From Diplolepis rosae (Eukaryota > Arthropoda > Insecta > Hymenoptera > Diplolepididae), in assembly GCA_030998225.1 (NCBI GenBank), contig JAPYXD010000466.1, forward strand, positions 7,791,001-7,855,000: a stretch of 64,000 bases of DNA, given 5' to 3'. Made by a program: the position numbers and the translations under genes. This document shows positions 1 through 64,000 of the stretch, piece by piece. The notes beneath the pieces were generated by a model that was not told the origin of the DNA, searched no databases, and worked only from the letters and a program-made list of their open reading frames with translations. Position 1 is the stretch's first letter. Each line of letters begins with the position of its first letter.

Positions 1-628
1 TTTCCACTTTATGTTCATCGTTCTTTTTGCAAAGATTCAAAGTATTACAGCATTCGCTATTGACATTTGTATAATTCGTACAAAAATTACGTATGTCCAT
101 TTTCTTGATCGTATACTAGGAGAAAATTTTATTCATCGAAAATCATGGACATCTACTCCTCCCATATATTTATTGTATAATGAAAAAGCAAAAAGGAATC
201 CTATTTCTTTTCTTTCGTGGTCAGTTTTTGAATATCTTTTTACTGGTTTGAGACGACACGCGCCAGCTGCTGTAGAAAGAATTGAGACCTCTTTAGAGTC
301 GATCACACTAATGAAGTTCATTCCACTGTTCCGTTCATGACTTACTTTGTATGATCCTCGCGGAGCTTTTTTTTTTCAAAGACATGTTTTTCTTTCACTC
401 TATCTTTACGGACAGTTCCCGTCGATCGTAAACCAAATTTATTCAAGTGAATAACTAAGTTTGGACTGGTAAAATAATTATCAAAATATAAGTGGTAGTC
501 AGACAATTTTTTTTTTTTGAAAGGCTACATAAAAGTGGATTGACCATTTGTAATACAACTCTGGAGCCAAGTGGACAGGAGGATAAGTTTATCCCAATGC
601 TTGGATCGTTTTTACCACAAAAAATATC
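1..628 (-). pseudogene. piggyBac transposase relic, C-terminal half (cut by window edge and LINE)
   Basis: Minus-strand translation gives a piggyBac (DDE_Tnp_1_7) segment: CGKNDPSIG near 610, LLCSLSKKK near 515, and YNKYMGGVDVHD near 140-180, a hallmark of the family's catalytic region. Reading is broken by frameshifts and runs off the window start. Its upstream part continues at 12537-12817, so one transposon was split by the LINE between them. The first ~310 bases are a near-identical inverted copy of 12826-13131. The family cuts and pastes DNA at TTAA sites; this copy is dead. Family assignment is firm; the true gene end is outside the window. Confidence 0.85.
615..628. repeat. Left target-site duplication of the LINE
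   Basis: CCACAAAAAATATC here and CCACAATAAATATC at 12537-12550, right after the poly(A), match at 13 of 14 bases. Joining the flanks across this repeat restores a continuous piggyBac reading (DIYCG followed by KNDPSIG), which supports a real target duplication. Confidence 0.8.
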
Positions 629-937
629 CCCGTCTAGCCTGAAGTTCGGGTCAGGTGTCAGGGCGGACACGGCACCACTCGCTCGATAGGGGTGACGTTA
701 AACCTTTAGCATCATTATGGCGCGGGCCTATCCCGTAACCTTTTTTGCTAGCTTCATTTAATGTGCCGATAGGATCGACCTCCCGATAAGCCGCTTCTCA
801 GTTTCGGCGCATATAACTAGGGATCTATACAGGCGGGGATAGTAGCCCTACTGCGGTAGGGCTCCCATGATGGGCGAAACGTCTTAAGACACGAGGAAAA
901 TAAATATCAATTCAGATAAGATAAAAGAGATGGAGAG

Positions 938-2234
938 GTGAAGGCGCCAGATGCACACTCACACACTCCTACAGGAGCTGAGGGATGGGAAGACGTCCTT
1001 CAGCTCCTGAAGGAGCAAAATGAAAAAGTGGAAAAGTTGGCCAGGGCCCTCAGCGTTATACAACAGGGTATGCTGAGGAATAACCCTGGCATCGTTAAAG
1101 ACTCGGTGAACGAGGCAACTAAGGTGTTGAGCGGTATGCTCAACACCCACAAGTGCCTCCTGGAGAGCGGGGTGAAATTCCAGAAGAAAATGGAATCTCA
1201 CCGCGCTATGAAGAAATTGGGGATCTTACAGAGACCACGTTCGGCGTCTCTGGGAGATACCCCAAAAAATCAGGCGAAGGGCGAAAAAAGATCTGCGCCC
1301 TCTCCCCCTCTGGAAAAAACTCCCAAGAGGGGGAAGGGTGGCTCTTCGCCCTCTTATGCAAGGTGGCCACGAGCCAGCCCACAAATAAAGAAGGGGACTG
1401 GCATGTGGTCACAAAAAAAGAAAAAAAAAAGAAAAAAAAAAGGAGAAAAGGGCGGAAGACCCAGCCCAAAAAGCGCAGGGGACCACCGTCACTCCTAAGT
1501 CGAAGCGGTCCACGCCCGCCAGGTCGGGCGACGCCATCAAGGTTTCGGCGAAGGACGGCCAGTCCTACGCCGACATCTTGAGGGAAATGAAGGCGAAGGT
1601 CGACCCCCGGAAGGCAGGACTTGAGGTCCTGTCTATCCGGAGGACCAGGAAGGAAGAAATCAATCTGGTCCTCAAAAAGGAGGGAGACGTTTCGGCCTTC
1701 CGAAAGGAGCTCGACCTGGCGGTCGGGGAAAGGGCGCAAATTTCAGCCCTGGTCACGACGAGGCCCCTCGAAATTAGGGACCTCGACGAGACCGTTGAAA
1801 AAGAAGAGGTTGTGTCTGCCCTGTGCTTGGCATTGGGCGGACCAGCTTTTGAGGGGTCCTGCAGGCTCTTCACCCGCTTTGGTGGGGTGAAGACTGCAGT
1901 GATCCGGCTAGCTGAGGCAGACGCCGCGCGTCTGCTTCAGCTAGGTAAGTTGAGGATCGGGTGGGTAGAGTGCCGCATTCGCGAGCACCTGGAAGTCGCC
2001 CGCTGCTTCAGGTGCCTTGGGTACGGCCACGGGTCCCGGGGCTGCAGCAACCCCGACAGGAAAAACGCCTGTTGGAGATGCGGCGCCACGGGACACTTGG
2101 CCAGGAATTGTAAGGCGCCACCATGGTGCCTGTCATGCGCAGACAGGGGTGACAAAGATGTCGCCCATGTGTCGGGGAGCGGCTCCTGCCCGGTCTTCGG
2201 GGAAGAGCTTCGGAGGTTGAGAGGCAGGAATTGA
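938..2234 (+). pseudogene. LINE ORF1, gag-like with zinc knuckles (frameshifted)
   Basis: The first segment (938-1498) has a charged, coiled-coil-like N-terminus (QLLKEQNEKVEKLARAL) and a Lys/Arg-rich tract at 1410-1460. The frame is lost in that A-rich tract and continues as SAKDGQSYADIL near 1550 and then 1578-2234. The C-terminus has CCHC knuckles CFRCLGYGHGSRGC and CWRCGATGHLARNC plus a third CLSC-type knuckle, typical of R1-clade RNA-binding ORF1 proteins. In the copy at 57208 the ORF1 stop overlaps the ORF2 start as ATGA. Here that ATG is TTG, so ORF2 has lost its start. Confidence 0.8.
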
Positions 2235-3970
2235 AGTTCCTGCAGCTCAACCTCGGAAGGGGGAAGGATGCCCAGGACCTCCTGATGCAGATTGCCAGGG
2301 AGAGGGGGGGCTGCTGTGCTGCTCATTAGTGAGCAGTACAAGTGGTCCGATAACTCTGCTTGGTCCGCGGATGCATCAAGGAGGGCCGGCTTGCTTGTTT
2401 GTATCCCTGATTTGGGCGTCGGGGCCTTCCTGGAGACTGCCGCGGGGTTCGTCTGGGTGGCGGTGGCGGGTGTGCGAGTGTAGAGCTGCTACTTCTCCCC
2501 CGGCGATCCCTTCGATGTCTTTGAGACACAGATCCTCCTCCTTGAGGAAAGCCTCCGTAAGGCCATCGGGCGAACCCTCATAGGGGGTGACTTCAACAGT
2601 AAGTCGCCCGAGTGGGGTGAGGCCCGCCTAGATAGGAGGGGAATCTTGGTTGGCGAGATGGTCGCTAGGAACGAACTGATCGTCTTGAATCAGGGCGGGG
2701 AATTTACGTTCAGACGAGGAGTGAGGGGGTCAATAATTGATCTCACAGTTGCCGCACCTCGCTTCGCCTCAAGGATAAGCGACTGGTCGGTCCTCGAGGT
2801 AATATGCTTGTGTGACCACCGATGCATCGAATTTACACTAGAACAACGGTGTCAGGCAGTGGATAAGGGTAGGGGCGGCGAAGGAAGGAGCCCCTCCTGG
2901 AACACGAGACGACTCAGCAGGGAAAGACTTCGCGAACACCTCGAAGAAACCAGGCTCATCGATGAGCTTGGTTGGGTCTGCCCTGCTGGGACGTTTGAAG
3001 CTGCTGTGCGCTCGGTGAGGCAGAAGGTGGTCGCGGCTTGTGACTACTCGATGCCTCGCCGTAAGCGCAGGCAAGCCAAGGGTTCGATGTACTGGTGGAA
3101 CGACCAGTTGGCAGCCCTACGTCGAGAATGCCTCGCAGCGCGGCGAAAATTCACCCGTTCAAAGGGGGATGCTACGCTGCACGAGGCATGGAAAGGGGCA
3201 AAAACAGCTTTGAGCCGATGCATAAAGAAAAGCCGACTTCAACGCTGGAAAGACTTGATCGGTTAGGTCGAGAAGGATCCATGGGGTCTCGCCTTCAAAA
3301 TAGTCACCAAGAGATTGGTGACTAGAAGAAAAGACCCCGGGTCTGGATAATCCCGATCGAGTCAAGTACATTGTGCGAAGCTTGTTTCAACACGTGAAGC
3401 CGTTCCAAAGACAGGATCGAAGTTCCTGCGTGGTCCGGCGCGAAGATCTCTTCACTTTCGAAGAACTAAAGAGAGCGGGTGGAAGGCTTAAGGCAAATAC
3501 AGCGCCGGATATCGACGGGGTGCCGAACGAGATCCTCAAAGAGGTGATCGGGGCATACCCGGAGATCCTTCTGGAAGCCTTTAACTCCTGTCTTCGGGAG
3601 GGGAGGTTCTTCGCAGATTGGAAGGAGCAGAGGTTGGTCCTGCTGAGGAAGGGCAACAAACCTCTAGGGGTTGCCTCGTCGTATAGACCAATATGCTTAT
3701 TGGATACGATGGGGAAACTTCTGGAGGAGTTGATTCTACAACGGCTTCAGGCTCTCTTGGTCGGGGAGAACGGGCTCTCGGAAAACCAGTTCGGATTCAA
3801 GAAAGGCAGGTCCACTGTGGACGCCATCCAAGCTGTGGTTAACATCGCGACAAATGCAAGAAAAGGAACTGGTAAGCGTAAGGGATTCTGTGCATTGATT
3901 AGCATTGACATACGCAATGCGTTCAATACCGCGAGATGGGGCATCTGCATCGAGGCGATGATGCGGAAAA
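2233..3970 (+). pseudogene. LINE ORF2 part 1: endonuclease and N-terminal RT
   Basis: The endonuclease begins KFLQLNLGRG at 2233, with LLISEQYKWSD, GDFNSKSPEWG (2588-2620), GSIIDLTVAAPRFAS (2728-2770) and CDHRCIEF (2812-2835; the family usually has SDH). The RT follows with APDIDGVPNEILK, SYRPICLLDTMGKLLE, LSENQFGFKKGRSTVDAI and ISIDIRNAFN (motif A Asp). A frameshift near 2310, a TAG near 2480 and another TAG at 3264-3266 break the frame. It would nick the target and copy LINE RNA, but this copy cannot be translated whole. Confidence 0.8.
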
Positions 3971-4529
3971 TTTCTTTGTATCAAACAATTCGTTACCTAA
4001 TTCAATTAAATATTTTTTAGAAGCACGAAACGCGTGCTTTGATTCAAAGAAATAATTTATTTGATAGGCATTTCTTCAATACAAATAAATATTTCTTTGC
4101 TTGTGAATGTGAACGAATTAACTCAACCAAATCATGTCTTTGAAACTAAGTACCTAGTTTATTTGAATCTTGTTCTCGCACTCAAAGAAATATTTATTTC
4201 ATTCAATAAGTCCCATTTTTTTAATTCGACAAGACGCATTTGAATCAAATAATTTATCCATGGATGAATCAAGCTTTAGGTTTAGTTGAATCTAGGAAAT
4301 ATTAATTTAATTGAGGCATTCATTAATTAATTTAGGAAAATATTTATTCGATTCAAAGAGTTGATACATGGATATCAATGTAACGTTTCTTCATATCAAT
4401 AAAATATTGTGTTTACATTAATATTTATTTCTTTATTTGAAAGAAATGTTTCTTGTGAACAGTAGAATGGAAGAATTCATTCAAAAAAGAATATTTATTT
4501 AAAAGAAAACGATATTTTGTTGAAATGAC

Positions 4530-5320
4530 TGCGAGTACGTTCAGTTAAAATAAATAATTTCTTTTACATAAATGTTTGGCATCATTGTTACAATTGTCAA
4601 TTTTTTTGAACTTGCAACATATTTTGTAGAATTAAATCTTTATTAGATTTCTCCTAGGAAATATCTGCCTACATTATCAATATAAAATAATTTAAACCAA
4701 AAAAACCAATTTTTTAAAAGAAAGAAATATTTTTTTGAAAAAACTGTAGGTATTTTTCGTTTAAAAAATTTGTTTATTTAATTTAAAGGTTTGCCATATT
4801 TGTTAAGATAACATATTTTTTAAACTTGAAACATATTTCATATAATTAAATGTTTATTGGATTCCTCCTAGGAAATATTCGCCTGCATTATGAATATGGA
4901 ATAATTTAGACCAAACAAACCATTTTTTTAAAAGAAAGAAGTATTTTTCGTTTAAAAAATTTGTGTATTCCATTTAAACGTTTGGCATAGTTGTTATGAT
5001 TACATGTTTTTTAAACTTGAAACATATATTTTCGATAGAATTGAAAATTTATCATTCTCGTTCTAAGAAACATTCGCTCTCATTATCAACTTGAAATGTG
5101 TCAATGTGTCATTCCAAACAAATATTCGTCCCACCATGGTATACATTTTTTTCTATTCAACTGTTTTTCATAGTTGATATGAACATACATATACATACTT
5201 TCAAATGTGGAATATATTTCATAGGGTTGAAGATTTATCAGTCTCTTCAAAGGAAATATTCGTTTTGATTCACAATATCAAATATATCATTTCAAATTTA
5301 ATTCATTTATAATTACTTCT
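4530..5320. repeat. Diverged ~200-bp tandem repeat, about four units
   Basis: The anchor block CCTAGGAAATAT followed by CTGCCTACATTATCAA-like sequence recurs near 4652, 4868, 5065 and 5250. Each is followed by AAACAAACC-like and TTTTTAAACTTGAAACATAT-like stretches. Spacing is ~190-215 bases and divergence rises left to right. Confidence 0.6.
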
Positions 5321-5828
5321 TTATTTTTCACTTAGGTTTTTTGAATTAAATTGATTTTACAAAAATTTAAACAGCAAAAGTCTTGATAAATTTATAACAT
5401 AAACTCTAAAAAATCTACACAAGATTTAGATTTCACATAAATTTCTTAGGTACAATAATAATTTAGAATTCACAATTGTATAATTTATATTTTGAAAATA
5501 TACAACACAGAAAATAAAAGAATTTCCTTTTAAATGTTTTTACACAAGATTCTTTTTTATATTAATGAAATTTTTGAATATATATTTTAAAACTTAGTTT
5601 CATTAAACTTCATACGTATAGTTATAATAAAAATCTATACTTAATATTAATTAATAATTATATTATATATTTATCAATAATCATGATTATAATAATTTTA
5701 AAAAATATTTTATGAATAATTTATAAAAAGAGTTGATTTATTTTTACTTGAGTGAGGCTCAAAAGCTCTAGTCACGACACATTTCTCTTACAAGCTCTGA
5801 ATAACTCTTGCAGTCACTATATAAGAAA

Positions 5829-5998
5829 GTTCCAAATTTTATGTCTCAGCATTGTAAGCAAGCGTGTGCGTGATTCGACGAAAGCGTGTCGTCCTAATAT
5901 ATATAAGTTTTAGTTATCAGGTTTATATTTGCGAAGTTGTATATTTAAGTGTATTTGCGATAGAAAATATGATTGGCTGCGACTGAATGGTGTGAATC
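5829..5998 (+). repeat. Inverted repeat, left arm (partner 8832-9000)
   Basis: Contains ATGTCTCAGCATTGTAAG, the near-perfect core GCGTGTGCGTGATTCGACG, and ATATGATTGGCTGCGACTG. All recur in reverse complement at 8832-9000. The 3.2-kb span may be a decayed DNA transposon with long inverted ends; no transposase remains. Confidence 0.6.
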
Positions 5999-6728
5999 TA
6001 ATTGTATGATATTTATATATGTATGTATTGAATGATTAATGGCAGTTTTGAGGTGAGAATTTTTTTGTTATTTAAGAGAACCATGACAACGTTTAACTTA
6101 ACTCCTTACAATTCATGAAGTTTATATTACTTCAAATTTAAGAAATATTTCTTAAATTTCAAAACACGTTTATTCATATCAGTAACATCTTTTTGACACA
6201 AATCTCTAACTTACCATAGGCAATATTATCGTTCTTTGCATCCTTTATTACTCAATACACTTTACTACTTGACCATTTTAAACAGTAAATCACATCTTCG
6301 AAGCAAATAATTATTTGATCCTACCAAAAATTATCTCCTTATTTCAAATAAATATTTCTCTCAATTTACAATACGCTCATTAAAAACAAGGAATCTATAT
6401 TGGAATGGAAAACAAATTTACTTGAACCAATGCAAATTTTTTTTGAATTAATCCATTGTTTCTTTGAACATGCATCACATCATTTTACATCAAAAAATTT
6501 ACTTCTCTTATCAAATAATTGCTACACAATGTTAATAACATATTTATTCAATCTAATGAATATTTAATAGTATTAGAAAAACATTTTTTTGCTTTAATTA
6601 TTCATTTTTTAAAGACAATAAAAATTTTTCTTTGATCTAAAAAAATATTTATTCGTCACCATCCAGCTCAACCATTTATTTGAATCAAAGAAATATTCTT
6701 TGATTCAAATATTCTTTTTTCTCAGTGT

Positions 6729-7947
6729 TCATCTATAAAATATGACATTAATAATGTCTCGCTGCGACCTTACCAGAAGAATGTAGTGTACATCGGCCAT
6801 TTTAAATAATTAAAATTAAAAAAGTCTTTTTTGAATTATTTTAAAATATGAATAAATCATTCATTTAAAAAAAAAATCATGAAAATCGAGCAAAATACAC
6901 GCCCCTAAATGCATTTCCCCCCTTAATTGTTTTATTGATTATTTTATCGATTGAATATATCGCTCATATTGAATTACATACACAAATAATGCAATTTAAT
7001 ATATTAACCATGTGAATATATCGAAAAATTGTATGGCCAATTACTTTCAATAAATCTATAACTCGATTAATGGAATTATTGATTCTGTCCATGTTTCTTG
7101 ATTGAATTAGAACTTTCTTGTTTTTTTAGAAGAATCGTAAAGTCCATAAAAGCCTTTGAATTGTTAAATAGGAGTTTTGAAATTCTCAGCACGCGACGTT
7201 TAATGAAAGTGAAGTAAGCGAGGTTTCCATTTGCGGCATTTGATTCGATTCACTTTCGTTTGACATCATCGATCGTCGTCTAAAGGTCCTGCTCTAAAAC
7301 GAGTCAAGGCTCAATCAATGGGTGGTCGTAAAAATCGTATATAACCAGGACACGAAGATGAAATGACAATAAGTATTTCTTCTGTTCTTTCTTTTTTTGC
7401 CAAGTCAGCATCATGTTGAGAAGAGTGATTACTCGGTTTCATTTAAAAAATGCGCCTCGGTCCGTTCAATGAGAGTTGAAAAAAGGTCAATGAGATGAAG
7501 GCGTGAAATATCTTCCGACATCGACTAATTTGTTATACTCATCTCTTTGAAAGGTAGACGTGGACCTGTTTTGTACTTATTATTTGCATACATTAAATAC
7601 TTGGCGGCCTATATTTCCGTATTTTCTTTTGATACTTTTAACACATTAGTGTTTATTATATAATAAACACTGCAATTGCAATATTTTCAGTGAGTTAAAA
7701 CTATTATATTTTTTATACACTAAGAGAAATCTCGATAGTTTGCCTGCACTGTTAGAAATTTCTGTATTAAACTGCCATTACATGTAATAGACGTCTTTTC
7801 AGTAATGTATATATTAAATTTAAATTACTTTCATCTTAAAAAATACAAACTTTTATCTGAATTCTAATATACATGTGTATATATTTTAATAATGTTTGTT
7901 AATTTTAATATATTTTGATTAAAAAGTTATTAAATTTAATATGAATG
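6729..7947. other. Intergenic AT-rich stretch, nothing recognised
   Basis: No coherent reading frame or repeat was found. A less AT-rich stretch at 7180-7330 with a TATATAA near 7340 could be an old LTR or promoter remnant, but nothing supports this further. Confidence 0.4.
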
Positions 7948-8223
7948 TACTCTCTAAATCTGAATCAGTTAAATTTTTACTGATTGAATCAGCGATTTGC
8001 CTTTTCACTGATTCACCAGTTAAAAAATATATTTCAGTGTTAAATCAGTTGATTATCACTAATTGAATCAGTGGAAAAAATATTTTCACTATTAAATCAG
8101 TTAATTTTCACTGAAGCAATCAGTGGAATTTGACTGATTTACAGTAAGCTCTTTTTAGCTATTTGAATCAGTCATATTCCACTGATAATCAGTAGATTTT
8201 GACTGATTCATATTTAGAGAGTA
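7948..8223. mobile_element. MITE built from CTGATTGAATCAGT-like motifs
   Basis: Left end TACTCTCTAAATCTGAATCAG and right end CTGATTCATATTTAGAGAGTA are inverted copies with few mismatches. The inside repeats ACTGATT and AATCAGT in both orientations, so the whole 276-bp element can fold on itself. Flanking TA bases fit a TA target site. It is non-coding. Confidence 0.7.
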
Positions 8224-9283
8224 TATTAATTTTACATAATATACACATCTATTAATTTTAATTTACCACTTGTATATTACAATAAGCGTTACATAGGAAA
8301 TAGTAAGGAGTTGAGTAAAACGATATCGACGACAGGGCATCAACATACATCAGTGGGTTAACATGAAATGTATAAGTATATCATTGACGCTTGAGGAGGT
8401 TCAAACCGTAGTCCGTGTACATCATAACTCAAAATCTACAGGACCAATCGTTTTGAAATTTTGCACAGTACTTCTTCACATAATTCACCAGGAATCCCTG
8501 TGAGCTTTTTTGTTTATTTTAATAATTATTAATTTTACAATAACAAATTTGCCGATTTTTTTAGCGAAAATCGGTTTTTTGGCTTCCAAGTGCTACGAAA
8601 AATTTAAAAAAAGAAAAAAAAAAATCCTCCCCGGGTTACCTCAAGAAACATCTCCTTTAACAAATGCACTTTGATTTTTTTGTTTCAAATGATTCTGTTG
8701 CGAGTTATGACGTACACCACAAAACAACTTTTTTTCGAGGCGCCTCCGGAGAATTACTGTCACTCGCTCAATTTTCAATATTTTGCAATGAAAATTTCGG
8801 TAAATATTGTTTAAATGTTGCATTATTATATACACACCATTCAGTCGTAGCCAATCATATTTTAAATCACAAATATACTTAATCATATAACTTTACATAT
8901 ACCTAATAACTACTACATACTTATATATAGTACGATACGCTTTCGTCGAATCACGCACACGCTCGCCTACAATCCTGAGACATAAGGTGGAACATCTCAC
9001 AGCTCTGACCATTTTCAGAACTAATTAAATTTAATAATACTTTGAAATGTGATACTTAATGTCACGAATACTAAAATTGCATTTTTATTGTTTTTTAAAC
9101 ATAAATTTATTATTTTTTTAAAACATCTCAGAATAAATCTGAATGCAGAAATAAACAATCTTCAATTTCTTTTAAATTTCTGAACATACTCTAAATAATA
9201 TTGAGTAAAATTTACGTATTTAGATATTATAGCAATTTATGTTTCTTTAATGCCTTGCTTGCAAATTCAATGTTAAATGGATT
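8224..9283. other. Intergenic stretch with right inverted-repeat arm (8832-9000)
   Basis: 8330-8640 is moderately complex sequence with no recognised protein similarity. 8832-9000 is the inverted partner of 5829-5998. Short frames on both strands around 8641-8886 show no family motif and overlap each other. Confidence 0.4.
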
Positions 9284-9521
9284 TCAAATTAATTAGTTGA
9301 GTTTGAAATTTTTGTCACTGCCTACATTATCGGAGGATCACTAGTCGCGTATCAGATAGGATACGTTGTCGACAGGTGTCCTCGTAGACAATTTCAAACT
9401 CTTATATCGCAAATAATGCAAATAAATTCAATATTTAAAGAATTTGAAAATCTTTCTGTGGAAAAAATGACGCTTTCGACTGCGCTGGGATTCGAGCCCA
9501 GGTCTTTCGATTGCCGGTCGA
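9284..9521 (-). mobile_element. tRNA-derived SINE, minus-strand copy lacking its 5' end
   Basis: Reverse complement reads from the mid-head (GTCGACCGGCAATCGAAAG) through the B box GGCTCGAATCC, then a body with TTTCCACAGAAAGATTTTC, and a tail GATCCTCCGATAATGTAGGC ending in AAATTTCAAACTCAAC. The same tail recurs at 9522-9585, 17140-17250, 39470-39505 and 46695-46800. Transcription by RNA polymerase III is inferred from the tRNA-like boxes. Confidence 0.75.
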
Positions 9522-9590
9522 CTAGTGATCCTCCGATAATGTAGGCAGTGACAAAAATTTCAAACTCAACTAATTAATTTGAAATCATTT
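9522..9590 (+). repeat. SINE tail fragment, inverted against the preceding copy
   Basis: CTAGTGATCCTCCGATAATG to AACTAATTAATTTGAAAT is a ~62-bp perfect inverted copy of 9284-9345. It joins the truncated head of the minus-strand SINE at a shared CGACTAG, so the two pieces form a foldback. Confidence 0.7.
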
Positions 9591-9654
9591 ACAGCCGCAA
9601 GGCTGAGCCACTAGGCGATATAAGGAGATCTTCCTGTGGAGAAGGAGATGTCGG

Positions 9655-9780
9655 ACGCCTGTGTAGCTCAGTGGTTAGAGCAGTCGACCGGCAATCGAAA
9701 GACCTGGGCTCGAATCCCAGCGCAGTCGAAAGCGTCATTTTTTCCACAGAAAGATTTTCAAATTCTTTAAATGTTAAATG
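9655..9780 (+). mobile_element. tRNA-derived SINE, 5' head with A and B boxes
   Basis: The A box TAGCTCAGTGGTTAGAGCA (9664) and B box GGCTCGAATCC (9707-9717) sit at tRNA spacing. An anticodon-like loop CCGGCAA suggests an Ala(GGC)-like tRNA ancestor. The head continues into the shared body (TTTCCACAGAAAGATTTTC) and is truncated near 9765. It is not called a tRNA because acceptor-stem pairing is poor and the body is SINE-specific. Confidence 0.75.
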
Positions 9781-9886
9781 GATTGTCCGGAAAGCTGATA
9801 TACAAAATCGTTTTCTTGAAAAATACGCGCCTTCGTCCACCCGTAAAAATCACCATAAACGTCTCGAATTTCTTAACTAGGTATAG

Positions 9887-10145
9887 GATAATAGTCTTCT
9901 TCAAGGAGGAAAATAACCATCAACTGATTCTGGGGTAGCAACGTTCGATGAGTGTCCTGTGTGTGGTTGATCTTCGAGAACGAAACATCGCCGCTGGAAT
10001 CGTAAATACCTGCGTTCTACAGTTCTGACGGAAGGACAAGCTGGACAAGCCTCACCAAATACTTCCGACATTTCTTTGAAACACTCTTCTGTACTTAAAC
10101 CACGTGCAAAGTTGCAATAAATTATGGCCGCTTTCTTAAATATTA
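9887..10145 (-). pseudogene. mariner-family transposase, N-terminal HTH fragment
   Basis: Minus strand from ~10145 reads KKAAIIYCNFARGLSTEE, FKEMSEVFGEACP, SVRTVERRYLRFQRR, CFVLEDQPHTGHSS, then a stop at 9887. This matches the mariner N-terminal HTH_48-type domain with its conserved V-RT-RRYLRF-R and LED-P-GR-like linker. No DDE domain follows. About 80 residues remain of a family usually ~340 long. Confidence 0.75.
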
Positions 10146-10652
10146 TATAGTGTGCAGACCACAGAAAAAACTGGATTTGAATTTTGGTGTGGATACTCGT
10201 AATTTTGTACAGTTATCCCTCTAGATAGATACAATTTCAAGTCACAACTTCGAAATCACAGTTTATCCAGAAATTGACAGTTGTTGATTTGCGAATGTGA
10301 ATTACACCTTTACAGCACGTAAGGGGTCCGTCCCATGGAAGTGTGATGCATTATATCATTACGAGAGTGAGAGACAGAACAGGCAGAAGTAAACTTTTTT
10401 CTCTTTCACTCTCGTTATTATTTATTTTCTGAATGAATGTACTAGCCTTCAATAAGTTTTTATTATTAAATATAGCTGTATTTGCAAAAGAGGTAACAAG
10501 ACACTGCGTTTGTTAAGGGCGTGCGATACTTGAGAAAAGTAGCAAATACATGTGGATAATTTAGTCAAGGTTCTAGATGTTTGTGTCCAAAATACATAAT
10601 ATTTTGTTTTTGAAATTTCGGAAATGGTAGAGAAGATAAAAACAGACGTAGA
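10146..10652. other. Unassigned stretch before LINE 3' part
   Basis: AT-rich, with no recognised frame or repeat. It ends where LINE homology resumes at ~10653 (TTCTGGAGGAGTTGATTC). Confidence 0.4.
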
Positions 10653-12536
10653 TTCTGGAGGAGTTGATTCTGCAACGGTTTCAGGCTGTCCACTGTGGAC
10701 GCTATCCAAGCTGTGGTTAACATCGCCACAAATGCAAGAAAAGGAACTGGTAAGCGTAAGGGATTCTGTGCATTGATTAGCATTGACATACGCAATGCGT
10801 TCAATACCGCGAGATGGGACATCTGCATCGAGGCGATGATGCGGAAAAAGGTTCCAGACTAGCTCTTGCGAATGATGGATGACTATCTGAGCGACAGGTG
10901 GGTGATATACGAGGGCGACAAATGGTCTCTCAAAGAAGAGAGCAGCGCCACATGTCAATGTGGCGCTGCTCAAGGGTCGCGGGTGGGTCCACTCGTTTGG
11001 AACATCATGTACGATGACTTTCTGCGCATGGACCTGCCTGCTGGAACGAGCATCGCCGGCTTCGCGGATGACGCACTTGTCGTGTGCGCCGCTGACGACG
11101 TCAGAATCCTAGAGCTGAGGATCAATAAAAGTCTCTGGCGAGCAAAGCGCTGGTTGGATGGCAGAGGCCTTAAAATGGCCCCTGAGAAAACCGAGGCTTT
11201 GCTCGTTACGGACAGGAGATCCTTCCAATATCCGAGGATCGTTCTCGGAGCTGATGAAGTCGAGTGGAAAACAAGCATTAAGTACCTGGGGGTGCAGCTG
11301 GATCGTAGGCTTAGCTTTGGCGAACACCTAAAGATCGCAGCTGCCAAAGCCATCCAATGTGGAGCGATCTTGAACCGGCTTATGCTAAGCATTGGTGGAC
11401 CCAGGGAAGCGAAAAGAAGATTGGTGGCAAGCATGGTCCATTCGAGGCTGCTTTATGCAGCTCCAATCTGGGCCAATCCTTTGCTAAACCATGCTATCCA
11501 GAAGAAGCTGTTCTCGGCGCAAAGACTTATCGCGCTGAGAATAGTTTCGGCATATAGAACTATCTCGACGAGCGCTGTGCTGGTCCTGGCGAGCGACCCG
11601 CCAATAGATTTATTGGCTGAGAAAAGGCAGGAAACCTTTCAGCTTCGCAAGGAGCTTACCTGCGCCGACCTGCAGGAAATCGCTCGCGCGAAGGAGGCCA
11701 TCCGCAAGGATGGAAGGCGCAGACTCGTCGAGAAATGGCAGATGAGATGGCATGGTGAGCAGACAGGGAGATGGACCTACGGCCTGATCCCGGAACTCGC
11801 CACCTGGATGAACAGAAAGCACGGGGAAGTCGGCTTTTACTTGGCGCAAGCGCTCTCAGGCCATGGCTGTTTTAACGCGTACCTGAGGCGCTTTAAGAAG
11901 ATAGACGAGGAGACGTGTTGCTACTGCGATTCCCCGGTGCATAACGCAGAGCACGCATTCTTCGTCTGCGCAAAATGGGGTGTGGCTAGGGAGGTCCGCG
12001 GTCAGGCGGTGGGTTCCGAACTTACTCCTGACACGTTGATCCCTCTCATGCTCCAGTCTGAGCGGTTCTGGACGCTCATCGAGTCATTCGTCACACTTGT
12101 GATGAAGACGAGAGAACTCGATTGGCGTCGAGAGCGAAACAACGGGGAGGGCCAGTAGAAATCGCATCGGGGCCTGCACCCGCGATCCTGCGTCTCGGGT
12201 AGACTTGGCTTTCCGCGTCGTTCGGGTGTGGAATCTGTATGTTTTCTCCCCTGGGTGGCGCGGCTAGTCGGTTTGCCTAGTGGGCGTGTGGCCGCGGATG
12301 TAGGTTCCGAGCGAACGGATGACGGAAGAGTCGTACGCGACTTTAATGGAACCAATCACCCGTGAAGTTTAAAGCCGAAAGGCGGTTCCGCGGTTGGTGT
12401 ATTGGTTCGAGAGAGGGGTTTTTTTTGGTTTTAACATGTATGCCTAGACCCGTCCTAGGAGAGTCCTGTACAACGTCTATAAAAGATTTTGCCATTTTTC
12501 CTCCTCACCAAAAAAAAAAAAAAAAAAAAAAAAAAA
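10653..12536 (+). mobile_element. R1-clade-like LINE, 3' part with 3'UTR and poly(A)
   Basis: Repeats the RT segment seen at 3719-3970, with an internal deletion of ~66 bases at CAGGCT/GTCCACTG near 10685, then continues through RT, a C-terminal CCHC and the 3'UTR (12159-12510) to ~26 A (12511-12536). The 3'UTR is ~95% like that at 58384-58680. It is followed directly by the target duplication. Confidence 0.85.
10866..12158 (+). pseudogene. LINE ORF2 part 2: RT catalytic core and C-terminal zinc finger
   Basis: Open from 10866. A TAG at 10859-10861 replaces the TAC seen in sister copies, so the frame is cut from the upstream RT. RT motif B is QGSRVGPLVWN, motif C is FADDALVV (catalytic DD near 11067), then LKMAPEKTEALLV and KYLGVQLDRRLSF. 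The C-terminus holds CCYCDSPVHNAEHAFFVC, the CCHC typical of R1-clade ORF2. A 30-bp palindrome (10941-10970) adds four residues just before motif B (SSATCQCGAAQGS against MTCGAPQGS in sister copies), possibly harming the fold. Confidence 0.85.
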
Positions 12537-12817
12537 CCACAATAAATATCTACATTGAAAATGTACCCATTTGCTCCACACAGAGACCAGGGCTTTATCC
12601 CATAAGGATCAGTTTTTGAAGGCAAATATTGCCTTAGGCATGTTCGACCATAAAATCTAACCATCATTTCATCAACTGAAAGTGCGGTCGAGAAAAAACC
12701 AAATTGCTGAATGTTTTTTAAAAATAGCTGTAAGATTTGACGCACTTTCCATGCCTTATCAATGTCATTTCTATCAGTAAGTTTGGAATATTGTATTTTA
12801 GATTTTATTTCTTTGAA
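12537..12817 (-). pseudogene. piggyBac transposase relic, central part
   Basis: Minus strand reads DIDKAWKVRQILQL, then SVDEMMVRFYGRTCLRQY, YGIKPWSLCGANGY and NVDIYCG: the conserved SVDE block with catalytic Asp of piggyBac. It is the upstream continuation of 1-628 and is interrupted by the LINE. At 12817/12818 the sequence flips into an inverted piggyBac copy. Confidence 0.85.
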
Positions 12818-14163
12818 TCTGTGTGATCGACTCTAAAGAGGTCTCAATTCTTTCGACAGCAGCTGGCGCGTGTCCTCTCAAGCCAGTAAAAAGATATTCA
12901 AAAACTGACCACGAAAGAAAAGAAATAGGATTCCTTTTTGCTTTTTCATTATACAATAAATATATGGGAGGAGTAGATGTCCATGATTTTCGATGTAAAA
13001 AAGTTTCTCCTAGTATACGATCAAGAAAATGGACATACGTAATTTTTGTACGAATTATACAAATGTCAATAGCGAATGTTGTAATACTTTGGAATCTTTG
13101 CAAAAAGAACGATGAACATAAAATGGAAACAAGAGAGATGTGTAAAGAAGTAAGTAGGAAATATTTGTCGCGATCACAATTAGGTAATTTCAAGTCACAT
13201 AGGCACGAGTCAAGAACAAGAGCATCAAGTGATAATCAAGGATGCCGTCAAAGAATTATAAGATTTTGTGTTGATTGCGATAAATATTACTGTTAACAGT
13301 GTTTTTCGCAATTACACACTGGATAAGCATTAGTGTACTGAACCTCAAACATGATCATAAATATTTTTGAAAAAAACTAAAAAATCAAAAATGTAAAAAA
13401 AAGAGACTATCTATATTCGTCGACCTCTACGTGGTGATAGTTGGGCAATGTAAACTTTGTTTGCAGCGGACAGACGATCGATGTGGAATTTTACGTCTGA
13501 TACTACTTTGATATTTGAGAATTTTTTTCTTGAAAACAATAGACTTATGTCGACAATTACCAAGAATAAAAAATATTTAAAATTAGTCAAAGAATACACA
13601 CAAATTTTTTCGCGGTGTTTTGAGCAATTTTTTGATTTTGCAAAAATTATGCTATTTCAAAAATTGAAAAGTTGCTTGAAACGTTTTGAAAAAATTCAGA
13701 CGTATTCTTTGAGTGATTCTAAGAACTTTTCATTCTTAGTAATTTCCTTGGCTTGTTCGTATTTTCGAATAAAAAAAATCCTGTATTTATTCGTGAAAAT
13801 TTTGTAATTCGGGAGCCATTTTGTAAAGACAAAAGTGAAAAATTAATCTCTGAACCACACCTTCTTAAAGTTCAGACATTTATTCCACCGGTTATAAATG
13901 TTCCAGGCCATTGACAGATCGGGAAACCTTTCAAAACTCGCTTTCAACAAAAAAATGATCGAAAAAATCGTGCTTTTTTTTTTAAACTGAATATTTTTAT
14001 AATTAATAATTTTTTAGATCAATTCCGTATTCACCATTGGAAAAGGCACGTCTTTAACTTCACAAATATGTCCCTCTCAATTTTTTCAGTCTCGAATAGC
14101 ATAAGTTACACGGCCTCAAAGACCGGTGTATGGTTTATGCCATTTTGGCCCTTTAAGGGTTAA
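12818..14163 (+). mobile_element. Inverted piggyBac 3' half ending at a TTAA
   Basis: The coding part 12818-13296 reads IDSKEVSILSTAAGAC, KRYSKTDHERKEIG, YNKYMGGVDVHDFR, then a basic region and a cysteine-rich end FCVDCDKYYC before TAA, matching the piggyBac C-terminal zinc-binding tail. The noncoding 3' region runs to GGCCCTTTAAGGG followed by TTAA at 14160-14163, a plausible piggyBac terminus. With 1-310 it forms an inverted repeat of near identity. The short open frame at 13457-13807 lies in this noncoding part and shows no motif. Confidence 0.7.
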
Positions 14164-14497
14164 AGCCACACTGGTGTATTATAGCGACAGCTGCTTACAC
14201 GAAAAGGATACCAGTTAAATTCACGCATTATGTTTTCCACCAAAAAAGAAAGTAAACATTTATTTAGATTTTTGTTTTCTTAGCTTTATAAATGTAGGTT
14301 ACTCAAATGTAGAACATACGTTCGTTATTATTTCTTATTCAATATTGGACGTAAAATAGCAGGTCAAAGTTAAATATGCTAATTCTGGCATGTTAAAAAC
14401 ACCATTTCTAGTCCTTATTTTTTAAAATGGTAAAAACGAGATCTTGAATAGGGCATAATTTTTCTCAACAGAATCTACACAGAGAGAAGCATGAGAC

Positions 14498-15504
14498 AAG
14501 ATGTCGCCCAAAAAGCAGCGTTGCAGTTCTGTTTACGGTTAAGATGAGCAATTTCGAATTGGAAAAGCTGGTAACTCGTTTAGGGCGACCTAGCGTCCCA
14601 TTTAAGTGGTGCCGTAGTAGCAGCATGTTCGGAAATGAGTATTTTGGACTAATAATTGGTATTTTAATTCCTGAAGAAAATAACTCTTGGCAGCTTTTCA
14701 AGTAATTGTGACAAATTATTGACATTGTGACTTCTCTACAAATAATCAGGTCAGATGGAAAAGTTCTAAAGAAATTAATTGAAAGCCACGATGAACTTTA
14801 TATTAACCTCTTTGGTGATTTAAATTCAAAATTTTATATTTTCTTACATCATCCTAAAATTGTATTGCAAATGGACCGTGTACTAATTTTGTGAGCACGC
14901 GCTTCGAGTCTCATCATCGAGAATTAAAACCAAATTTTCATTCACTAAGCTCGCTCACAAATCTATTAGTGACAACAGCGCTCAACAAATATTAAAAATG
15001 TGTGATATTATTGATAATATAGAATGTGAAAATGTTTCAAAGTTAAGTTTTCGTGATTACAGCGATTTGGTAGCAAAATCTTATTTTGTAAATAAAGAAT
15101 GTGCGAAAAAAACAGTATACTACGATTAAGTCAAAATTTAGGGCAACTCATACAAAATTCGGACATTTATTGTTAATAATATGGAGAACTATGAGAAAAC
15201 AATCGAAAGACCTGGGCTCGAATATCAGCGTAGTCGAAAGCGTTTTTTTTTACACAGAAAGATTTCAAATTCTTAAATTTTAATTTTGGGAAGTATTAAA
15301 AATAATTAAAGTAAACAGCGATATATTCTTTCACGTCAAAATCTCTGAAGAGATTACTTTTGATGAAAATTCCCATGCTTATATTGTAAATGATAAAGTT
15401 AATGAGACTAAGTTCATGGAATATAATGACCTGCCTATAAAGATTCCTTGCTTGTCCGTAAAAATGAATAATACTCATTTTATCTCGACACGTTGTGGGT
15501 TGTA
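14498..15504 (+). pseudogene. Decayed insect repeat-encoded protein, interrupted by a SINE
   Basis: Plus-strand pieces in shifting frames line up as one protein: SMFGNEYFGLIIGILIPEEN, SWQLFK, IIDIVTSLQIIRSDGK, SHDELYINLFGDLNSKF, RFESHHRELKPNFHS, NVSKLSFRDYSDLVAKSYF, then after a SINE (15190-15290) VNETKFMEYNDLPIKIPC and ending MNNTHFISTRCGL-stop at ~15504. The W-LL--L--IVD and MRFESxHxxxK patterns recall a protein widespread in insect repeats whose superfamily I cannot name. It has many frameshifts and stops. Confidence 0.45.
15190..15290 (+). mobile_element. SINE fragment inside the decayed gene
   Basis: AATCGAAAGACCTGGGCTCG (B-box region) followed by AGTCGAAAGCG and ACACAGAAAGATTTC matches the head and body of the SINE at 9655. 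It lacks the A box. It splits the surrounding pseudogene. Confidence 0.7.
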
Positions 15505-15885
15505 ATGTAATATTTTTATATGATAATGTATACGCGTTACAATTCAGAGTCTGATTGTCAGAAATATATCGGCAATTTTAGTAATCAGTTCTGTAATATG
15601 TAGTTAACATCTTTCAGGTGCTACATGATTAATATAAAATAATTTTTTCTTACTACCCTAGTCGAAAGTACGTGGTTTCGGCACCAATTTCACGGCAGAA
15701 AGTCTAACTTTCATGCATTGGTCAAGCTATATGCGCGCCCTCTATAATAGCGGGAGTAAAAACGTCAATAACCTAAAGATTCAAAATTTGTCCGCTCTCT
15801 GCTAATGCTTATTAGTGTCAATGATTTGATATTATTTAGAATGTAATAGTAGTGACTGAAGTGTAACAAAAATAAAAATAAAAAA

Positions 15886-16071
15886 ATGAATGACATATCA
15901 TCTGATGAATCGACAGATGAAGAAGAAATTAATAAAAACTTTGAAACTGAAGCTCAATTAATAGAAGAAACTGACACCTTACCCAAAAAGTCCGTTGACA
16001 GATACATGCTAGTCTATGATAATTACCAAAGATGGAAACAAGGAAGTAGAAATCTATACCATAATTTATAG
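15886..16071 (+). CDS. 61-aa ORF resembling the N-terminus of Crypton-type tyrosine recombinases
   Basis: An acidic N-terminus (MNDISSDESTDEEEI) precedes ETDTLPKKSVDRYMLVYDNY and QRWKQGSRN. The LPxKSxxRYxxxYxxxxRW pattern resembles the SAM-like core-binding start of Crypton-derived tyrosine recombinases. No catalytic R-H-R-Y region follows: the frame stops at 16071 and GC-rich hairpin DNA begins. It may be a truncated exon captured by the small TIR element. The assignment rests on one short motif. Confidence 0.4.
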   Translation: MNDISSDESTDEEEINKNFETEAQLIEETDTLPKKSVDRYMLVYDNYQRWKQGSRNLYHNL

Positions 16072-16082
16072 ATGTATTTGAT

Positions 16083-16153
16083 GCCTGCCCCCCCCCCCCC
16101 CCCCGACCAGCAGCACTCGCTCCGCTCGTGCCGCAAATGTCGGGGCAGGCATC
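16083..16153. repeat. GC-rich hairpin with 18-C homopolymer
   Basis: GATGCCTGCCCC and GGGGCAGGCATC form a perfect 12-bp stem around a poly(C) run and CACTCGCTCCGCTCGTGC, in otherwise AT-rich DNA. Confidence 0.7.
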
Positions 16154-16212
16154 AATATATTCCAATGGACGCATGCAATTGTTTTCGTACTTTCGACCGG
16201 GTAGCAAGAAAA

Positions 16213-16344
16213 ATAGTATACACTACATGGGCAGAAATTTGAGAGCCCTGAACTGCGTGCCATGATGCCCTCGGCTTCGCCTCGGGCATTATGGCGCGCA
16301 GTGCAGGAATTTCAACTTTCTGCCCTTGTTATGTAATATACTAT
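16213..16344. repeat. ~130-bp imperfect palindrome
   Basis: Outer ATAGTATA/TATACTAT, GGGCAGAAA/TTTCTGCCC and inner ACTGCGTGCCATGATGCCC against GGGCATTATGGCGCGCAGT pair around CTCGGCTTCGCCTC. It abuts the right TIR of the preceding element. Confidence 0.7.
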
Positions 16345-17035
16345 GAATGTGTCAACAAGCTTTTATTTAAAATAAATTAGTTGTTAAGTTTGTAAATAAA
16401 ACTTGCTTTCCTACTTTGTAAATAAAATTCATAAAAATATATACAATAAGTTTATATATTTTAATAAATATCATAAAATTTCAATTGATTATTCTTAAAA
16501 GCGTTCTTTTCTCTATTTTAATATTATAAATCCTAGACGTTTAGGACGTTAAATAACATCTTCAACAATTGTAATCATATTATAGTAATTTTTTCAGTAA
16601 TTCATTTGAATTAATTTTATTTTATTCACTGTTACGGATATTGAAATTCATTACTCTAGAGTAAATATGAATCAAATACTCTTTCTTGACTATTGCATTT
16701 TTTGCAACGAATTGTATATTAACTTTCTATTTGGATAATCAAGTATAATAACTTTAAAATCTTGCGAAGTAACGATTATCGAATTTTCTCCGAAAATAAT
16801 TATTTGAGTGATTACTGGCTACTAAAATTTATTTAAGAATCCGTATTCTATTTTCAAACAAGTATAATTTAGATGGGAGATATTCTTTGATGCATAAACT
16901 TATCCAAGCATTTGCAGTTTTGAGATAACAAGCATTATATTTTCAAGAGAAATTATGTAAAAATATTATTTAATAAATTCTATTATAAAATTCGTTTATT
17001 CGATTTTCATAAACTTTTTAAAAATCAGGATAATT
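16345..17035. other. AT-rich stretch, nothing recognised
   Basis: No reading frame, tandem repeat or inverted repeat stands out. Confidence 0.4.
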
Positions 17036-17260
17036 TGAAGAATTTGAAATCTTTCCTTGGAAAAAGAGACGTTTTCGACTGTGCCGGAATTCGAGATTTC
17101 AAATTCTCTAAATTTGAATTTAATTTACATTATTGCGATATAAGAGTTTGAAATTGTCTGTGAGAACACCTGTCAGGAACGTATCCTATTTGATACGTGA
17201 CTAGTGATCCTCCGATAATGTAAGCAGTGGCAAAAATTTCGAACTCAACCGTCTAATCAG
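17036..17260 (+). mobile_element. Degraded SINE body and tail
   Basis: 17040-17100 is a decayed SINE body (TTTCGACTGTGCCGGAATTC). 17125-17250 has the shared tail (GATCCTCCGATAATGTAAGC, AAATTTCGAACTCAAC). The inverted copy at 46690-46843 marks the outer end of the large inverted repeat. Confidence 0.6.
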
Positions 17261-17336
17261 GATAATAATTACAAAAAACACTATCACAAAAAAATTAAAA
17301 GTTTATGTTAATTTAAATATTATTTATAGAATTTTT

Positions 17337-17524
17337 CTACAAATGAATGGTAAAATTTAGCGTCTTTTCAGTATTATCTCTCCCTCCTCGACGCCCTCCT
17401 CGGTGACCGCCCCTTCCTTTTCCATCATAACTTATTTTTGACATCCACTTTTCTCTCCTTTTACTTTTACCACTTCCGCTGCCTCTATGCATTTCTGCTC
17501 CTTCGCTATAATCAGTATCATCGG
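17337..17524 (-). pseudogene. Gly/Arg-rich terminal exon (copy 1 of 3)
   Basis: A TTTTTGTTTTCAG acceptor-like site precedes ADDTDYSEGAEMHRGSGSG, then GRGGHRGGRRGG and NTEKTLNFTIHL-stop. The same translation occurs inverted at 46426-46613, and a diverged relative ends ETFNFTINL at 57165. It looks like the last exon of a repeat-borne gene, with an RGG-type RNA-binding tail. No upstream exon was found and the parent family is unknown. Confidence 0.45.
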
Positions 17525-17964
17525 CTGAAAACAAAAAGATTTGTATAATGAATTCGACCATGTAATGCTTCCTAGTCTTACACTAAGCCACAATCAGTTA
17601 ATTCTATTTCAAGGAATACAAATTATGTATTTTCATCTAAAAACTAAAACCTCTTCAGTTACACTTACTTATTTAAAAAAGTCATGCAAAAACATTACAT
17701 ATTATTGGTAAAAAATTGAGTTTTGTATTTTCAATAGTATTTTTTTAAATAAAAAAGAAAAATATACATATTATGGAAAAATCTTTCAACCCCAATTTGT
17801 ACATCTTTATGATGAAAATACGTTCAATGTACTTTTAACGTTCGAGAATCATATGATTAATAAGTAGGTGGAAACAACGTCTTCGGAAATTAGTTTCTTA
17901 TAAAATCCTTTCTTTGTCAAACATTAAAATTTAGATGTCACTATTTGTCATAAATTCCCATCAA

Positions 17965-18697
17965 TGTTAAAAAATAAAATCGTACAGTAACATTAATGCC
18001 AGGTAATAACTTTCATCGGCGAGTGAGTCATCGGAGAAGGCAACTCATCCGATCTTAAGCTTCAATACCAAATATGGAAAAGGTAGCACAACTGGTCTTT
18101 TACCCCCTCCATGATTGACATACTTTGGGCCTATAAAAGGCGAAGATTCCAATAGAAGTCAGTTCAGTCAGTTAGTCAACGTCCGATTTCTAAAATGTAA
18201 CCAACGCGAGTTCAGTCCAGTCAGTGTAGTTCAGTCCAGCCTCATCAAATTATTCACCACTAGTCGGACCAGTTCTAATTCGACGCCAAGTTCAACGACT
18301 GTAAAAAGTGAAAGGGAATCGCCTTCCAAATTCTGTCTAAAACCTGGGTTCAGAGAATCGACTATCTTAACCGGCTGGACCACAAATTTCCGATCTGACT
18401 AGAATTATCTGAACATCCACAAGTGAGGACTCAAGTATTCATATCCAATCTAGTGGACTCATTTCATCACCGACCTAATTCCAACGCAGGGTAATCACTA
18501 AGTATTTTAACTTTTATATATTCATGTCCATCTTTTTCATGGTGCTTACTTTAAATACTTTTGTTAATAAATATAATTATATGATCAACCCTTCTTATTC
18601 ACTGACTATTCCTCATCCCTTAGCGAGGATCCTTCCGAACCTTACATAAAACGAGGAGATCTTTAAAGAAGAGAAATCTTACGTTTCTGACGTAACA
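17965..18697 (+). mobile_element. LTR-like segment with TATA box
   Basis: Begins TGTTAAAAAATAAAATCG and ends CTGACGTAACA. It contains CCTATAAAAGGCG (18130) followed ~30 bases on by AGTCAGTTCAGTCAGTTAG, a layout typical of an LTR promoter and R region, and AATAAATATA near 18567. The right-arm copy (45548-45735) keeps only the upstream part and diverges at the TATA box. No clear target duplication was found, so both ends are uncertain. Confidence 0.4.
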
Positions 18698-18775
18698 TTA
18701 TTCAGAATCAAATATTCTTTGATAATATTCAAATTGTCAACATGATAAATTTCTTTCTTCAGGAGCTATTTTTTA
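18698..18775 (-). pseudogene. Penelope-like RT C-terminal fragment
   Basis: Minus strand reads EIYHVDNLNIIKEYLILNN, identical in type to the RT C-terminus at 19127-19215. It is part of the inverted Penelope arrangement. Confidence 0.6.
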
Positions 18776-18916
18776 GAAATGAAGAATATATGTATATTAA
18801 TTATGTATATTATTATAATAATATTTTTTTTATTATCTTTTTTTATCATAATAATATTTATATTATATTATTAATAATTAATTATCATATTAATTATATC
18901 AATCAGTAACACATTA

Positions 18917-18924
18917 CTGAAATT
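18917..18924. other. Uninterrupted target site of the 23-kb MULE
   Basis: CTGAAATT (reverse complement AATTTCAG) occurs once here, within sequence whose reverse complement GCTATTATTCTGTC + AATTTCAG + TAATGTGTTACTGATTG equals the joined flanks of the element at 20306 and 43651 (one base differs in the right flank). Confidence 0.85.
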
Positions 18925-19126
18925 GACAGAATAATAGCAAATAATATAAAAGAAACTAATATGTTTATAAAAAACAATAGTGACCTATTTTTTTACAAGA
19001 GCTGATAAGGGTAATATTACTGTTATAATGAAAAAAGACGAATATAAGAAGAAAGTATTTGAATTACTAGATGATAAAAAAACTTATAAAGAGATTGAAA
19101 ATAACCCAGAACAGAATTTAAAATTT
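18925..19126 (+). pseudogene. Penelope-like RT N-terminus, inverted duplicate
   Basis: Reads FTRADKGNITVIMKKDEY, then LLDDKKTYKEIENNPEQNL, the RT0-like N-terminal block of Penelope-like RTs. At 19126 it joins head-on to the C-terminus of the minus-strand RT. It is an inverted copy of 20093-20298. Confidence 0.7.
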
Positions 19127-20298
19127 GTCTATAAATTTATTCGGATAATTATTCAGAATCAAATATTCTTTGATAATATTCAAATTGTCAACATGATAAA
19201 TTTTATTGGAAGGTAATATGGCCGAATCTACCAGATTTTTTATTATGTTAATTTTACGTTGTATCGGATGATTTGAGAAATAATTAAGAAATCTGCCTGA
19301 AAAAGTATTTTTTCTGTACCAATTAGGGAATATTCTGTTATCATTATTTCTGATAATTAGTATGTTAAGAGAGGGAATTGAATTGTTATTTTCTATTTCA
19401 AAAGTGAATTTTAATCTTTCATGGTATTTGTTAAATTCGTCTACTATATTATTTATTTTATCTTTTGGAATGAAGAGAATTGTGTCATCTACATATCTAT
19501 AATATAAAGGGACAGTGAAATGTAGTTTTTTAATATAATTTCTTCTTCTAAATCTTGCATTACTATATCTGCAATAATGGGAGAGATAGGTGATCCTATT
19601 GGAGTTCCAAAAATCTGTTTATAATGTTTATTATCAAATTTAAAATATGTTGAATCCATTAAAAAATTAATTCCTTTTTTTAATTCACCAATTGGTAGTT
19701 TTGTAATTTTTTTAATAAGTGGCCATCTCTTATCTATACCTTTGAGAACCAACTCTGTAGGTATATTGGTAAAAAGCGATGTGCCATCAAGAGATATCAT
19801 AATGTCATTTTCTGGAAAGGTTACATTTGAGAGAATATCAATTAAATTCTGTGAGTTCATGATTGAAGATAATAGTTTTGGAAGTGCTTTTGTTAAAATA
19901 TTATTAAGAAATTTTGCCAAATAAATTGTAGGAGAGTTGATTGAAGATACCACAAGTCTTAATGGATAGTTATTTTTATGTATCTTAGGAAGACCATAAA
20001 ATTTAGCTATATTCGTACAATCGTTCAAAATGTCTTTTCTACGTACATTTCCTAAGAGACCTTTTTCCCCCATTTTTCTAAAATTTTGAATGTGTCTTTT
20101 TTTAAATTCTGTTCTGGGTTATTTTCAATCTCTTTATAAGTTTTTTTATCATCTAGTAATTCAAATACTTTCGTCTTATATTCGTCTTTTTTCATTATAA
20201 CAGTAATATTACCCTTATCAGCTCTTGTAAAAAAATAGGTCACTATTGCTTTTTATAAACATATTAGTTTCTTTTATATTATTTGCTATTATTCTGTC
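19127..20298 (-). pseudogene. Penelope-like element reverse transcriptase
   Basis: Read from 20298 down: RADKGNITVIM, KFYGLPKIHKNNYPLRLVV, SSINSPTIYLAKFL (Penelope signature region), motif A ISLDGTSLFTNIP, motif B GTPIGSPISPIIAD, then in a shifted frame motif C YRYVDDTILF near 19490, and on through NWYRKNTFSGRFLNYFS to NNYPNKFIDK. Frameshifts lie near 20070 and 19495. The GIY-YIG endonuclease expected after the RT is absent, cut at 19126. PLE RT copies RNA at chromosomal ends or nicks; this copy is inactive. Confidence 0.85.
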
Positions 20299-20306
20299 AA
20301 TTTCAG
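20299..20306. repeat. Left 8-bp target duplication of the MULE
   Basis: AATTTCAG directly before GGACGTG; the exact copy is at 43651-43658 directly after CACGTCC. Confidence 0.9.
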
Positions 20307-20599
20307 GGACGTGTATCAAAATCCCGACGTCTCAATGTCCCGACTAGTGTAGTGCGATCGAGTTTTCTATGGAAAATAAAAGCATGACCGAAACAAACAA
20401 GAGATGGGCGTGTGCTGTGTGTCGAGACAACTGTGGAAGATTAGATATCCTATCTGCTCGCTAGGTGGTGCTGAAAATGAAATAAATCCCATACGCATAA
20501 ATAAAATAAACATAATGTATATTTTTTCATAACAATAAAGAGTAAAATATAAAAAAATCTTTATGGTGAAATTAATAACATTGTTTTGAATATAATACA
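20307..20599 (+). repeat. Terminal unique part of left inverted end
   Basis: Matches 43358-43650 reversed with one difference noticed (GTGG/ATGG in the CAACTGTGGAAG region). The tip repeats CCCGAC twice (ATCCCGACGTCTCAATG then TCCCGAC), a possible transposase site. A minus-strand open frame here is duplicated only because the sequence is, and has no motif. Confidence 0.8.
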
Positions 20600-23500
20600 A
20601 TTAATAGGACCAAACTTGATTTAATTTAAACAGATGATAATCTTTTCATATCAAATCACTAGTTTTAAGGTTATGTGCGAAAATTCCCAATTAATTTGAC
20701 CAAAATTGATTTGATTTAAACAGATGATAATATTTTCATATCAAATCACTAGTTTTAAGGTTATGATTGAAAAGTCACAATTAATTTGACCAAAATTGAT
20801 TTCATTTAAACAGATGATAATCTTTTCATATCAAATCACTAGTTTTAAGGTTATGTGCGAAAATTCCCAATTAATTTGACCAAAATTGATTTGATTTAAA
20901 CAGATGATAATCTTTTCATATCAAATCACTAGTTTTAAGGTTATGTGCGAAAATTCCCAATTAATTTGACCAAAATTGATTTGATTTAAACAGGTGATAA
21001 TCTTTTCATATCAAATCACTAGTTTTAAGGTTATGTGCGAAAATTCCCAATTAATTTGACCAAAATTGATTTGATTTAAACAGATGATAATCTTTTCATA
21101 TCAAATCACTAGTTTTAAGGTTATGTGCGAAAATTCCCAATTAATTTGACCAAAATTGATTTGATTTAAACAGATGATAATCTTTTCATATCAAATCACT
21201 AGTTTTAAGGTTATGTGCGAAAATTCCCAATTAATTTGACCAAAATTGATTTGATTTAAACAGATGATAATCTTTTCATATCAAATCACTAGTTTTAAGG
21301 TTATGTGCGAAAATTCCCAATTAATTTGACCAAAATTGATTTGATTTGAGCAGATGATTATCTTTTGATATCAAATCACTAGTTTTAAGGTTATGTGCGA
21401 AAATTCCCAATTAATTTGACCAAAATTGATTTGATTTAAACAGATGATAATCTTTTCATATCAAATCACTAGTTTTAAGGTTATGTGCCAAAATTCCCAA
21501 TTAACTTGACCAAAATTGATTTGATTTAAACAGATGATAATCTTTTCATATCAAATCACTAGTTTTAAGGTTATGTGCGAAAATTCCCAATTAATTTGAC
21601 CAAAATTGATTTGATTTAAACAGATGATAATCTTTTCATATCAAATCACTAGTTTTAAGGTTATGATTGAAAAGTCACAATTAATTTGACCAAAATTGAT
21701 TTCATGTAAACAGATGATAATCTTTTCATATCAAATCACTAGTTTTAAGGTTATGTGCGAAAATTCCCAATTAATTTGACCAAAATTGATTTGATTTAAA
21801 CAGATGATAATCTTTTCATATCAAATCACTAGTTTTAAGGTTATGTGCGAAAATTCCCAATTAACTTGACCAAAATTGATTTGATTTAAACAGATGATAA
21901 TCTTTTCATATCAAATCACTAGTTTTAAGGTTATGTGCGAAAATTCCCAATTAATTTGACCAAAATTGATTTGATTTAAACAGATGATAATATTTTCATA
22001 TCAAATCACTAGTTTTAAGGTTATGATTGAAAAGTCACAATTAATTTGACAAAAATTTATTTGATTTAAACAGATGATAATCTTTTCATATCAAATCACT
22101 AGTTTTAAGGTTATGATTGAAAAGTCACAATTAATTTGACCAAAATTGATTTGATTTAAACAGATGATAATCTTTTCATATCAAATCACTAGTTTTAAGG
22201 TTATGTGCGAAAATTCCCAATTAATTTGACCAAAATTGATTTGATTTAAACAGATGATAATCTTTTCATATCAAATCACTAGTTTTAAGGTTACGTGCGA
22301 AAATTCCCAATTAATTTGACCAAAATTGATTTGATTTAAACAGATGATAAACTTTTCATCTCCAATCACTAGTTTTAAGGTTTTGACCGAATATTCCAAC
22401 TTACCTCGACCTAAATTGATTTTATTTAAACAGATGATAATCTTTTCATATCAAATCACTAGTTTTAAGGTTATGTGCGAAAATTCCCAATTAATTTGAC
22501 CAAAATTGATTTGATTTAAACAGATGATAATATTTTCATATCAAATCACTAGTTTTAAGGTTATGATTGAAAAGTCACAATTAATTTGACCAAAATTGAT
22601 TTCATTTAAACAGATGATAATCTTTTCATATCAAATCACTAGTTTTAAGGTTATGTGCGAAAATTCCCAATTAATTTGACCAAAATTGATTTGATTTAAA
22701 CAGATGATAATCTTTTCATATCAAATCACTAGTTTTAAGGTTATGTGCGAAAATTCCCAATTAATTTGACCAAAATTGATTTGATTTAAACAGATGATAA
22801 TCTTTTCATATCAAATCACTAGTTTTAAGGTTATGATTGAAAAGTCACAATTAATTTGACAAAAATTTATTTGATTTAAACAGATGATAATCTTTTCATA
22901 TCAAATCACTAGTTTTAAGGTTATGATTGAAAAGTCACAATTAATTTGACCAAAATTGATTTGATTTAAACAGATGATAATCTTTTCATATCAAATCACT
23001 AGTTTTAAGGTTATGTGCGAAAATTCCCAATTAATTTGACCAAAATTGATTTGATTTAAACAGATGATAATCTTTTCATATCAAATCACTAGTTTTAAGG
23101 TTATGTGCGAAAATTCCCAATTAATTTGACCAAAATTGATTTGATTTAAACAGATGATAATATTTTCATATCAAATCACTAGTTTTAAGGTTATGATTGA
23201 AAAGTCACAATTAATTTGACCAAAATTGATTTGATTTAAACAGATGATAATATTTTCATATCAAATCACTAGTTTTAAGGTTATGATTGAAAAGTCACAA
23301 TTAATTTGACCAAAATTGATTTGATTTAAACAGATGATAATATTTTCATATCAAATCACTAGTTTTAAGGTTATGATTGAAAAGTCGCAATTAATTTGAC
23401 CAAAATTGATTTGATTTAAACAGATGATAATCTTTTCATATCAAATCACTAGTTTTAAGGTTATGATTGAAAAGTCACAATTAATTTGACCAAAATTTAT

Positions 23501-26500
23501 TTGATTTAAACAGATGATAATCTTTTCATATCAAATCACTAGTTTTAAGGTTATGATTGAAAAGTCACAATTAATTTGACCAAAATTTATTTGATTTAAA
23601 CAGATGATAATCTTTTCATATCAAATCACTAGTTTTAAGGTTATGTGCGAAAATTCCCAATTAATTTGACCAAAATTGATTTGATTTAAACAGATGATAA
23701 TCTTTTCATATCAAATCACTAGTTTTAAGGTTATGTGCGAAAATTCCCAATTAACTTGACCAAAATTGATTTGATTTAAACAGATGATAATCTTTTCATA
23801 TCAAATCACTAGTTTTAAGGTTATGTGCGAAAATTCCCAATTAATTTGACCAAAATTGATTTGATTTAAACAGATGATAATCTTTTCATATCAAATCACT
23901 AGTTTTAAGGTTATGATTGAAAAGTCACAATTAATTTGACCAAAATTGATTTGATTTAAACAGATGATAATCTTTTCATATCAAATCACTAGTTTTAAGG
24001 TTATGTGCGAAAATTCCCAATTAATTTGACCAAAATTGATTTGATTTGAGCAGATGATAATCTTTTCATATCAAATCACTAGTTTTAAGGTTATGTGCGA
24101 AAATTCCCAATTAATTTGACCAAAATTGATTTGATTTAAACAGATGATAATCTTTTCATATCAAATCACTAGTTTTAAGGTTATGATTGAAAAGTCACAA
24201 TTAATTTGACCAAAATTGATTTCATGTAAACAGATGATAATCTTTTCATATCAAATCACTAGTTTTAAGGTTATGTGCGAAAATTCCCAATTAATTTGAC
24301 CAAAATTGATTTGATTTAAACAGATGATAATCTTTTCATATCAAATCACTAGTTTTAAGGTTATGTGCGAAAATTCCCAATTAACTTGACCAAAATTGAT
24401 TTGATTTAAACAGATGATAATCTTTTCATATCAAATCACTAGTTTTAAGGTTATGTGCGAAAATTCCCAATTAATTTGACCAAAATTGATTTGATTTAAA
24501 CAGATGATAATCTTTTCATATCAAATCACTAGTTTTAAGGTTATGTGCGAAAATTCCCAATTAACTTGACCAAAATTGATTTAATTTAAACAGATGATAA
24601 TCTTTTCATATCAAATCACTAGTTTTAAGGTTATGTGCGAAAATTCCCAATTAATTTGTCCAAAATTGATTTGATTTAAACAGATGATAATCTTTTCATA
24701 TCAAATCACTAGTTTTAAGGTTATGTACGAAAATTCCCAATTAATTTGACCAAAATTGATTTGATTTAAACAGATGATAATCTTTTCATATCAAATCACT
24801 AGTTTTAAGGTTATGTGCGAAAATTCCCAATTAATTTGACCAAAATTGATTTGATTTAAACAGATGATAATATTTTCATATCAAATCACTAGTTTTAAGG
24901 TTATGTGCGAAAATTCCCAATTAATTTGACCAAAATTGATTTGATTTAAACAGATGATAATCTTTTCATATCAAATCACTAGTTTTAAGGTTATGTGCGA
25001 AAATTCCCAATTAATTTGACCAAAATTGATTTGATTTAAACAGATGATAATCTTTTCATATCAAATCACTAGTTTTAAGGTTATGTGCGAAAATTCCCAA
25101 TTAATTTGACCAAAATTGATTTGATTTAAACAGATGATAATATTTTCATATCAAATCACTAGTTTTAAGGTTATGATTGAAAAGTCACAATTAATTTGAC
25201 CAAAATTGATTTGATTTAAACAGATGATAATATTTTCATATCAAATCACTAGTTTTAAGGTTATGATTGAAAAGTCACAATTAATTTGACCAAAATTGAT
25301 TTGATTTAAACAGATGATAATCTTTTCATATCAAATCACTAGTTTTAAGGTTATGTGCGAAAATTCCCAATTAATTTGACCAAAATTGATTTGATTTGAG
25401 CAGATGATAATCTTTTCATATCAAATCACTAGTTTTAAGGTTATGTGCGAAAATTCCCAATTAATTTGACCAAAATTGATTTGATTTAAACAGATGATAA
25501 TCTTTTCATATCAAATCACTAGTTTTAAGGTTATGATTGAAAAGTCACAATTAATTTGACCAAAATTGATTTCATTTAAACAGATGATAATCTTTTCATA
25601 TCAAATCACTAGTTTTAAGGTTATGTGCGAAAATTCCCAATTAATTTGACCAAAATTGATTTGATTTAAACAGATGATAATCTTTTCATATCAAATCACT
25701 AGTTTTAAGGTTATGTGCGAAAATTCCCAATTAACTTGACCAAAATTGATTTGATTTAAACAGATGATAATCTTTTCATATCAAATCACTAGTTTTAAGG
25801 TTATGTGCGAAAATTCCCAATTAATTTGACCAAAATTGATTTGATTTAAACAGATGATAATCTTTTCATATCAAATCACTAGTTTTAAGGTTATGTGCGA
25901 AAATTCCCAATTAACTTGACCAAAATTGAGTTCATATAAACAGATGATAATCTTTTCATATCAAATCACTAGTTTTAAGGTTATGTGCGAAAATTCCCAA
26001 TTAATTTGACCAAAATTGATTTGATTTAAACAGGTGATAATCTTTTCATATCAAATCACTAGTTTTAAGGTTATGTAAGAAAATTCCCAATTAATTTGAC
26101 CAAAATTGATTTGATTTAAACAGATGATAATCTTTTCATATCAAATCACTAGTTTTAAGGTTATGTGCGAAAATTCCCAATTAATTTGACCAAAATTGAT
26201 TTGATTTAAACAGATGATAATCTTTTCATATCAAATCACTAGTTTTAAGGTTATGATTGAAAAGTCACAATTAATTTGACCAAAATTGATTTGATTTAAA
26301 CAGATGATAATATTTTCATATCAAATCACTAGTTTTAAGGTTATGATTGAAAAGTCACAATTAATTTGACCAAAATTGATTTGATTTAAACAGATGATAA
26401 TATTTTCATATCAAATCACTAGTTTTAAGGTTATGATTGAAAAGTCACAATTAATTTGACCAAAATTGATTTGATTTAAACAGATGATAATCTTTTCATA

Positions 26501-29500
26501 TCAAATCACTAGTTTTAAGGTTATGATTGAAAAGTCACAATTAATTTGACCAAAATTTATTTGATTTAAACAGATGATAATCTTTTCATATCAAATCACT
26601 AGTTTTAAGGTTATGATTGAAAAGTCACAATTAATTTGACCAAAATTTATTTGATTTAAACAGATGATAATCTTTTCATATCAAATCACTAGTTTTAAGG
26701 TTATGTGCGAAAATTCCCAATTAATTTGACCAAAATTGATTTGATTTAAACAGATGATAATCTTTTCATATCAAATCACTAGTTTTAAGGTTATGTGCCA
26801 AAATTCCCAATTAACTTGACCAAAATTGATTTGATTTAAACAGATGATAATCTTTTCATATCAAATCACTAGTTTTAAGGTTATGTGCGAAAATTCCCAA
26901 TTAATTTGACCAAAATTGATTTGATTTAAACAGATGATAATCTTTTCATATCAAATCACTAGTTTTAAGGTTATGATTGAAAAGTCACAATTAATTTGAC
27001 CAAAATTGATTTCATGTAAACAGATGATAATCTTTTCATATCAAATCACTAGTTTTAAGGTTATGTGCGAAAATTCCCAATTAATTTGACCAAAATTGAT
27101 TTGATTTAAACAGATGATAATCTTTTCATATCAAATCACTAGTTTTAAGGCTATGTGCGAAAATTCACAATTAACTTGACCAAAATTGATTTAATTTAAA
27201 CAGATGATAATCTTTTCATATCAAATCACTAGTTTTAAGGTTATGTGCGAAAATTCCCAATTAATTTGACCAAAATTGATTTGATTTAAACAGATGATAA
27301 TATTTTCATATCAAATCACTAGTTTTAAGGTTATGATTGAAAAGTCACAATTAATTTGACCAAAATTGATTTGATTTAAACAGATGATAATCTTTTCATA
27401 TCAAATCACTAGTTTTAAGGTTATGTGCGAAAATTCCCAATTAATTTGACCAAAATTGATTTGATTTAAACAGATGATAATCTTTTCATATCAAATCACT
27501 AGTTTTAAGGTTATGTGCAAAAATTCCCAATTAATTTGACCAAAATTGATTTCATTTAAACAGGTGATAATCTTTTCATATCAAATCACTAGTTTTAAGG
27601 TTATGATTGAAAAGTCACAATTAATTTGACCAAAATTTATTTGATTTAAACAGATGATAATCTTTTCATATCAAATCACTAGTTTTAAGGTTATGTGCGA
27701 AAATTCCCAATTAATTTGACCAAAATTTATTTGATTTAAACAGATGATAATCTTTTCATATCAAATCACTAGTTTTAAGGTTATGATTGAAAAGTCACAA
27801 TTAATTTGACAAAAATTTATTTGATTTAAACAGATGATAATCTTTTCATATCAAATCACTAGTTTTAAGGTTATGTGCGAAAATTCCCAATTAATTTGAC
27901 CAAAATTGATTTGATTTAAACAGATGATAATCTTTTCATATCAAATCACTAGTTTTAAGGTTATGTGCGAAAATTCCCAATTAATTTGACCAAAATTGAT
28001 TTGATTTAAACAGATGATAATCTTTTCATATCAAATCACTAGTTTTAAGGTTATGTGCGAAAATTCCCAATTAATTTGACCAAAATTGATTTGATTTAAA
28101 CAGATGATAATATTTTCATATCAAATCACTAGTTTTAAGGTTATGATTGAAAAGTCACAATTAATTTGACCAAAATTGATTTGATTTAAACAGATGATAA
28201 TATTTTCATATCAAATCACTAGTTTTAAGGTTATGATTGAAAAGTCACAATTAATTTGACCAAAATTGATTTGATTTAAACAGATGATAATATTTTCATA
28301 TCAAATCACTAGTTTTAAGGTTATGATTGAAAAGTCACAATTAATTTGACCAAAATTGATTTGATTTAAACAGATGATAATCTTTTCATATCAAATCACT
28401 AGTTTTAAGGTTATGATTGAAAAGTCACAATTAATTTGACCAAAATTTATTTGATTTAAACAGATGATAATCTTTTCATATCAAATCACTAGTTTTAAGG
28501 TTATGATTGAAAAGTCACAATTAATTCGACCAAAATTTATTTGATTTAAACAGATGATAATCTTTTCATATCAAATCACTAGTTTTAAGGTTATGATTGA
28601 AAAGTCACAATTAATTTGACCAAAATTGATTACATTTAAACAGATGATAATCTTTTCATATCAAATCACTAGTTTTAAGGTTATGTGCGAAAATTCCCAA
28701 TTAATTTGACCAAAATTGATTTGATTTAAACAGATGATAATCTTTTCATATCAAATCACTAGTTTTAAGGTTATGTGCGAAAATTCCCAATTAATTTGAC
28801 CAAAATTGATTTGATTTAAACAGATGATAATCTTTTCATATCAAATCACTAGTTTTAAGGTTATGTGCGAAAATTCCCAATTAAATTGACCAAAATTGAT
28901 TTGATTTAAACAGATGATAATCTTTTCATATCAAATCACTAGTTTTAAGGTTATGTGCGAAAATTCCCAATTAATTTGACCAAAATTGATTTGATTTAAA
29001 CAGATGATAATATTTTCATATCAAATCACTAGTTTTAAGGTTATGATTGAAAAGTCACAATTAATTTGACCAAAAATTGATTTCATGTAAACAGATGATA
29101 ATCTTTTCATATCAAATCACTAGTTTTAAGGTTATGTGCGAAAATTCCCAATTAATTTGACCAAAATTGATTTGATTTAAACAGATGATAATCTTTTCAT
29201 ATCAAATCACTAGTTTTAAGGTTATGTGCGAAAATTCCCAATTAATTTGACCAAAATTGATTTGATTTAAACAGATGATAATCTTTTCATATCAAATCAC
29301 TAGTTTTAAGGTTACGATTGAAAAGTCACAATTAATTTGACCAAAATTGATTTCATTTAAACAGATGATAATCTTTTCATATAAAATCACTAGTTTTAAG
29401 GTTATGTGCGAAAATTCCCAATTAATTTGACCAAAATTGATTTGATTTAAACAGATGATAATCTTTTCATATCAAATCACTAGTTTTAAGGTTATGTGCG

Positions 29501-30470
29501 AAAATTCCCAATTAACTTGACCAAACTTGATTTAATTTAAACAGATGATAATCTTTTCATATCAAATCACTAGTTTTAAGGTTATGTGCGAAAATTCCCA
29601 ATTAATTTGACCAAAATTGATTTGATTTAAACAGATGATAATATTTTCATATCAAATCACTAGTTTTAAGGTTATGATTGAAAAGTCACAATTAATTTGA
29701 CCAAAATTGATTTCATGTAAACAGATGATAATCTTTTCATATCAAATCACTAGTTTTAAGGTTATGTGCGAAAATTCCCAATTAATTTGACCAAAATTGA
29801 TTTGATTTAAACAGATGATAATCTTTTCATATCAAATCACTAGTTTTAAGGTTATGTGCGAAAATTCCCAATTAACTTGACCAAAATTGATTTGATTTAA
29901 ACAGATGATAATCTTTTCATATCAAATCACTAGTTTTAAGGTTATGTGCGAAAATTCCCAATTAATTTGACCAAAATTGATTTGATTTAAACAGATGATA
30001 ATCTTTTCATATCAAATCACTAGTTTTAAGGTTATGATTGAAAAGTCACAATTAATTTGACCAAAATTGATTTGATTTAAACAGATGATAATCTTTTCAT
30101 ATCAAATCACTAGTTTTAAGGTTATGTGCGAAAATTCCCAATTAATTTGACCAAAATTGATTTGATTTAAACAGATGATAATCTTTTCATATCAAATCAC
30201 TAGTTTTAAGGTTATGTGCGAAAATTCCCAATTAATTTGACCAAAATTGATTTGATTTAAACAGATGATAATCTTTTCATATCAAATCACTAGTTTTAAG
30301 GTTATGTGCGAAAATTCCCAATTAATTTGTCCATAATTGATTTGATTTAAACAGATGATAATATTTTCATATCAAATCACTAGTTTTAAGGTTATGATTG
30401 AAAAGTCACAATTAATTTGACCAAAATTGATTTGATTTAAACAGATGATAATCTTTTCATATCAAATCAC
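20600..30470 (+). repeat. 90-bp satellite array, ~110 units
   Basis: The unit runs AGTTTTAAGGTTATG... to ...CATATCAAATCACT with a 90-base period. There are two main variants: TTATGTGCGAAAATTCCC (A) and TTATGATTGAAAAGTCAC (B), plus sub-variants (TTAACTTGACC, TTCATGTAAAC, ATTTATTTGATT). One aberrant unit lies at ~22351-22440 and one extra base near 29075 shifts the register. Runs of variants recur, for example BBBBB-A-A(TTAAC)-A-B at 23161 and 26221, and the rare TGCCA unit at 21481 and 26791 (59 units apart), implying block duplications. It has no spacers and no coding frame. Confidence 0.95.
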
Positions 30471-31238
30471 TACCCGGCAAGAAGAGAGAAATAGCGAAAA
30501 ATTAGTATTTCAAGACTGAAATGAAAGAATGAGAATTTTTTTTTTTTTTTTCAATGTGCTAATTTTCCATCGGAAGAAGTGCCCAACGAAAGAATAGGTT
30601 TATCTTCGAAACCAATTCTTTTCTATTTCCTTAACGATTGCCAGTTTTGTTGTATTCCATGCAGGCGAACATATTTTCAATTTTTTAATTGCTCTTAATC
30701 CGAGCATAGTCACACCTCTTATGGTTATTTTTAATTCCATTCTTACTTGCTGTATTTTCCATTAATTTAATTCTTTCTAATCTGTCCACAAAATATGTGT
30801 ATTGTTTAAACAAATCATATATTTAATAATATAATCATTCAAATGTGTTCCAAGACAGATTTCATATGAAATCGGTCAAAATATGTTTCTTTTCAATAAA
30901 TGAATATAAAAATTTTGATATAATTTCCCCAAATTCTTCTTTTACTTATAATTTATAAATGTAATACAATATTTATTTATTTCAAAAAATTCACTTATTT
31001 TAATTCTCAGTTGCGTCTTCAAGGACATTATTCTATTCCCTTCTAGTCTCTGCTTTGCATTTTTCCACTTTTTAATTCCTCCCAATACGCTTCCATTACA
31101 TTTTTCTAAGTCGATTAAAAGGAATAGGTTTTAGCTTTTCTTTCTACTCGTTTGTGGAACTTTAGATGGAAGAAAATTCGCGAATTAATGGGAATTCAGA
31201 TTCTGAATTTTTCTGAATTCTTCTCTTCTTACGGGGTA
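30471..31238 (+). repeat. Inner block of left inverted end, itself with TIR-like ends
   Basis: Ends are TACCCGGCAAGAAGAGAGAA and, reversed, TACCCCGTAAGAAGAGAAG. The inverted partner is 41255-42217 and abuts the satellite at the same register. The right copy carries ~190 extra bases (41670-41865). Homology between the two arms stops exactly at this block's inner end. Confidence 0.8.
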
Positions 31239-32263
31239 GTTTGTCTAATTATGCAAATAAATAATACTGGTATTCACATATTATTTATCCAATCATTTTT
31301 GTATATTATGTTCCAAAAAACTTTCTGGTAGCCTTTTTAACAAGTCTGCAGATCAGAATTCTTGAAACATGAAACTTCCTTTGTGACATATCGACCACTT
31401 TTTAATAAAAGAATAAAAAATTCGCCATTTTCCATCTTCTTAAGGTATTCATCGACATAACAATCGTTTTCTGAGTATGTGGATGAAATTCCAAATTTTT
31501 TCATACATATCCTTATGAGAAATCAAGAGTTCACTGAGAAAACAGTTTCTTTGAATCGAAGAAACATTTCTTTGATATACGGTCAAAGAAAAAATTTATT
31601 TGAATTAATGAAAGTTTGGTTAATTTAAAAAAAATTTCTTTGATCTAAAGAAATAGATTTGTTTTCATTAAAGAAATTTTTTTTTAATCAACAAATCTTT
31701 CTTTAATTCAAAGAAATTTTTTCTTTGAGCGTATATCAAAGAAATCTTTCTTTGATTCAAAGAAATTGTTTTCTGGGTGTTGATTGTTAAAAAATAAATA
31801 TTTTAGAAAGGAAAAATATTTTCGTTTTTAATTTATAACTTTAAAAATATAAGCTTCAGAATAAAATAATGTAGACAAAATACGCATCTGTGTAAATTTT
31901 CTGTCAGCTTATTTTTTGTGTGCTTTTATGAATTTTATTTTCAAAATAACTTTTTTCGTCATCTTATCTTCGCTTTTTCTCCTCAAAAATAAATTTTTTC
32001 TATGATGGATATTTTTTTTCGTAGAATACGTATTTCTTAAGATATTTCGATGTATCAAGATAAGAAAAAACCTGCCCCTTTTTCGGGCACGTTCGAATCG
32101 CGCGCTTAATTTATGATTAAAATGTAATACTTTTGAAGGAGTAAAAATAATAGTGACAGTTGAATGTTAAACAAATAAAAATCACTGTATGCTTTATTCA
32201 CATGTAACGAGTGAAATCGGAATTTATAAAAAAACATAAATTCGTGTAAACTATTTTCGAAAA
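31239..32263. other. Region upstream of the MULE gene
   Basis: Apart from the MITE at 31532-31779 I see AT-rich DNA without a frame. The promoter of the transposase gene should lie here; no clear TATA box can be singled out. Confidence 0.4.
31532..31779. mobile_element. MITE with ~65-bp TIRs of TTCTTTGATTCAAAGAA type
   Basis: Left CACTGAGAAAACAGTTTC and right GAAATTGTTTTCTGGGTG are inverted. Inside each end GAATCxAAGAAA and TTTCTTTGATATAC follow in the same order. It is non-coding and 248 bp long. The same motif family fills 3971-6728. Confidence 0.7.
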
Positions 32264-35200
32264 ATGGATCAACCGGGACCGTCACGAGCCTCAAATTGCA
32301 GGAGATCAACAAAGCCGTTAATTAGAAAAATATTTGGTGGTTATTGTTATAACAAAGAAAAGATTTCGATAAATGACCCAAATGTCATGTGAGTTAATTT
32401 CCTCTAACTAAAATTTTATAATTGACGTGACATTAATAATATTATTAAATAATATTGGCTTTTTCTAGTTTAAGCACATTGTAACTTTCCTAATTTTATT
32501 TTAATCGAAAAATATTATTTATAGAATTAGCAGAGATTTATGAACACTATCATAATAGCAACAAATTATATATATTATAATAATAGCAACAAATTTTTAT
32601 TTTCAAAACTTTAGCATATGTGACTCGGAATGAAGAATCAGGGTTATGGGCCGAAAAATCAATTTGCAGATATTAATTGATACTTGTGAAAGAGGATATG
32701 AGAGACATTGATTGAAGTTAGTCTAAAAACTGAAAAATTCAAAATAGGCAAGATACTAGTTTTCAAATTAAAAGCTGCGAATATCAACTGCTTCGTTTCA
32801 ATTAATATAAAATTTTAATTCTGAATTCCCTATTGTAAAATACGACATCATATACGATGTCGTAAATGACATCGTAATTTGGGATAGTATGCGATATCGT
32901 TTACGATGTCTTATACGACGTCGTTTAATATGTAGTATACGACGTCATTTACTATGTTGTATACAAAGTCATATACGATTTGATAATTTTGTAAATAATT
33001 ATTTATAAAATAATATAATTAACTCTGTAATTGAATGTTAAAATTTGGCAAAGAAGACCTTTTCCAAACGTTTTTAAAACTACCTATGCAGCTGCACGGC
33101 CATCGCCAGCAGTTTGAAATCTTTCACAGGTAAATAGTAAAATATGAAGATAGTAAAGATACAAAGTAAAGGACAGCAAAAGAGAAGAGAATAAAATTTA
33201 TTTCAAAACTTCAGGTACAAACATTTACTTTATAGGAAAGGTATTCTTTGCCAAATTTTAACATTTAATTACAGAGTTAATTATATTATTCAATGGATAT
33301 TTATTTAAAAAAATATCAAATCGTATATGCCCTGCTTAAAATGTCAGGTAGAGATCGAGTAGATACCGGAAAGAAACCGGATGCAAACCCATTCGGGTTT
33401 TACCCGGTCCTTTACGGTTTTTATCTGGACTCTAATTTCATTTTTCGGGATCTATCTGGGTCTATCCGGTCCTTAAACGGGAAGTGGTGACAAAAAATAA
33501 GTTGTATGAATATTGTACCCGGTCTTATCCGGTTCCTATCTGGCATATGGATCCAGAAATTAAAATACGAAAATATGTTTCTACACGGATCCTATCTGGT
33601 TTCTATAAGTCAGTTGTCGCCTTGCAAATTGTTAAGGTAAAAGTGCATCTGCTACCCGGCCCTACCCGGTTCCTATCTGGTATATGGAAACCAGAAATTA
33701 AAATACGAAAATATGTTTCTATCCGGATCCTACCTGGTTTCTATAAGTCAGTTGTCGCCTTGCAAATTGTTAAGGTAAAAGTGCATCTGCTACCCGGCCC
33801 TACCTGGTTTCTATCTGGCATATGGATCCAGAAATTAAAATACAAAAATATGTTTCTACCCGGATACTATCCAGTTTCTCTAAGGCAGTTGTCGACTTGC
33901 AAATTATTAAGGAGCTGGATACAAACCGGATAAAAATCTCAAAGGTCCCGGATAAGATCTTGTCCGGAAAACCGGGTACACTGAGAGAAAATTATCACGT
34001 AATTTTACGCTTTTCGGAGGTATAGCAAGGATATTCATTAAAACCAAGAACATTTACCTTTTCATAATTTTTTTTACTGTGACCATCCTTAAAATCTACT
34101 TGTTTGCACCGCAATATTTTTTTCAGTAATTTTCACAGTACGATATTTTAAAAATTTCTCTTGATGTCAGTTATAAAATACAAGCCTAACTGAAAAATAT
34201 GCCGTTAGTGTGTTTAAAGAAATACAATTCCTATACGAGTGACTTTTGCTGTGAGTTGGTTAAAAAAACTCGTGAGTCAGCAAGCAATTATTACGGTTTT
34301 TTGACTGGAAAATTCGGTGTTGTGGTGTGAATTCGCATGTAATCATAATAATCATATGCGAGCACGTGTGTGTATGTGTGTATATCTGATTGTGTCGAGG
34401 TTGTAACAATAACGGGGCCCAAATACATTTTATACGGCCCTGCAGTAGTTGCAGGTTATAAGCGCTATTTTATTTCTTGTATTCCAAGCGTGCGCAGCCG
34501 AGAGGCTTAGTCGTTAGGTTACTAATGCGATAATTATAAGTAGAGAGGGTTCGAACCCGCAGCGTTAAGAATAATTTTTAATACTGCCTAAACGAGCGTT
34601 TGTGTAGAGTAGAGGGGGGTGTCTGTTTGTAGGTGTGTATATAAAAATAGACACTTGCGCCCTTTACAAACTACGGAAAGTAAGTTAAAAAGTAGTCAAA
34701 CCTACTGAGAATATTTTTGGTGTATGTGTAACGAAAAAGTATTGTCAATTTATTTAGGAAAATTTTTCTAGCTTGAAAACAGATTTTTTATTGTGAAAAC
34801 AGTAAACTTAACCTTCCAAGCGAATATCCCTCCGTTGCCGTTAAAAACGGTAAATATCAGATTCTTAACTCGAATTTCCCCTGTACTTTTTCTCTCAGTC
34901 CTAGAAAATACTTTTTATTTATTATTTTCTCAGTGAGATACCTGAAAAAAATTGGTCACGTGACTACTGATTTTAGCCCTTAAATTCAATGCGGAGGTCC
35001 AATAGGGCCCTAATGGTGTCCTTTTTTGTAGGTGGGGTAGTGTAAGGGCTGACCTCACTAAACCCCTACTAGAAAGTCTAGTAGGGCCCACGTCGACAAA
35101 AGCGTTACGTTACCGACGGGGCCCTGACTAGTTTTCCACGCTAGATCCCGACTAGAGATAGGGAAAACTCGTCGGGGCCCCACTAGACCCTTATCAAAAT

Positions 35201-38200
35201 TTCTACATGGGTTTGAGAAAATGTGTAATTCACATCATCTGTAATATTATTATACAATTGGTCCACAGAAAGATTTAAAATTAACAAATTAAATAATATA
35301 ATATAGGATTTAAATTTTATTTTCATTGTCTTATAGATATGTGGTATGCGTGAAGAAACGCAGGATGGGATGTGGGGGGCGTGGTGTGTTAAAAGATAAC
35401 ATAGTTCAAATCACCAAGCCACACAACCACCCTCCCAATGAAAACGCAGCTGCAGAAGAAGAATTCAAAACAGAATTACGATCAACTGTGACAGAGCCAC
35501 GAACATGTTTGAAACAACCTCATTTAATTTATGAACAAGTGGCTCTGGAGTAAGAAATCATTCACAAATTTATTACTCTGTGTTTATTCTTGTTACATAA
35601 GGAGAAAATATTGGGGTTCAATGTAGGAAATGAAAATTAAAACTACTAAACTCAATGGGAGACTGAGGATAAACTCTGATTCGTTTTATATTATAAAAAA
35701 AAAATAAATAAATAAAATGATACCCAATCAAAGAACAGGATGCGTGATGCTTAGGAAACTTTTTATTGCGACAACCGTCTTTGAAAGAATATTGGTTCAG
35801 AAATTAACTTGTTAGATTATGCGCGATAGTAAACATCAGACAACTCTCTGAAACATTCATTGAAAGTTACACACGTGTTTCTTATACTGAATTCCTTTAT
35901 TTCCTATAGGTTTCTCTCTATGTATAAGAATATTAATACAATTTATATCAAATTGTTTAATCCTCTCACCTTAAACTAATGCGAATTGGAACCAGTAAAA
36001 TTTTCAAGTTGCTCATAACAATTTTTTTATAACATAATGTATTTTTTTCGGCAATTTGAATTGCACTTTTTTTATCTATAAATTAGATACTGAAATCGTG
36101 AAATCCCAATTCGTACCTGTGTACGGTTTATGGGTGCTGGAATAAAGTGTACGGTGAGAGGGATAAAATACAGTTAGTATTTTTATTTGAAATTAAATAA
36201 ATAGGAATGAAGCTGCAGCTGCAAGGCACCCATACACAAGCAAACGAGCCAGTATTCACAGGTGGAGGAAGTCGGTGGTGCCTCCTTTCCCCACCTCCAT
36301 TTTCCATTTTAATGAAATTTTGAAGATGGATCAATGGAAACCGTATCTTCAATACATGGGAGAGAAAACGTCGGCGTCAACTACTGTACTCCAGGCTACT
36401 CTAGTTGAAGCCGTCGATATGTCCAGGTCGTTATTATTTTATAATAACGACCTGCTTGTCAACATCAAAAACACAATGGAGATACATATCGACGGCACTT
36501 TTAAATCGAGGCCTAGAGTACCAGGAGTGTACCAGTTGTTGACTTTCATTGCAATGAAAAGCGACCAGGTAATATATATATATATATATACTATAGTAAT
36601 TTTTTACGTACCACTATGGGCAAAAACTAAGGTGAATTTTGTTATAAAATGAAAAATATTTATTTATTTATCCAAATCAATCTCATCCCCTCCAAAGTAA
36701 TCCTCTCCCGATATAATGAACTTACGCCAACGTGTTTTTCAATCGTCGAAACACTTGTTAAATTCGATTTCCGGAATTGCCTTAAAAGCCTTCTTCGATT
36801 CGGCTTGTATCTCTTCAATCGTGTCAAAACGGTGTCCTCAAAGTGGTCTTTTCAGTTTGGGGAATAGCCAGTAGTCACACGGAGCCAAATCAGGCGAATA
36901 TGGTGGTTGTGGAACAATATGAGTTTAATTTTTGGTGAAAAAGTATCGAAGAATCAATGCAGTGTGAGTCAGTGCATTATCGTGATGCAAAAACCACGAG
37001 TTGTCTGGCCCAGAATATATTTGAAAATGGTGTTGACTGATCTTGTTGAAATGCCAATAGTATCAGCAAGCTCTCTAATTGACAATCCACGATTTTTAAG
37101 CACCAAATCTTTGATTTCCATGATGTGCCACTAGAATGTTCTTGTTTTCGATAGAGCCTGGTCACCAAAGGCCTTCTGCAACATCCTGAACGATTTTGGA
37201 GCAGAAATTTCATTCCGCACACAAAATTTAATGGCACTTCTTTGCTCAACAAATTCAGACATTGTAAAAATCACTTTTAGTCGTTTAGAAAACACAAGCG
37301 TAACTATGTTATAAATGATGACATTGACATGAAATTTGGCACAGATGTCAGTAACAGTAGGACCAACATAAAAATAAAAGAGTTTACCCGAATCGGTTAG
37401 CCCGCGAAGTTTAAATTAAAAATTCACATTAGTTTTTGCCCACAATAGTAATTCCAAGAATTTAACTCATATTGTAATTGATGTTTTGATACAACTGATG
37501 AAATAAAATTCATTACAGGGCATACCTTTTGCTTGGTGCATAATGGAGCGGAAGTCAAAATCGGCATACCTCTCTGTGTTGACGGAACTTTTTTGTCGTT
37601 TAGGACAAAACGAAATTCGTCCACAGAGAGTTATGTCCGATTTTGAAAATGCTATCAAAGCCGCAGTAAAAGATGTATTAGGAGTAGATTGCTGCGGCTG
37701 CTTCTTTCATTATGCACAGGTTCGTATAATTTTTGTGAATATCTTCATAATATGACCTTATATTTTAAATAAATTTGTTTGAATAATATTTTTTTTCTAG
37801 GCATTGGTGAAGAACGCCAAGAAGTTTGATCTGTTGAAGATTCATCCAGACAAAGAAGAAAATCGGAGGCTCCTTAACAAACTTATTGTCTTGGCTTATT
37901 TGCCAAGCAATATAATCTCAGCCACCTACCTCCTGATAAAGAGCGAATCCAAGTTACTGGACCGAGTTAATGTAGGCAAATTTTTAGCCTACCACGAGCG
38001 TTATTGGCTCCTGAACATTACGCCGGAGCACTTTTCAGTGTACCGGCTTCCGCGTAGGACAAATAATGTTCAGGAATCCAATAACGCTCGACTTGTACAG
38101 AAACTTGGGATTCGTCCTGATGCATGGAATTTCACGAATGAGTAAATTATATTAATTTGAATACAGGGTGGGACATGTGTTAACGAGTTTTTGAAATGAA

Positions 38201-40539
38201 AAAAGCACACTTTTGATAAGGAAAAATCAAAGCAGTTTTTTCCATTTATTGGATTCTGATTGTTCACTAACGGTTTGCTCACCTCGTAATAATATGAATA
38301 AAAGAAGCATAAAAAGCATTTAAATTGTTGCTAATATGATTCTGCGGTACATTTTGAGTTTGAAGGTATCTAAAGTTAATACAATAATTGTATCTTTTAT
38401 CGTTAAAAACTAAAAAAACATAATACCTGTCATTGAAGACAGTGCAAATGTTAATCAATTTCCATGACTCCGCCGTCAGGATTGACTATTTGTTAGAGTG
38501 AGATGAAAGTAGCGGTGTCCACTCCAACCAATGGTCAACTCTAAAGCATGAATTACACCTAGCGCCAAAAAATAAAATTATTTTATTAATTTAGATACCT
38601 TCAAACTCAAAATGTACAACAGAATCATAATAACAACAATTCAAATGGCTTTTATGCTCTTCTTATTCATATTATTATGAGGTCAGCGAATGGTTAACGA
38701 ATTCGCTGCCCGTTTATTGGACTGGGTCCACTAGGGGGTGTCATTTATTGCTAGTTCACAAACTTGGTAACAAATGGCCCACCATGTATACCATGTAGAC
38801 ATTAATTTATAACACATGAAATAAAAAAAGCTTTTGGTAATAACATCATAAGTTTTAAAAAATTCACTTACAGATTTTCTGACTCGATAGTAGAAAAAAG
38901 ACATTTCTTCTTTTATGTACTGGAAAATAATTTTTACAACTTTAATTTATTTCAGAAAATCTCGTTCAAGTATTGATTACGTCCCAGAGAAACATCATGA
39001 CCATCGACCTCGGGAAACCAATAGTGAAACCACTATTGGCCCGAGGTTTGATGAAGGAAATAGATTTGTTGGATAAGTGGAATAGATTAGATCTGGGACG
39101 TATCAGTGGAAAAGAGTTCGTGGATTCCATGCATCAGCACGAAGACATCGTCGATTTAGAGGGACGGATAGAGATGGCTGTTGAGGAAGTCTCAAATGAA
39201 AGCGAGCCTGGTTCTGACCACACGGACGAGGAGTATTTTCCCCAAGAGATTGTCAATAGCTTGGAGGAAGACGTTCCAATGTTTCACCAAGAAGAAGAAG
39301 AGGAACTTCTTCCCCAGGAGAGTGACAATCGCTTGGTGGAAGATATTCCAATTTCAAATCAGAGGGAAGAAGAGGAACTTTTTCCACCACAGACTGACAT
39401 CCCCTCAGTGCAAAATGTACCTCTTCTTTGCTCTGATTCAACATGGAAGCAGCTTTCATTCAACGGTCAGTACAAAAATTTCAAACTCAACTAATTAATT
39501 TGAAACTATTTGAAAAATTCAAAAGATAGTTTAACTGTAATAAATAAATTTCCTCGCGGTCTCGGTCCAGTGAACGGTCATTGAATTCACAGACCGTTCA
39601 CTAACAGTTCGCTACCCAAGTGCGAAGTTCGATACGGCCCAACACTGGACCAGCATCTGCCAAAAATTTGCCGAAGATCGGCTGTCAATATTGTGCCGTT
39701 GCTGGAATGATAACTCCGGTATGCACTTGGCTGCCAATACTGGCCCAAACTCTGGCCGCCAGCACTTTTTTTCGGCACAGCAACGGGCCGATGCTGGGCT
39801 GAACTCTGGTTTTCTCACTTCCAGAATGGTTTGCCGTGGTAAAAGTGACACATGGCCCAGTAATGTGCCGTCCATGAGCCCGACTCAGGCTCTTCTACTT
39901 TCAGATCTGGATGCCACAGTAAAAATTACAATCGACTTGGTATAGGGCCGATACTGGGCCAAGTTTCAGCTGAAGGTCGGTAAATTTAAACATTCGAAAA
40001 AGGCCGCCGGCGTCGGACCAGCACTTGACCGATGCAAATAGTGACCCTGGCCGAATAACAATAGCCGACTCTTGGCTGCCGATATTGGGCCAATATTGTG
40101 CCGTATTATCACCTTCGGCAATTCGCACTTGGGTAACCATTCGCTGAACGTGTAATAATATGAATAAGAAGAGCATAAAACATATGCAAATTGCTTCAAT
40201 TATGATTATGCGGTACATTTTGAGTTTCAAGGTATCGAAAACAATACAATTATTTTATTATCTATACGTGTTATGCTCTTCCTATTTATATGATTACGTG
40301 TTCAGCGGATGGTCAAGGAACAGTCAGTGAAAGGTAAGCAAATTCGCTGACTCCTCACTGGACAGGGTCAGCTAGGGAGCACTATGCTGAACTATATTTA
40401 AAAAATAGTATTAACTGCACGTTTTATTTTAGATTTTCTTCAGTATCTGGATGAGCCCACAACAGACCTTTCATTCGAGGATGTTGTTCTTGCCCTGGGT
40501 GCTGAGCATTGCAAATACGACATTTTCACTCCTATGTAA
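32264..40539 (+). CDS. FLYWCH-MULE transposase, seven exons
   Basis: Exons: 32264-32388, 35337-35549, 36205-36568, 37519-37719, 37801-38141, 38956-39465, 40433-40539. All introns are GT-AG. Junction phases agree (2, 2, 0, 0, 2, 1), except that exon 6 needs one base fewer: total 1861 = 3x620+1. Starts MDQPGPSRASN. The FLYWCH-like zinc finger spans exons 1-2 (GYCY, VVCVKKRRMGC, HNHPPN). The MULE DDE core has EIHIDGTFKSRPRVPGVYQ (D), VMSDFENAIKAAV (D), CFFHYAQ and RTNNVQESNNARL (E). The C-terminus has NRLDLGRISGKEFVDSMHQ, then three acidic repeats of LxEDxPxxxQxEEEE type, ending CKYDIFTPM. An extra G near 39056 would explain the frame break. The expected role is cutting at the element ends. Confidence in the model is good; activity is unknown. 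Confidence 0.8.
32836..32985. repeat. Palindromic microrepeat of TACGATGTCGTA type
   Basis: TACGACATCATATACGATG then TCGTAAATGACATCG, TACGATGTCTTATACGACG and further variants repeat every ~13-20 bases, alternating ACGATGTCGT and ACGACATCGT. This gives a self-complementary tract. Confidence 0.7.
33009..33290. mobile_element. MITE, 282 bp, ~50-bp TIRs
   Basis: AATAATATAATTAACTCTG and CAGAGTTAATTATATTATT are inverted ends. Similarity runs in to GTTAAAATTTGGCAAAGAA (left) and its reverse at 33243. The interior is non-coding. Confidence 0.75.
33350..33990 (+). repeat. ~137-bp tandem repeat rich in ACCCGG
   Basis: CATATGGATCCAGAAATT-type blocks recur at 33545, 33682 and 33820 (137-138 apart), each followed by AAAATATGTTTCTACxCGG and CAGTTGTCGCCTTGC. 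Shorter ACCCGG/CCGGAT motifs flank both sides. Confidence 0.8.
34491..34565 (+). repeat. Second tRNA-like SINE head
   Basis: GCAGCCGAGAGGCTTAGTCG (A-box like) and GGTTCGAACCC (B box, 34548-34558) at tRNA spacing. The sequence differs from the 9655 family. Poor acceptor pairing and its intronic setting argue for a SINE relic, not a tRNA gene. Confidence 0.5.
34960..35200. repeat. GGGCCC-rich repeat
   Basis: TAGGGCCCTAATGG, CTAGTAGGGCCCACG, CGGGGCCCTGACTAG and CGGGGCCCCACTAG recur within 200 bases, with GACTAGTTTTCC and GGGAAAACTCGTC as an inverted pair. Likely a small non-autonomous repeat of unknown class. Confidence 0.5.
35552..36204. other. Intron 2 of the MULE gene
   Basis: Donor GA|GTAAGA at 35550, acceptor AAATAG at 36204. 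AT-rich; I see no repeat or frame in it. Confidence 0.6.
36618..37444 (-). mobile_element. Internally deleted mariner inside MULE intron 3
   Basis: Inverted ends TGGGCAAAAACTAAGGTG and, reversed, TGGGCAAAAACTAATGTG are close to TA on both sides. The minus-strand gene (37262 to ~36668) has the N-terminal HTH (EQRSAIKFCVRNEI, SFRMLQKAFGDQALS, LSIRELADTIGISTRSVN), then jumps to HDNALTHT and PPYSPDLAPCDYWLFPKLK and ends near DYFGGDEIDLDK. The middle of the DDE domain is missing and frames shift. Without it intron 3 would be ~120 bp, normal for insects. Confidence 0.85.
38142..38955. other. Intron 5 of the MULE gene, holding a foldback element
   Basis: Donor GA|GTAAAT, acceptor TTTCAG. 38250-38740 is a foldback: GTAATAATATGAATA, CGGTACATTTTGAGTTTGAAGG and their reverse complements form ~110-bp arms ending in AGCGAATTCGTTAACC-like tips. 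Confidence 0.7.
39466..40432. other. Intron 6 of the MULE gene, nested foldback elements
   Basis: Donor AACG|GTCAGT, acceptor TTTTAG. It starts with a 40-bp SINE tail fragment. A second foldback of the intron-5 family (39540-40400: GTAATAATATGAATAAG, GTACATTTTGAGTTTCAAGG) is split by another element at 39610-40140. That element has ends GCTACCCAAGTGCGAAG and TCGCACTTGGGTAACC and a GC-rich interior full of GGCCGAT/TGGGCC motifs. Confidence 0.65.
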
Positions 40540-40562
40540 TGAAGATTGCGGTATGAATAGCC

Positions 40563-40811
40563 CTGTTAAAACTTTAGTTTATATGTAGGTGCACGCTCTC
40601 TTGAGAGTACGCAATGCACATATATATGGGTGGAGTCCCATGAATGAGATTAGTAGAATAGTGGAATAGTCAGTCACCAATAGTGTGATTGCATTAGAGT
40701 TTGAGAAATTCGTCAAACTCTTAAGCTATCACACTATTAGTCAATGAATACTTCAATATTCTACTAATCTTATTGATAAGAGTCCAGCCCAAAAAGTTTT
40801 AACAGGGGCAC
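40563..40811. repeat. ~250-bp near-palindromic hairpin
   Basis: CCCTGTTAAAACTT and AAGTTTTAACAGGG at the ends; inner arms AGATTAGTAGAATA and TATTCTACTAATCT, TAGTGTGATTGCATTAG against TAAGCTATCACACTA, loop AAATTCGT. Just downstream of the MULE stop codon. Probably a MITE; a small-RNA precursor cannot be excluded. Confidence 0.75.
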
Positions 40812-41254
40812 CAGTAACAAGATGGCTATTGAATCGTATTGACGACAAAATTTGGGAAGAAATGGAATCGAGAATAAAGCTTCTGTATGCATTAATTCAA
40901 TGCCTTGGCATTGAAATGCATCAAAAAGATTATTCTTGCTCCCGCTTTTTTCCAAATTTTGAGATATCAATGCCCTTCAATATCCACCTTTTTACTAGGT
41001 TGATTCTCTATTGTATCCATCTTCTTATTATATCGAACTTATTTGTAAATACCAAATTTTGTAAATATTTATTGTAAATAATTTTTGAATTTTGAATTTT
41101 TATTGTAAATAGATTTTATATTGTAAATATTTATTGTAAACAGTTCTTCCATTATATATAAAATTCTTAATTACCTACACTCCGTACGTACGTATATTTA
41201 TTTTTCTTCCACAATGTTTGTAAAACTTCATTCTTGTAAATATTCCATTTAAAG
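40812..41254. other. AT-rich tail of the MULE interior
   Basis: Contains a loose ATTGTAAATA repeat (41040-41150). No gene seen. Confidence 0.5.
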
Positions 41255-42217
41255 TACCCGGTAAAAAAAGAATTCAGAAAAATTCAGAATCTGGATTCCC
41301 ATTAATACGCGAATTTTCCTCCATCTAAAGTTCCACGAACGAGTAAAAAAAAAAACTAAAACCTATTCCTTTTAATCGACTTAGAAAAATGTAATGAAAG
41401 CGTATTGGGAGGAATTAAAAAGTGGAAAAATACAAAGCAGAGACTAGAAGGGAATAGAATAATGTGACTTTGACGACGCAACTGAGAATTAAATTAAGTG
41501 AATTTCTTAAAATCAATAAATATTGTATTAAAGTTATAAATTAGAGGTAAAAAAAAGAATTTAGGTAAATTATATTAAAATGTTTTCATTCATTTATGGA
41601 AAAGAGACATATTTTGACCGATTTCATATGAAATCTGTCTTGGAACACATTTTAATGATATCATAAATAACGAGAACAAGAACCTTTAACAACATTATTT
41701 TTTGTTTTTTAAAGTGACATGTTTGATAACATGTCTGATATTGACCCAAAATTCATACAAAAATTTTTTCATTTCTCGATATTTTGGCATAGGGTCAGAT
41801 TCTTTTTATTTTCATCGATTGAAATTATCACTATTAGATATAAAAATACTCAAATATTTTTCAATATATAATTTGTTTAAACAATATACACATATTTTGT
41901 GGACAGATTAGAAAGAATTAAATTAATGGAAAATACAGCAAGTAAGAATGGAATTAAAAATAACCATAAGAGGTGTGACTATGCTCGGATTAAGAGCAAT
42001 TAAAAAATTGAAAATATGTTCGCCTGCATGGAATACAACAAAACTGGCAATCGTTAAGGAAATAGAAAAGAATTGGTTTCGAAGATAAACCTATTCTTTC
42101 GTTGGGCACTTCTTCCGATGGAAAATTAGCACATTGAAAAAAAAAAAAAAAATTCTCATTCTTTCATTTCAGTCTTGAAATACTAATTTTTCGCTATTTC
42201 TCTCTTCTTGCCGGGTA
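41255..42217 (-). repeat. Inner block of right inverted end
   Basis: Inverted copy of 30471-31238 with a ~190-base extra piece at 41670-41865 (from AACGAGAACAAGAACC) and scattered differences. Ends TACCCGGTAAAAAAAG and CTTCTTGCCGGGTA. Confidence 0.8.
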
Positions 42218-43357
42218 GTGATTTGATATGAAAAGATTATCATCTGTTTAAATCAAATCAATTTTGGTCAAATTAATTGTGACTTTTCAATCATAACCTT
42301 AAAACTAGTGATTTGATATGAAAATATTATCATCTGTTTAAATCAAATCAATTTTGGTCAAATTAATTGGGAATTTTCGCACATAACCTTAAAACTAGTG
42401 ATTTGATATGAAAAGATTATCATCTGTTTAAATCAAATCAATTTTGGTCAAATTAATTGTGACTTTTCAATCATAACCTTAAAACTAGTGATTTGATATG
42501 AAAAGATTATCATCTGTTTAAATCAAATAAATTTTGGTCAAATTAATTGTGACTTTTCAATCATAACCTTAAAACTAGTGATTTGATATGAAAAGATTAT
42601 CATCTGTTTAAATCAAATCAATTTTGGTCAAATTAATTGTGACTTTTCAATCATAACCTTAAAACTAGTGATTTGATATGAAAAGATTATCATCTGTTTA
42701 AATCAAATCAATTTTGGTCAAATTAATTGTGACTTTTCAATCATAACCTTAAAACTAGTGATTTGATATGAAAAGATTATCATCTGTTTAAATCAAATAA
42801 ATTTTGGTCAAATTAATTGTGACTTTTCAATCATAACCTTAAAACTAGTGATTTGATATGAAAATATTATCATCTGTTTAAATCAAATCAATTTTGGTCA
42901 AATTAATTGGGAATTTTCGCACATAACCTTAAAACTAGTGATTTGATATGAAAATATTATCATCTGTTTAAATCAAATCAATTTTGGTCAAATTAATTGG
43001 GAATTTTCGCACATAACCTTAAAACTAGTGATTTGATATGAAAAGATTATCATCTGTTTAAATCAAATCAATTTTGGTCAAATTAATTGGGAATTTTCGC
43101 ACATAACCTTAAAACTAGTGATTTGATATGAAAAGATTATCATCTGTTTAAATGAAATCAATTTTGGTCAAATTAATTGTGACTTTTCAATCATAACCTT
43201 AAAACTAGTGATTTGATATGAAAATATTATCATCTGTTTAAATCAAATCAATTTTGGTCAAATTAATTGGGAATTTTCGCACATAACCTTAAAACTAGTG
43301 ATTTGATATGAAAAGATTATCATCTGTTTAAATTAAATCAAGTTTGGTCCTATTAAT
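42218..43357 (-). repeat. 90-bp satellite array, right arm, ~12.6 units
   Basis: Same unit and same A and B variants as 20600-30470 but inverted. The outermost unit shares the edge variant AGGACCAAACTTGATTTAA with the left arm, so both arms came from one end sequence and later differed nearly ninefold in copy number. Confidence 0.95.
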
Positions 43358-43650
43358 TGTATTATATTCAAAACAATGTTATTAATTTCACCATAAAGAT
43401 TTTTTTATATTTTACTCTTTATTGTTATGAAAAAATATACATTATGTTTATTTTATTTATGCGTATGGGATTTATTTCATTTTCAGCACCACCTAGCGAG
43501 CAGATAGGATATCTAATCTTCCATAGTTGTCTCGACACACAGCACACGCCCATCTCTTGTTTGTTTCGGTCATGCTTTTATTTTCCATAGAAAACTCGAT
43601 CGCACTACACTAGTCGGGACATTGAGACGTCGGGATTTTGATACACGTCC
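43358..43650 (-). repeat. Terminal unique part of right inverted end
   Basis: Reverse complement of 20307-20599 with one noticed difference; ends GATACACGTCC at the target duplication. Confidence 0.8.
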
Positions 43651-43658
43651 AATTTCAG
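43651..43658. repeat. Right 8-bp target duplication of the MULE
   Basis: AATTTCAG immediately after CACGTCC, followed by TAATGTGTTAC as in the empty site. Confidence 0.9.
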
Positions 43659-43814
43659 TAATGTGTTACTAATTGATATAATTAATATAATAATTAATTA
43701 TTATTAATTAATAATAATATAATATTAATATAATAATATAATATAAATATTATTATAATAAAAATAGATAATAATAAAAATATTATTATGATAATATAAA
43801 TAATTAATATACAT

Positions 43815-45349
43815 TGTGACGTGGTATTTTGTCACGCACAAGGATTGTTTTAAAAGAAATCTTTAATTTTGGAAACCTCGAGCAGAGAATCATGCCCGAG
43901 GTTGTCTGTGACAGTCAAAAGTCAGGGGTCGAGCGTAATGTGCTCGGCAGGCTCCTGACTTTGACTTACATTTTTGTTCTTTTTCTTCTTGTTATGAATT
44001 TAAATGACAGGTTACCTGAAGGGAGAGGTTAGACTCCCGGGGAACCTATTCCTATTTGCCAGACGAAGAGTTCCAACCATGCACAACACGAACTTTTATC
44101 TTTAATTCTTATTATTTTATGTTTCTTTACACTCACACGCGAGCACCACGAGATCACCACCCGGTCGATGGCGATCAATACTCGCGCCACGGATGGCTTT
44201 ACCACGAGCGATGGAAGTATTAACTGGACACGGCACCACGACACTTCAACTCACCAGGAAGAGGATCCTTGGTGCGTCAGGCGGATGTGAGTCCCGCCTG
44301 ATCAAGAACACCAAGGAGAGGAGTTCGTCGTCGCTTTGTTGATAGGTTGTCAACATACTAACCTGTGCGACGAGGTTAATTTCGCTGATCGCCACGGGGC
44401 GGCGCTAAAGATCGGCGTACTTTCGCCATCTGTCGCTCGCGAATAGGAACTCGACGTAAATATCGGTAATGTCGGTAAGCTTTGTAAGCGCCACCATCTT
44501 CCGGTTTCGCCAGCACGCCAGCGGATCTCGCCATAGTTGTTCACTCTGTGTTCGACGTTCCAAGTGGCAGGTGCCAAACTTACATCTTACCTCATATTGT
44601 TTTATAAAAGGAAAATAAGAAGCTCAAAGATGGCGAGCCGAGGTTGCTGGCGTGGACGCCGCAGGATAACAGGTAGCCGTTGACCTCTTTCAATTTATAT
44701 TGTGTTATATTCAAATTCTTCGAGTTCAGTGAGCGATAGCACTTTAGTTGGTGTGCGAATAAAACACCTCGCCACTAAGATTCCGAGGCGGCAGACTATG
44801 GGTCAGCCTCGTTAATTGAATAGTTAAATTTAAATTCAGTGTACGCGCGTATAGTATGGTCAATTCGAACTCATGAGGTCGCTTTAAGGGCACGGTTTCT
44901 TGCGCCCAGCTCATAAATCTTATTGTCGAACTCTCAAGTGTCCGCGATCGCGGGTAGTGACGCTACTCCTTACCCCGCGCTCTCCGCGGCATTTCAGTGG
45001 CCCCTGTAGCTTCGTTTACGGATGTACAGGGTGACCCGTTTGAGTGGGCCGGCCAATTTTTAGTTGCTTGTAAATTATAATTTTTGTTATTTTAGAAGAA
45101 ATAACCTGGCGCTCAACTATGTTATATTAGTAAAATTTCAAGTCAGTTTCGGTCATTCATATCAGTTAGGGTTAAGTTGCCCGGGGTGCAATATAAAACC
45201 CCAAACTTTGTAAATGCGATCCTTAAATAAATATTGTTTGTTCATCATGTGACACAAAATAGTAGTCAATAATTATTTTAAAATAAAGGAAATATAACCT
45301 AACCTCACCATTCCTCACTCCATCATTAAAAGTGAAAATTCAGGTTACA
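43815..45349 (+). mobile_element. Solo LTR, 1535 bp, 4-bp target duplication
   Basis: Begins TGTGACGTGG and ends CAGGTTACA, flanked by ACAT at 43811-43814 and 45350-45353. Removing it restores TTAATATACATATATTC, the sequence seen in the left arm (18790 region, reversed). TG...CA ends and a 4-bp duplication suggest a Gypsy-type element; no internal region remains. Short frames inside show no motif. Confidence 0.8.
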
Positions 45350-45364
45350 ACATATATTCTTCTT

Positions 45365-45540
45365 TTCTAAAAAATAGCTCCTGAAGAAAGAAATTTATCA
45401 TGTTGACAATTTGAATATTATCAAAGAATATTTGATGCTGAATAATTATCCGAATAAATTTATAGACAAATATATTAAGAAAAGAACAATAGAAATTTAC
45501 AATAAAAATAAATATATATATATATATAAATATATTATAG
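45365..45540 (+). pseudogene. Penelope-like RT C-terminal fragment
   Basis: Reads IYHVDNLNIIKEYLMLNNY, PNKFIDKYIKKRTIEIYN before AT repeats. It extends further than the same piece in the left arm. Confidence 0.65.
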
Positions 45541-45784
45541 GCCCAAATTATGTCAATCATGGAGGGGGTAAAAGACTAGTTGTGCTACCTTTTCCATATT
45601 TGGTAATGAAGCTTAAGATCGGATGAGTTGCCTTCTCCGATGACTCACTCGCCGATGAAAGTTATTACCTGGCATTAATGTTACCGTACGATTTTATTTC
45701 TTAACATTGATGTGAATTTATGACAAATAGTGACATCTAAATTTTAATGTTTGACAAAGAAAGGATTTTATAAGAAACTAATTT

Positions 45785-46068
45785 CATTATATTATGGTAT
45801 GTTAAATATTCTTATTATAATTATAAATTTGACTTTCGCTAGTTTAGTTTTATGAATAGAAAATGAGGACTGATTATTAATATTAAGTTAATCTTATTCA
45901 TTTATCATAAAAAAAATTTTAAACTATTAATATACATATATTCTTCTTTTTTAAAAAAAAGCTCCTGAAGAGGTAGTCAGTTTGACTTCGAAACGTCAAG
46001 TATTGTAACAAGATTCGTTTCTTTAATTAAAATTTCATCCACAGACATATGTATTCTGATTTTCCGAA
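45785..46068 (+). mobile_element. Penelope tail insertion with hammerhead-like motif
   Basis: Present only in the right arm: the left arm joins CTTCGGA directly to AAATTAG. 45965-45997 reads CTGAAGAGGT, a 5-bp stem AGTCA/TGACT, then TTCGAAACGTC. This fits the hammerhead core CUGANGA - stem II - GAAAC - GUC known from Penelope-like pseudo-LTRs. Stems I and III look weak. Confidence 0.55.
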
Positions 46069-46425
46069 GACGTTGTTTCCACCTACTTATTAATCATATG
46101 ATTCTCGAACGTTAAAAGTACATTGAACGTATTTTCATCATAAAGATGTACAAATTGGGGTTGAAAGATTTTTCCATAATATGTATATTTTTCTTTTTTA
46201 TTTAAAAAAATACTATTGAAAATACAAAACTCAATTTTTTACCAATAATATGTAATGTTTTTGCATGACTTTTTTAAATAAGTAAGTGTAACTGAAGAGG
46301 TTTTAGTTTTTAGATGAAAATACATAATTTGTATTCCTTGAAATAGAATTAACTGATTGTGGCTTAGTGTAAGACTAGGAAGCATTACATGGTCGAATTC
46401 ATTATACAAATCTTTTTGTTTTCAG

Positions 46426-46613
46426 CCGATGATACTGATTATAGCGAAGGAGCAGAAATGCATAGAGGCAGCGGAAGTGGTAAAAGTAAAAGGAGAGAAA
46501 AGTGGATGTCAAAAATAAGTTATGATGGAAAAGGAAGGGGCGGTCACCGAGGAGGGCGTCGAGGAGGGAGAGATAATACTGAAAAGACGCTAAATTTTAC
46601 CATTCATTTGTAG
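46426..46613 (+). pseudogene. Gly/Arg-rich terminal exon (copy 2 of 3)
   Basis: Acceptor TTTTTGTTTTCAG, then the same translation as the minus-strand copy at 17337-17524: acidic start DDTDYSEG, basic middle KSKRREKW, RGG-rich stretch and end NFTIHL-stop. No upstream exons seen. Confidence 0.45.
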
Positions 46614-46689
46614 AAAAATTCTATAAATAATATTTAAATTAACATAAACTTTTAATTTTTTTGTGGTAGTGTTTTTTGTAATTATTACC

Positions 46690-46843
46690 CTGATTAGACG
46701 GTTGAGTTCGAAATTTTTGCCACTGCTTACATTATCGGAGGATCACTAGTCACGTATCAAATAGGATACGTTCCTGACAGGTGTTCTCACAGACAATTTC
46801 AAACTCTTATATCGCAATAATGTAAATTAAATTCAAATTTACA
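46690..46843 (-). mobile_element. SINE tail, outer end of the right arm
   Basis: CATTATCGGAGGATCACTAG and ATACGTTCCTGACAGGTG match the 9284 SINE body and tail in reverse. Homology to the left arm stops near 46843. Confidence 0.65.
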
Positions 46844-47137
46844 GAATTTCAAGCTTTCATATGCTGTCAACCAACCGTTATTTCTTTGTTTAAAAATATT
46901 GATTTTTACTTCCTAATATTAAATGGAAATCACAAGTGAGAGAAGTTAGGGACACTCATAACTTACGAGTCTAGCTAATACCACGTCAATAAACCGGAAA
47001 TTGAAAAAAAAATTTCGAAATTGAAGCCAGATATGAAAAAGAATGGAAAAAATACAAAAACAAAATAAAGTAAAATATATTTTTAAATATGAAAATACAT
47101 TTTTAATCATACGAGTTTGAAAATATTCCAATAGTGG
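46844..47137. other. AT-rich spacer, nothing recognised
   Basis: No frame or repeat noticed. Confidence 0.4.
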
Positions 47138-48494
47138 GTTCGTGGGTACGCTGTCACAGGCTCCACTTTAATCTCTTTGGCCTCCACCCGCTCTCTAGTT
47201 CGCTGCCCAAGCGTAGAGACGGTATTCTTACGTACTTAGAGAGAGATGTACGCTGCTCAGGCTGTCTCTCTTTCTCTCATGGTGTACGCTGCCTAAGCTG
47301 CCCACTCGAACATTCCTTTCCACGGTGCACGCTATCACTGGCTGCCGTGAAAAGTATTTTTTAAGTCTGCTCTGATTGGTGCACGCCGCCCAGGCTACCA
47401 ATCACAATTTCTCTTAGCGCACGTGCACGCCGTCAGTTATCAGTTAATATACCTCGTAATAAATTCAGATTTTCAAGAAAGTAGGAAAAGTGAGTTTAAT
47501 AGGGATTCCATCATAGGAGTAATAATCATTGACAAGAAAAGTTCAAAATGAGTAAAATGGATAAGAAAGTTGTTCAAGAAAGTGATATAATTGATGTTGT
47601 GGATCCTAACACTAAAGGATTAGACTTAGATGTCTCCACCTTAGACAGAGCAGAGGCAGCTATTGCAAATCCTCCTCGATAAGGTGAGGACCCCAGTGTA
47701 CACTTATTAAAGTCGATGACCAGAAAAAATATGCCTCCACTTATCATTAGAATACAAGGAGGGGATTAATCCGGGTCACCAACCTATATTGATAAAGTAA
47801 TCGAGGAGGATGGAGCTGAAGCATATGGAGAGTATGCCGATGATGATCAAGAGGAAGATATAATGGATCGGCAATCTAACCTAATGAACCAACCAATAAC
47901 ACCTAAAATGGTGCCAAACAAGAATACTTCTGTTCCCGCCTACACAGATTTTAATGACTACTTGCGTGCAACATTAGGAGTAATTCGAGATGATACTATA
48001 AATATCCAAGTTATATTATCATCTCAACTCATGACCAAAATGAACGAATTGCTTTATATCATAGGTAATATGGATGCTGAAATCAAAGAACTTAGTTGCC
48101 AAATGGGAAACATCGAGAAGACCGTGACAGAACAAAGGGTTGAAATCCTAAAGCTCAATGATCTCATCAAAACAAAAGGCACTCTCCATTTAAGACACAC
48201 GTCACAAGCAGCACCTCCGGAAGCAACCAAAGGGTCACCGAGGAGCAGCATTTTGGTAAAAAAGCCTTTTCGTTTCAAAAGCACACTAGGTACGCTGTAC
48301 CGGCTCTAGTGTGAGTTTAAAATTAAATAAAATAAATCTATTTCCTGAGTACGCCACCCAGGCTCCAGAAAATAGATAGTGTTCGTGGGTACGCCGTCAC
48401 AGGCTCCACTTTAATCTCTTGTGCCTCCACCCGCTTTCTAGTCCGCTGCCCAAGCGTAGAGACGGTATTCCTACTTACTTAGAGAGAAATGTAC
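47138..48494 (+). mobile_element. Small LTR-like element with direct repeats
   Basis: 47138-47251 and 48381-48494 are direct repeats (~92% alike, both starting GTTCGTGGGTACGC). They flank a decayed ORF (47548-48309). Within and beside the repeats a 16-base motif like GTACGCTGCTCAGGCT recurs about ten times. No primer-binding site or pol was found, and ends are not TG...CA, so LTR status is uncertain. Confidence 0.45.
47548..48309 (+). pseudogene. Coiled-coil ORF of unknown family, two in-frame stops
   Basis: ATG at 47548 (MSKMDKKVVQESDIIDVV); the frame runs 253 codons with only two TAA stops (about 47680 and 47777), then opens to 48309. It has an acidic middle (YADDDQEEDIMDRQ), a heptad-like stretch MTKMNELLYIIGNMDAEIKE continuing to KLNDLIKTKG, and a basic tail. 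The layout could fit a gag-like protein or a phosphoprotein-like viral relic; I cannot decide and see no diagnostic motif. Confidence 0.45.
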
Positions 48495-48590
48495 ATTTTT
48501 TAATGCTACCGCTCATTTTTCTCTAATCTGATAGTGTTTTGTGTTCAAAATCATATGGCCAGCACTTGCACTGCTTGGTTATAATAAGAA

Positions 48591-48819
48591 CTGAATTCTC
48601 ATTATTGTGAAACGTCAAAATTCCAAAATGGTAACAGGTGAATAAAAATTCATTTACCATCAATACATTATAATTAACGTTCTTAGTGTTTGCTATAGAT
48701 AGTGGACTGAATTCTTATTATTGTGAAACGACAAAATTCCAATGTGTTAACAGGTGAATAAAAATTCATTTACCATCAATATATTATAATTAAAGTGTTT
48801 AGTGTTTGCTATAGATAGT
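48591..48819. repeat. Two-unit 115-bp tandem duplication
   Basis: CTGAATTCTCATTATTGTG at 48591 and CTGAATTCTTATTATTGTG at 48706, both running to GTTTGCTATAGATAGTG. Confidence 0.85.
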
Positions 48820-49056
48820 GTTTTTTTGTTCGCCGTATATGGTAAGTGGTAATACACTTTGATTTAAACATTTTATAATCAATTGTGTAAAACAAATTTT
48901 TCAGGTTTTCAAATTTTTCACATTTATATAAGTGTTGGTTGCATTTTCGGGTCGAATATAATTCGCTCTTTCGTTTTTTCTTCCCTTTTTGTAAATCGTC
49001 TTCTTTATCTTCATAGTTGATACCATTTTCCCCAAAATTGTTATTTATTTAGCAAC

Positions 49057-50949
49057 ATGAGTCATAGCGAATCTCCCGACCAGAAGCGGGATTTGATCGA
49101 TCCTGCATTGGGTTCAATTGAAGAACCACCAAGAAAAATGTCCAAAAGGATGAAAAATTTCCAGGAATAATGGTTCCAGGAATTTCCATCATGGAGAGAA
49201 TGGGTCGTTAAATTAGAAGATGAAACAAAATTTCATTGTACGATTTGCAACAAAACAATGTTGTGTGGCAAATCAGAAATTCAAAATGATGAGGCGACTG
49301 TACTTCATCTAAAAAATCAATCTTTTTCGGACAAAATGGCTGGATACGGGCTTGCAAAAGAAAGTAGTGAGTTCAATCCAGCTGCTCATTCTGCAATGGA
49401 CTTTTTTGCAGAAAATGACTCTGGTGTTGGTTTTTCAAATGTCACAAATCCGGAAAGCTGCACTTTCAAGGAGAAAGTTCAAGGAGCCGAAATTAGGATT
49501 GCAACTTCCTTTCTTGAACATAATATTTCTTTTGTGATTTCATCAGAATTGATAGGTCTTTTTCAGGACATGGATCCTTTGGTTCTAGAAGTAAAATCAG
49601 TAAAATCAGCTTCCACTAAAATTTCCAGCATTTCGAATAAAATGGTTTGTGCTGCTGAAACTAACCGAATTACAGAGATTTTACAAAAAGAATCATTTTC
49701 GGTCTATGAAGACGAAACGAATGATAGAACTCAGGAGAAATGGCTGTCGTTAGTGGTTCGGTACATCAAGCCAGTTTCATTGCAGTTAAGGGTTTTTTCA
49801 ATGCTAGTCCCAAACGAACTAGCATTTATCGAAACATTGTCTTAAAATTAGGGTATTTATTCCAGAAGATTCCAAGTCACTATGAAACTCGTTGGCTTGT
49901 TCCACATCAATGCATTGTTGTCATTTTGAAAAATTGGAGTGTCATCATTAAGTTTCTCATGGTGCTCGAATCTGAAAAAGTAGAAAAGGCACAAGATTTG
50001 CTAAAAAAAAATGCAAGATCCTTTGATATTCGCATCTTTTCTTTTCCTGAAGTTCACGTTGAACGCTTTTAATGTTTTTAATGCAACATTCAAAAAACGT
50101 GAAACGATGGTTCAAAAACTTCAGCCGCAATCGACAAAGTTTGTTTTGTGGATTCTCCATAAATATCTAAAAAACCCTCTTTTACATGTTAATTTGTTAT
50201 TCCAAGTTATCAGGAATGTCAATTTTGAAGATGCCAATAATCAAAAGGCGCTTGGAGATATTGACGTAGGCGCTGAAACTCAAAACTACTTGAATCAGCA
50301 GCTTGCTAATAACAACTTGCGTAGAGATCAAGTTGATGCATTTCTTCGCAACTGCTTGGATTTCTACATAACTGCAAGCAAGGAAATTTGAAATCGCCTT
50401 CCATTTGATGATTACTTCCTAGGTTGTGTTGCTGTTCTCCGGCCTGAAGTCGTTTTTAAAATCAATAGTCATGAAACATTTGTAAGGGTGTGGAAAATAT
50501 GTCAAAAATTGGGGTCATTCGACAAAATTGCAATAGGAAATGAATAAAGATCTTTGATTGAACTCAGTTCTGAAATCGAAGAGCAATGGTCTAAACTTTC
50601 TTTTGATGAAATGTGTATAGCTATTGGAGTCTTTACCACAATCAAGGGAGGAAAAATGTTTCCGAACTTATCATCTTTATTGAGTCGGATGCGTACACTT
50701 CCTCATTCTAATGCTGAGGCTGAACGAGCATTCTCAATGCTCACAGACGCCAAAACTAGCAAAAGGAATCGATTAGGGATTAGGACTGTCAATTCCATTT
50801 GTGTCACTCAATCAGCTTTAAGAGCTAGAAATGAGACCGCGAGAACAACGCGCATCACTTGGAAACATTTCAACCTGATGGACTCTGCCAATCTTTACAA
50901 GCCAGCAGTAAAAGAATATAGTGAAAACAAATTGACGCCCTTTGCTTAG
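49057..50949 (+). pseudogene. hAT-superfamily transposase relic
   Basis: ATG at 49057 (MSHSESPDQKRD). A TAA stop near 49168 is followed by a BED-like motif FHCTICNKTM...LHLK, a DDE-region remnant with YEDETNDRTQEKWL (likely catalytic D) near 49710, HYETRWLVPH and IVVILKNW, then frameshifts near 49785 and 50040. The C-terminus (50554-50949) has the dimerisation block FPNLSSLLSRMRTLPHSNAE, AERAFSMLTDAKTSKRNRL. About 630 codons fits the family. At least three disruptions make it inactive. Confidence 0.8.
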
Positions 50950-51030
50950 GATGGCACGGATACTTTTTAAACAATTTAGTGGCTTCCTTAATTAAAAAAG
51001 TATCTTTAAGCACCCCAAATATATTTTCTT

Positions 51031-51771
51031 AAAATAGTCACCAAGAAATTGGTGACTAGAAGAAAGGCCCCGGGCCTGGAAAATCCCGATCGAGTCAAGT
51101 ACATTGTTCGTAGCTTGTTTCCACACGTGGGGCCGTTCCAAAGACAGGACCGAAGTTTCTGCGTGGTCCAGCGCGAAGAATTCTTCACTCTCGAAAAACT
51201 AAAGAGAGCGGGTGGGAGGCTCAAGGCGAATACAGCGCCGGGGATCGACGGAGTGCCAACGAGATCCTCAAAGAGGTAATCGCGGCATACGCAATGTGTT
51301 CAATGCCGCGAGATGGAACATCTGCATCAAGACGATGATGTGGAAAAAGGTTCCAGACTACCTGTTGCGAATGATAAGTGACTATCTGAGCGACAGGTGG
51401 GTGATATACGAGGGCGACAAGTGGTCTCTCAATGAAGAGATGACATGTGGTGCCCCTCAAGGGTCGCGGGTGGGTCCACTCGTTTGGAACGTCATGTATG
51501 ACGATTTCCTGCGCATGGACCTACCTGCTGGAACGAGCGTCATCGGCTTTGCGGATGACGCACTTGTCGTGTGCGCCCCTGATGACGTCAGAATCCTGGA
51601 GCCGAGGATCAATGAAAGTCTGGGGCGGGCGAAGCGTTGGTTGGATAGCAGAGGCCTGAAAATGGCCTCTTGGAAAACCGAGGTTTTACTCGTCACGGAC
51701 AGGAGATCCTTTCAGTACCCGAGAATCGTTCTCGGAGAGCATGAGGTCGAGTGGAAAACAAGTATAAAGTA
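51031..51771 (+). mobile_element. LINE fragment (third copy), truncated at both ends
   Basis: Matches 3295-3560 and then 3910-11280 of the first LINE. An internal deletion joins GCGGCATAC to GCAATGTGTTC at a shared CATAC near 51288. It contains QGSRVGPLVWN and FADDALVV but breaks near 51768 with no 3'UTR or poly(A). It lies directly after the hAT relic. Confidence 0.85.
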
Positions 51772-52504
51772 TAAAACAATGGAATTTTATTGATATTTGT
51801 AAAAAACATTCACCTAATAAAAACATTTTTGAGATGATGTGAAATTGTTGGAAAATTATCAGTAAAATTTAAAGTCAATAAATATTAGAAGATTTAAATC
51901 AAGATATTAATTAAAACATGTTTCGGGTTTAAAAATTTGATCAACTGCATCAATTAGAAAATTTTGCCTTTGTGTAAAGCATTTCTTTTAAATATTAAAA
52001 AGTCTATGAATATAAGCCACTCAAACGTAAAATGAGAACTTGAAATTGGAAAAAATGTACTGCATTTTTATATTTATAAAAAAAAAGTTTTCTTAATATT
52101 ATGGAGCTCAACTGAATTTGCAAAAAATGTATCTTAAAAACTACCAAACTGCAAAAGAACTTTTATAAAATTAGCATGAAATTGCGTAACTGTAACTGAG
52201 TTTCAGTTGCATGGAGATGAATTTTGAGGTAAGTGCATTGAACTTCAGTTACCGAAACGTAAAATTATTCCTATTACAAGTATCAGTATTTCCAGGGAAA
52301 CATATACAGAATATTCAACACTTTGGAACTGAAGTTTATTGAAAAAAAATTTGTTCATAAATTTACTAAAAAGTAACAGAAATTCCTGAAATTCTGTCTA
52401 ATTGCGGCAGAAAATTCTAACAGTGTAGAATTCGTACCAGCAATTCTAAGCTAATTTTCATAAATAATCCTTTGTAATTTTATACTACATATGTACTTGC
52501 ATCT
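51772..52504. other. AT-rich stretch, nothing recognised
   Basis: No convincing frame or repeat. A TTCAGTTxC motif recurs at 52190-52250 only. Confidence 0.4.
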
Positions 52505-53507
52505 ATACGCTCCGTGCCAAGTCATGGTAGGGAGAGTCAGATCGACGCCAGCATACGCAGTGGATAATTTTGGCGTTAAAGGAGGCTGTTTTATATTTCC
52601 GAGCAATCAAAATACACATGCAAATCTAAATTTTGTTTCAATTAAAAAAATATAGCTAAAATGAGCCATTGAAGTTGTTGTGTTGTGAATTGTAAAAATA
52701 CAAGCAGGAAAAGTGAGTGTAAATTTTACAAATTTCCAACGTCTAAATGGAAAATAAATCAAAGGAACAAGTGGGTAGCTGCAGTATATATTTTTTAAGC
52801 TGTAACAAGTAATAATTGTAAAATTTATTCATCTAATTTATCATAATTTAGTATTTAATATAATATTAATAAATTTTGTAACATAAATTCTTCGACTTTT
52901 AATAAAATATTTTGGAATAAAGTATGTGAAACAATAAACGTTTAAATATATTTATTTAACTTAAGATACACCTAAACTTGAAGTCATAGAAGCTATATTA
53001 TTTGTTTAAAGTATTGCTGATGTCAGTTCCAGTAAAACTTCGCTTAAATAATATCTCTTCATCTTTACTATTACTTAAACTTTCACAGTTTTCTAAATTT
53101 TTAGAATTATTTTCATCATCGAGTTCTTAGCAATCACAGCCTTATATAAAGCATTTAAATAATTTTTTAAATAAAATTCTTCAGCCTTCAATAATGCTGT
53201 TTGTAGAAATTTTTCATCACGGTGAGATGTCTGTTTTGATCTGTCATTAACTTAACCTTATATTTACTGGTTTCTATATAATTTTTGTTATGAATAATAC
53301 TTACTTTTTACTGCTGATTTCACTTAAATACTTCACAAGGAAAAACAATTGAATTTTAAAGTGAATTAAATTGTTTTTTTTTTGTTTTTTTTTATTGATA
53401 ATAAACTTTTTTATAACTAAGCCCCATTATAATACATTGTAAAAGCTCTCGAACAGCCTCCTTTAGTTCGCTCATGCTATGGCGCTGCATTCACGCACAG
53501 AGCGTAT
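52505..53507 (+). mobile_element. P-like non-autonomous element with THAP exon
   Basis: Ends ATACGCTCCGTGC and (reversed) ATACGCTCTGTGC; subterminal AAAGGAGGCTGTT also inverted at 53451. It contains a THAP-type exon (52661-52798). The rest is AT-rich with a possible minus-strand remnant (DEKFLQTALLKAEEFYLKNY). ATCT on both sides may be a short target duplication. P elements and Kolobok both use THAP; the 1-kb size shows a deletion. Confidence 0.6.
52661..52798 (+). pseudogene. THAP zinc-finger exon
   Basis: ATG AGC CAT then a TGA stop, continuing CCVVNCKNTSRKSECKFYKF, PTSKWKINQRNKWVAAV. It has C-x-V-x-C spacing, FYxFP and the invariant W of the THAP DNA-binding domain. The stop at the fourth codon kills it; the later histidine part is missing or beyond an intron. 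Confidence 0.65.
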
Positions 53508-54394
53508 ATCTTTATTAGCATTTAGACACAAATATATACTAGTTTTTTTAGTTGATTTACATCAGAGTTATGTGCTAGAATTTTATTGTTATTCCTAAGA
53601 AAGTTTTTAGATAATTTACCGATGTTTTCTGTACATTTTATGTAAATTTTCCCACGATATTTTACATTTTTTTACATTTTTTACATTACCAAAGTTTATT
53701 CCAAAATAGAGCTCATATGTGCAATATTTTATCCACTGTTTTAAAATTTTGGCAATCAAGATCACTGATGAGGACTCCGATTACAGTTGAAATGTTTGAA
53801 AGTATGTGACTTCCTGAGTTATCATTTCTGGACCTTAAAGCCAATTATCAACAACAATATCGTATAGAATTTGTATATACTATCACCATGTAATTAGGAA
53901 TGTAGATTTTTAACCTTAATTTCTTATTTTTTTTTAAATAAAATATTTTCCACTTAATTTTTTAATTGATATAGTTTATTCACGTACTATAAAATTTTTT
54001 TAAAACTATTTTATTCAAAATAAATATTTTATATTCGTATTTTATATAAGAGAAATAGTAAAATGTAATTTCGTATGCAAATTTAGATGTAATTTGGGTT
54101 TTTTTTAATACTTTTTTGAAAATATTTTATCATGCCTTAATATATGATATTCTCTACATAATTTTCTAATTGAACTATTTGATTTGCATAGGTAAAAAAT
54201 ATTGAAATTGATATTTTGTTTTCAAACATTGAAAATTTATTGAGTTTAAAATTTCAATAGAAAATAATTTTTAAGTCTTTAAATCATCCAAAAATATGAA
54301 ATAAAATGTTTAGATATTCCTTTTAGGTGAATATTTTTAAAAATATCAAAGAAAGAACGGTAATATCTTAAATGATATATTTCGTAATTTTATA
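53508..54394. other. AT-rich stretch, nothing recognised
   Basis: Homopolymer-rich DNA without a frame, inverted repeat or tandem array that I can support. Confidence 0.4.
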
Positions 54395-54545
54395 GTATAT
54401 TACGTGCCGAGGCGCACAATGAGGGTTATTGCGCGACGAGCGAAAATGATCGCAGGAGATCGAAGCCGAGGCGCGATCAGTCCTGCGAGAATTGTCACGA
54501 GTCTCGTAATTTCCCGAATTGTGTGCATTGGCACGTATTCTATTT
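54395..54545. repeat. GC-rich ~145-bp foldback
   Basis: TACGTGCCGAGGCGCACAAT and ATTGTGTGCATTGGCACGTA form the stem tips. Inner GATCGCAGGAGATC and GCGATCAGTCCTGCGA also pair. Sharply GC-richer than its surroundings. Confidence 0.65.
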
Positions 54546-55094
54546 TATGTGACTCCGGTGCGTATACGAGTTTTTATGCGTACACTCGAATCTAATCTAT
54601 CATTGTAGTTGTTTGCAGCGCTAGTCATTACACGTGATATGTCACGACTATTCCCGGCCATTTTGATTTTATCGATATTGTGTAGTAGTAATGCATGCGC
54701 AGTTCAAATGTACAAGGCTTTGCCAGTAAGATGCTAACGCCGTACAAAGAAGAAGAAGAGTAAGAAGAAGATTGTGATTCGTTTTATGGCTATGGGCGCA
54801 TGCGCAGTTCAATTTTTACATTTCATTCCTCTGTAGCGTTACTTTGACACGAAGTCGACAGAAACATAATTTTCGATCTTCGCTCAACAGATGAAAGCGT
54901 GAGGTTGTGTGCACCGAACTCAGATAAGGCGTAAAACCCCTTATCCTGCCCAGTACTCCACAATCGCAGAATCGAATCCAAACTCAAACGAGACGTAAAA
55001 CCCCTCGTTCTCTGGTCCATTCACCTCGAGAGGGGATGCTGGGCTTGCGCGTTGAGATTCAGCCAGATGCTGAAATTCCCTGCATCTTGCCTGT

Positions 55095-55538
55095 AGATTT
55101 ACAGGAATAGCAGCAACTTTACTTCCAAACGGAAAAACTGTTCATAAAACATTCGGTCTACCCGTTCCTTTATATTCTGATTCTTCATCAAATATAAAAG
55201 TTCAATTAAAAGAAGGTACATATCTTAAAAATATTGACGTTTTTATTTGGGACGAAGCACCTATGGCTCCACATTATGCTATAGAAATAATGGATCCATT
55301 TACTTTTAAGAGAAGACAATTTCCAGTAAAATTAGCTTTTGCGATGACCATAAATAAATAACAAGGTCAAACATTCAAAACTATTGGAATAGATTTACGA
55401 AAAGATATTTTTAATCATGGTCAATTATACGTTGCTTTTTCACGAGTTCGTTCTTGGAATGCTTTAAAAGTATATTTGGGTCATCAAAGAAATACGAATA
55501 ATGTAAAAAATTTTGTGTATAAAGAATTGTATGAATAA
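55095..55538 (+). pseudogene. Helitron helicase relic (PIF1-like), internally deleted
   Basis: FTGIAATLLPNGKTVHKTF and LPVPLYSDSSSNIKVQL lead to the Walker B-like FIWDEAPMAPHYA, then a jump near 55285 to the helicase end PFTFKRRQFPVKLAFAMTIN, QGQTFKTIGIDLR, HGQLYVAFSRVRSW. A stop (TAA) sits where TINKSQGQT is usual. No Rep domain or Helitron end was seen. Confidence 0.8.
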
Positions 55539-57036
55539 AATATGTTAATCATGAATTAATCAAAATTATGAAAATTATGTTATATAGATAAAAAAAAAGG
55601 AAAAAAATGCACATCATAAATATCAATACAGAATGTACAGTTTAAAAAATTTTACTGAAGTAACAGTAATTTATTTTTCTTGAATTAATTCATAGTCCAA
55701 ACAACAATCGCATGCGTTGCGTTAAGCTATAATAATCAAAATATTACCTTCCACCTTCATGACCAAATTTGGGCAATCAAAAAATCAAAGCTAATTTTGG
55801 TTTGATGACACATTAATTCAAGAAATATATTTTTGCATTAATTGACACATCCCTTATAAGGACGTTTACATAAGGAATTTTATATTAATATTTATTGCAT
55901 TTAACTGAAATGCACCAACGTCAAACTGCCATTAGTTGATGAAAGAATATATATTCAAGACGATAATCACAAAAAAAATCATGGAAACCATAATGAACAA
56001 TCAACATAACAGTCAGAAACAGTCTCTGTAGAAATAGCCATTTTGATGTTACATTTTACTATCTACATACTTACATAATACTTAAAATCTTGATATGAAT
56101 TTTAAGAAAAAAAATAAAACTTAATACGATTTTTTAATACTTTATTAGTATGTATCTGAATAGTTGTTGAATAAATATTGAAATTTTGTTATCACAATTT
56201 TGTTGACTTTTGTCACAAGAAAATCCAAGAAAAAAAATCGCGCGCGTGTATTGCTTTCTAGTCATATTAAATTATATTGACCAATAGTAAGTAATTGAAA
56301 TGTCATTAAAAAATAACCAAAGTTAAATTTAAAAACAGGAAAGATTTAAAATAAAAATAACAAATAAAAGGTAATTGCTATATAAATCATACAAAATAAA
56401 AAATAGTCTAAATTATATTTAATTGAAATAAAAAAAATAAAAAAGAAAGAGAAGAAATGTTGAGCTCCATTCCATCAACGAAACTTAGAATAATTTAGTA
56501 CGGCACAGCGCTCGCAATCCAGCACTACCAACTGCCGAGTGACGGAGCGCGCAACTTCCAGACGCTACGGTAAAAAAACAATTGCTCTTACAAAAAAAAG
56601 TTTTAGACAAAAATTGTAGAAGATCGTGTGAATCACAACTTTTGCCAGAAAAGTTTTGCGATAGCACCGAAATAAAAAAAGATATTCGATCTAAAAAAAT
56701 GTTCAACCCTGTTTTAATTTTTATAATCGATTTTTAAGCAAAAAATAAGCAAAATACGAGAAAACATAAAATGAACTAATTTGTAGAACTCATTTTTCTC
56801 GTGAAAAATGGTATTAACTGTTTTCTTGATAAAATTAAAAATACGACTGTTACTCGCGATAAGTGAAATCACCCCTTAATTCAAGATGGCGGACAACCTG
56901 CAAAAGGTTGATGGTCGAAAACTTGGATTTAAGCATCTTATATAGTACCCTAAAGATGGCAAAAAAAAAAATTTCTTACCTAAGGAATTGCAATAATAAA
57001 ACCTAATAATAACTCAGGAGGTAACATTATTTTTAG
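55539..57036. other. AT-rich stretch, nothing firm
   Basis: A GC-richer island (56500-56560) and a minus-strand frame (56485-56706) show no motif. No repeat structure noted. Confidence 0.4.
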
Positions 57037-57165
57037 ATGAAGAGACTGGAGAAGGAGAAGATACAGAGGCGGTAGAAAGAAAGAGGTGGAGAGGAAGCGG
57101 GAGGAGTAAGAGAGAGTGGAGGAGGAATTTTCTCGGAAACATTCAACTTCACCATCAATTTGTAA
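57037..57165 (+). pseudogene. Diverged Gly/Arg-rich terminal exon (copy 3 of 3)
   Basis: Follows ATTATTTTTAG; encodes an acidic start (DEETGEGEDTEA), RWRGSGRSKRE, then in a shifted frame ETFNFTINL-stop, matching NFTIHL of the copies at 17337 and 46426. The 3' sequence TTTGTA(A/G)A...TTCTATA is also shared. Its identity is unknown. Confidence 0.4.
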
Positions 57166-57192
57166 ATTCTATATTAAAATAAAATATATTTG

Positions 57193-57207
57193 AGTTAAAA
57201 CAAATTT
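57193..57207. repeat. Left 15-bp target duplication of the short LINE
   Basis: AGTTAAAACAAATTT, identical to 58691-58705 after the poly(A). Confidence 0.9.
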
Positions 57208-57592
57208 GGTCACAAAAAAAAAAGAAAAAAAAAAGTTGAAGAAAAAAAAAGAAGAAGAAGGAAAAAAAGAGAAAAAGGCGGAGGACCCTGCGCAAAAAAC
57301 GCAGGGGGCCACCGCCACTCCTAAGTCAAAGCGCTCTACGCCCGCCAGGTCGGGCGACGCTATCAAGGTGTCAGCGAAGGACGGCCAGTCCTACGCGGAC
57401 ATCTTGAAGGAAATGAAGGCGAAAGTCGACCCCCGGAAGGCAGGACTTGAGGTCCTGTCCATACGGAGGACCAGGAAGGAAGAAGTCCTTCTGGTCCTCA
57501 AAAAGGGGGGAGATGTTCGGCCATCCGCAAGGAGCTCGACCGGGCGGTCGGCGAGAGGGGAAGAGCTTCGGAGGTTGAGAGGCAGGAAATGA
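57206..57592 (+). CDS. Shortened LINE ORF1
   Basis: Lys/Glu-rich tract, then SKRSTPARSGDAIKVSAKDG, QSYADILKEMKAKV and KAGLEVLSIRRTRKEEV. After GGDV the frame changes and a deletion joins SARGEELRRLRGRK-stop. All zinc knuckles are missing, so RNA binding is doubtful. The stop overlaps the next ATG (ATGA), the coupling expected for this LINE. It has no start of its own because of 5' truncation. Confidence 0.7.
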   Translation: MVTKKKEKKKLKKKKEEEGKKEKKAEDPAQKTQGATATPKSKRSTPARSGDAIKVSAKDGQSYADILKEMKAKVDPRKAGLEVLSIRRTRKEEVLLVLKKGGDVRPSARSSTGRSARGEELRRLRGRK

Positions 57593-58690
57593 AGTTCCTG
57601 CAGCTCAACCTCGGAAGGGGGAAGGATGCCCAGGCCCTTCTGATGCAGACTGCTAGGGAGAGGAGGGTCGATGTGCTGCTCATTAGTGAGCAGTACAAGT
57701 GGTCCGAAACCTCTGCTTGGTATCAGGATGCATCAAGGAGGGCCGGCATCCTTGTTTGTAACCCTGATTTGGGCGTCGAGGACTTCCTGGAGACCGACGC
57801 GGGGTTCGTTTGGGTGGAGGTGGCGGGTGTGCGTGTGTACAGCTGCTACTTCTCCCCCGGCGATCCCTTCGATGTCTTTGAGACCCAGATCCTCCTCCTT
57901 GAGGAAAGCCTCAGTCAGGCCATCGGGCGATCCCTCATAGGGGGTGACTTCAACAGTAAGTCGCCCGTTAACATCGCCACAAATGCAAGAAAAGGAACTG
58001 GTAAGCGTAAGGGATTCTGTGCGTTGATTAGCATTGACATACGCAATGCGTTCAATACCGCGAGATGGGACATCTGCATCGAGGCGATGATGCGGAAAAA
58101 GGTTCCAGACTACCTGTGGCGAATGATAGATGACTATCTGAGCGACAGGTGGGTGATATACGAGGGCGACAAATGGTCTCTTCAAGAAGAGATGACATGT
58201 GGCGCTCCTCAAGGGTCGCGGGTGGGTCCACTCGTTTGGAACCTCATGTACGATGACACGATGGTCCCTCTCATGCTCCAGTCTGAACGGTTCTGGACGC
58301 TCATCGAGTCATTCGTCACACTTGTGATGAAGACGAGAGAACTTGATGGGCGTCGAGAGCGAAACAACGGGGAGGGGCAGTAGAAATCGCATCGGGGCCT
58401 GCACCCGCGGTCCTGCGTCTCGGGTAGACTTGGCTGTCAGCGTCGTTCGGGGGTGGAATCTGTATGTTTTCTCCCCTGGGTGGCGCGGCTAGTCGGTTTG
58501 CCTAGTGGGCGTGTGGCCGCGGATGTAGGTTCCGAGCGAACGGATGACGGAAGAGTCGTACGCGACTTTAATGGAACCAACCACCGGTGAAGTTTTTTGG
58601 TTTTAACAGGTATGACTAGACCCGTCCTAGGAGAGTCCTGTACAACGTCTATAAAAGATTTTGCCATTTTTCCTCCTCACAAAAAAAAAA
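57208..58690 (+). mobile_element. Short LINE copy with three internal deletions and perfect TSD
   Basis: 5'-truncated at GGTCAC before the Lys-rich tract of ORF1, 3'UTR from 58384 and ~12-A tail. Deletions remove the zinc knuckles (~57558), the EN C-terminus to RT motif A (~57972) and the RT core to the C-terminus (~58256). All occur at short shared sequences, and the last two keep frame. Identical 15-bp duplications suggest a recent insertion. Confidence 0.9.
57589..58383 (+). CDS. Fused LINE ORF2 remnant, 264 aa, uninterrupted
   Basis: Endonuclease start MKFLQLNLGRGKDAQALLM with LLISEQYKW and GGDFNSKSP, fused to RT segment VNIATNARKGTGKRKGF, ISIDIRNAFNTARWD (motif A Asp), GAPQGSRVGPLVWN (motif B), then MYDD fused to the C-terminal MVPLMLQSERFWTLIES. 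It lacks EN catalytic His/Asp downstream, the FADD motif and the CCHC, so it cannot be an RT. An open frame over two junctions is unexpected for neutral decay but may be chance. Confidence 0.75.
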   Translation: MKFLQLNLGRGKDAQALLMQTARERRVDVLLISEQYKWSETSAWYQDASRRAGILVCNPDLGVEDFLETDAGFVWVEVAGVRVYSCYFSPGDPFDVFETQILLLEESLSQAIGRSLIGGDFNSKSPVNIATNARKGTGKRKGFCALISIDIRNAFNTARWDICIEAMMRKKVPDYLWRMIDDYLSDRWVIYEGDKWSLQEEMTCGAPQGSRVGPLVWNLMYDDTMVPLMLQSERFWTLIESFVTLVMKTRELDGRRERNNGEGQ

Positions 58691-58705
58691 AGTTAAAACA
58701 AATTT
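58691..58705. repeat. Right 15-bp target duplication of the short LINE
   Basis: AGTTAAAACAAATTT; the first A may belong to the poly(A). Confidence 0.9.
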
Positions 58706-59337
58706 CAGGTGAAAAATTAATGATTTCATAGTATTCTTTATCGTAGTGCTAAATAATCAAAGTTGCGAAATACGGCATTCTGATTAAAATTGAGTCTTAG
58801 AAGTATTTTTTCATTCCCTTGATTGTAAATTTTTTTATATTAAGCCAATTACAATAAAAATTGATTTGCGGAATGTTTTAGCTGTGTCACGTATCAATGA
58901 GTGTTATATTATATATTATAATTATATAATACTATTATGCTATTATATCATATAACACGTTTTATTGTTGTCGCTTGGGTCAAAATAAAATTTGTATTTT
59001 TTTATAATAAATTATTATTAACATCAATTGTAATCTGATTCATTTGGCTTGTCCTCTACCCGGTTAATTGTTAATTTTAACATAGTTAACATAGTTAACA
59101 TAGTTAGGGTAATTGGCTCTAGACTTTAGATAGGAAATGTATATTATAATTTAAAATTTAGGACGTCACAGCTGTCTTCATGTCAGATCTAATCTCAAAA
59201 ATAAAAAATTCAGAATTCATATTCATAATTAATAATAAACATTTTTAAAATTTTTGAATATTTAGTGATTTTGGGACTAAGCCATATATATTTATTGACA
59301 AGAAGAATTCAAGATCATTTTCAAAGTATAAAACATA
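58706..59337. other. AT-rich stretch with short repeats
   Basis: An AT palindrome (58910-58965) and a short ACATAGTTA tandem (about 59080-59106). No gene. Confidence 0.5.
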
Positions 59338-59673
59338 TTGCTTTTTGAGAAAGTAAATTTTAAACTTTCGAGTTTTTTATTTCCCAATTTCTATATTAAT
59401 TTCATTCTATTCATTTCAAAGAATCGATACGATAACACGAAGGGAGAAATATTTTCGCCTCATTTTTTTGTATATAAGGAAAAAAAAGATCTGACTACAA
59501 TAGCATATGAACAGTGGTCATGCTTTTATAGCAAGTTTCGTTCTTGCTATCCTGGTGAAAAATCCATACATTTTAATCAGGGATGCCTCCATGCTAAAAA
59601 GGTACTAAGTTTCATGCTTTTAGAGCAGTTATCACTACACTGGAGGGCGACTGCTGCGCTCTTTATAGGTTAG
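59338..59673 (+). CDS. 111-aa open frame, unrecognised
   Basis: Reads MLFEKVNFKLSSFLFPNFYI, then YKEKKDLTTIAYEQWSCFY and HFNQGCLHAKKVLSFML. Tyr/Phe/Cys-rich; may contain an exon, since TATATAAG-GAAAAAAAAGATCTG could be a splice context near 59475. No family motif, and low coding confidence. Confidence 0.25.
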   Translation: MLFEKVNFKLSSFLFPNFYINFILFISKNRYDNTKGEIFSPHFFVYKEKKDLTTIAYEQWSCFYSKFRSCYPGEKSIHFNQGCLHAKKVLSFMLLEQLSLHWRATAALFIG

Positions 59674-60279
59674 CAGGTTTACTTTTTTGTGGAGAAACTG
59701 CTCTTCCATAATTGTGTGAGAGCTGCTGCCCCGCAGGAGGAAACGCTGTTGCCCCAAATAGATAATGCAGCTGCGAGTCATAGAAACTGAGATTTGACTG
59801 TATTTTTCAATGAATAAATCGATTGTCTTTATATTTCTGAAATTCTCGTTAATTATTATATATCTTTCGAAGAATTTGTTTAATTTCTTAAAATGATGTA
59901 GAACTATTCAAAATCTCAATATTCAGGCTAGGTTATTTGTAAGTAGATCGCAATGCACCAAAAAGTTTTTGCATTTGCTTGACGATGCAGTGCAACTACA
60001 CTCCCTATTGGAAGGAGCGCTGTGCTCCTTCGACGTTAGTCAACTGCTACCCAAAAAAGGGGCAGTTGCTCACCCACAGAGGGAACGCAGCATGCCCAAA
60101 TGTATAGTCGCACAACTCTCCTCCGATAAACGCAACAGCTCTACCGCTAGGGGCAGCATCTTTACCAAATTTGTTTCCGTGTATTCATAAAAAATAATTA
60201 TCAAATATTTATTGAAGGTATGATTCAAATAATTCTTATTACAAATTGAATAATAAAGAATTTTGATAAGAATAAAAAG
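59674..60279. other. Moderately GC-rich unassigned stretch
   Basis: GCAGTTGC, GGGGCAG and CTGCTxCCC motifs recur in both orientations between 59640 and 60170, suggesting a decayed foldback. No gene assigned. Confidence 0.35.
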
Positions 60280-60350
60280 TTTAACAGCATCTAGAATTGA
60301 ACCCACAGAATTCAGCGTATAAGGCAAGAGTTCTACTAGGTGAACGCTGC
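60280..60350 (-). repeat. tRNA-like SINE fragment
   Basis: Minus strand reads CACCTAGTAGAACTCTTGCC, TTATACGCTGAA and the B box GGGTTCAATTC (60294-60304). A tRNA-like head without a foldable acceptor stem. Confidence 0.45.
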
Positions 60351-60630
60351 AACGCCTTGAAGCAGTTTGAAAAATGTATTGATTATGTTGTCATCTAGAT
60401 CTTGATTTGGTTCAAGAGTTTCCATATTCTCATAAGTAAGTTTTGCATTTTTTACAATTTTTTCAACTGTATACATATCTGATGGATAACTCAATTTCTT
60501 ATTAAAAGAACGTTGTGCTATATCCTGGTAGTATGTCTCATCTGGATTTACTTTTCGAATTACATCATGGCAATAAGATTCATCCATACCTAAATCTTCA
60601 CTTTGAACACACGAGTTTTACCTCCGGATA
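60336..60630 (-). CDS. Unrecognised minus-strand frame
   Basis: The frame is open upstream of the ATG at 60587 and reads CVQSEDLGMDESYCHDVIRK, NPDETYYQDIAQRSFNKK, TVEKIVKNAKLTYENMETL. It has protein-like composition, with a further possible upstream piece at 60640-60850 (IVHKKNSNLIKIVPQSTLV). It may be part of the unclassified gene at 61746-63088 or a separate repeat gene; the family is unknown. Confidence 0.35.
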
Positions 60631-61020
60631 TTGTGCCTGTTGATGCTACTGAGTTCGTGCGGTTAATCACATCAGGTGATTCTTCAACTAAAGTGCTCTG
60701 TGGAACGATTTTTATTAGATTAGAATTCTTTTTATGCACAATAAATTTCGGAAATTTGAAGAAACAATTTCTTTCTGACTGCTTTCTGTTCTATTCTTCT
60801 TCAGCTAGTAAAAGATCTTCCTTTGCATCTTTTTCCGTAGATTATTTTCCTCTCTTTCATATCGGTTTCTACTTTGGCGTGTGGTAATAGAAGGGAATTT
60901 AATATTTTTTAACCTAGGATGAACCAATTCTTCCAAGCTCATTATAAATATAGACTTTAATTCATTCGGAATTGATCGAAATCTTTTTTATTATATTGGA
61001 TATTCTATGCCATTTATGAT

Positions 61021-61663
61021 TTAAACAATATATCGGCCAAATGTCCCCCGAGACTTGAGCCAAAAATGCGCCTCATCAGAAAAGATGATTTTTTGATGAA
61101 AATTGGGATCATTTTCAATTGATTCCAGAGCCCAATCCGCGAACTCCCGACGCAAACGATGGTCATTAGGCTTCAGTTCTTGGGCCAGAATCATCTTATA
61201 GGGATGCAGGCCAAGATCCAATCGCAAAATACGCCAGGTAGTCATCCTGGACAGGCCCAATTCCTGAGATCGGCGTGGCACGGACAATTCACGGTTTTCC
61301 TCGATACTGGCCTGTACGGCGGCTATATTCTGTGTAGAACGTGCGGTACGCATACGATTTTTAGGCTTAGTATCCAATAGAGTAAATTCACTCTCCAACT
61401 TATCGATTATTCGACGAATTGAGAGCGCGGATGGAGCAGAATGACGACCATATTTTGCACGATATGCTCTTTGAACACCGACAAAACTTCTCGAATTTTG
61501 ATAAAATAATTGGACAATTTCCAAACGTTGTGGAAGCGTGAAACTACTCATGATTAAATGGCAAACCTTACTGATGACAACTGACAGCAGACGTCAAAAA
61601 TTTCAGTTCAAATGAGCCCGATAGGGACATTCAAAATCATATCACCCCTATTGGGAAACCCTT
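61021..61663 (-). mobile_element. Tc3-like transposon, 5' half
   Basis: The terminus near 61663 reads (minus) GGGTTTCCCAATAGGGGTG, then the transposase from 61551: MSSFTLPQRLEIVQLFYQNS, YGRHSAPSALSIRRIIDKL, SVPRRSQELGLSRMTTWRIL, ENDPNFHQKIIFSDEAHFWL (first catalytic D in FSDEAHF). After HFWL the frame ends in unrelated sequence. It has a DNA-binding HTH pair and one third of the DDE domain; the 3' half and second TIR are missing. Confidence 0.85.
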
Positions 61664-61739
61664 TACTTGCAGACCACGAAGAGAAATATGGCATAAGGTA
61701 TTCGAGAACGTAATCCAGAAAATTTTGTTGCCAGTATGG

Positions 61740-63090
61740 ATTCTTCTATTGGCATTTTTCGCCCAATTTTTGAATTTCTACAAATTCGCCTTTCTCGCGA
61801 CATTTGTTCGATGCATTCTTTGTGGCCTTATTGAAACAAGCCCAGTGTGGAGAACTGTGACGATACTTTTGGGTTTCAACAACAAAAAGAAATTCATCTT
61901 GTGTTCTGTCATCTGCACAATCAAGTTCATTATCTTCAGGTAGCGTTTCCTTCAAAACGTCTTTAACTGTTTCATTCAAATCTGAATGTTCATATTCAAT
62001 ACCGAACATGGTTACACCTTGGCAGGAAATATTCTTGGCAGTATCTAAATCAGTTGATTGTATCAATTTAGTGACCCACTTGAGTGAAAGAAAAATGTGT
62101 CTTTTTAGCATATGTAACTTCTTCTTTCTTTTGACAGTTTTCAAGATATGCAATGAACATATATGCAAAATCATAAAATACAAAGGGCCCTTGTCATCTT
62201 TTTTCAACAAGTAAAAAGTAAGCTTCAAGTATTGAGAAAAAGACATGTTATTAAATGCCCAGACAGCTGCATGAATAATTGCTAATCCAAAATCAGTTTC
62301 CATTTTCCTTATTACACAAGGATTTGTCTTTTGTCTTACAGCACGGGTAACGATACTTAAAAAAAGTGTTATGAAAGGAGCACTGAGATGTCGAAAGAAA
62401 TTCTGCGACTACAAACGAGCTGCGTTTCTCACTTGCATTAAGAATTAAAACATAGTACATTAGTTTTCCTTTAACACCCTGTGGAAGGGCGACCAAACGA
62501 CTTGTAGCATCCAAGTATGCCCACGTATCTTCAGGTGGTACGGAAACTAAATAATCTCTGTTTTTGCGTAAACATTACGACAGTGAAGGGTTTGATGCCA
62601 TATTGTTGAATAAATCCTGTATTATTTTAAGATTTCTATTTTTCCTTGTAGTCATTTATTAATTTCATCACAAATTTCCAGAAATCTTTATCTCGATCGT
62701 TGCCTGCGTTATAATGACCAGAAATTTTTTGTAAAATTTGCAAACCAGGAGTGTTATTTACATTTCCTTGATCAAGAATGTCTTCTGAGACATTATTTAA
62801 CATTTTCAAATTCATGACACTGGGAGATACTCCTTGCATCTCTTTCCCAAGTTCTAGACGTCTCTTTTGTCTTACAAATCTGCGATTGACATCGTCTTTA
62901 TCATGGCTAATTTCACCACCTCTAAAAACTTTTAATTTTACATCAGAGAAAGGTTCATGAATTGGAAATTCGCATATAAACTTAAAATTCGTGCAAATAC
63001 GGTTTTTGCATCGTGCTGCTACAATGAAATAGTTACCTTTTACTATTCCGGATTTATAAGCATAACACTTATGCCAATCGAATTTCAAAA
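61740..63090 (-). pseudogene. Unclassified DDE-like repeat gene, frameshifted
   Basis: From 63088: MKFDWHKCYAYKSGIVKGNY, CKNRICTNFKFICEF (two Cys pairs, zinc-binding-like), GGEISHDKDD, GVSPSVMN, then across a break YLDATSRLVALPQGVKGKL (possible first D, ~62510), ETDFGLAIIHAAVWAFN (possible second D, ~62300), and a long tail to 61746. The layout resembles transposase-like proteins common in insect repeats; the superfamily is uncertain. Breaks near 62570 and 62300. Confidence 0.45.
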
Positions 63091-63640
63091 CACATCCCGG
63101 ATATAAAATTACAAAAGCGTTATTAAATTCATCGCACTATCCTAATTTCATGCGAAGTTTATCAGTTTGCCAATTTGGGTGGAATGGATCATAGTTCATT
63201 CTACTTTCATGAGACTAAAGGGCATTGTAGAAGAATAGAAATTCATTTTACTATAAAAAGATTGTGAAGTGGATTTTACCTTTTCCGTAAAATAGACGGG
63301 CAAAACGGGATGAATTTAAATACTAAATCTTAAATATCCGTACATATATCTACCCAAAATATCTTGATAAAGATTTATTTTTTAGTGAAGACCCAACACT
63401 AAAGTAAAAGTATTACTATTCATAATTTATCGCTGTTAAATAAGAACTTTGGCTGTTTTAGACTTTCGATGAGTGTCTGCTGTATTTTGTGATTTGATTA
63501 AGGTATTCGACCAATCGTCTAGCAAATAAAATCACTCTAATCTAAATTATGGTTCTGTCCAATTGTGCCTACATGTCCCATTGTAACCAACTTTCCCCTA
63601 CTAACAAATGATGCATTTAACTTATTCCAAAGTAATTCAC
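63091..63640. other. Intergenic or intronic AT-rich stretch
   Basis: No frame or repeat identified. Confidence 0.4.
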
Positions 63641-63892
63641 TTAACATACTTCATCATTGATAACAGCAATCAATGTTAGAAGTTGATATACTTCCGGAAT
63701 TCTCGGCGTCATTTTGAATGTGCCATCAATGTGGACTTCTTCTATGTCACTGAGTTCACGTAGAAACTTATTGTTGTAAAAAATTAATGAACTGGACTTA
63801 TCCTTCGCCGTCATCAACTGTTGTTCCAAGTTCATTTTATTTTTATCATCACTTAAAAACAATAAACCATTATTATAAAATCTAAAATACAT
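63641..63892 (-). pseudogene. Second MULE transposase exon
   Basis: Reads SSSLIFYNNKFLRELSDIE, EEVHIDGTFKMTPRIPEVYQ, LLTLIAVINDE followed by a GT, closely paralleling exon 3 of the gene at 32264 (LLFYNNDLLVNI, EIHIDGTFKSRPRVPGVYQ) and keeping the first catalytic Asp. The splice position after the block is conserved. The rest is absent or beyond the window. Confidence 0.75.
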
Positions 63893-64000
63893 ATTGACAA
63901 AGGGCGGTTCTTCTCTTCACTATCGTAAAAATGTTTCGACATATTTAATTTAATGCATTGGCTTCGATAAAGTATTTCACGTCTAATGATAAACAAAACA

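Follow-up and report, generated by a model that had tools for sequence, protein, structure and literature searches.

The window analysed here, a 64-kb stretch of the Diplolepis rosae genome, contains a 23,344-bp element (positions 20307-43650) that is very probably a MULE-superfamily DNA transposon of the cut-and-paste kind, autonomous in appearance, Phantom-like and with a Foldback architecture. A target-site duplication bounds it, an array of 110 repeat units lies within it next to an open transposase frame, and both a second copy with an open frame and a clean empty site are available. With the array inside an open-frame element, a second open copy and an empty site, it becomes possible to test directly how an array grows within a mobile element, what limits it and how it spreads.

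The element inserted as one unit, and an 8-bp duplication was made. The first 20 bases at 20307 and at 43650 are exact inverted copies of each other, and AATTTCAG lies directly beside both ends, as the first-pass annotation had described. The tips are inverted and identical at 290 of 291 positions in an arm-to-arm alignment. The coordinates of all features are collected in Table 1.

Table 1. Features of the element and of its empty target site, in window coordinates
Feature	Position	Strand	Remark
Paralogous empty target site, uninterrupted inverted repeat of the target	18785..19123	-	Joined-flank match; AATTTCAG once, at 18917-18924
Left target-site duplication, AATTTCAG	20299..20306	.	Single occurrence in the empty site (18917-18924)
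Left tip, 291 bp	20307..20597	+	290/291 identical to the right tip; first 27 bp have 47 genome-wide matches
Left array, 109.7 copies of the 90-bp unit	20598..30472	+	Two main unit types, irregularly mixed
Left inner module	30473..~31240	+	Matches the right arm exactly over its first ~327 bp; 99.9% in copy 2
Predicted exon 1	32264..32388	+	Start codon; first half of FLYWCH
Predicted exon 2	35337..35549	+	Second half of FLYWCH
Predicted exon 3	36205..36568	+	Candidate first catalytic Asp, HIDGTF
Predicted exon 4	37519..37719	+	MULE domain; candidate second Asp, MSDFE
Predicted exon 5	37801..38141	+	
Predicted exon 6	38990..39465	+	Acidic tail; acceptor uncertain
Predicted exon 7	40433..40539	+	Contains the stop codon
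Right inner module	~41255..42215	-	Aligned to the left arm
Right array, 12.7 copies of the 90-bp unit	42216..43360	-	
Right tip	43360..43650	-	One-base overlap with the right array call
Right target-site duplication, AATTTCAG	43651..43658	.	

The empty site, of the kind that the first-pass annotation had proposed to look for, lies 1.4 kb upstream of the element and is paralogous, not allelic. At 18917-19123 the left flank (20100-20306) recurs as a near-copy in inverted orientation. Fused into one sequence that keeps a single copy of the 8 bp, the two flanks align continuously to 19123-18785. By our own count, 236 of the leading 240 columns, which span the junction, are identical, and over the full alignment, AT-rich tail included, 318 of 343 are; the right side of the junction offers only 33 columns before this tail, 31 of them identical. 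Because the joined flanks match unbroken, all 23,344 bp, together with one of the two 8-bp duplicates, represent an insertion into one of two inverted target repeats; on the left side, these repeats show 2 differences in 207 columns. A reverse-transcriptase frame on the minus strand (19118-20118) adjoins the near-copy. Its 19489-20118 part has a Pfam match to RVT_1, its 19118-19618 part searched alone gave no Pfam match, and by its motifs the frame looks Penelope-like. The insertion target is one inverted repeat of a retroelement.

Both arms run from a tip through a 90-bp tandem array to an inner module, in mirrored order, with a length of 10.9 kb on the left and ~2.4 kb on the right. As tips, arrays and inner modules all match between the arms, this three-part mirror arrangement, already proposed in the first pass for arms of 10.9 and 2.4 kb, is real. 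Array coordinates and copy numbers are those given by Tandem Repeats Finder, and the left array measures 9.9 kb. The outermost 396 bp of the two arrays are identical. Counted from the alignment, the inner modules are identical over their first ~327 bp and ~91.5% identical over the remaining 437 aligned columns, with an indel of ~190 bp. The two main unit types are told apart by five columns close to one end (79, 80, 81, 87 and 90); they are irregularly mixed in both window arms and in the second copy, and related boxes of both types are present in several diverged copies. Between the 90-bp unit and the tip or inner module we found weak AT-rich matches only (best E 2e-4), which were not counted as homology.

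Between the arms lies one MULE-type transposase gene, as had been claimed. The predicted seven-exon model (32264-40539), derived from the sequence, has GT-AG borders and 608 codons. In the spliced model, a MULE domain (PF10551, residues 206-301) scored 30.5 bits against a Pfam gathering cut-off of 27.6, and a FLYWCH domain (PF04500, residues 23-73) scored 24.8 bits against 23.6. We take HIDGTF and MSDFE to carry candidate catalytic Asp residues; these putative members of the DDE triad were seen in the translation. For exon 6, the nearer acceptor (38955/38956) shifts the frame, and the model uses an acceptor chosen to keep it open. A search for protein homologues with a 550-residue approximate query, in which the exon 5/6 splice phase was ignored, an inaccuracy whose effect may be slight or moderate, gave none at E≤0.001 among 7,992 candidates scored. 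At the DNA level, exons 4-5 matched 22 loci (24 matches, 70-100% identity, 22 of 22 candidates scored), and nine of these loci are on contig C239 (7.36-9.32 Mb), many more than the length of that contig would lead one to expect (binomial 3.6e-12).

These features place the element among known classes. It belongs to the MULE superfamily by its MULE domain and by its 8-bp duplication, within the 8-11-bp range given in the available part of a MULE survey (PMC6446971). By domain content alone, an N-terminal FLYWCH followed by MULE, the predicted protein appears Phantom-like under the definition found in the accessible text of PMC3169594. Its long composite terminal inverted repeats (TIRs), with internal tandem repeats of variable number, are of the Foldback type.

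The source genome assembly (757.7 Mb, 428 contigs) holds many termini of this family. The 27-bp terminus pattern, with at most three mismatches, matched 47 sites (26 plus, 21 minus) and its reversed-pattern control none, which led us to reject a chance pairing of the window's ends. At least 40 tip matches had 91-100% identity (40 of 224 first-look candidates scored). Nine inward-facing terminus pairs were found within 25 kb, against 0.018 expected at random, spanning 2.9, 3.1, 3.9, 4.6, 7.2, 22.9, 23.3, 24.6 and 24.8 kb, and one further inward pair spans 93.3 kb; of the 47 sites, no two within 100 kb of each other face outward or lie on the same strand. We compared the 8-bp flanks of 14 end pairs, namely the ten inward pairs and four with more diverged ends. 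An exact 8/8 duplication was present in four of them (the window, C108, C369 and C395:9382893-9384573), while the C28 pair has an exact 9-bp duplication that scores 4/8 if forced to 8 bp. The C58 pair reached 7/8 and the C252 and C422 pairs 6/8, and no duplication was seen in six pairs (5, 5, 4, 0, 2 and 1 matches of 8). In a control of 182 deliberately mismatched end pairings, the best score was 6/8, obtained twice. For the candidates C339 and C245, the 800 bp retrieved contained no right terminus.

Of the 20 tip-bearing stretches fetched, 18 contain the 90-bp unit sequence, in L016 as 42 bp only and in L021 as an array 8 kb from the tip; it was not found in L013 and L022. Four of the 20 are two-ended within the fetched stretch (L017, L026, L027 and L028), and the other 16 tips had no second end with a matching flank within theirs. 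Across the genome, the family is thus represented by numerous termini, with duplications of 8 or 9 bp wherever they are still readable, by members with the same three-part arms and by short copies without transposase. Further copies, whose absence would have told against the first-pass reading, therefore exist, as 47 related termini and a second transposase-bearing copy.

This second copy (copy 2, C203:3610166) is collinear with window positions 27978-40699 at 99.2% identity. Its tip is 100% identical to the window tip, its inner module is 99.9% identical (query 30473-31300), and on the one arm found its array measures 2,494 bp, or 27.7 units. The right arm was not found; past the position equivalent to 40699, the sequence is unrelated for at least 9.5 kb. 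The 608 codons of its transposase are open: they differ by six substitutions and contain neither indels nor a stop. Identity to the window is not complete over a 20-bp stretch spanning the exon-5 donor. Relative to the window, four changes are non-synonymous and two synonymous, too weak a signal to claim selection. A third transposase-bearing copy (C239:7375305-7399897) is 24.6 kb long and has two arms with arrays of 1,426 and 1,419 bp. Its core is ~87-96% identical to that of the window, its left tip is interrupted after 37 bp, and its transposase is without exon 3 and carries indels and one stop. The comparison of the window transposase with the dead copy (dN/dS 0.034/0.075 over 479 codons) is likewise too weak to claim selection. 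The inner module has no match in either arm of this C239 copy, suggesting that it was gained or lost in both arms together. Such a joint gain or loss would fit arm growth by recruitment and copying between arms.

Array number thus differs between arms and between copies, and the present size of the element does not give its size when it moved, because array length varies in this way. The first-pass view of a single large mobile unit holds for the insertion as one unit, on the empty site and the duplication, but not for the size at the time of the move. The encoded MULE transposase may bind the tips, perhaps also the 90-bp units, pair the ends and insert the element with an 8-9-bp stagger. As TIR-internal tandem repeats, the arrays would lengthen and shorten by unequal exchange, and gene conversion between the arms would keep their outer and middle parts alike, as suggested by outer and middle blocks that are identical beside an inner block of ~91.5%. 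One-sided array growth (110 units versus 28 or 13) could account for the large size of the window copy.

When this growth took place is less clear. An element with short arrays (~13-28 units) may have inserted and its left array grown to 110 units in place, with no 23-kb transposition, a course of events to which we give slightly less than an even chance. It agrees with the 12.7 units of the right arm and the 27.7 of copy 2 against 109.7 on the left, and with the limited repertoire of the left array, where 109 units comprise only 35 distinct ones and 19 founders within one difference, and 74 of the 109 have an exact match in copy 2. Constant-lag runs of at least four near-identical units are in moderate excess there (41 versus 21.6 in shuffles), the longest having 10 units versus at most 9 in shuffles. 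However, a large recent block duplication was not seen, the longest exact self-match of the left array being 473 bp (~5 units), and the insertion looks young, with the 2 differences in 207 columns between the left sides of the target repeats, which leaves little time for growth in place. The 24.6-kb C239 copy, with two near-equal short arrays, moreover indicates that a large size is possible without array growth. The alternative is that a transposase-bearing Foldback MULE carries its 9.9-kb array along to new sites as its own inverted arm, so that transposition disperses ready-made satellite seeds and the arrays set the element's size. We advance this tentatively and consider it rather unlikely.

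Other readings question the nature of the element itself. Existing chromosomal arrays of a 90-bp satellite could have been invaded, or two arrays could flank a MULE gene by chance, and the left array is indeed satellite-like in length and homogeneity. However, the duplicated 8 bp enclose both arrays, and the empty site has neither of them, which refutes an invasion of satellite arrays; the unit sequence accompanies the tip in 18 of 20 tip-bearing stretches, two of these marginal (a 42-bp piece; an array 8 kb off), and array matches elsewhere often form inverted pairs. We consider this reading extremely improbable. The distribution of the unit also bears on the word satellite, which the first-pass annotation had used for it. 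A 24-bp piece of the unit, with at most two mismatches, has 212 matches in the 757.7 Mb (control 0), 122 in the window and 28 in copy 2. Because 150 of these 212 close matches fall within the window element and copy 2, the assembly shows no array of young-type units standing free of the element, in a search that undercounts diverged units and with collapsed arrays possible. Arrays outside mobile elements at high copy number, as expected of a genomic satellite, were likewise not observed, with the same undercount of diverged units. Elsewhere in the genome there are many short arrays as inverted pairs (e.g. on C370, C127, C406, C190, C28 and C339), among 39 of 679 candidates scored, a set that lacks the window's own left array and that other large arrays could escape. 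Within this assembly, the 90-bp repeat is part of the element and not a free satellite, and the label was misplaced.

A P-superfamily element of the Galileo type would share the 8-bp duplication and the Foldback arms, and Galileo TIRs can hold tandem repeats of ~210 bp, according to the part of PMC3573991 available. Yet the Pfam scan reported only MULE and FLYWCH, with no THAP or P-type domain at E≤0.1, so that the P-type transposase with THAP is missing from it; we disfavour P-superfamily membership and regard it as scarcely credible. It is also improbable, though less so, that the element is a dead relic with a captured or co-opted MULE-like gene, its ends being mobilised by another transposase. 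Most of the 47 listed termini have no partner, and relatives of the transposase (70-75% identity) are present at other loci, which leaves room for a different enzyme to act on the ends. Against this, the 608-codon frame is kept in two copies, and transposase and ends occur together in the window, in copy 2 and in C239:7375305; the same is probable for C339, with arrays on either side, and for C239:8899422, with a tip 5 kb downstream. The autonomous-looking, Phantom-like MULE with Foldback arms remains our preferred identification.

Among known systems, Foldback/NOF of Drosophila melanogaster combines tandem-repeat TIRs with a MULE-type protein, with short repeats and a size of a few kb. In the open-licence PMC literature, we found no report of a MULE with arms of comparable length to those described here. 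The following comparisons draw on the available parts of the cited sources. In length, the arms exceed the MULE TIRs of PMC6446971 several-fold, and likewise the maxima for Tetris and Galileo. That survey gives TIRs of 14-500 bp over its elements and duplications of 8-11 bp. Its Phantom group resembles the window element in invertebrate hosts, in FLYWCH in some members and in duplications of 8-10 bp, whereas its TIRs are 18-613 bp, against ~2.4 and 10.9 kb here (PMC6446971). Muta1 and other Aedes aegypti MULEs share 8- or 9-bp duplications, subterminal tandem repeats (9-15 bp in the Aedes elements) and many non-autonomous derivatives, but Muta1 is a 3.2-kb element with a 145-bp TIR and 12-bp repeats (PMC5225508). 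Galileo has Foldback-like arms, tandem repeats that change independently in each TIR and growth by recruitment of inner sequence, and differs in its P-type transposase with a THAP domain and in a longest TIR of 1,260 bp in the study (PMC3573991, PMC3688188); its repeats were shown to be transposase binding sites (PMC3688188).

The two closest parallels each cover part of the structure, again as far as the available text of the sources extends. Tm1, a Mutator/Foldback family of root-knot nematodes with autonomous and non-autonomous copies, has a Phantom-type FLYWCH and MULE transposase within Foldback-like composite TIRs, as in the window element; its TIR repeat, in contrast, is ~14 bp, its duplications are 9 bp, and its described arms are far shorter (PMC3169594). 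Tetris, a Foldback element of Drosophila virilis, has a three-domain TIR (outer flank, tandem repeats, inner domain) of up to 1,735 bp, with 220-bp repeats in variable number, derived arrays of up to 66 copies and target duplications of 8-10 bp (PMC4079207). It thus shares with the window element the three-part TIR, a long repeat of variable number, a duplication in the 8-bp range and long arrays, whereas the 10.9-kb arm with its 110 units sits inside an intact element with a transposase gene; a transposase-bearing Tetris copy was not found in the part of that report available (PMC4079207). The impression of the first-pass annotation that such an element looks undescribed has to be narrowed accordingly, since Foldback arms with long tandem repeats (~220 bp in Tetris) were already published, though without a transposase (PMC4079207). 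The Tetris report also proposes that satellites can originate from the tandem repeats that Foldback arms contain (PMC4079207). If the array here was moved by transposition, the window element would be the autonomous stage missing for Tetris. The window element joins a FLYWCH-MULE transposase and Foldback arms of the Tm1 type with a long-repeat arm of the Tetris type, at a much larger arm size.

The two arrays of the element, at window positions 20598-30472 and 42216-43360, are each built from two types of 90-bp unit that differ in a small box and are mixed irregularly. Both unit types are also present in several diverged copies of the family. The inner module is found in both arms of the window element (30473-31240 and 41255-42215), whereas neither arm of the third transposase-bearing copy, at C239:7375305-7399897 in the source genome, carries it, so that gain or loss of the module seems, from this sequence comparison, to have been concerted between the arms.

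At C108:1708853-1802135, two family termini 93.3 kb apart have the exact 8-bp flank CAACCTAC in common. Kilobases of other sequence separate the tips from the arrays at this locus, and one inner piece resembles a BEL-type retroelement. The locus is therefore probably an old copy of the family that has been swollen by nested insertions, although the 93.3-kb span may instead represent a composite large transposition.

Of the 22 transposase loci detected genome-wide, nine are contained in 2 Mb of contig C239 (7.36-9.32 Mb), a cluster that may reflect either short-range transposition or poor removal of copies from this region.

The window element inserted into a young retroelement at 18785-20118, in which a reverse-transcriptase frame lies between inverted repeats that differ at 2 of 207 columns. 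Further mobile-element pieces are listed below, together with a tandem repeat inside the transposase gene. A 706-bp piece (60960-61665) taken from the fragment at 61021-61593 shows 99.7% identity to sequence near the second copy of the element (C203:3610166).

Additional repeat and mobile-element features in the window
Feature	Position	Domains or basis
Non-LTR retroelement piece	920-4020	RVT_1 in 3322-4020; zinc knuckle in 1389-2234
Non-LTR retroelement piece	10863-12158	RVT_1
Non-LTR retroelement piece	51203-51793	Frame likeness only
Non-LTR retroelement piece	57451-58383	RVT_1
Fragments	12817-13296; 61021-61593 (minus)	DDE_Tnp_1_7 and DUF4817
138-bp tandem repeat, 2.9 copies	33516-33912	Within intron 1 of the transposase

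Within the element, the match of the second copy to the window ends at 40699, and an imperfect palindrome adjoins this point in the window copy (40600-40800). Pfam searches returned only weak, generic helix-turn-helix matches at 36969-37130; the surrounding part of transposase intron 3 (36660-37270, minus strand) resembles a mariner relic.
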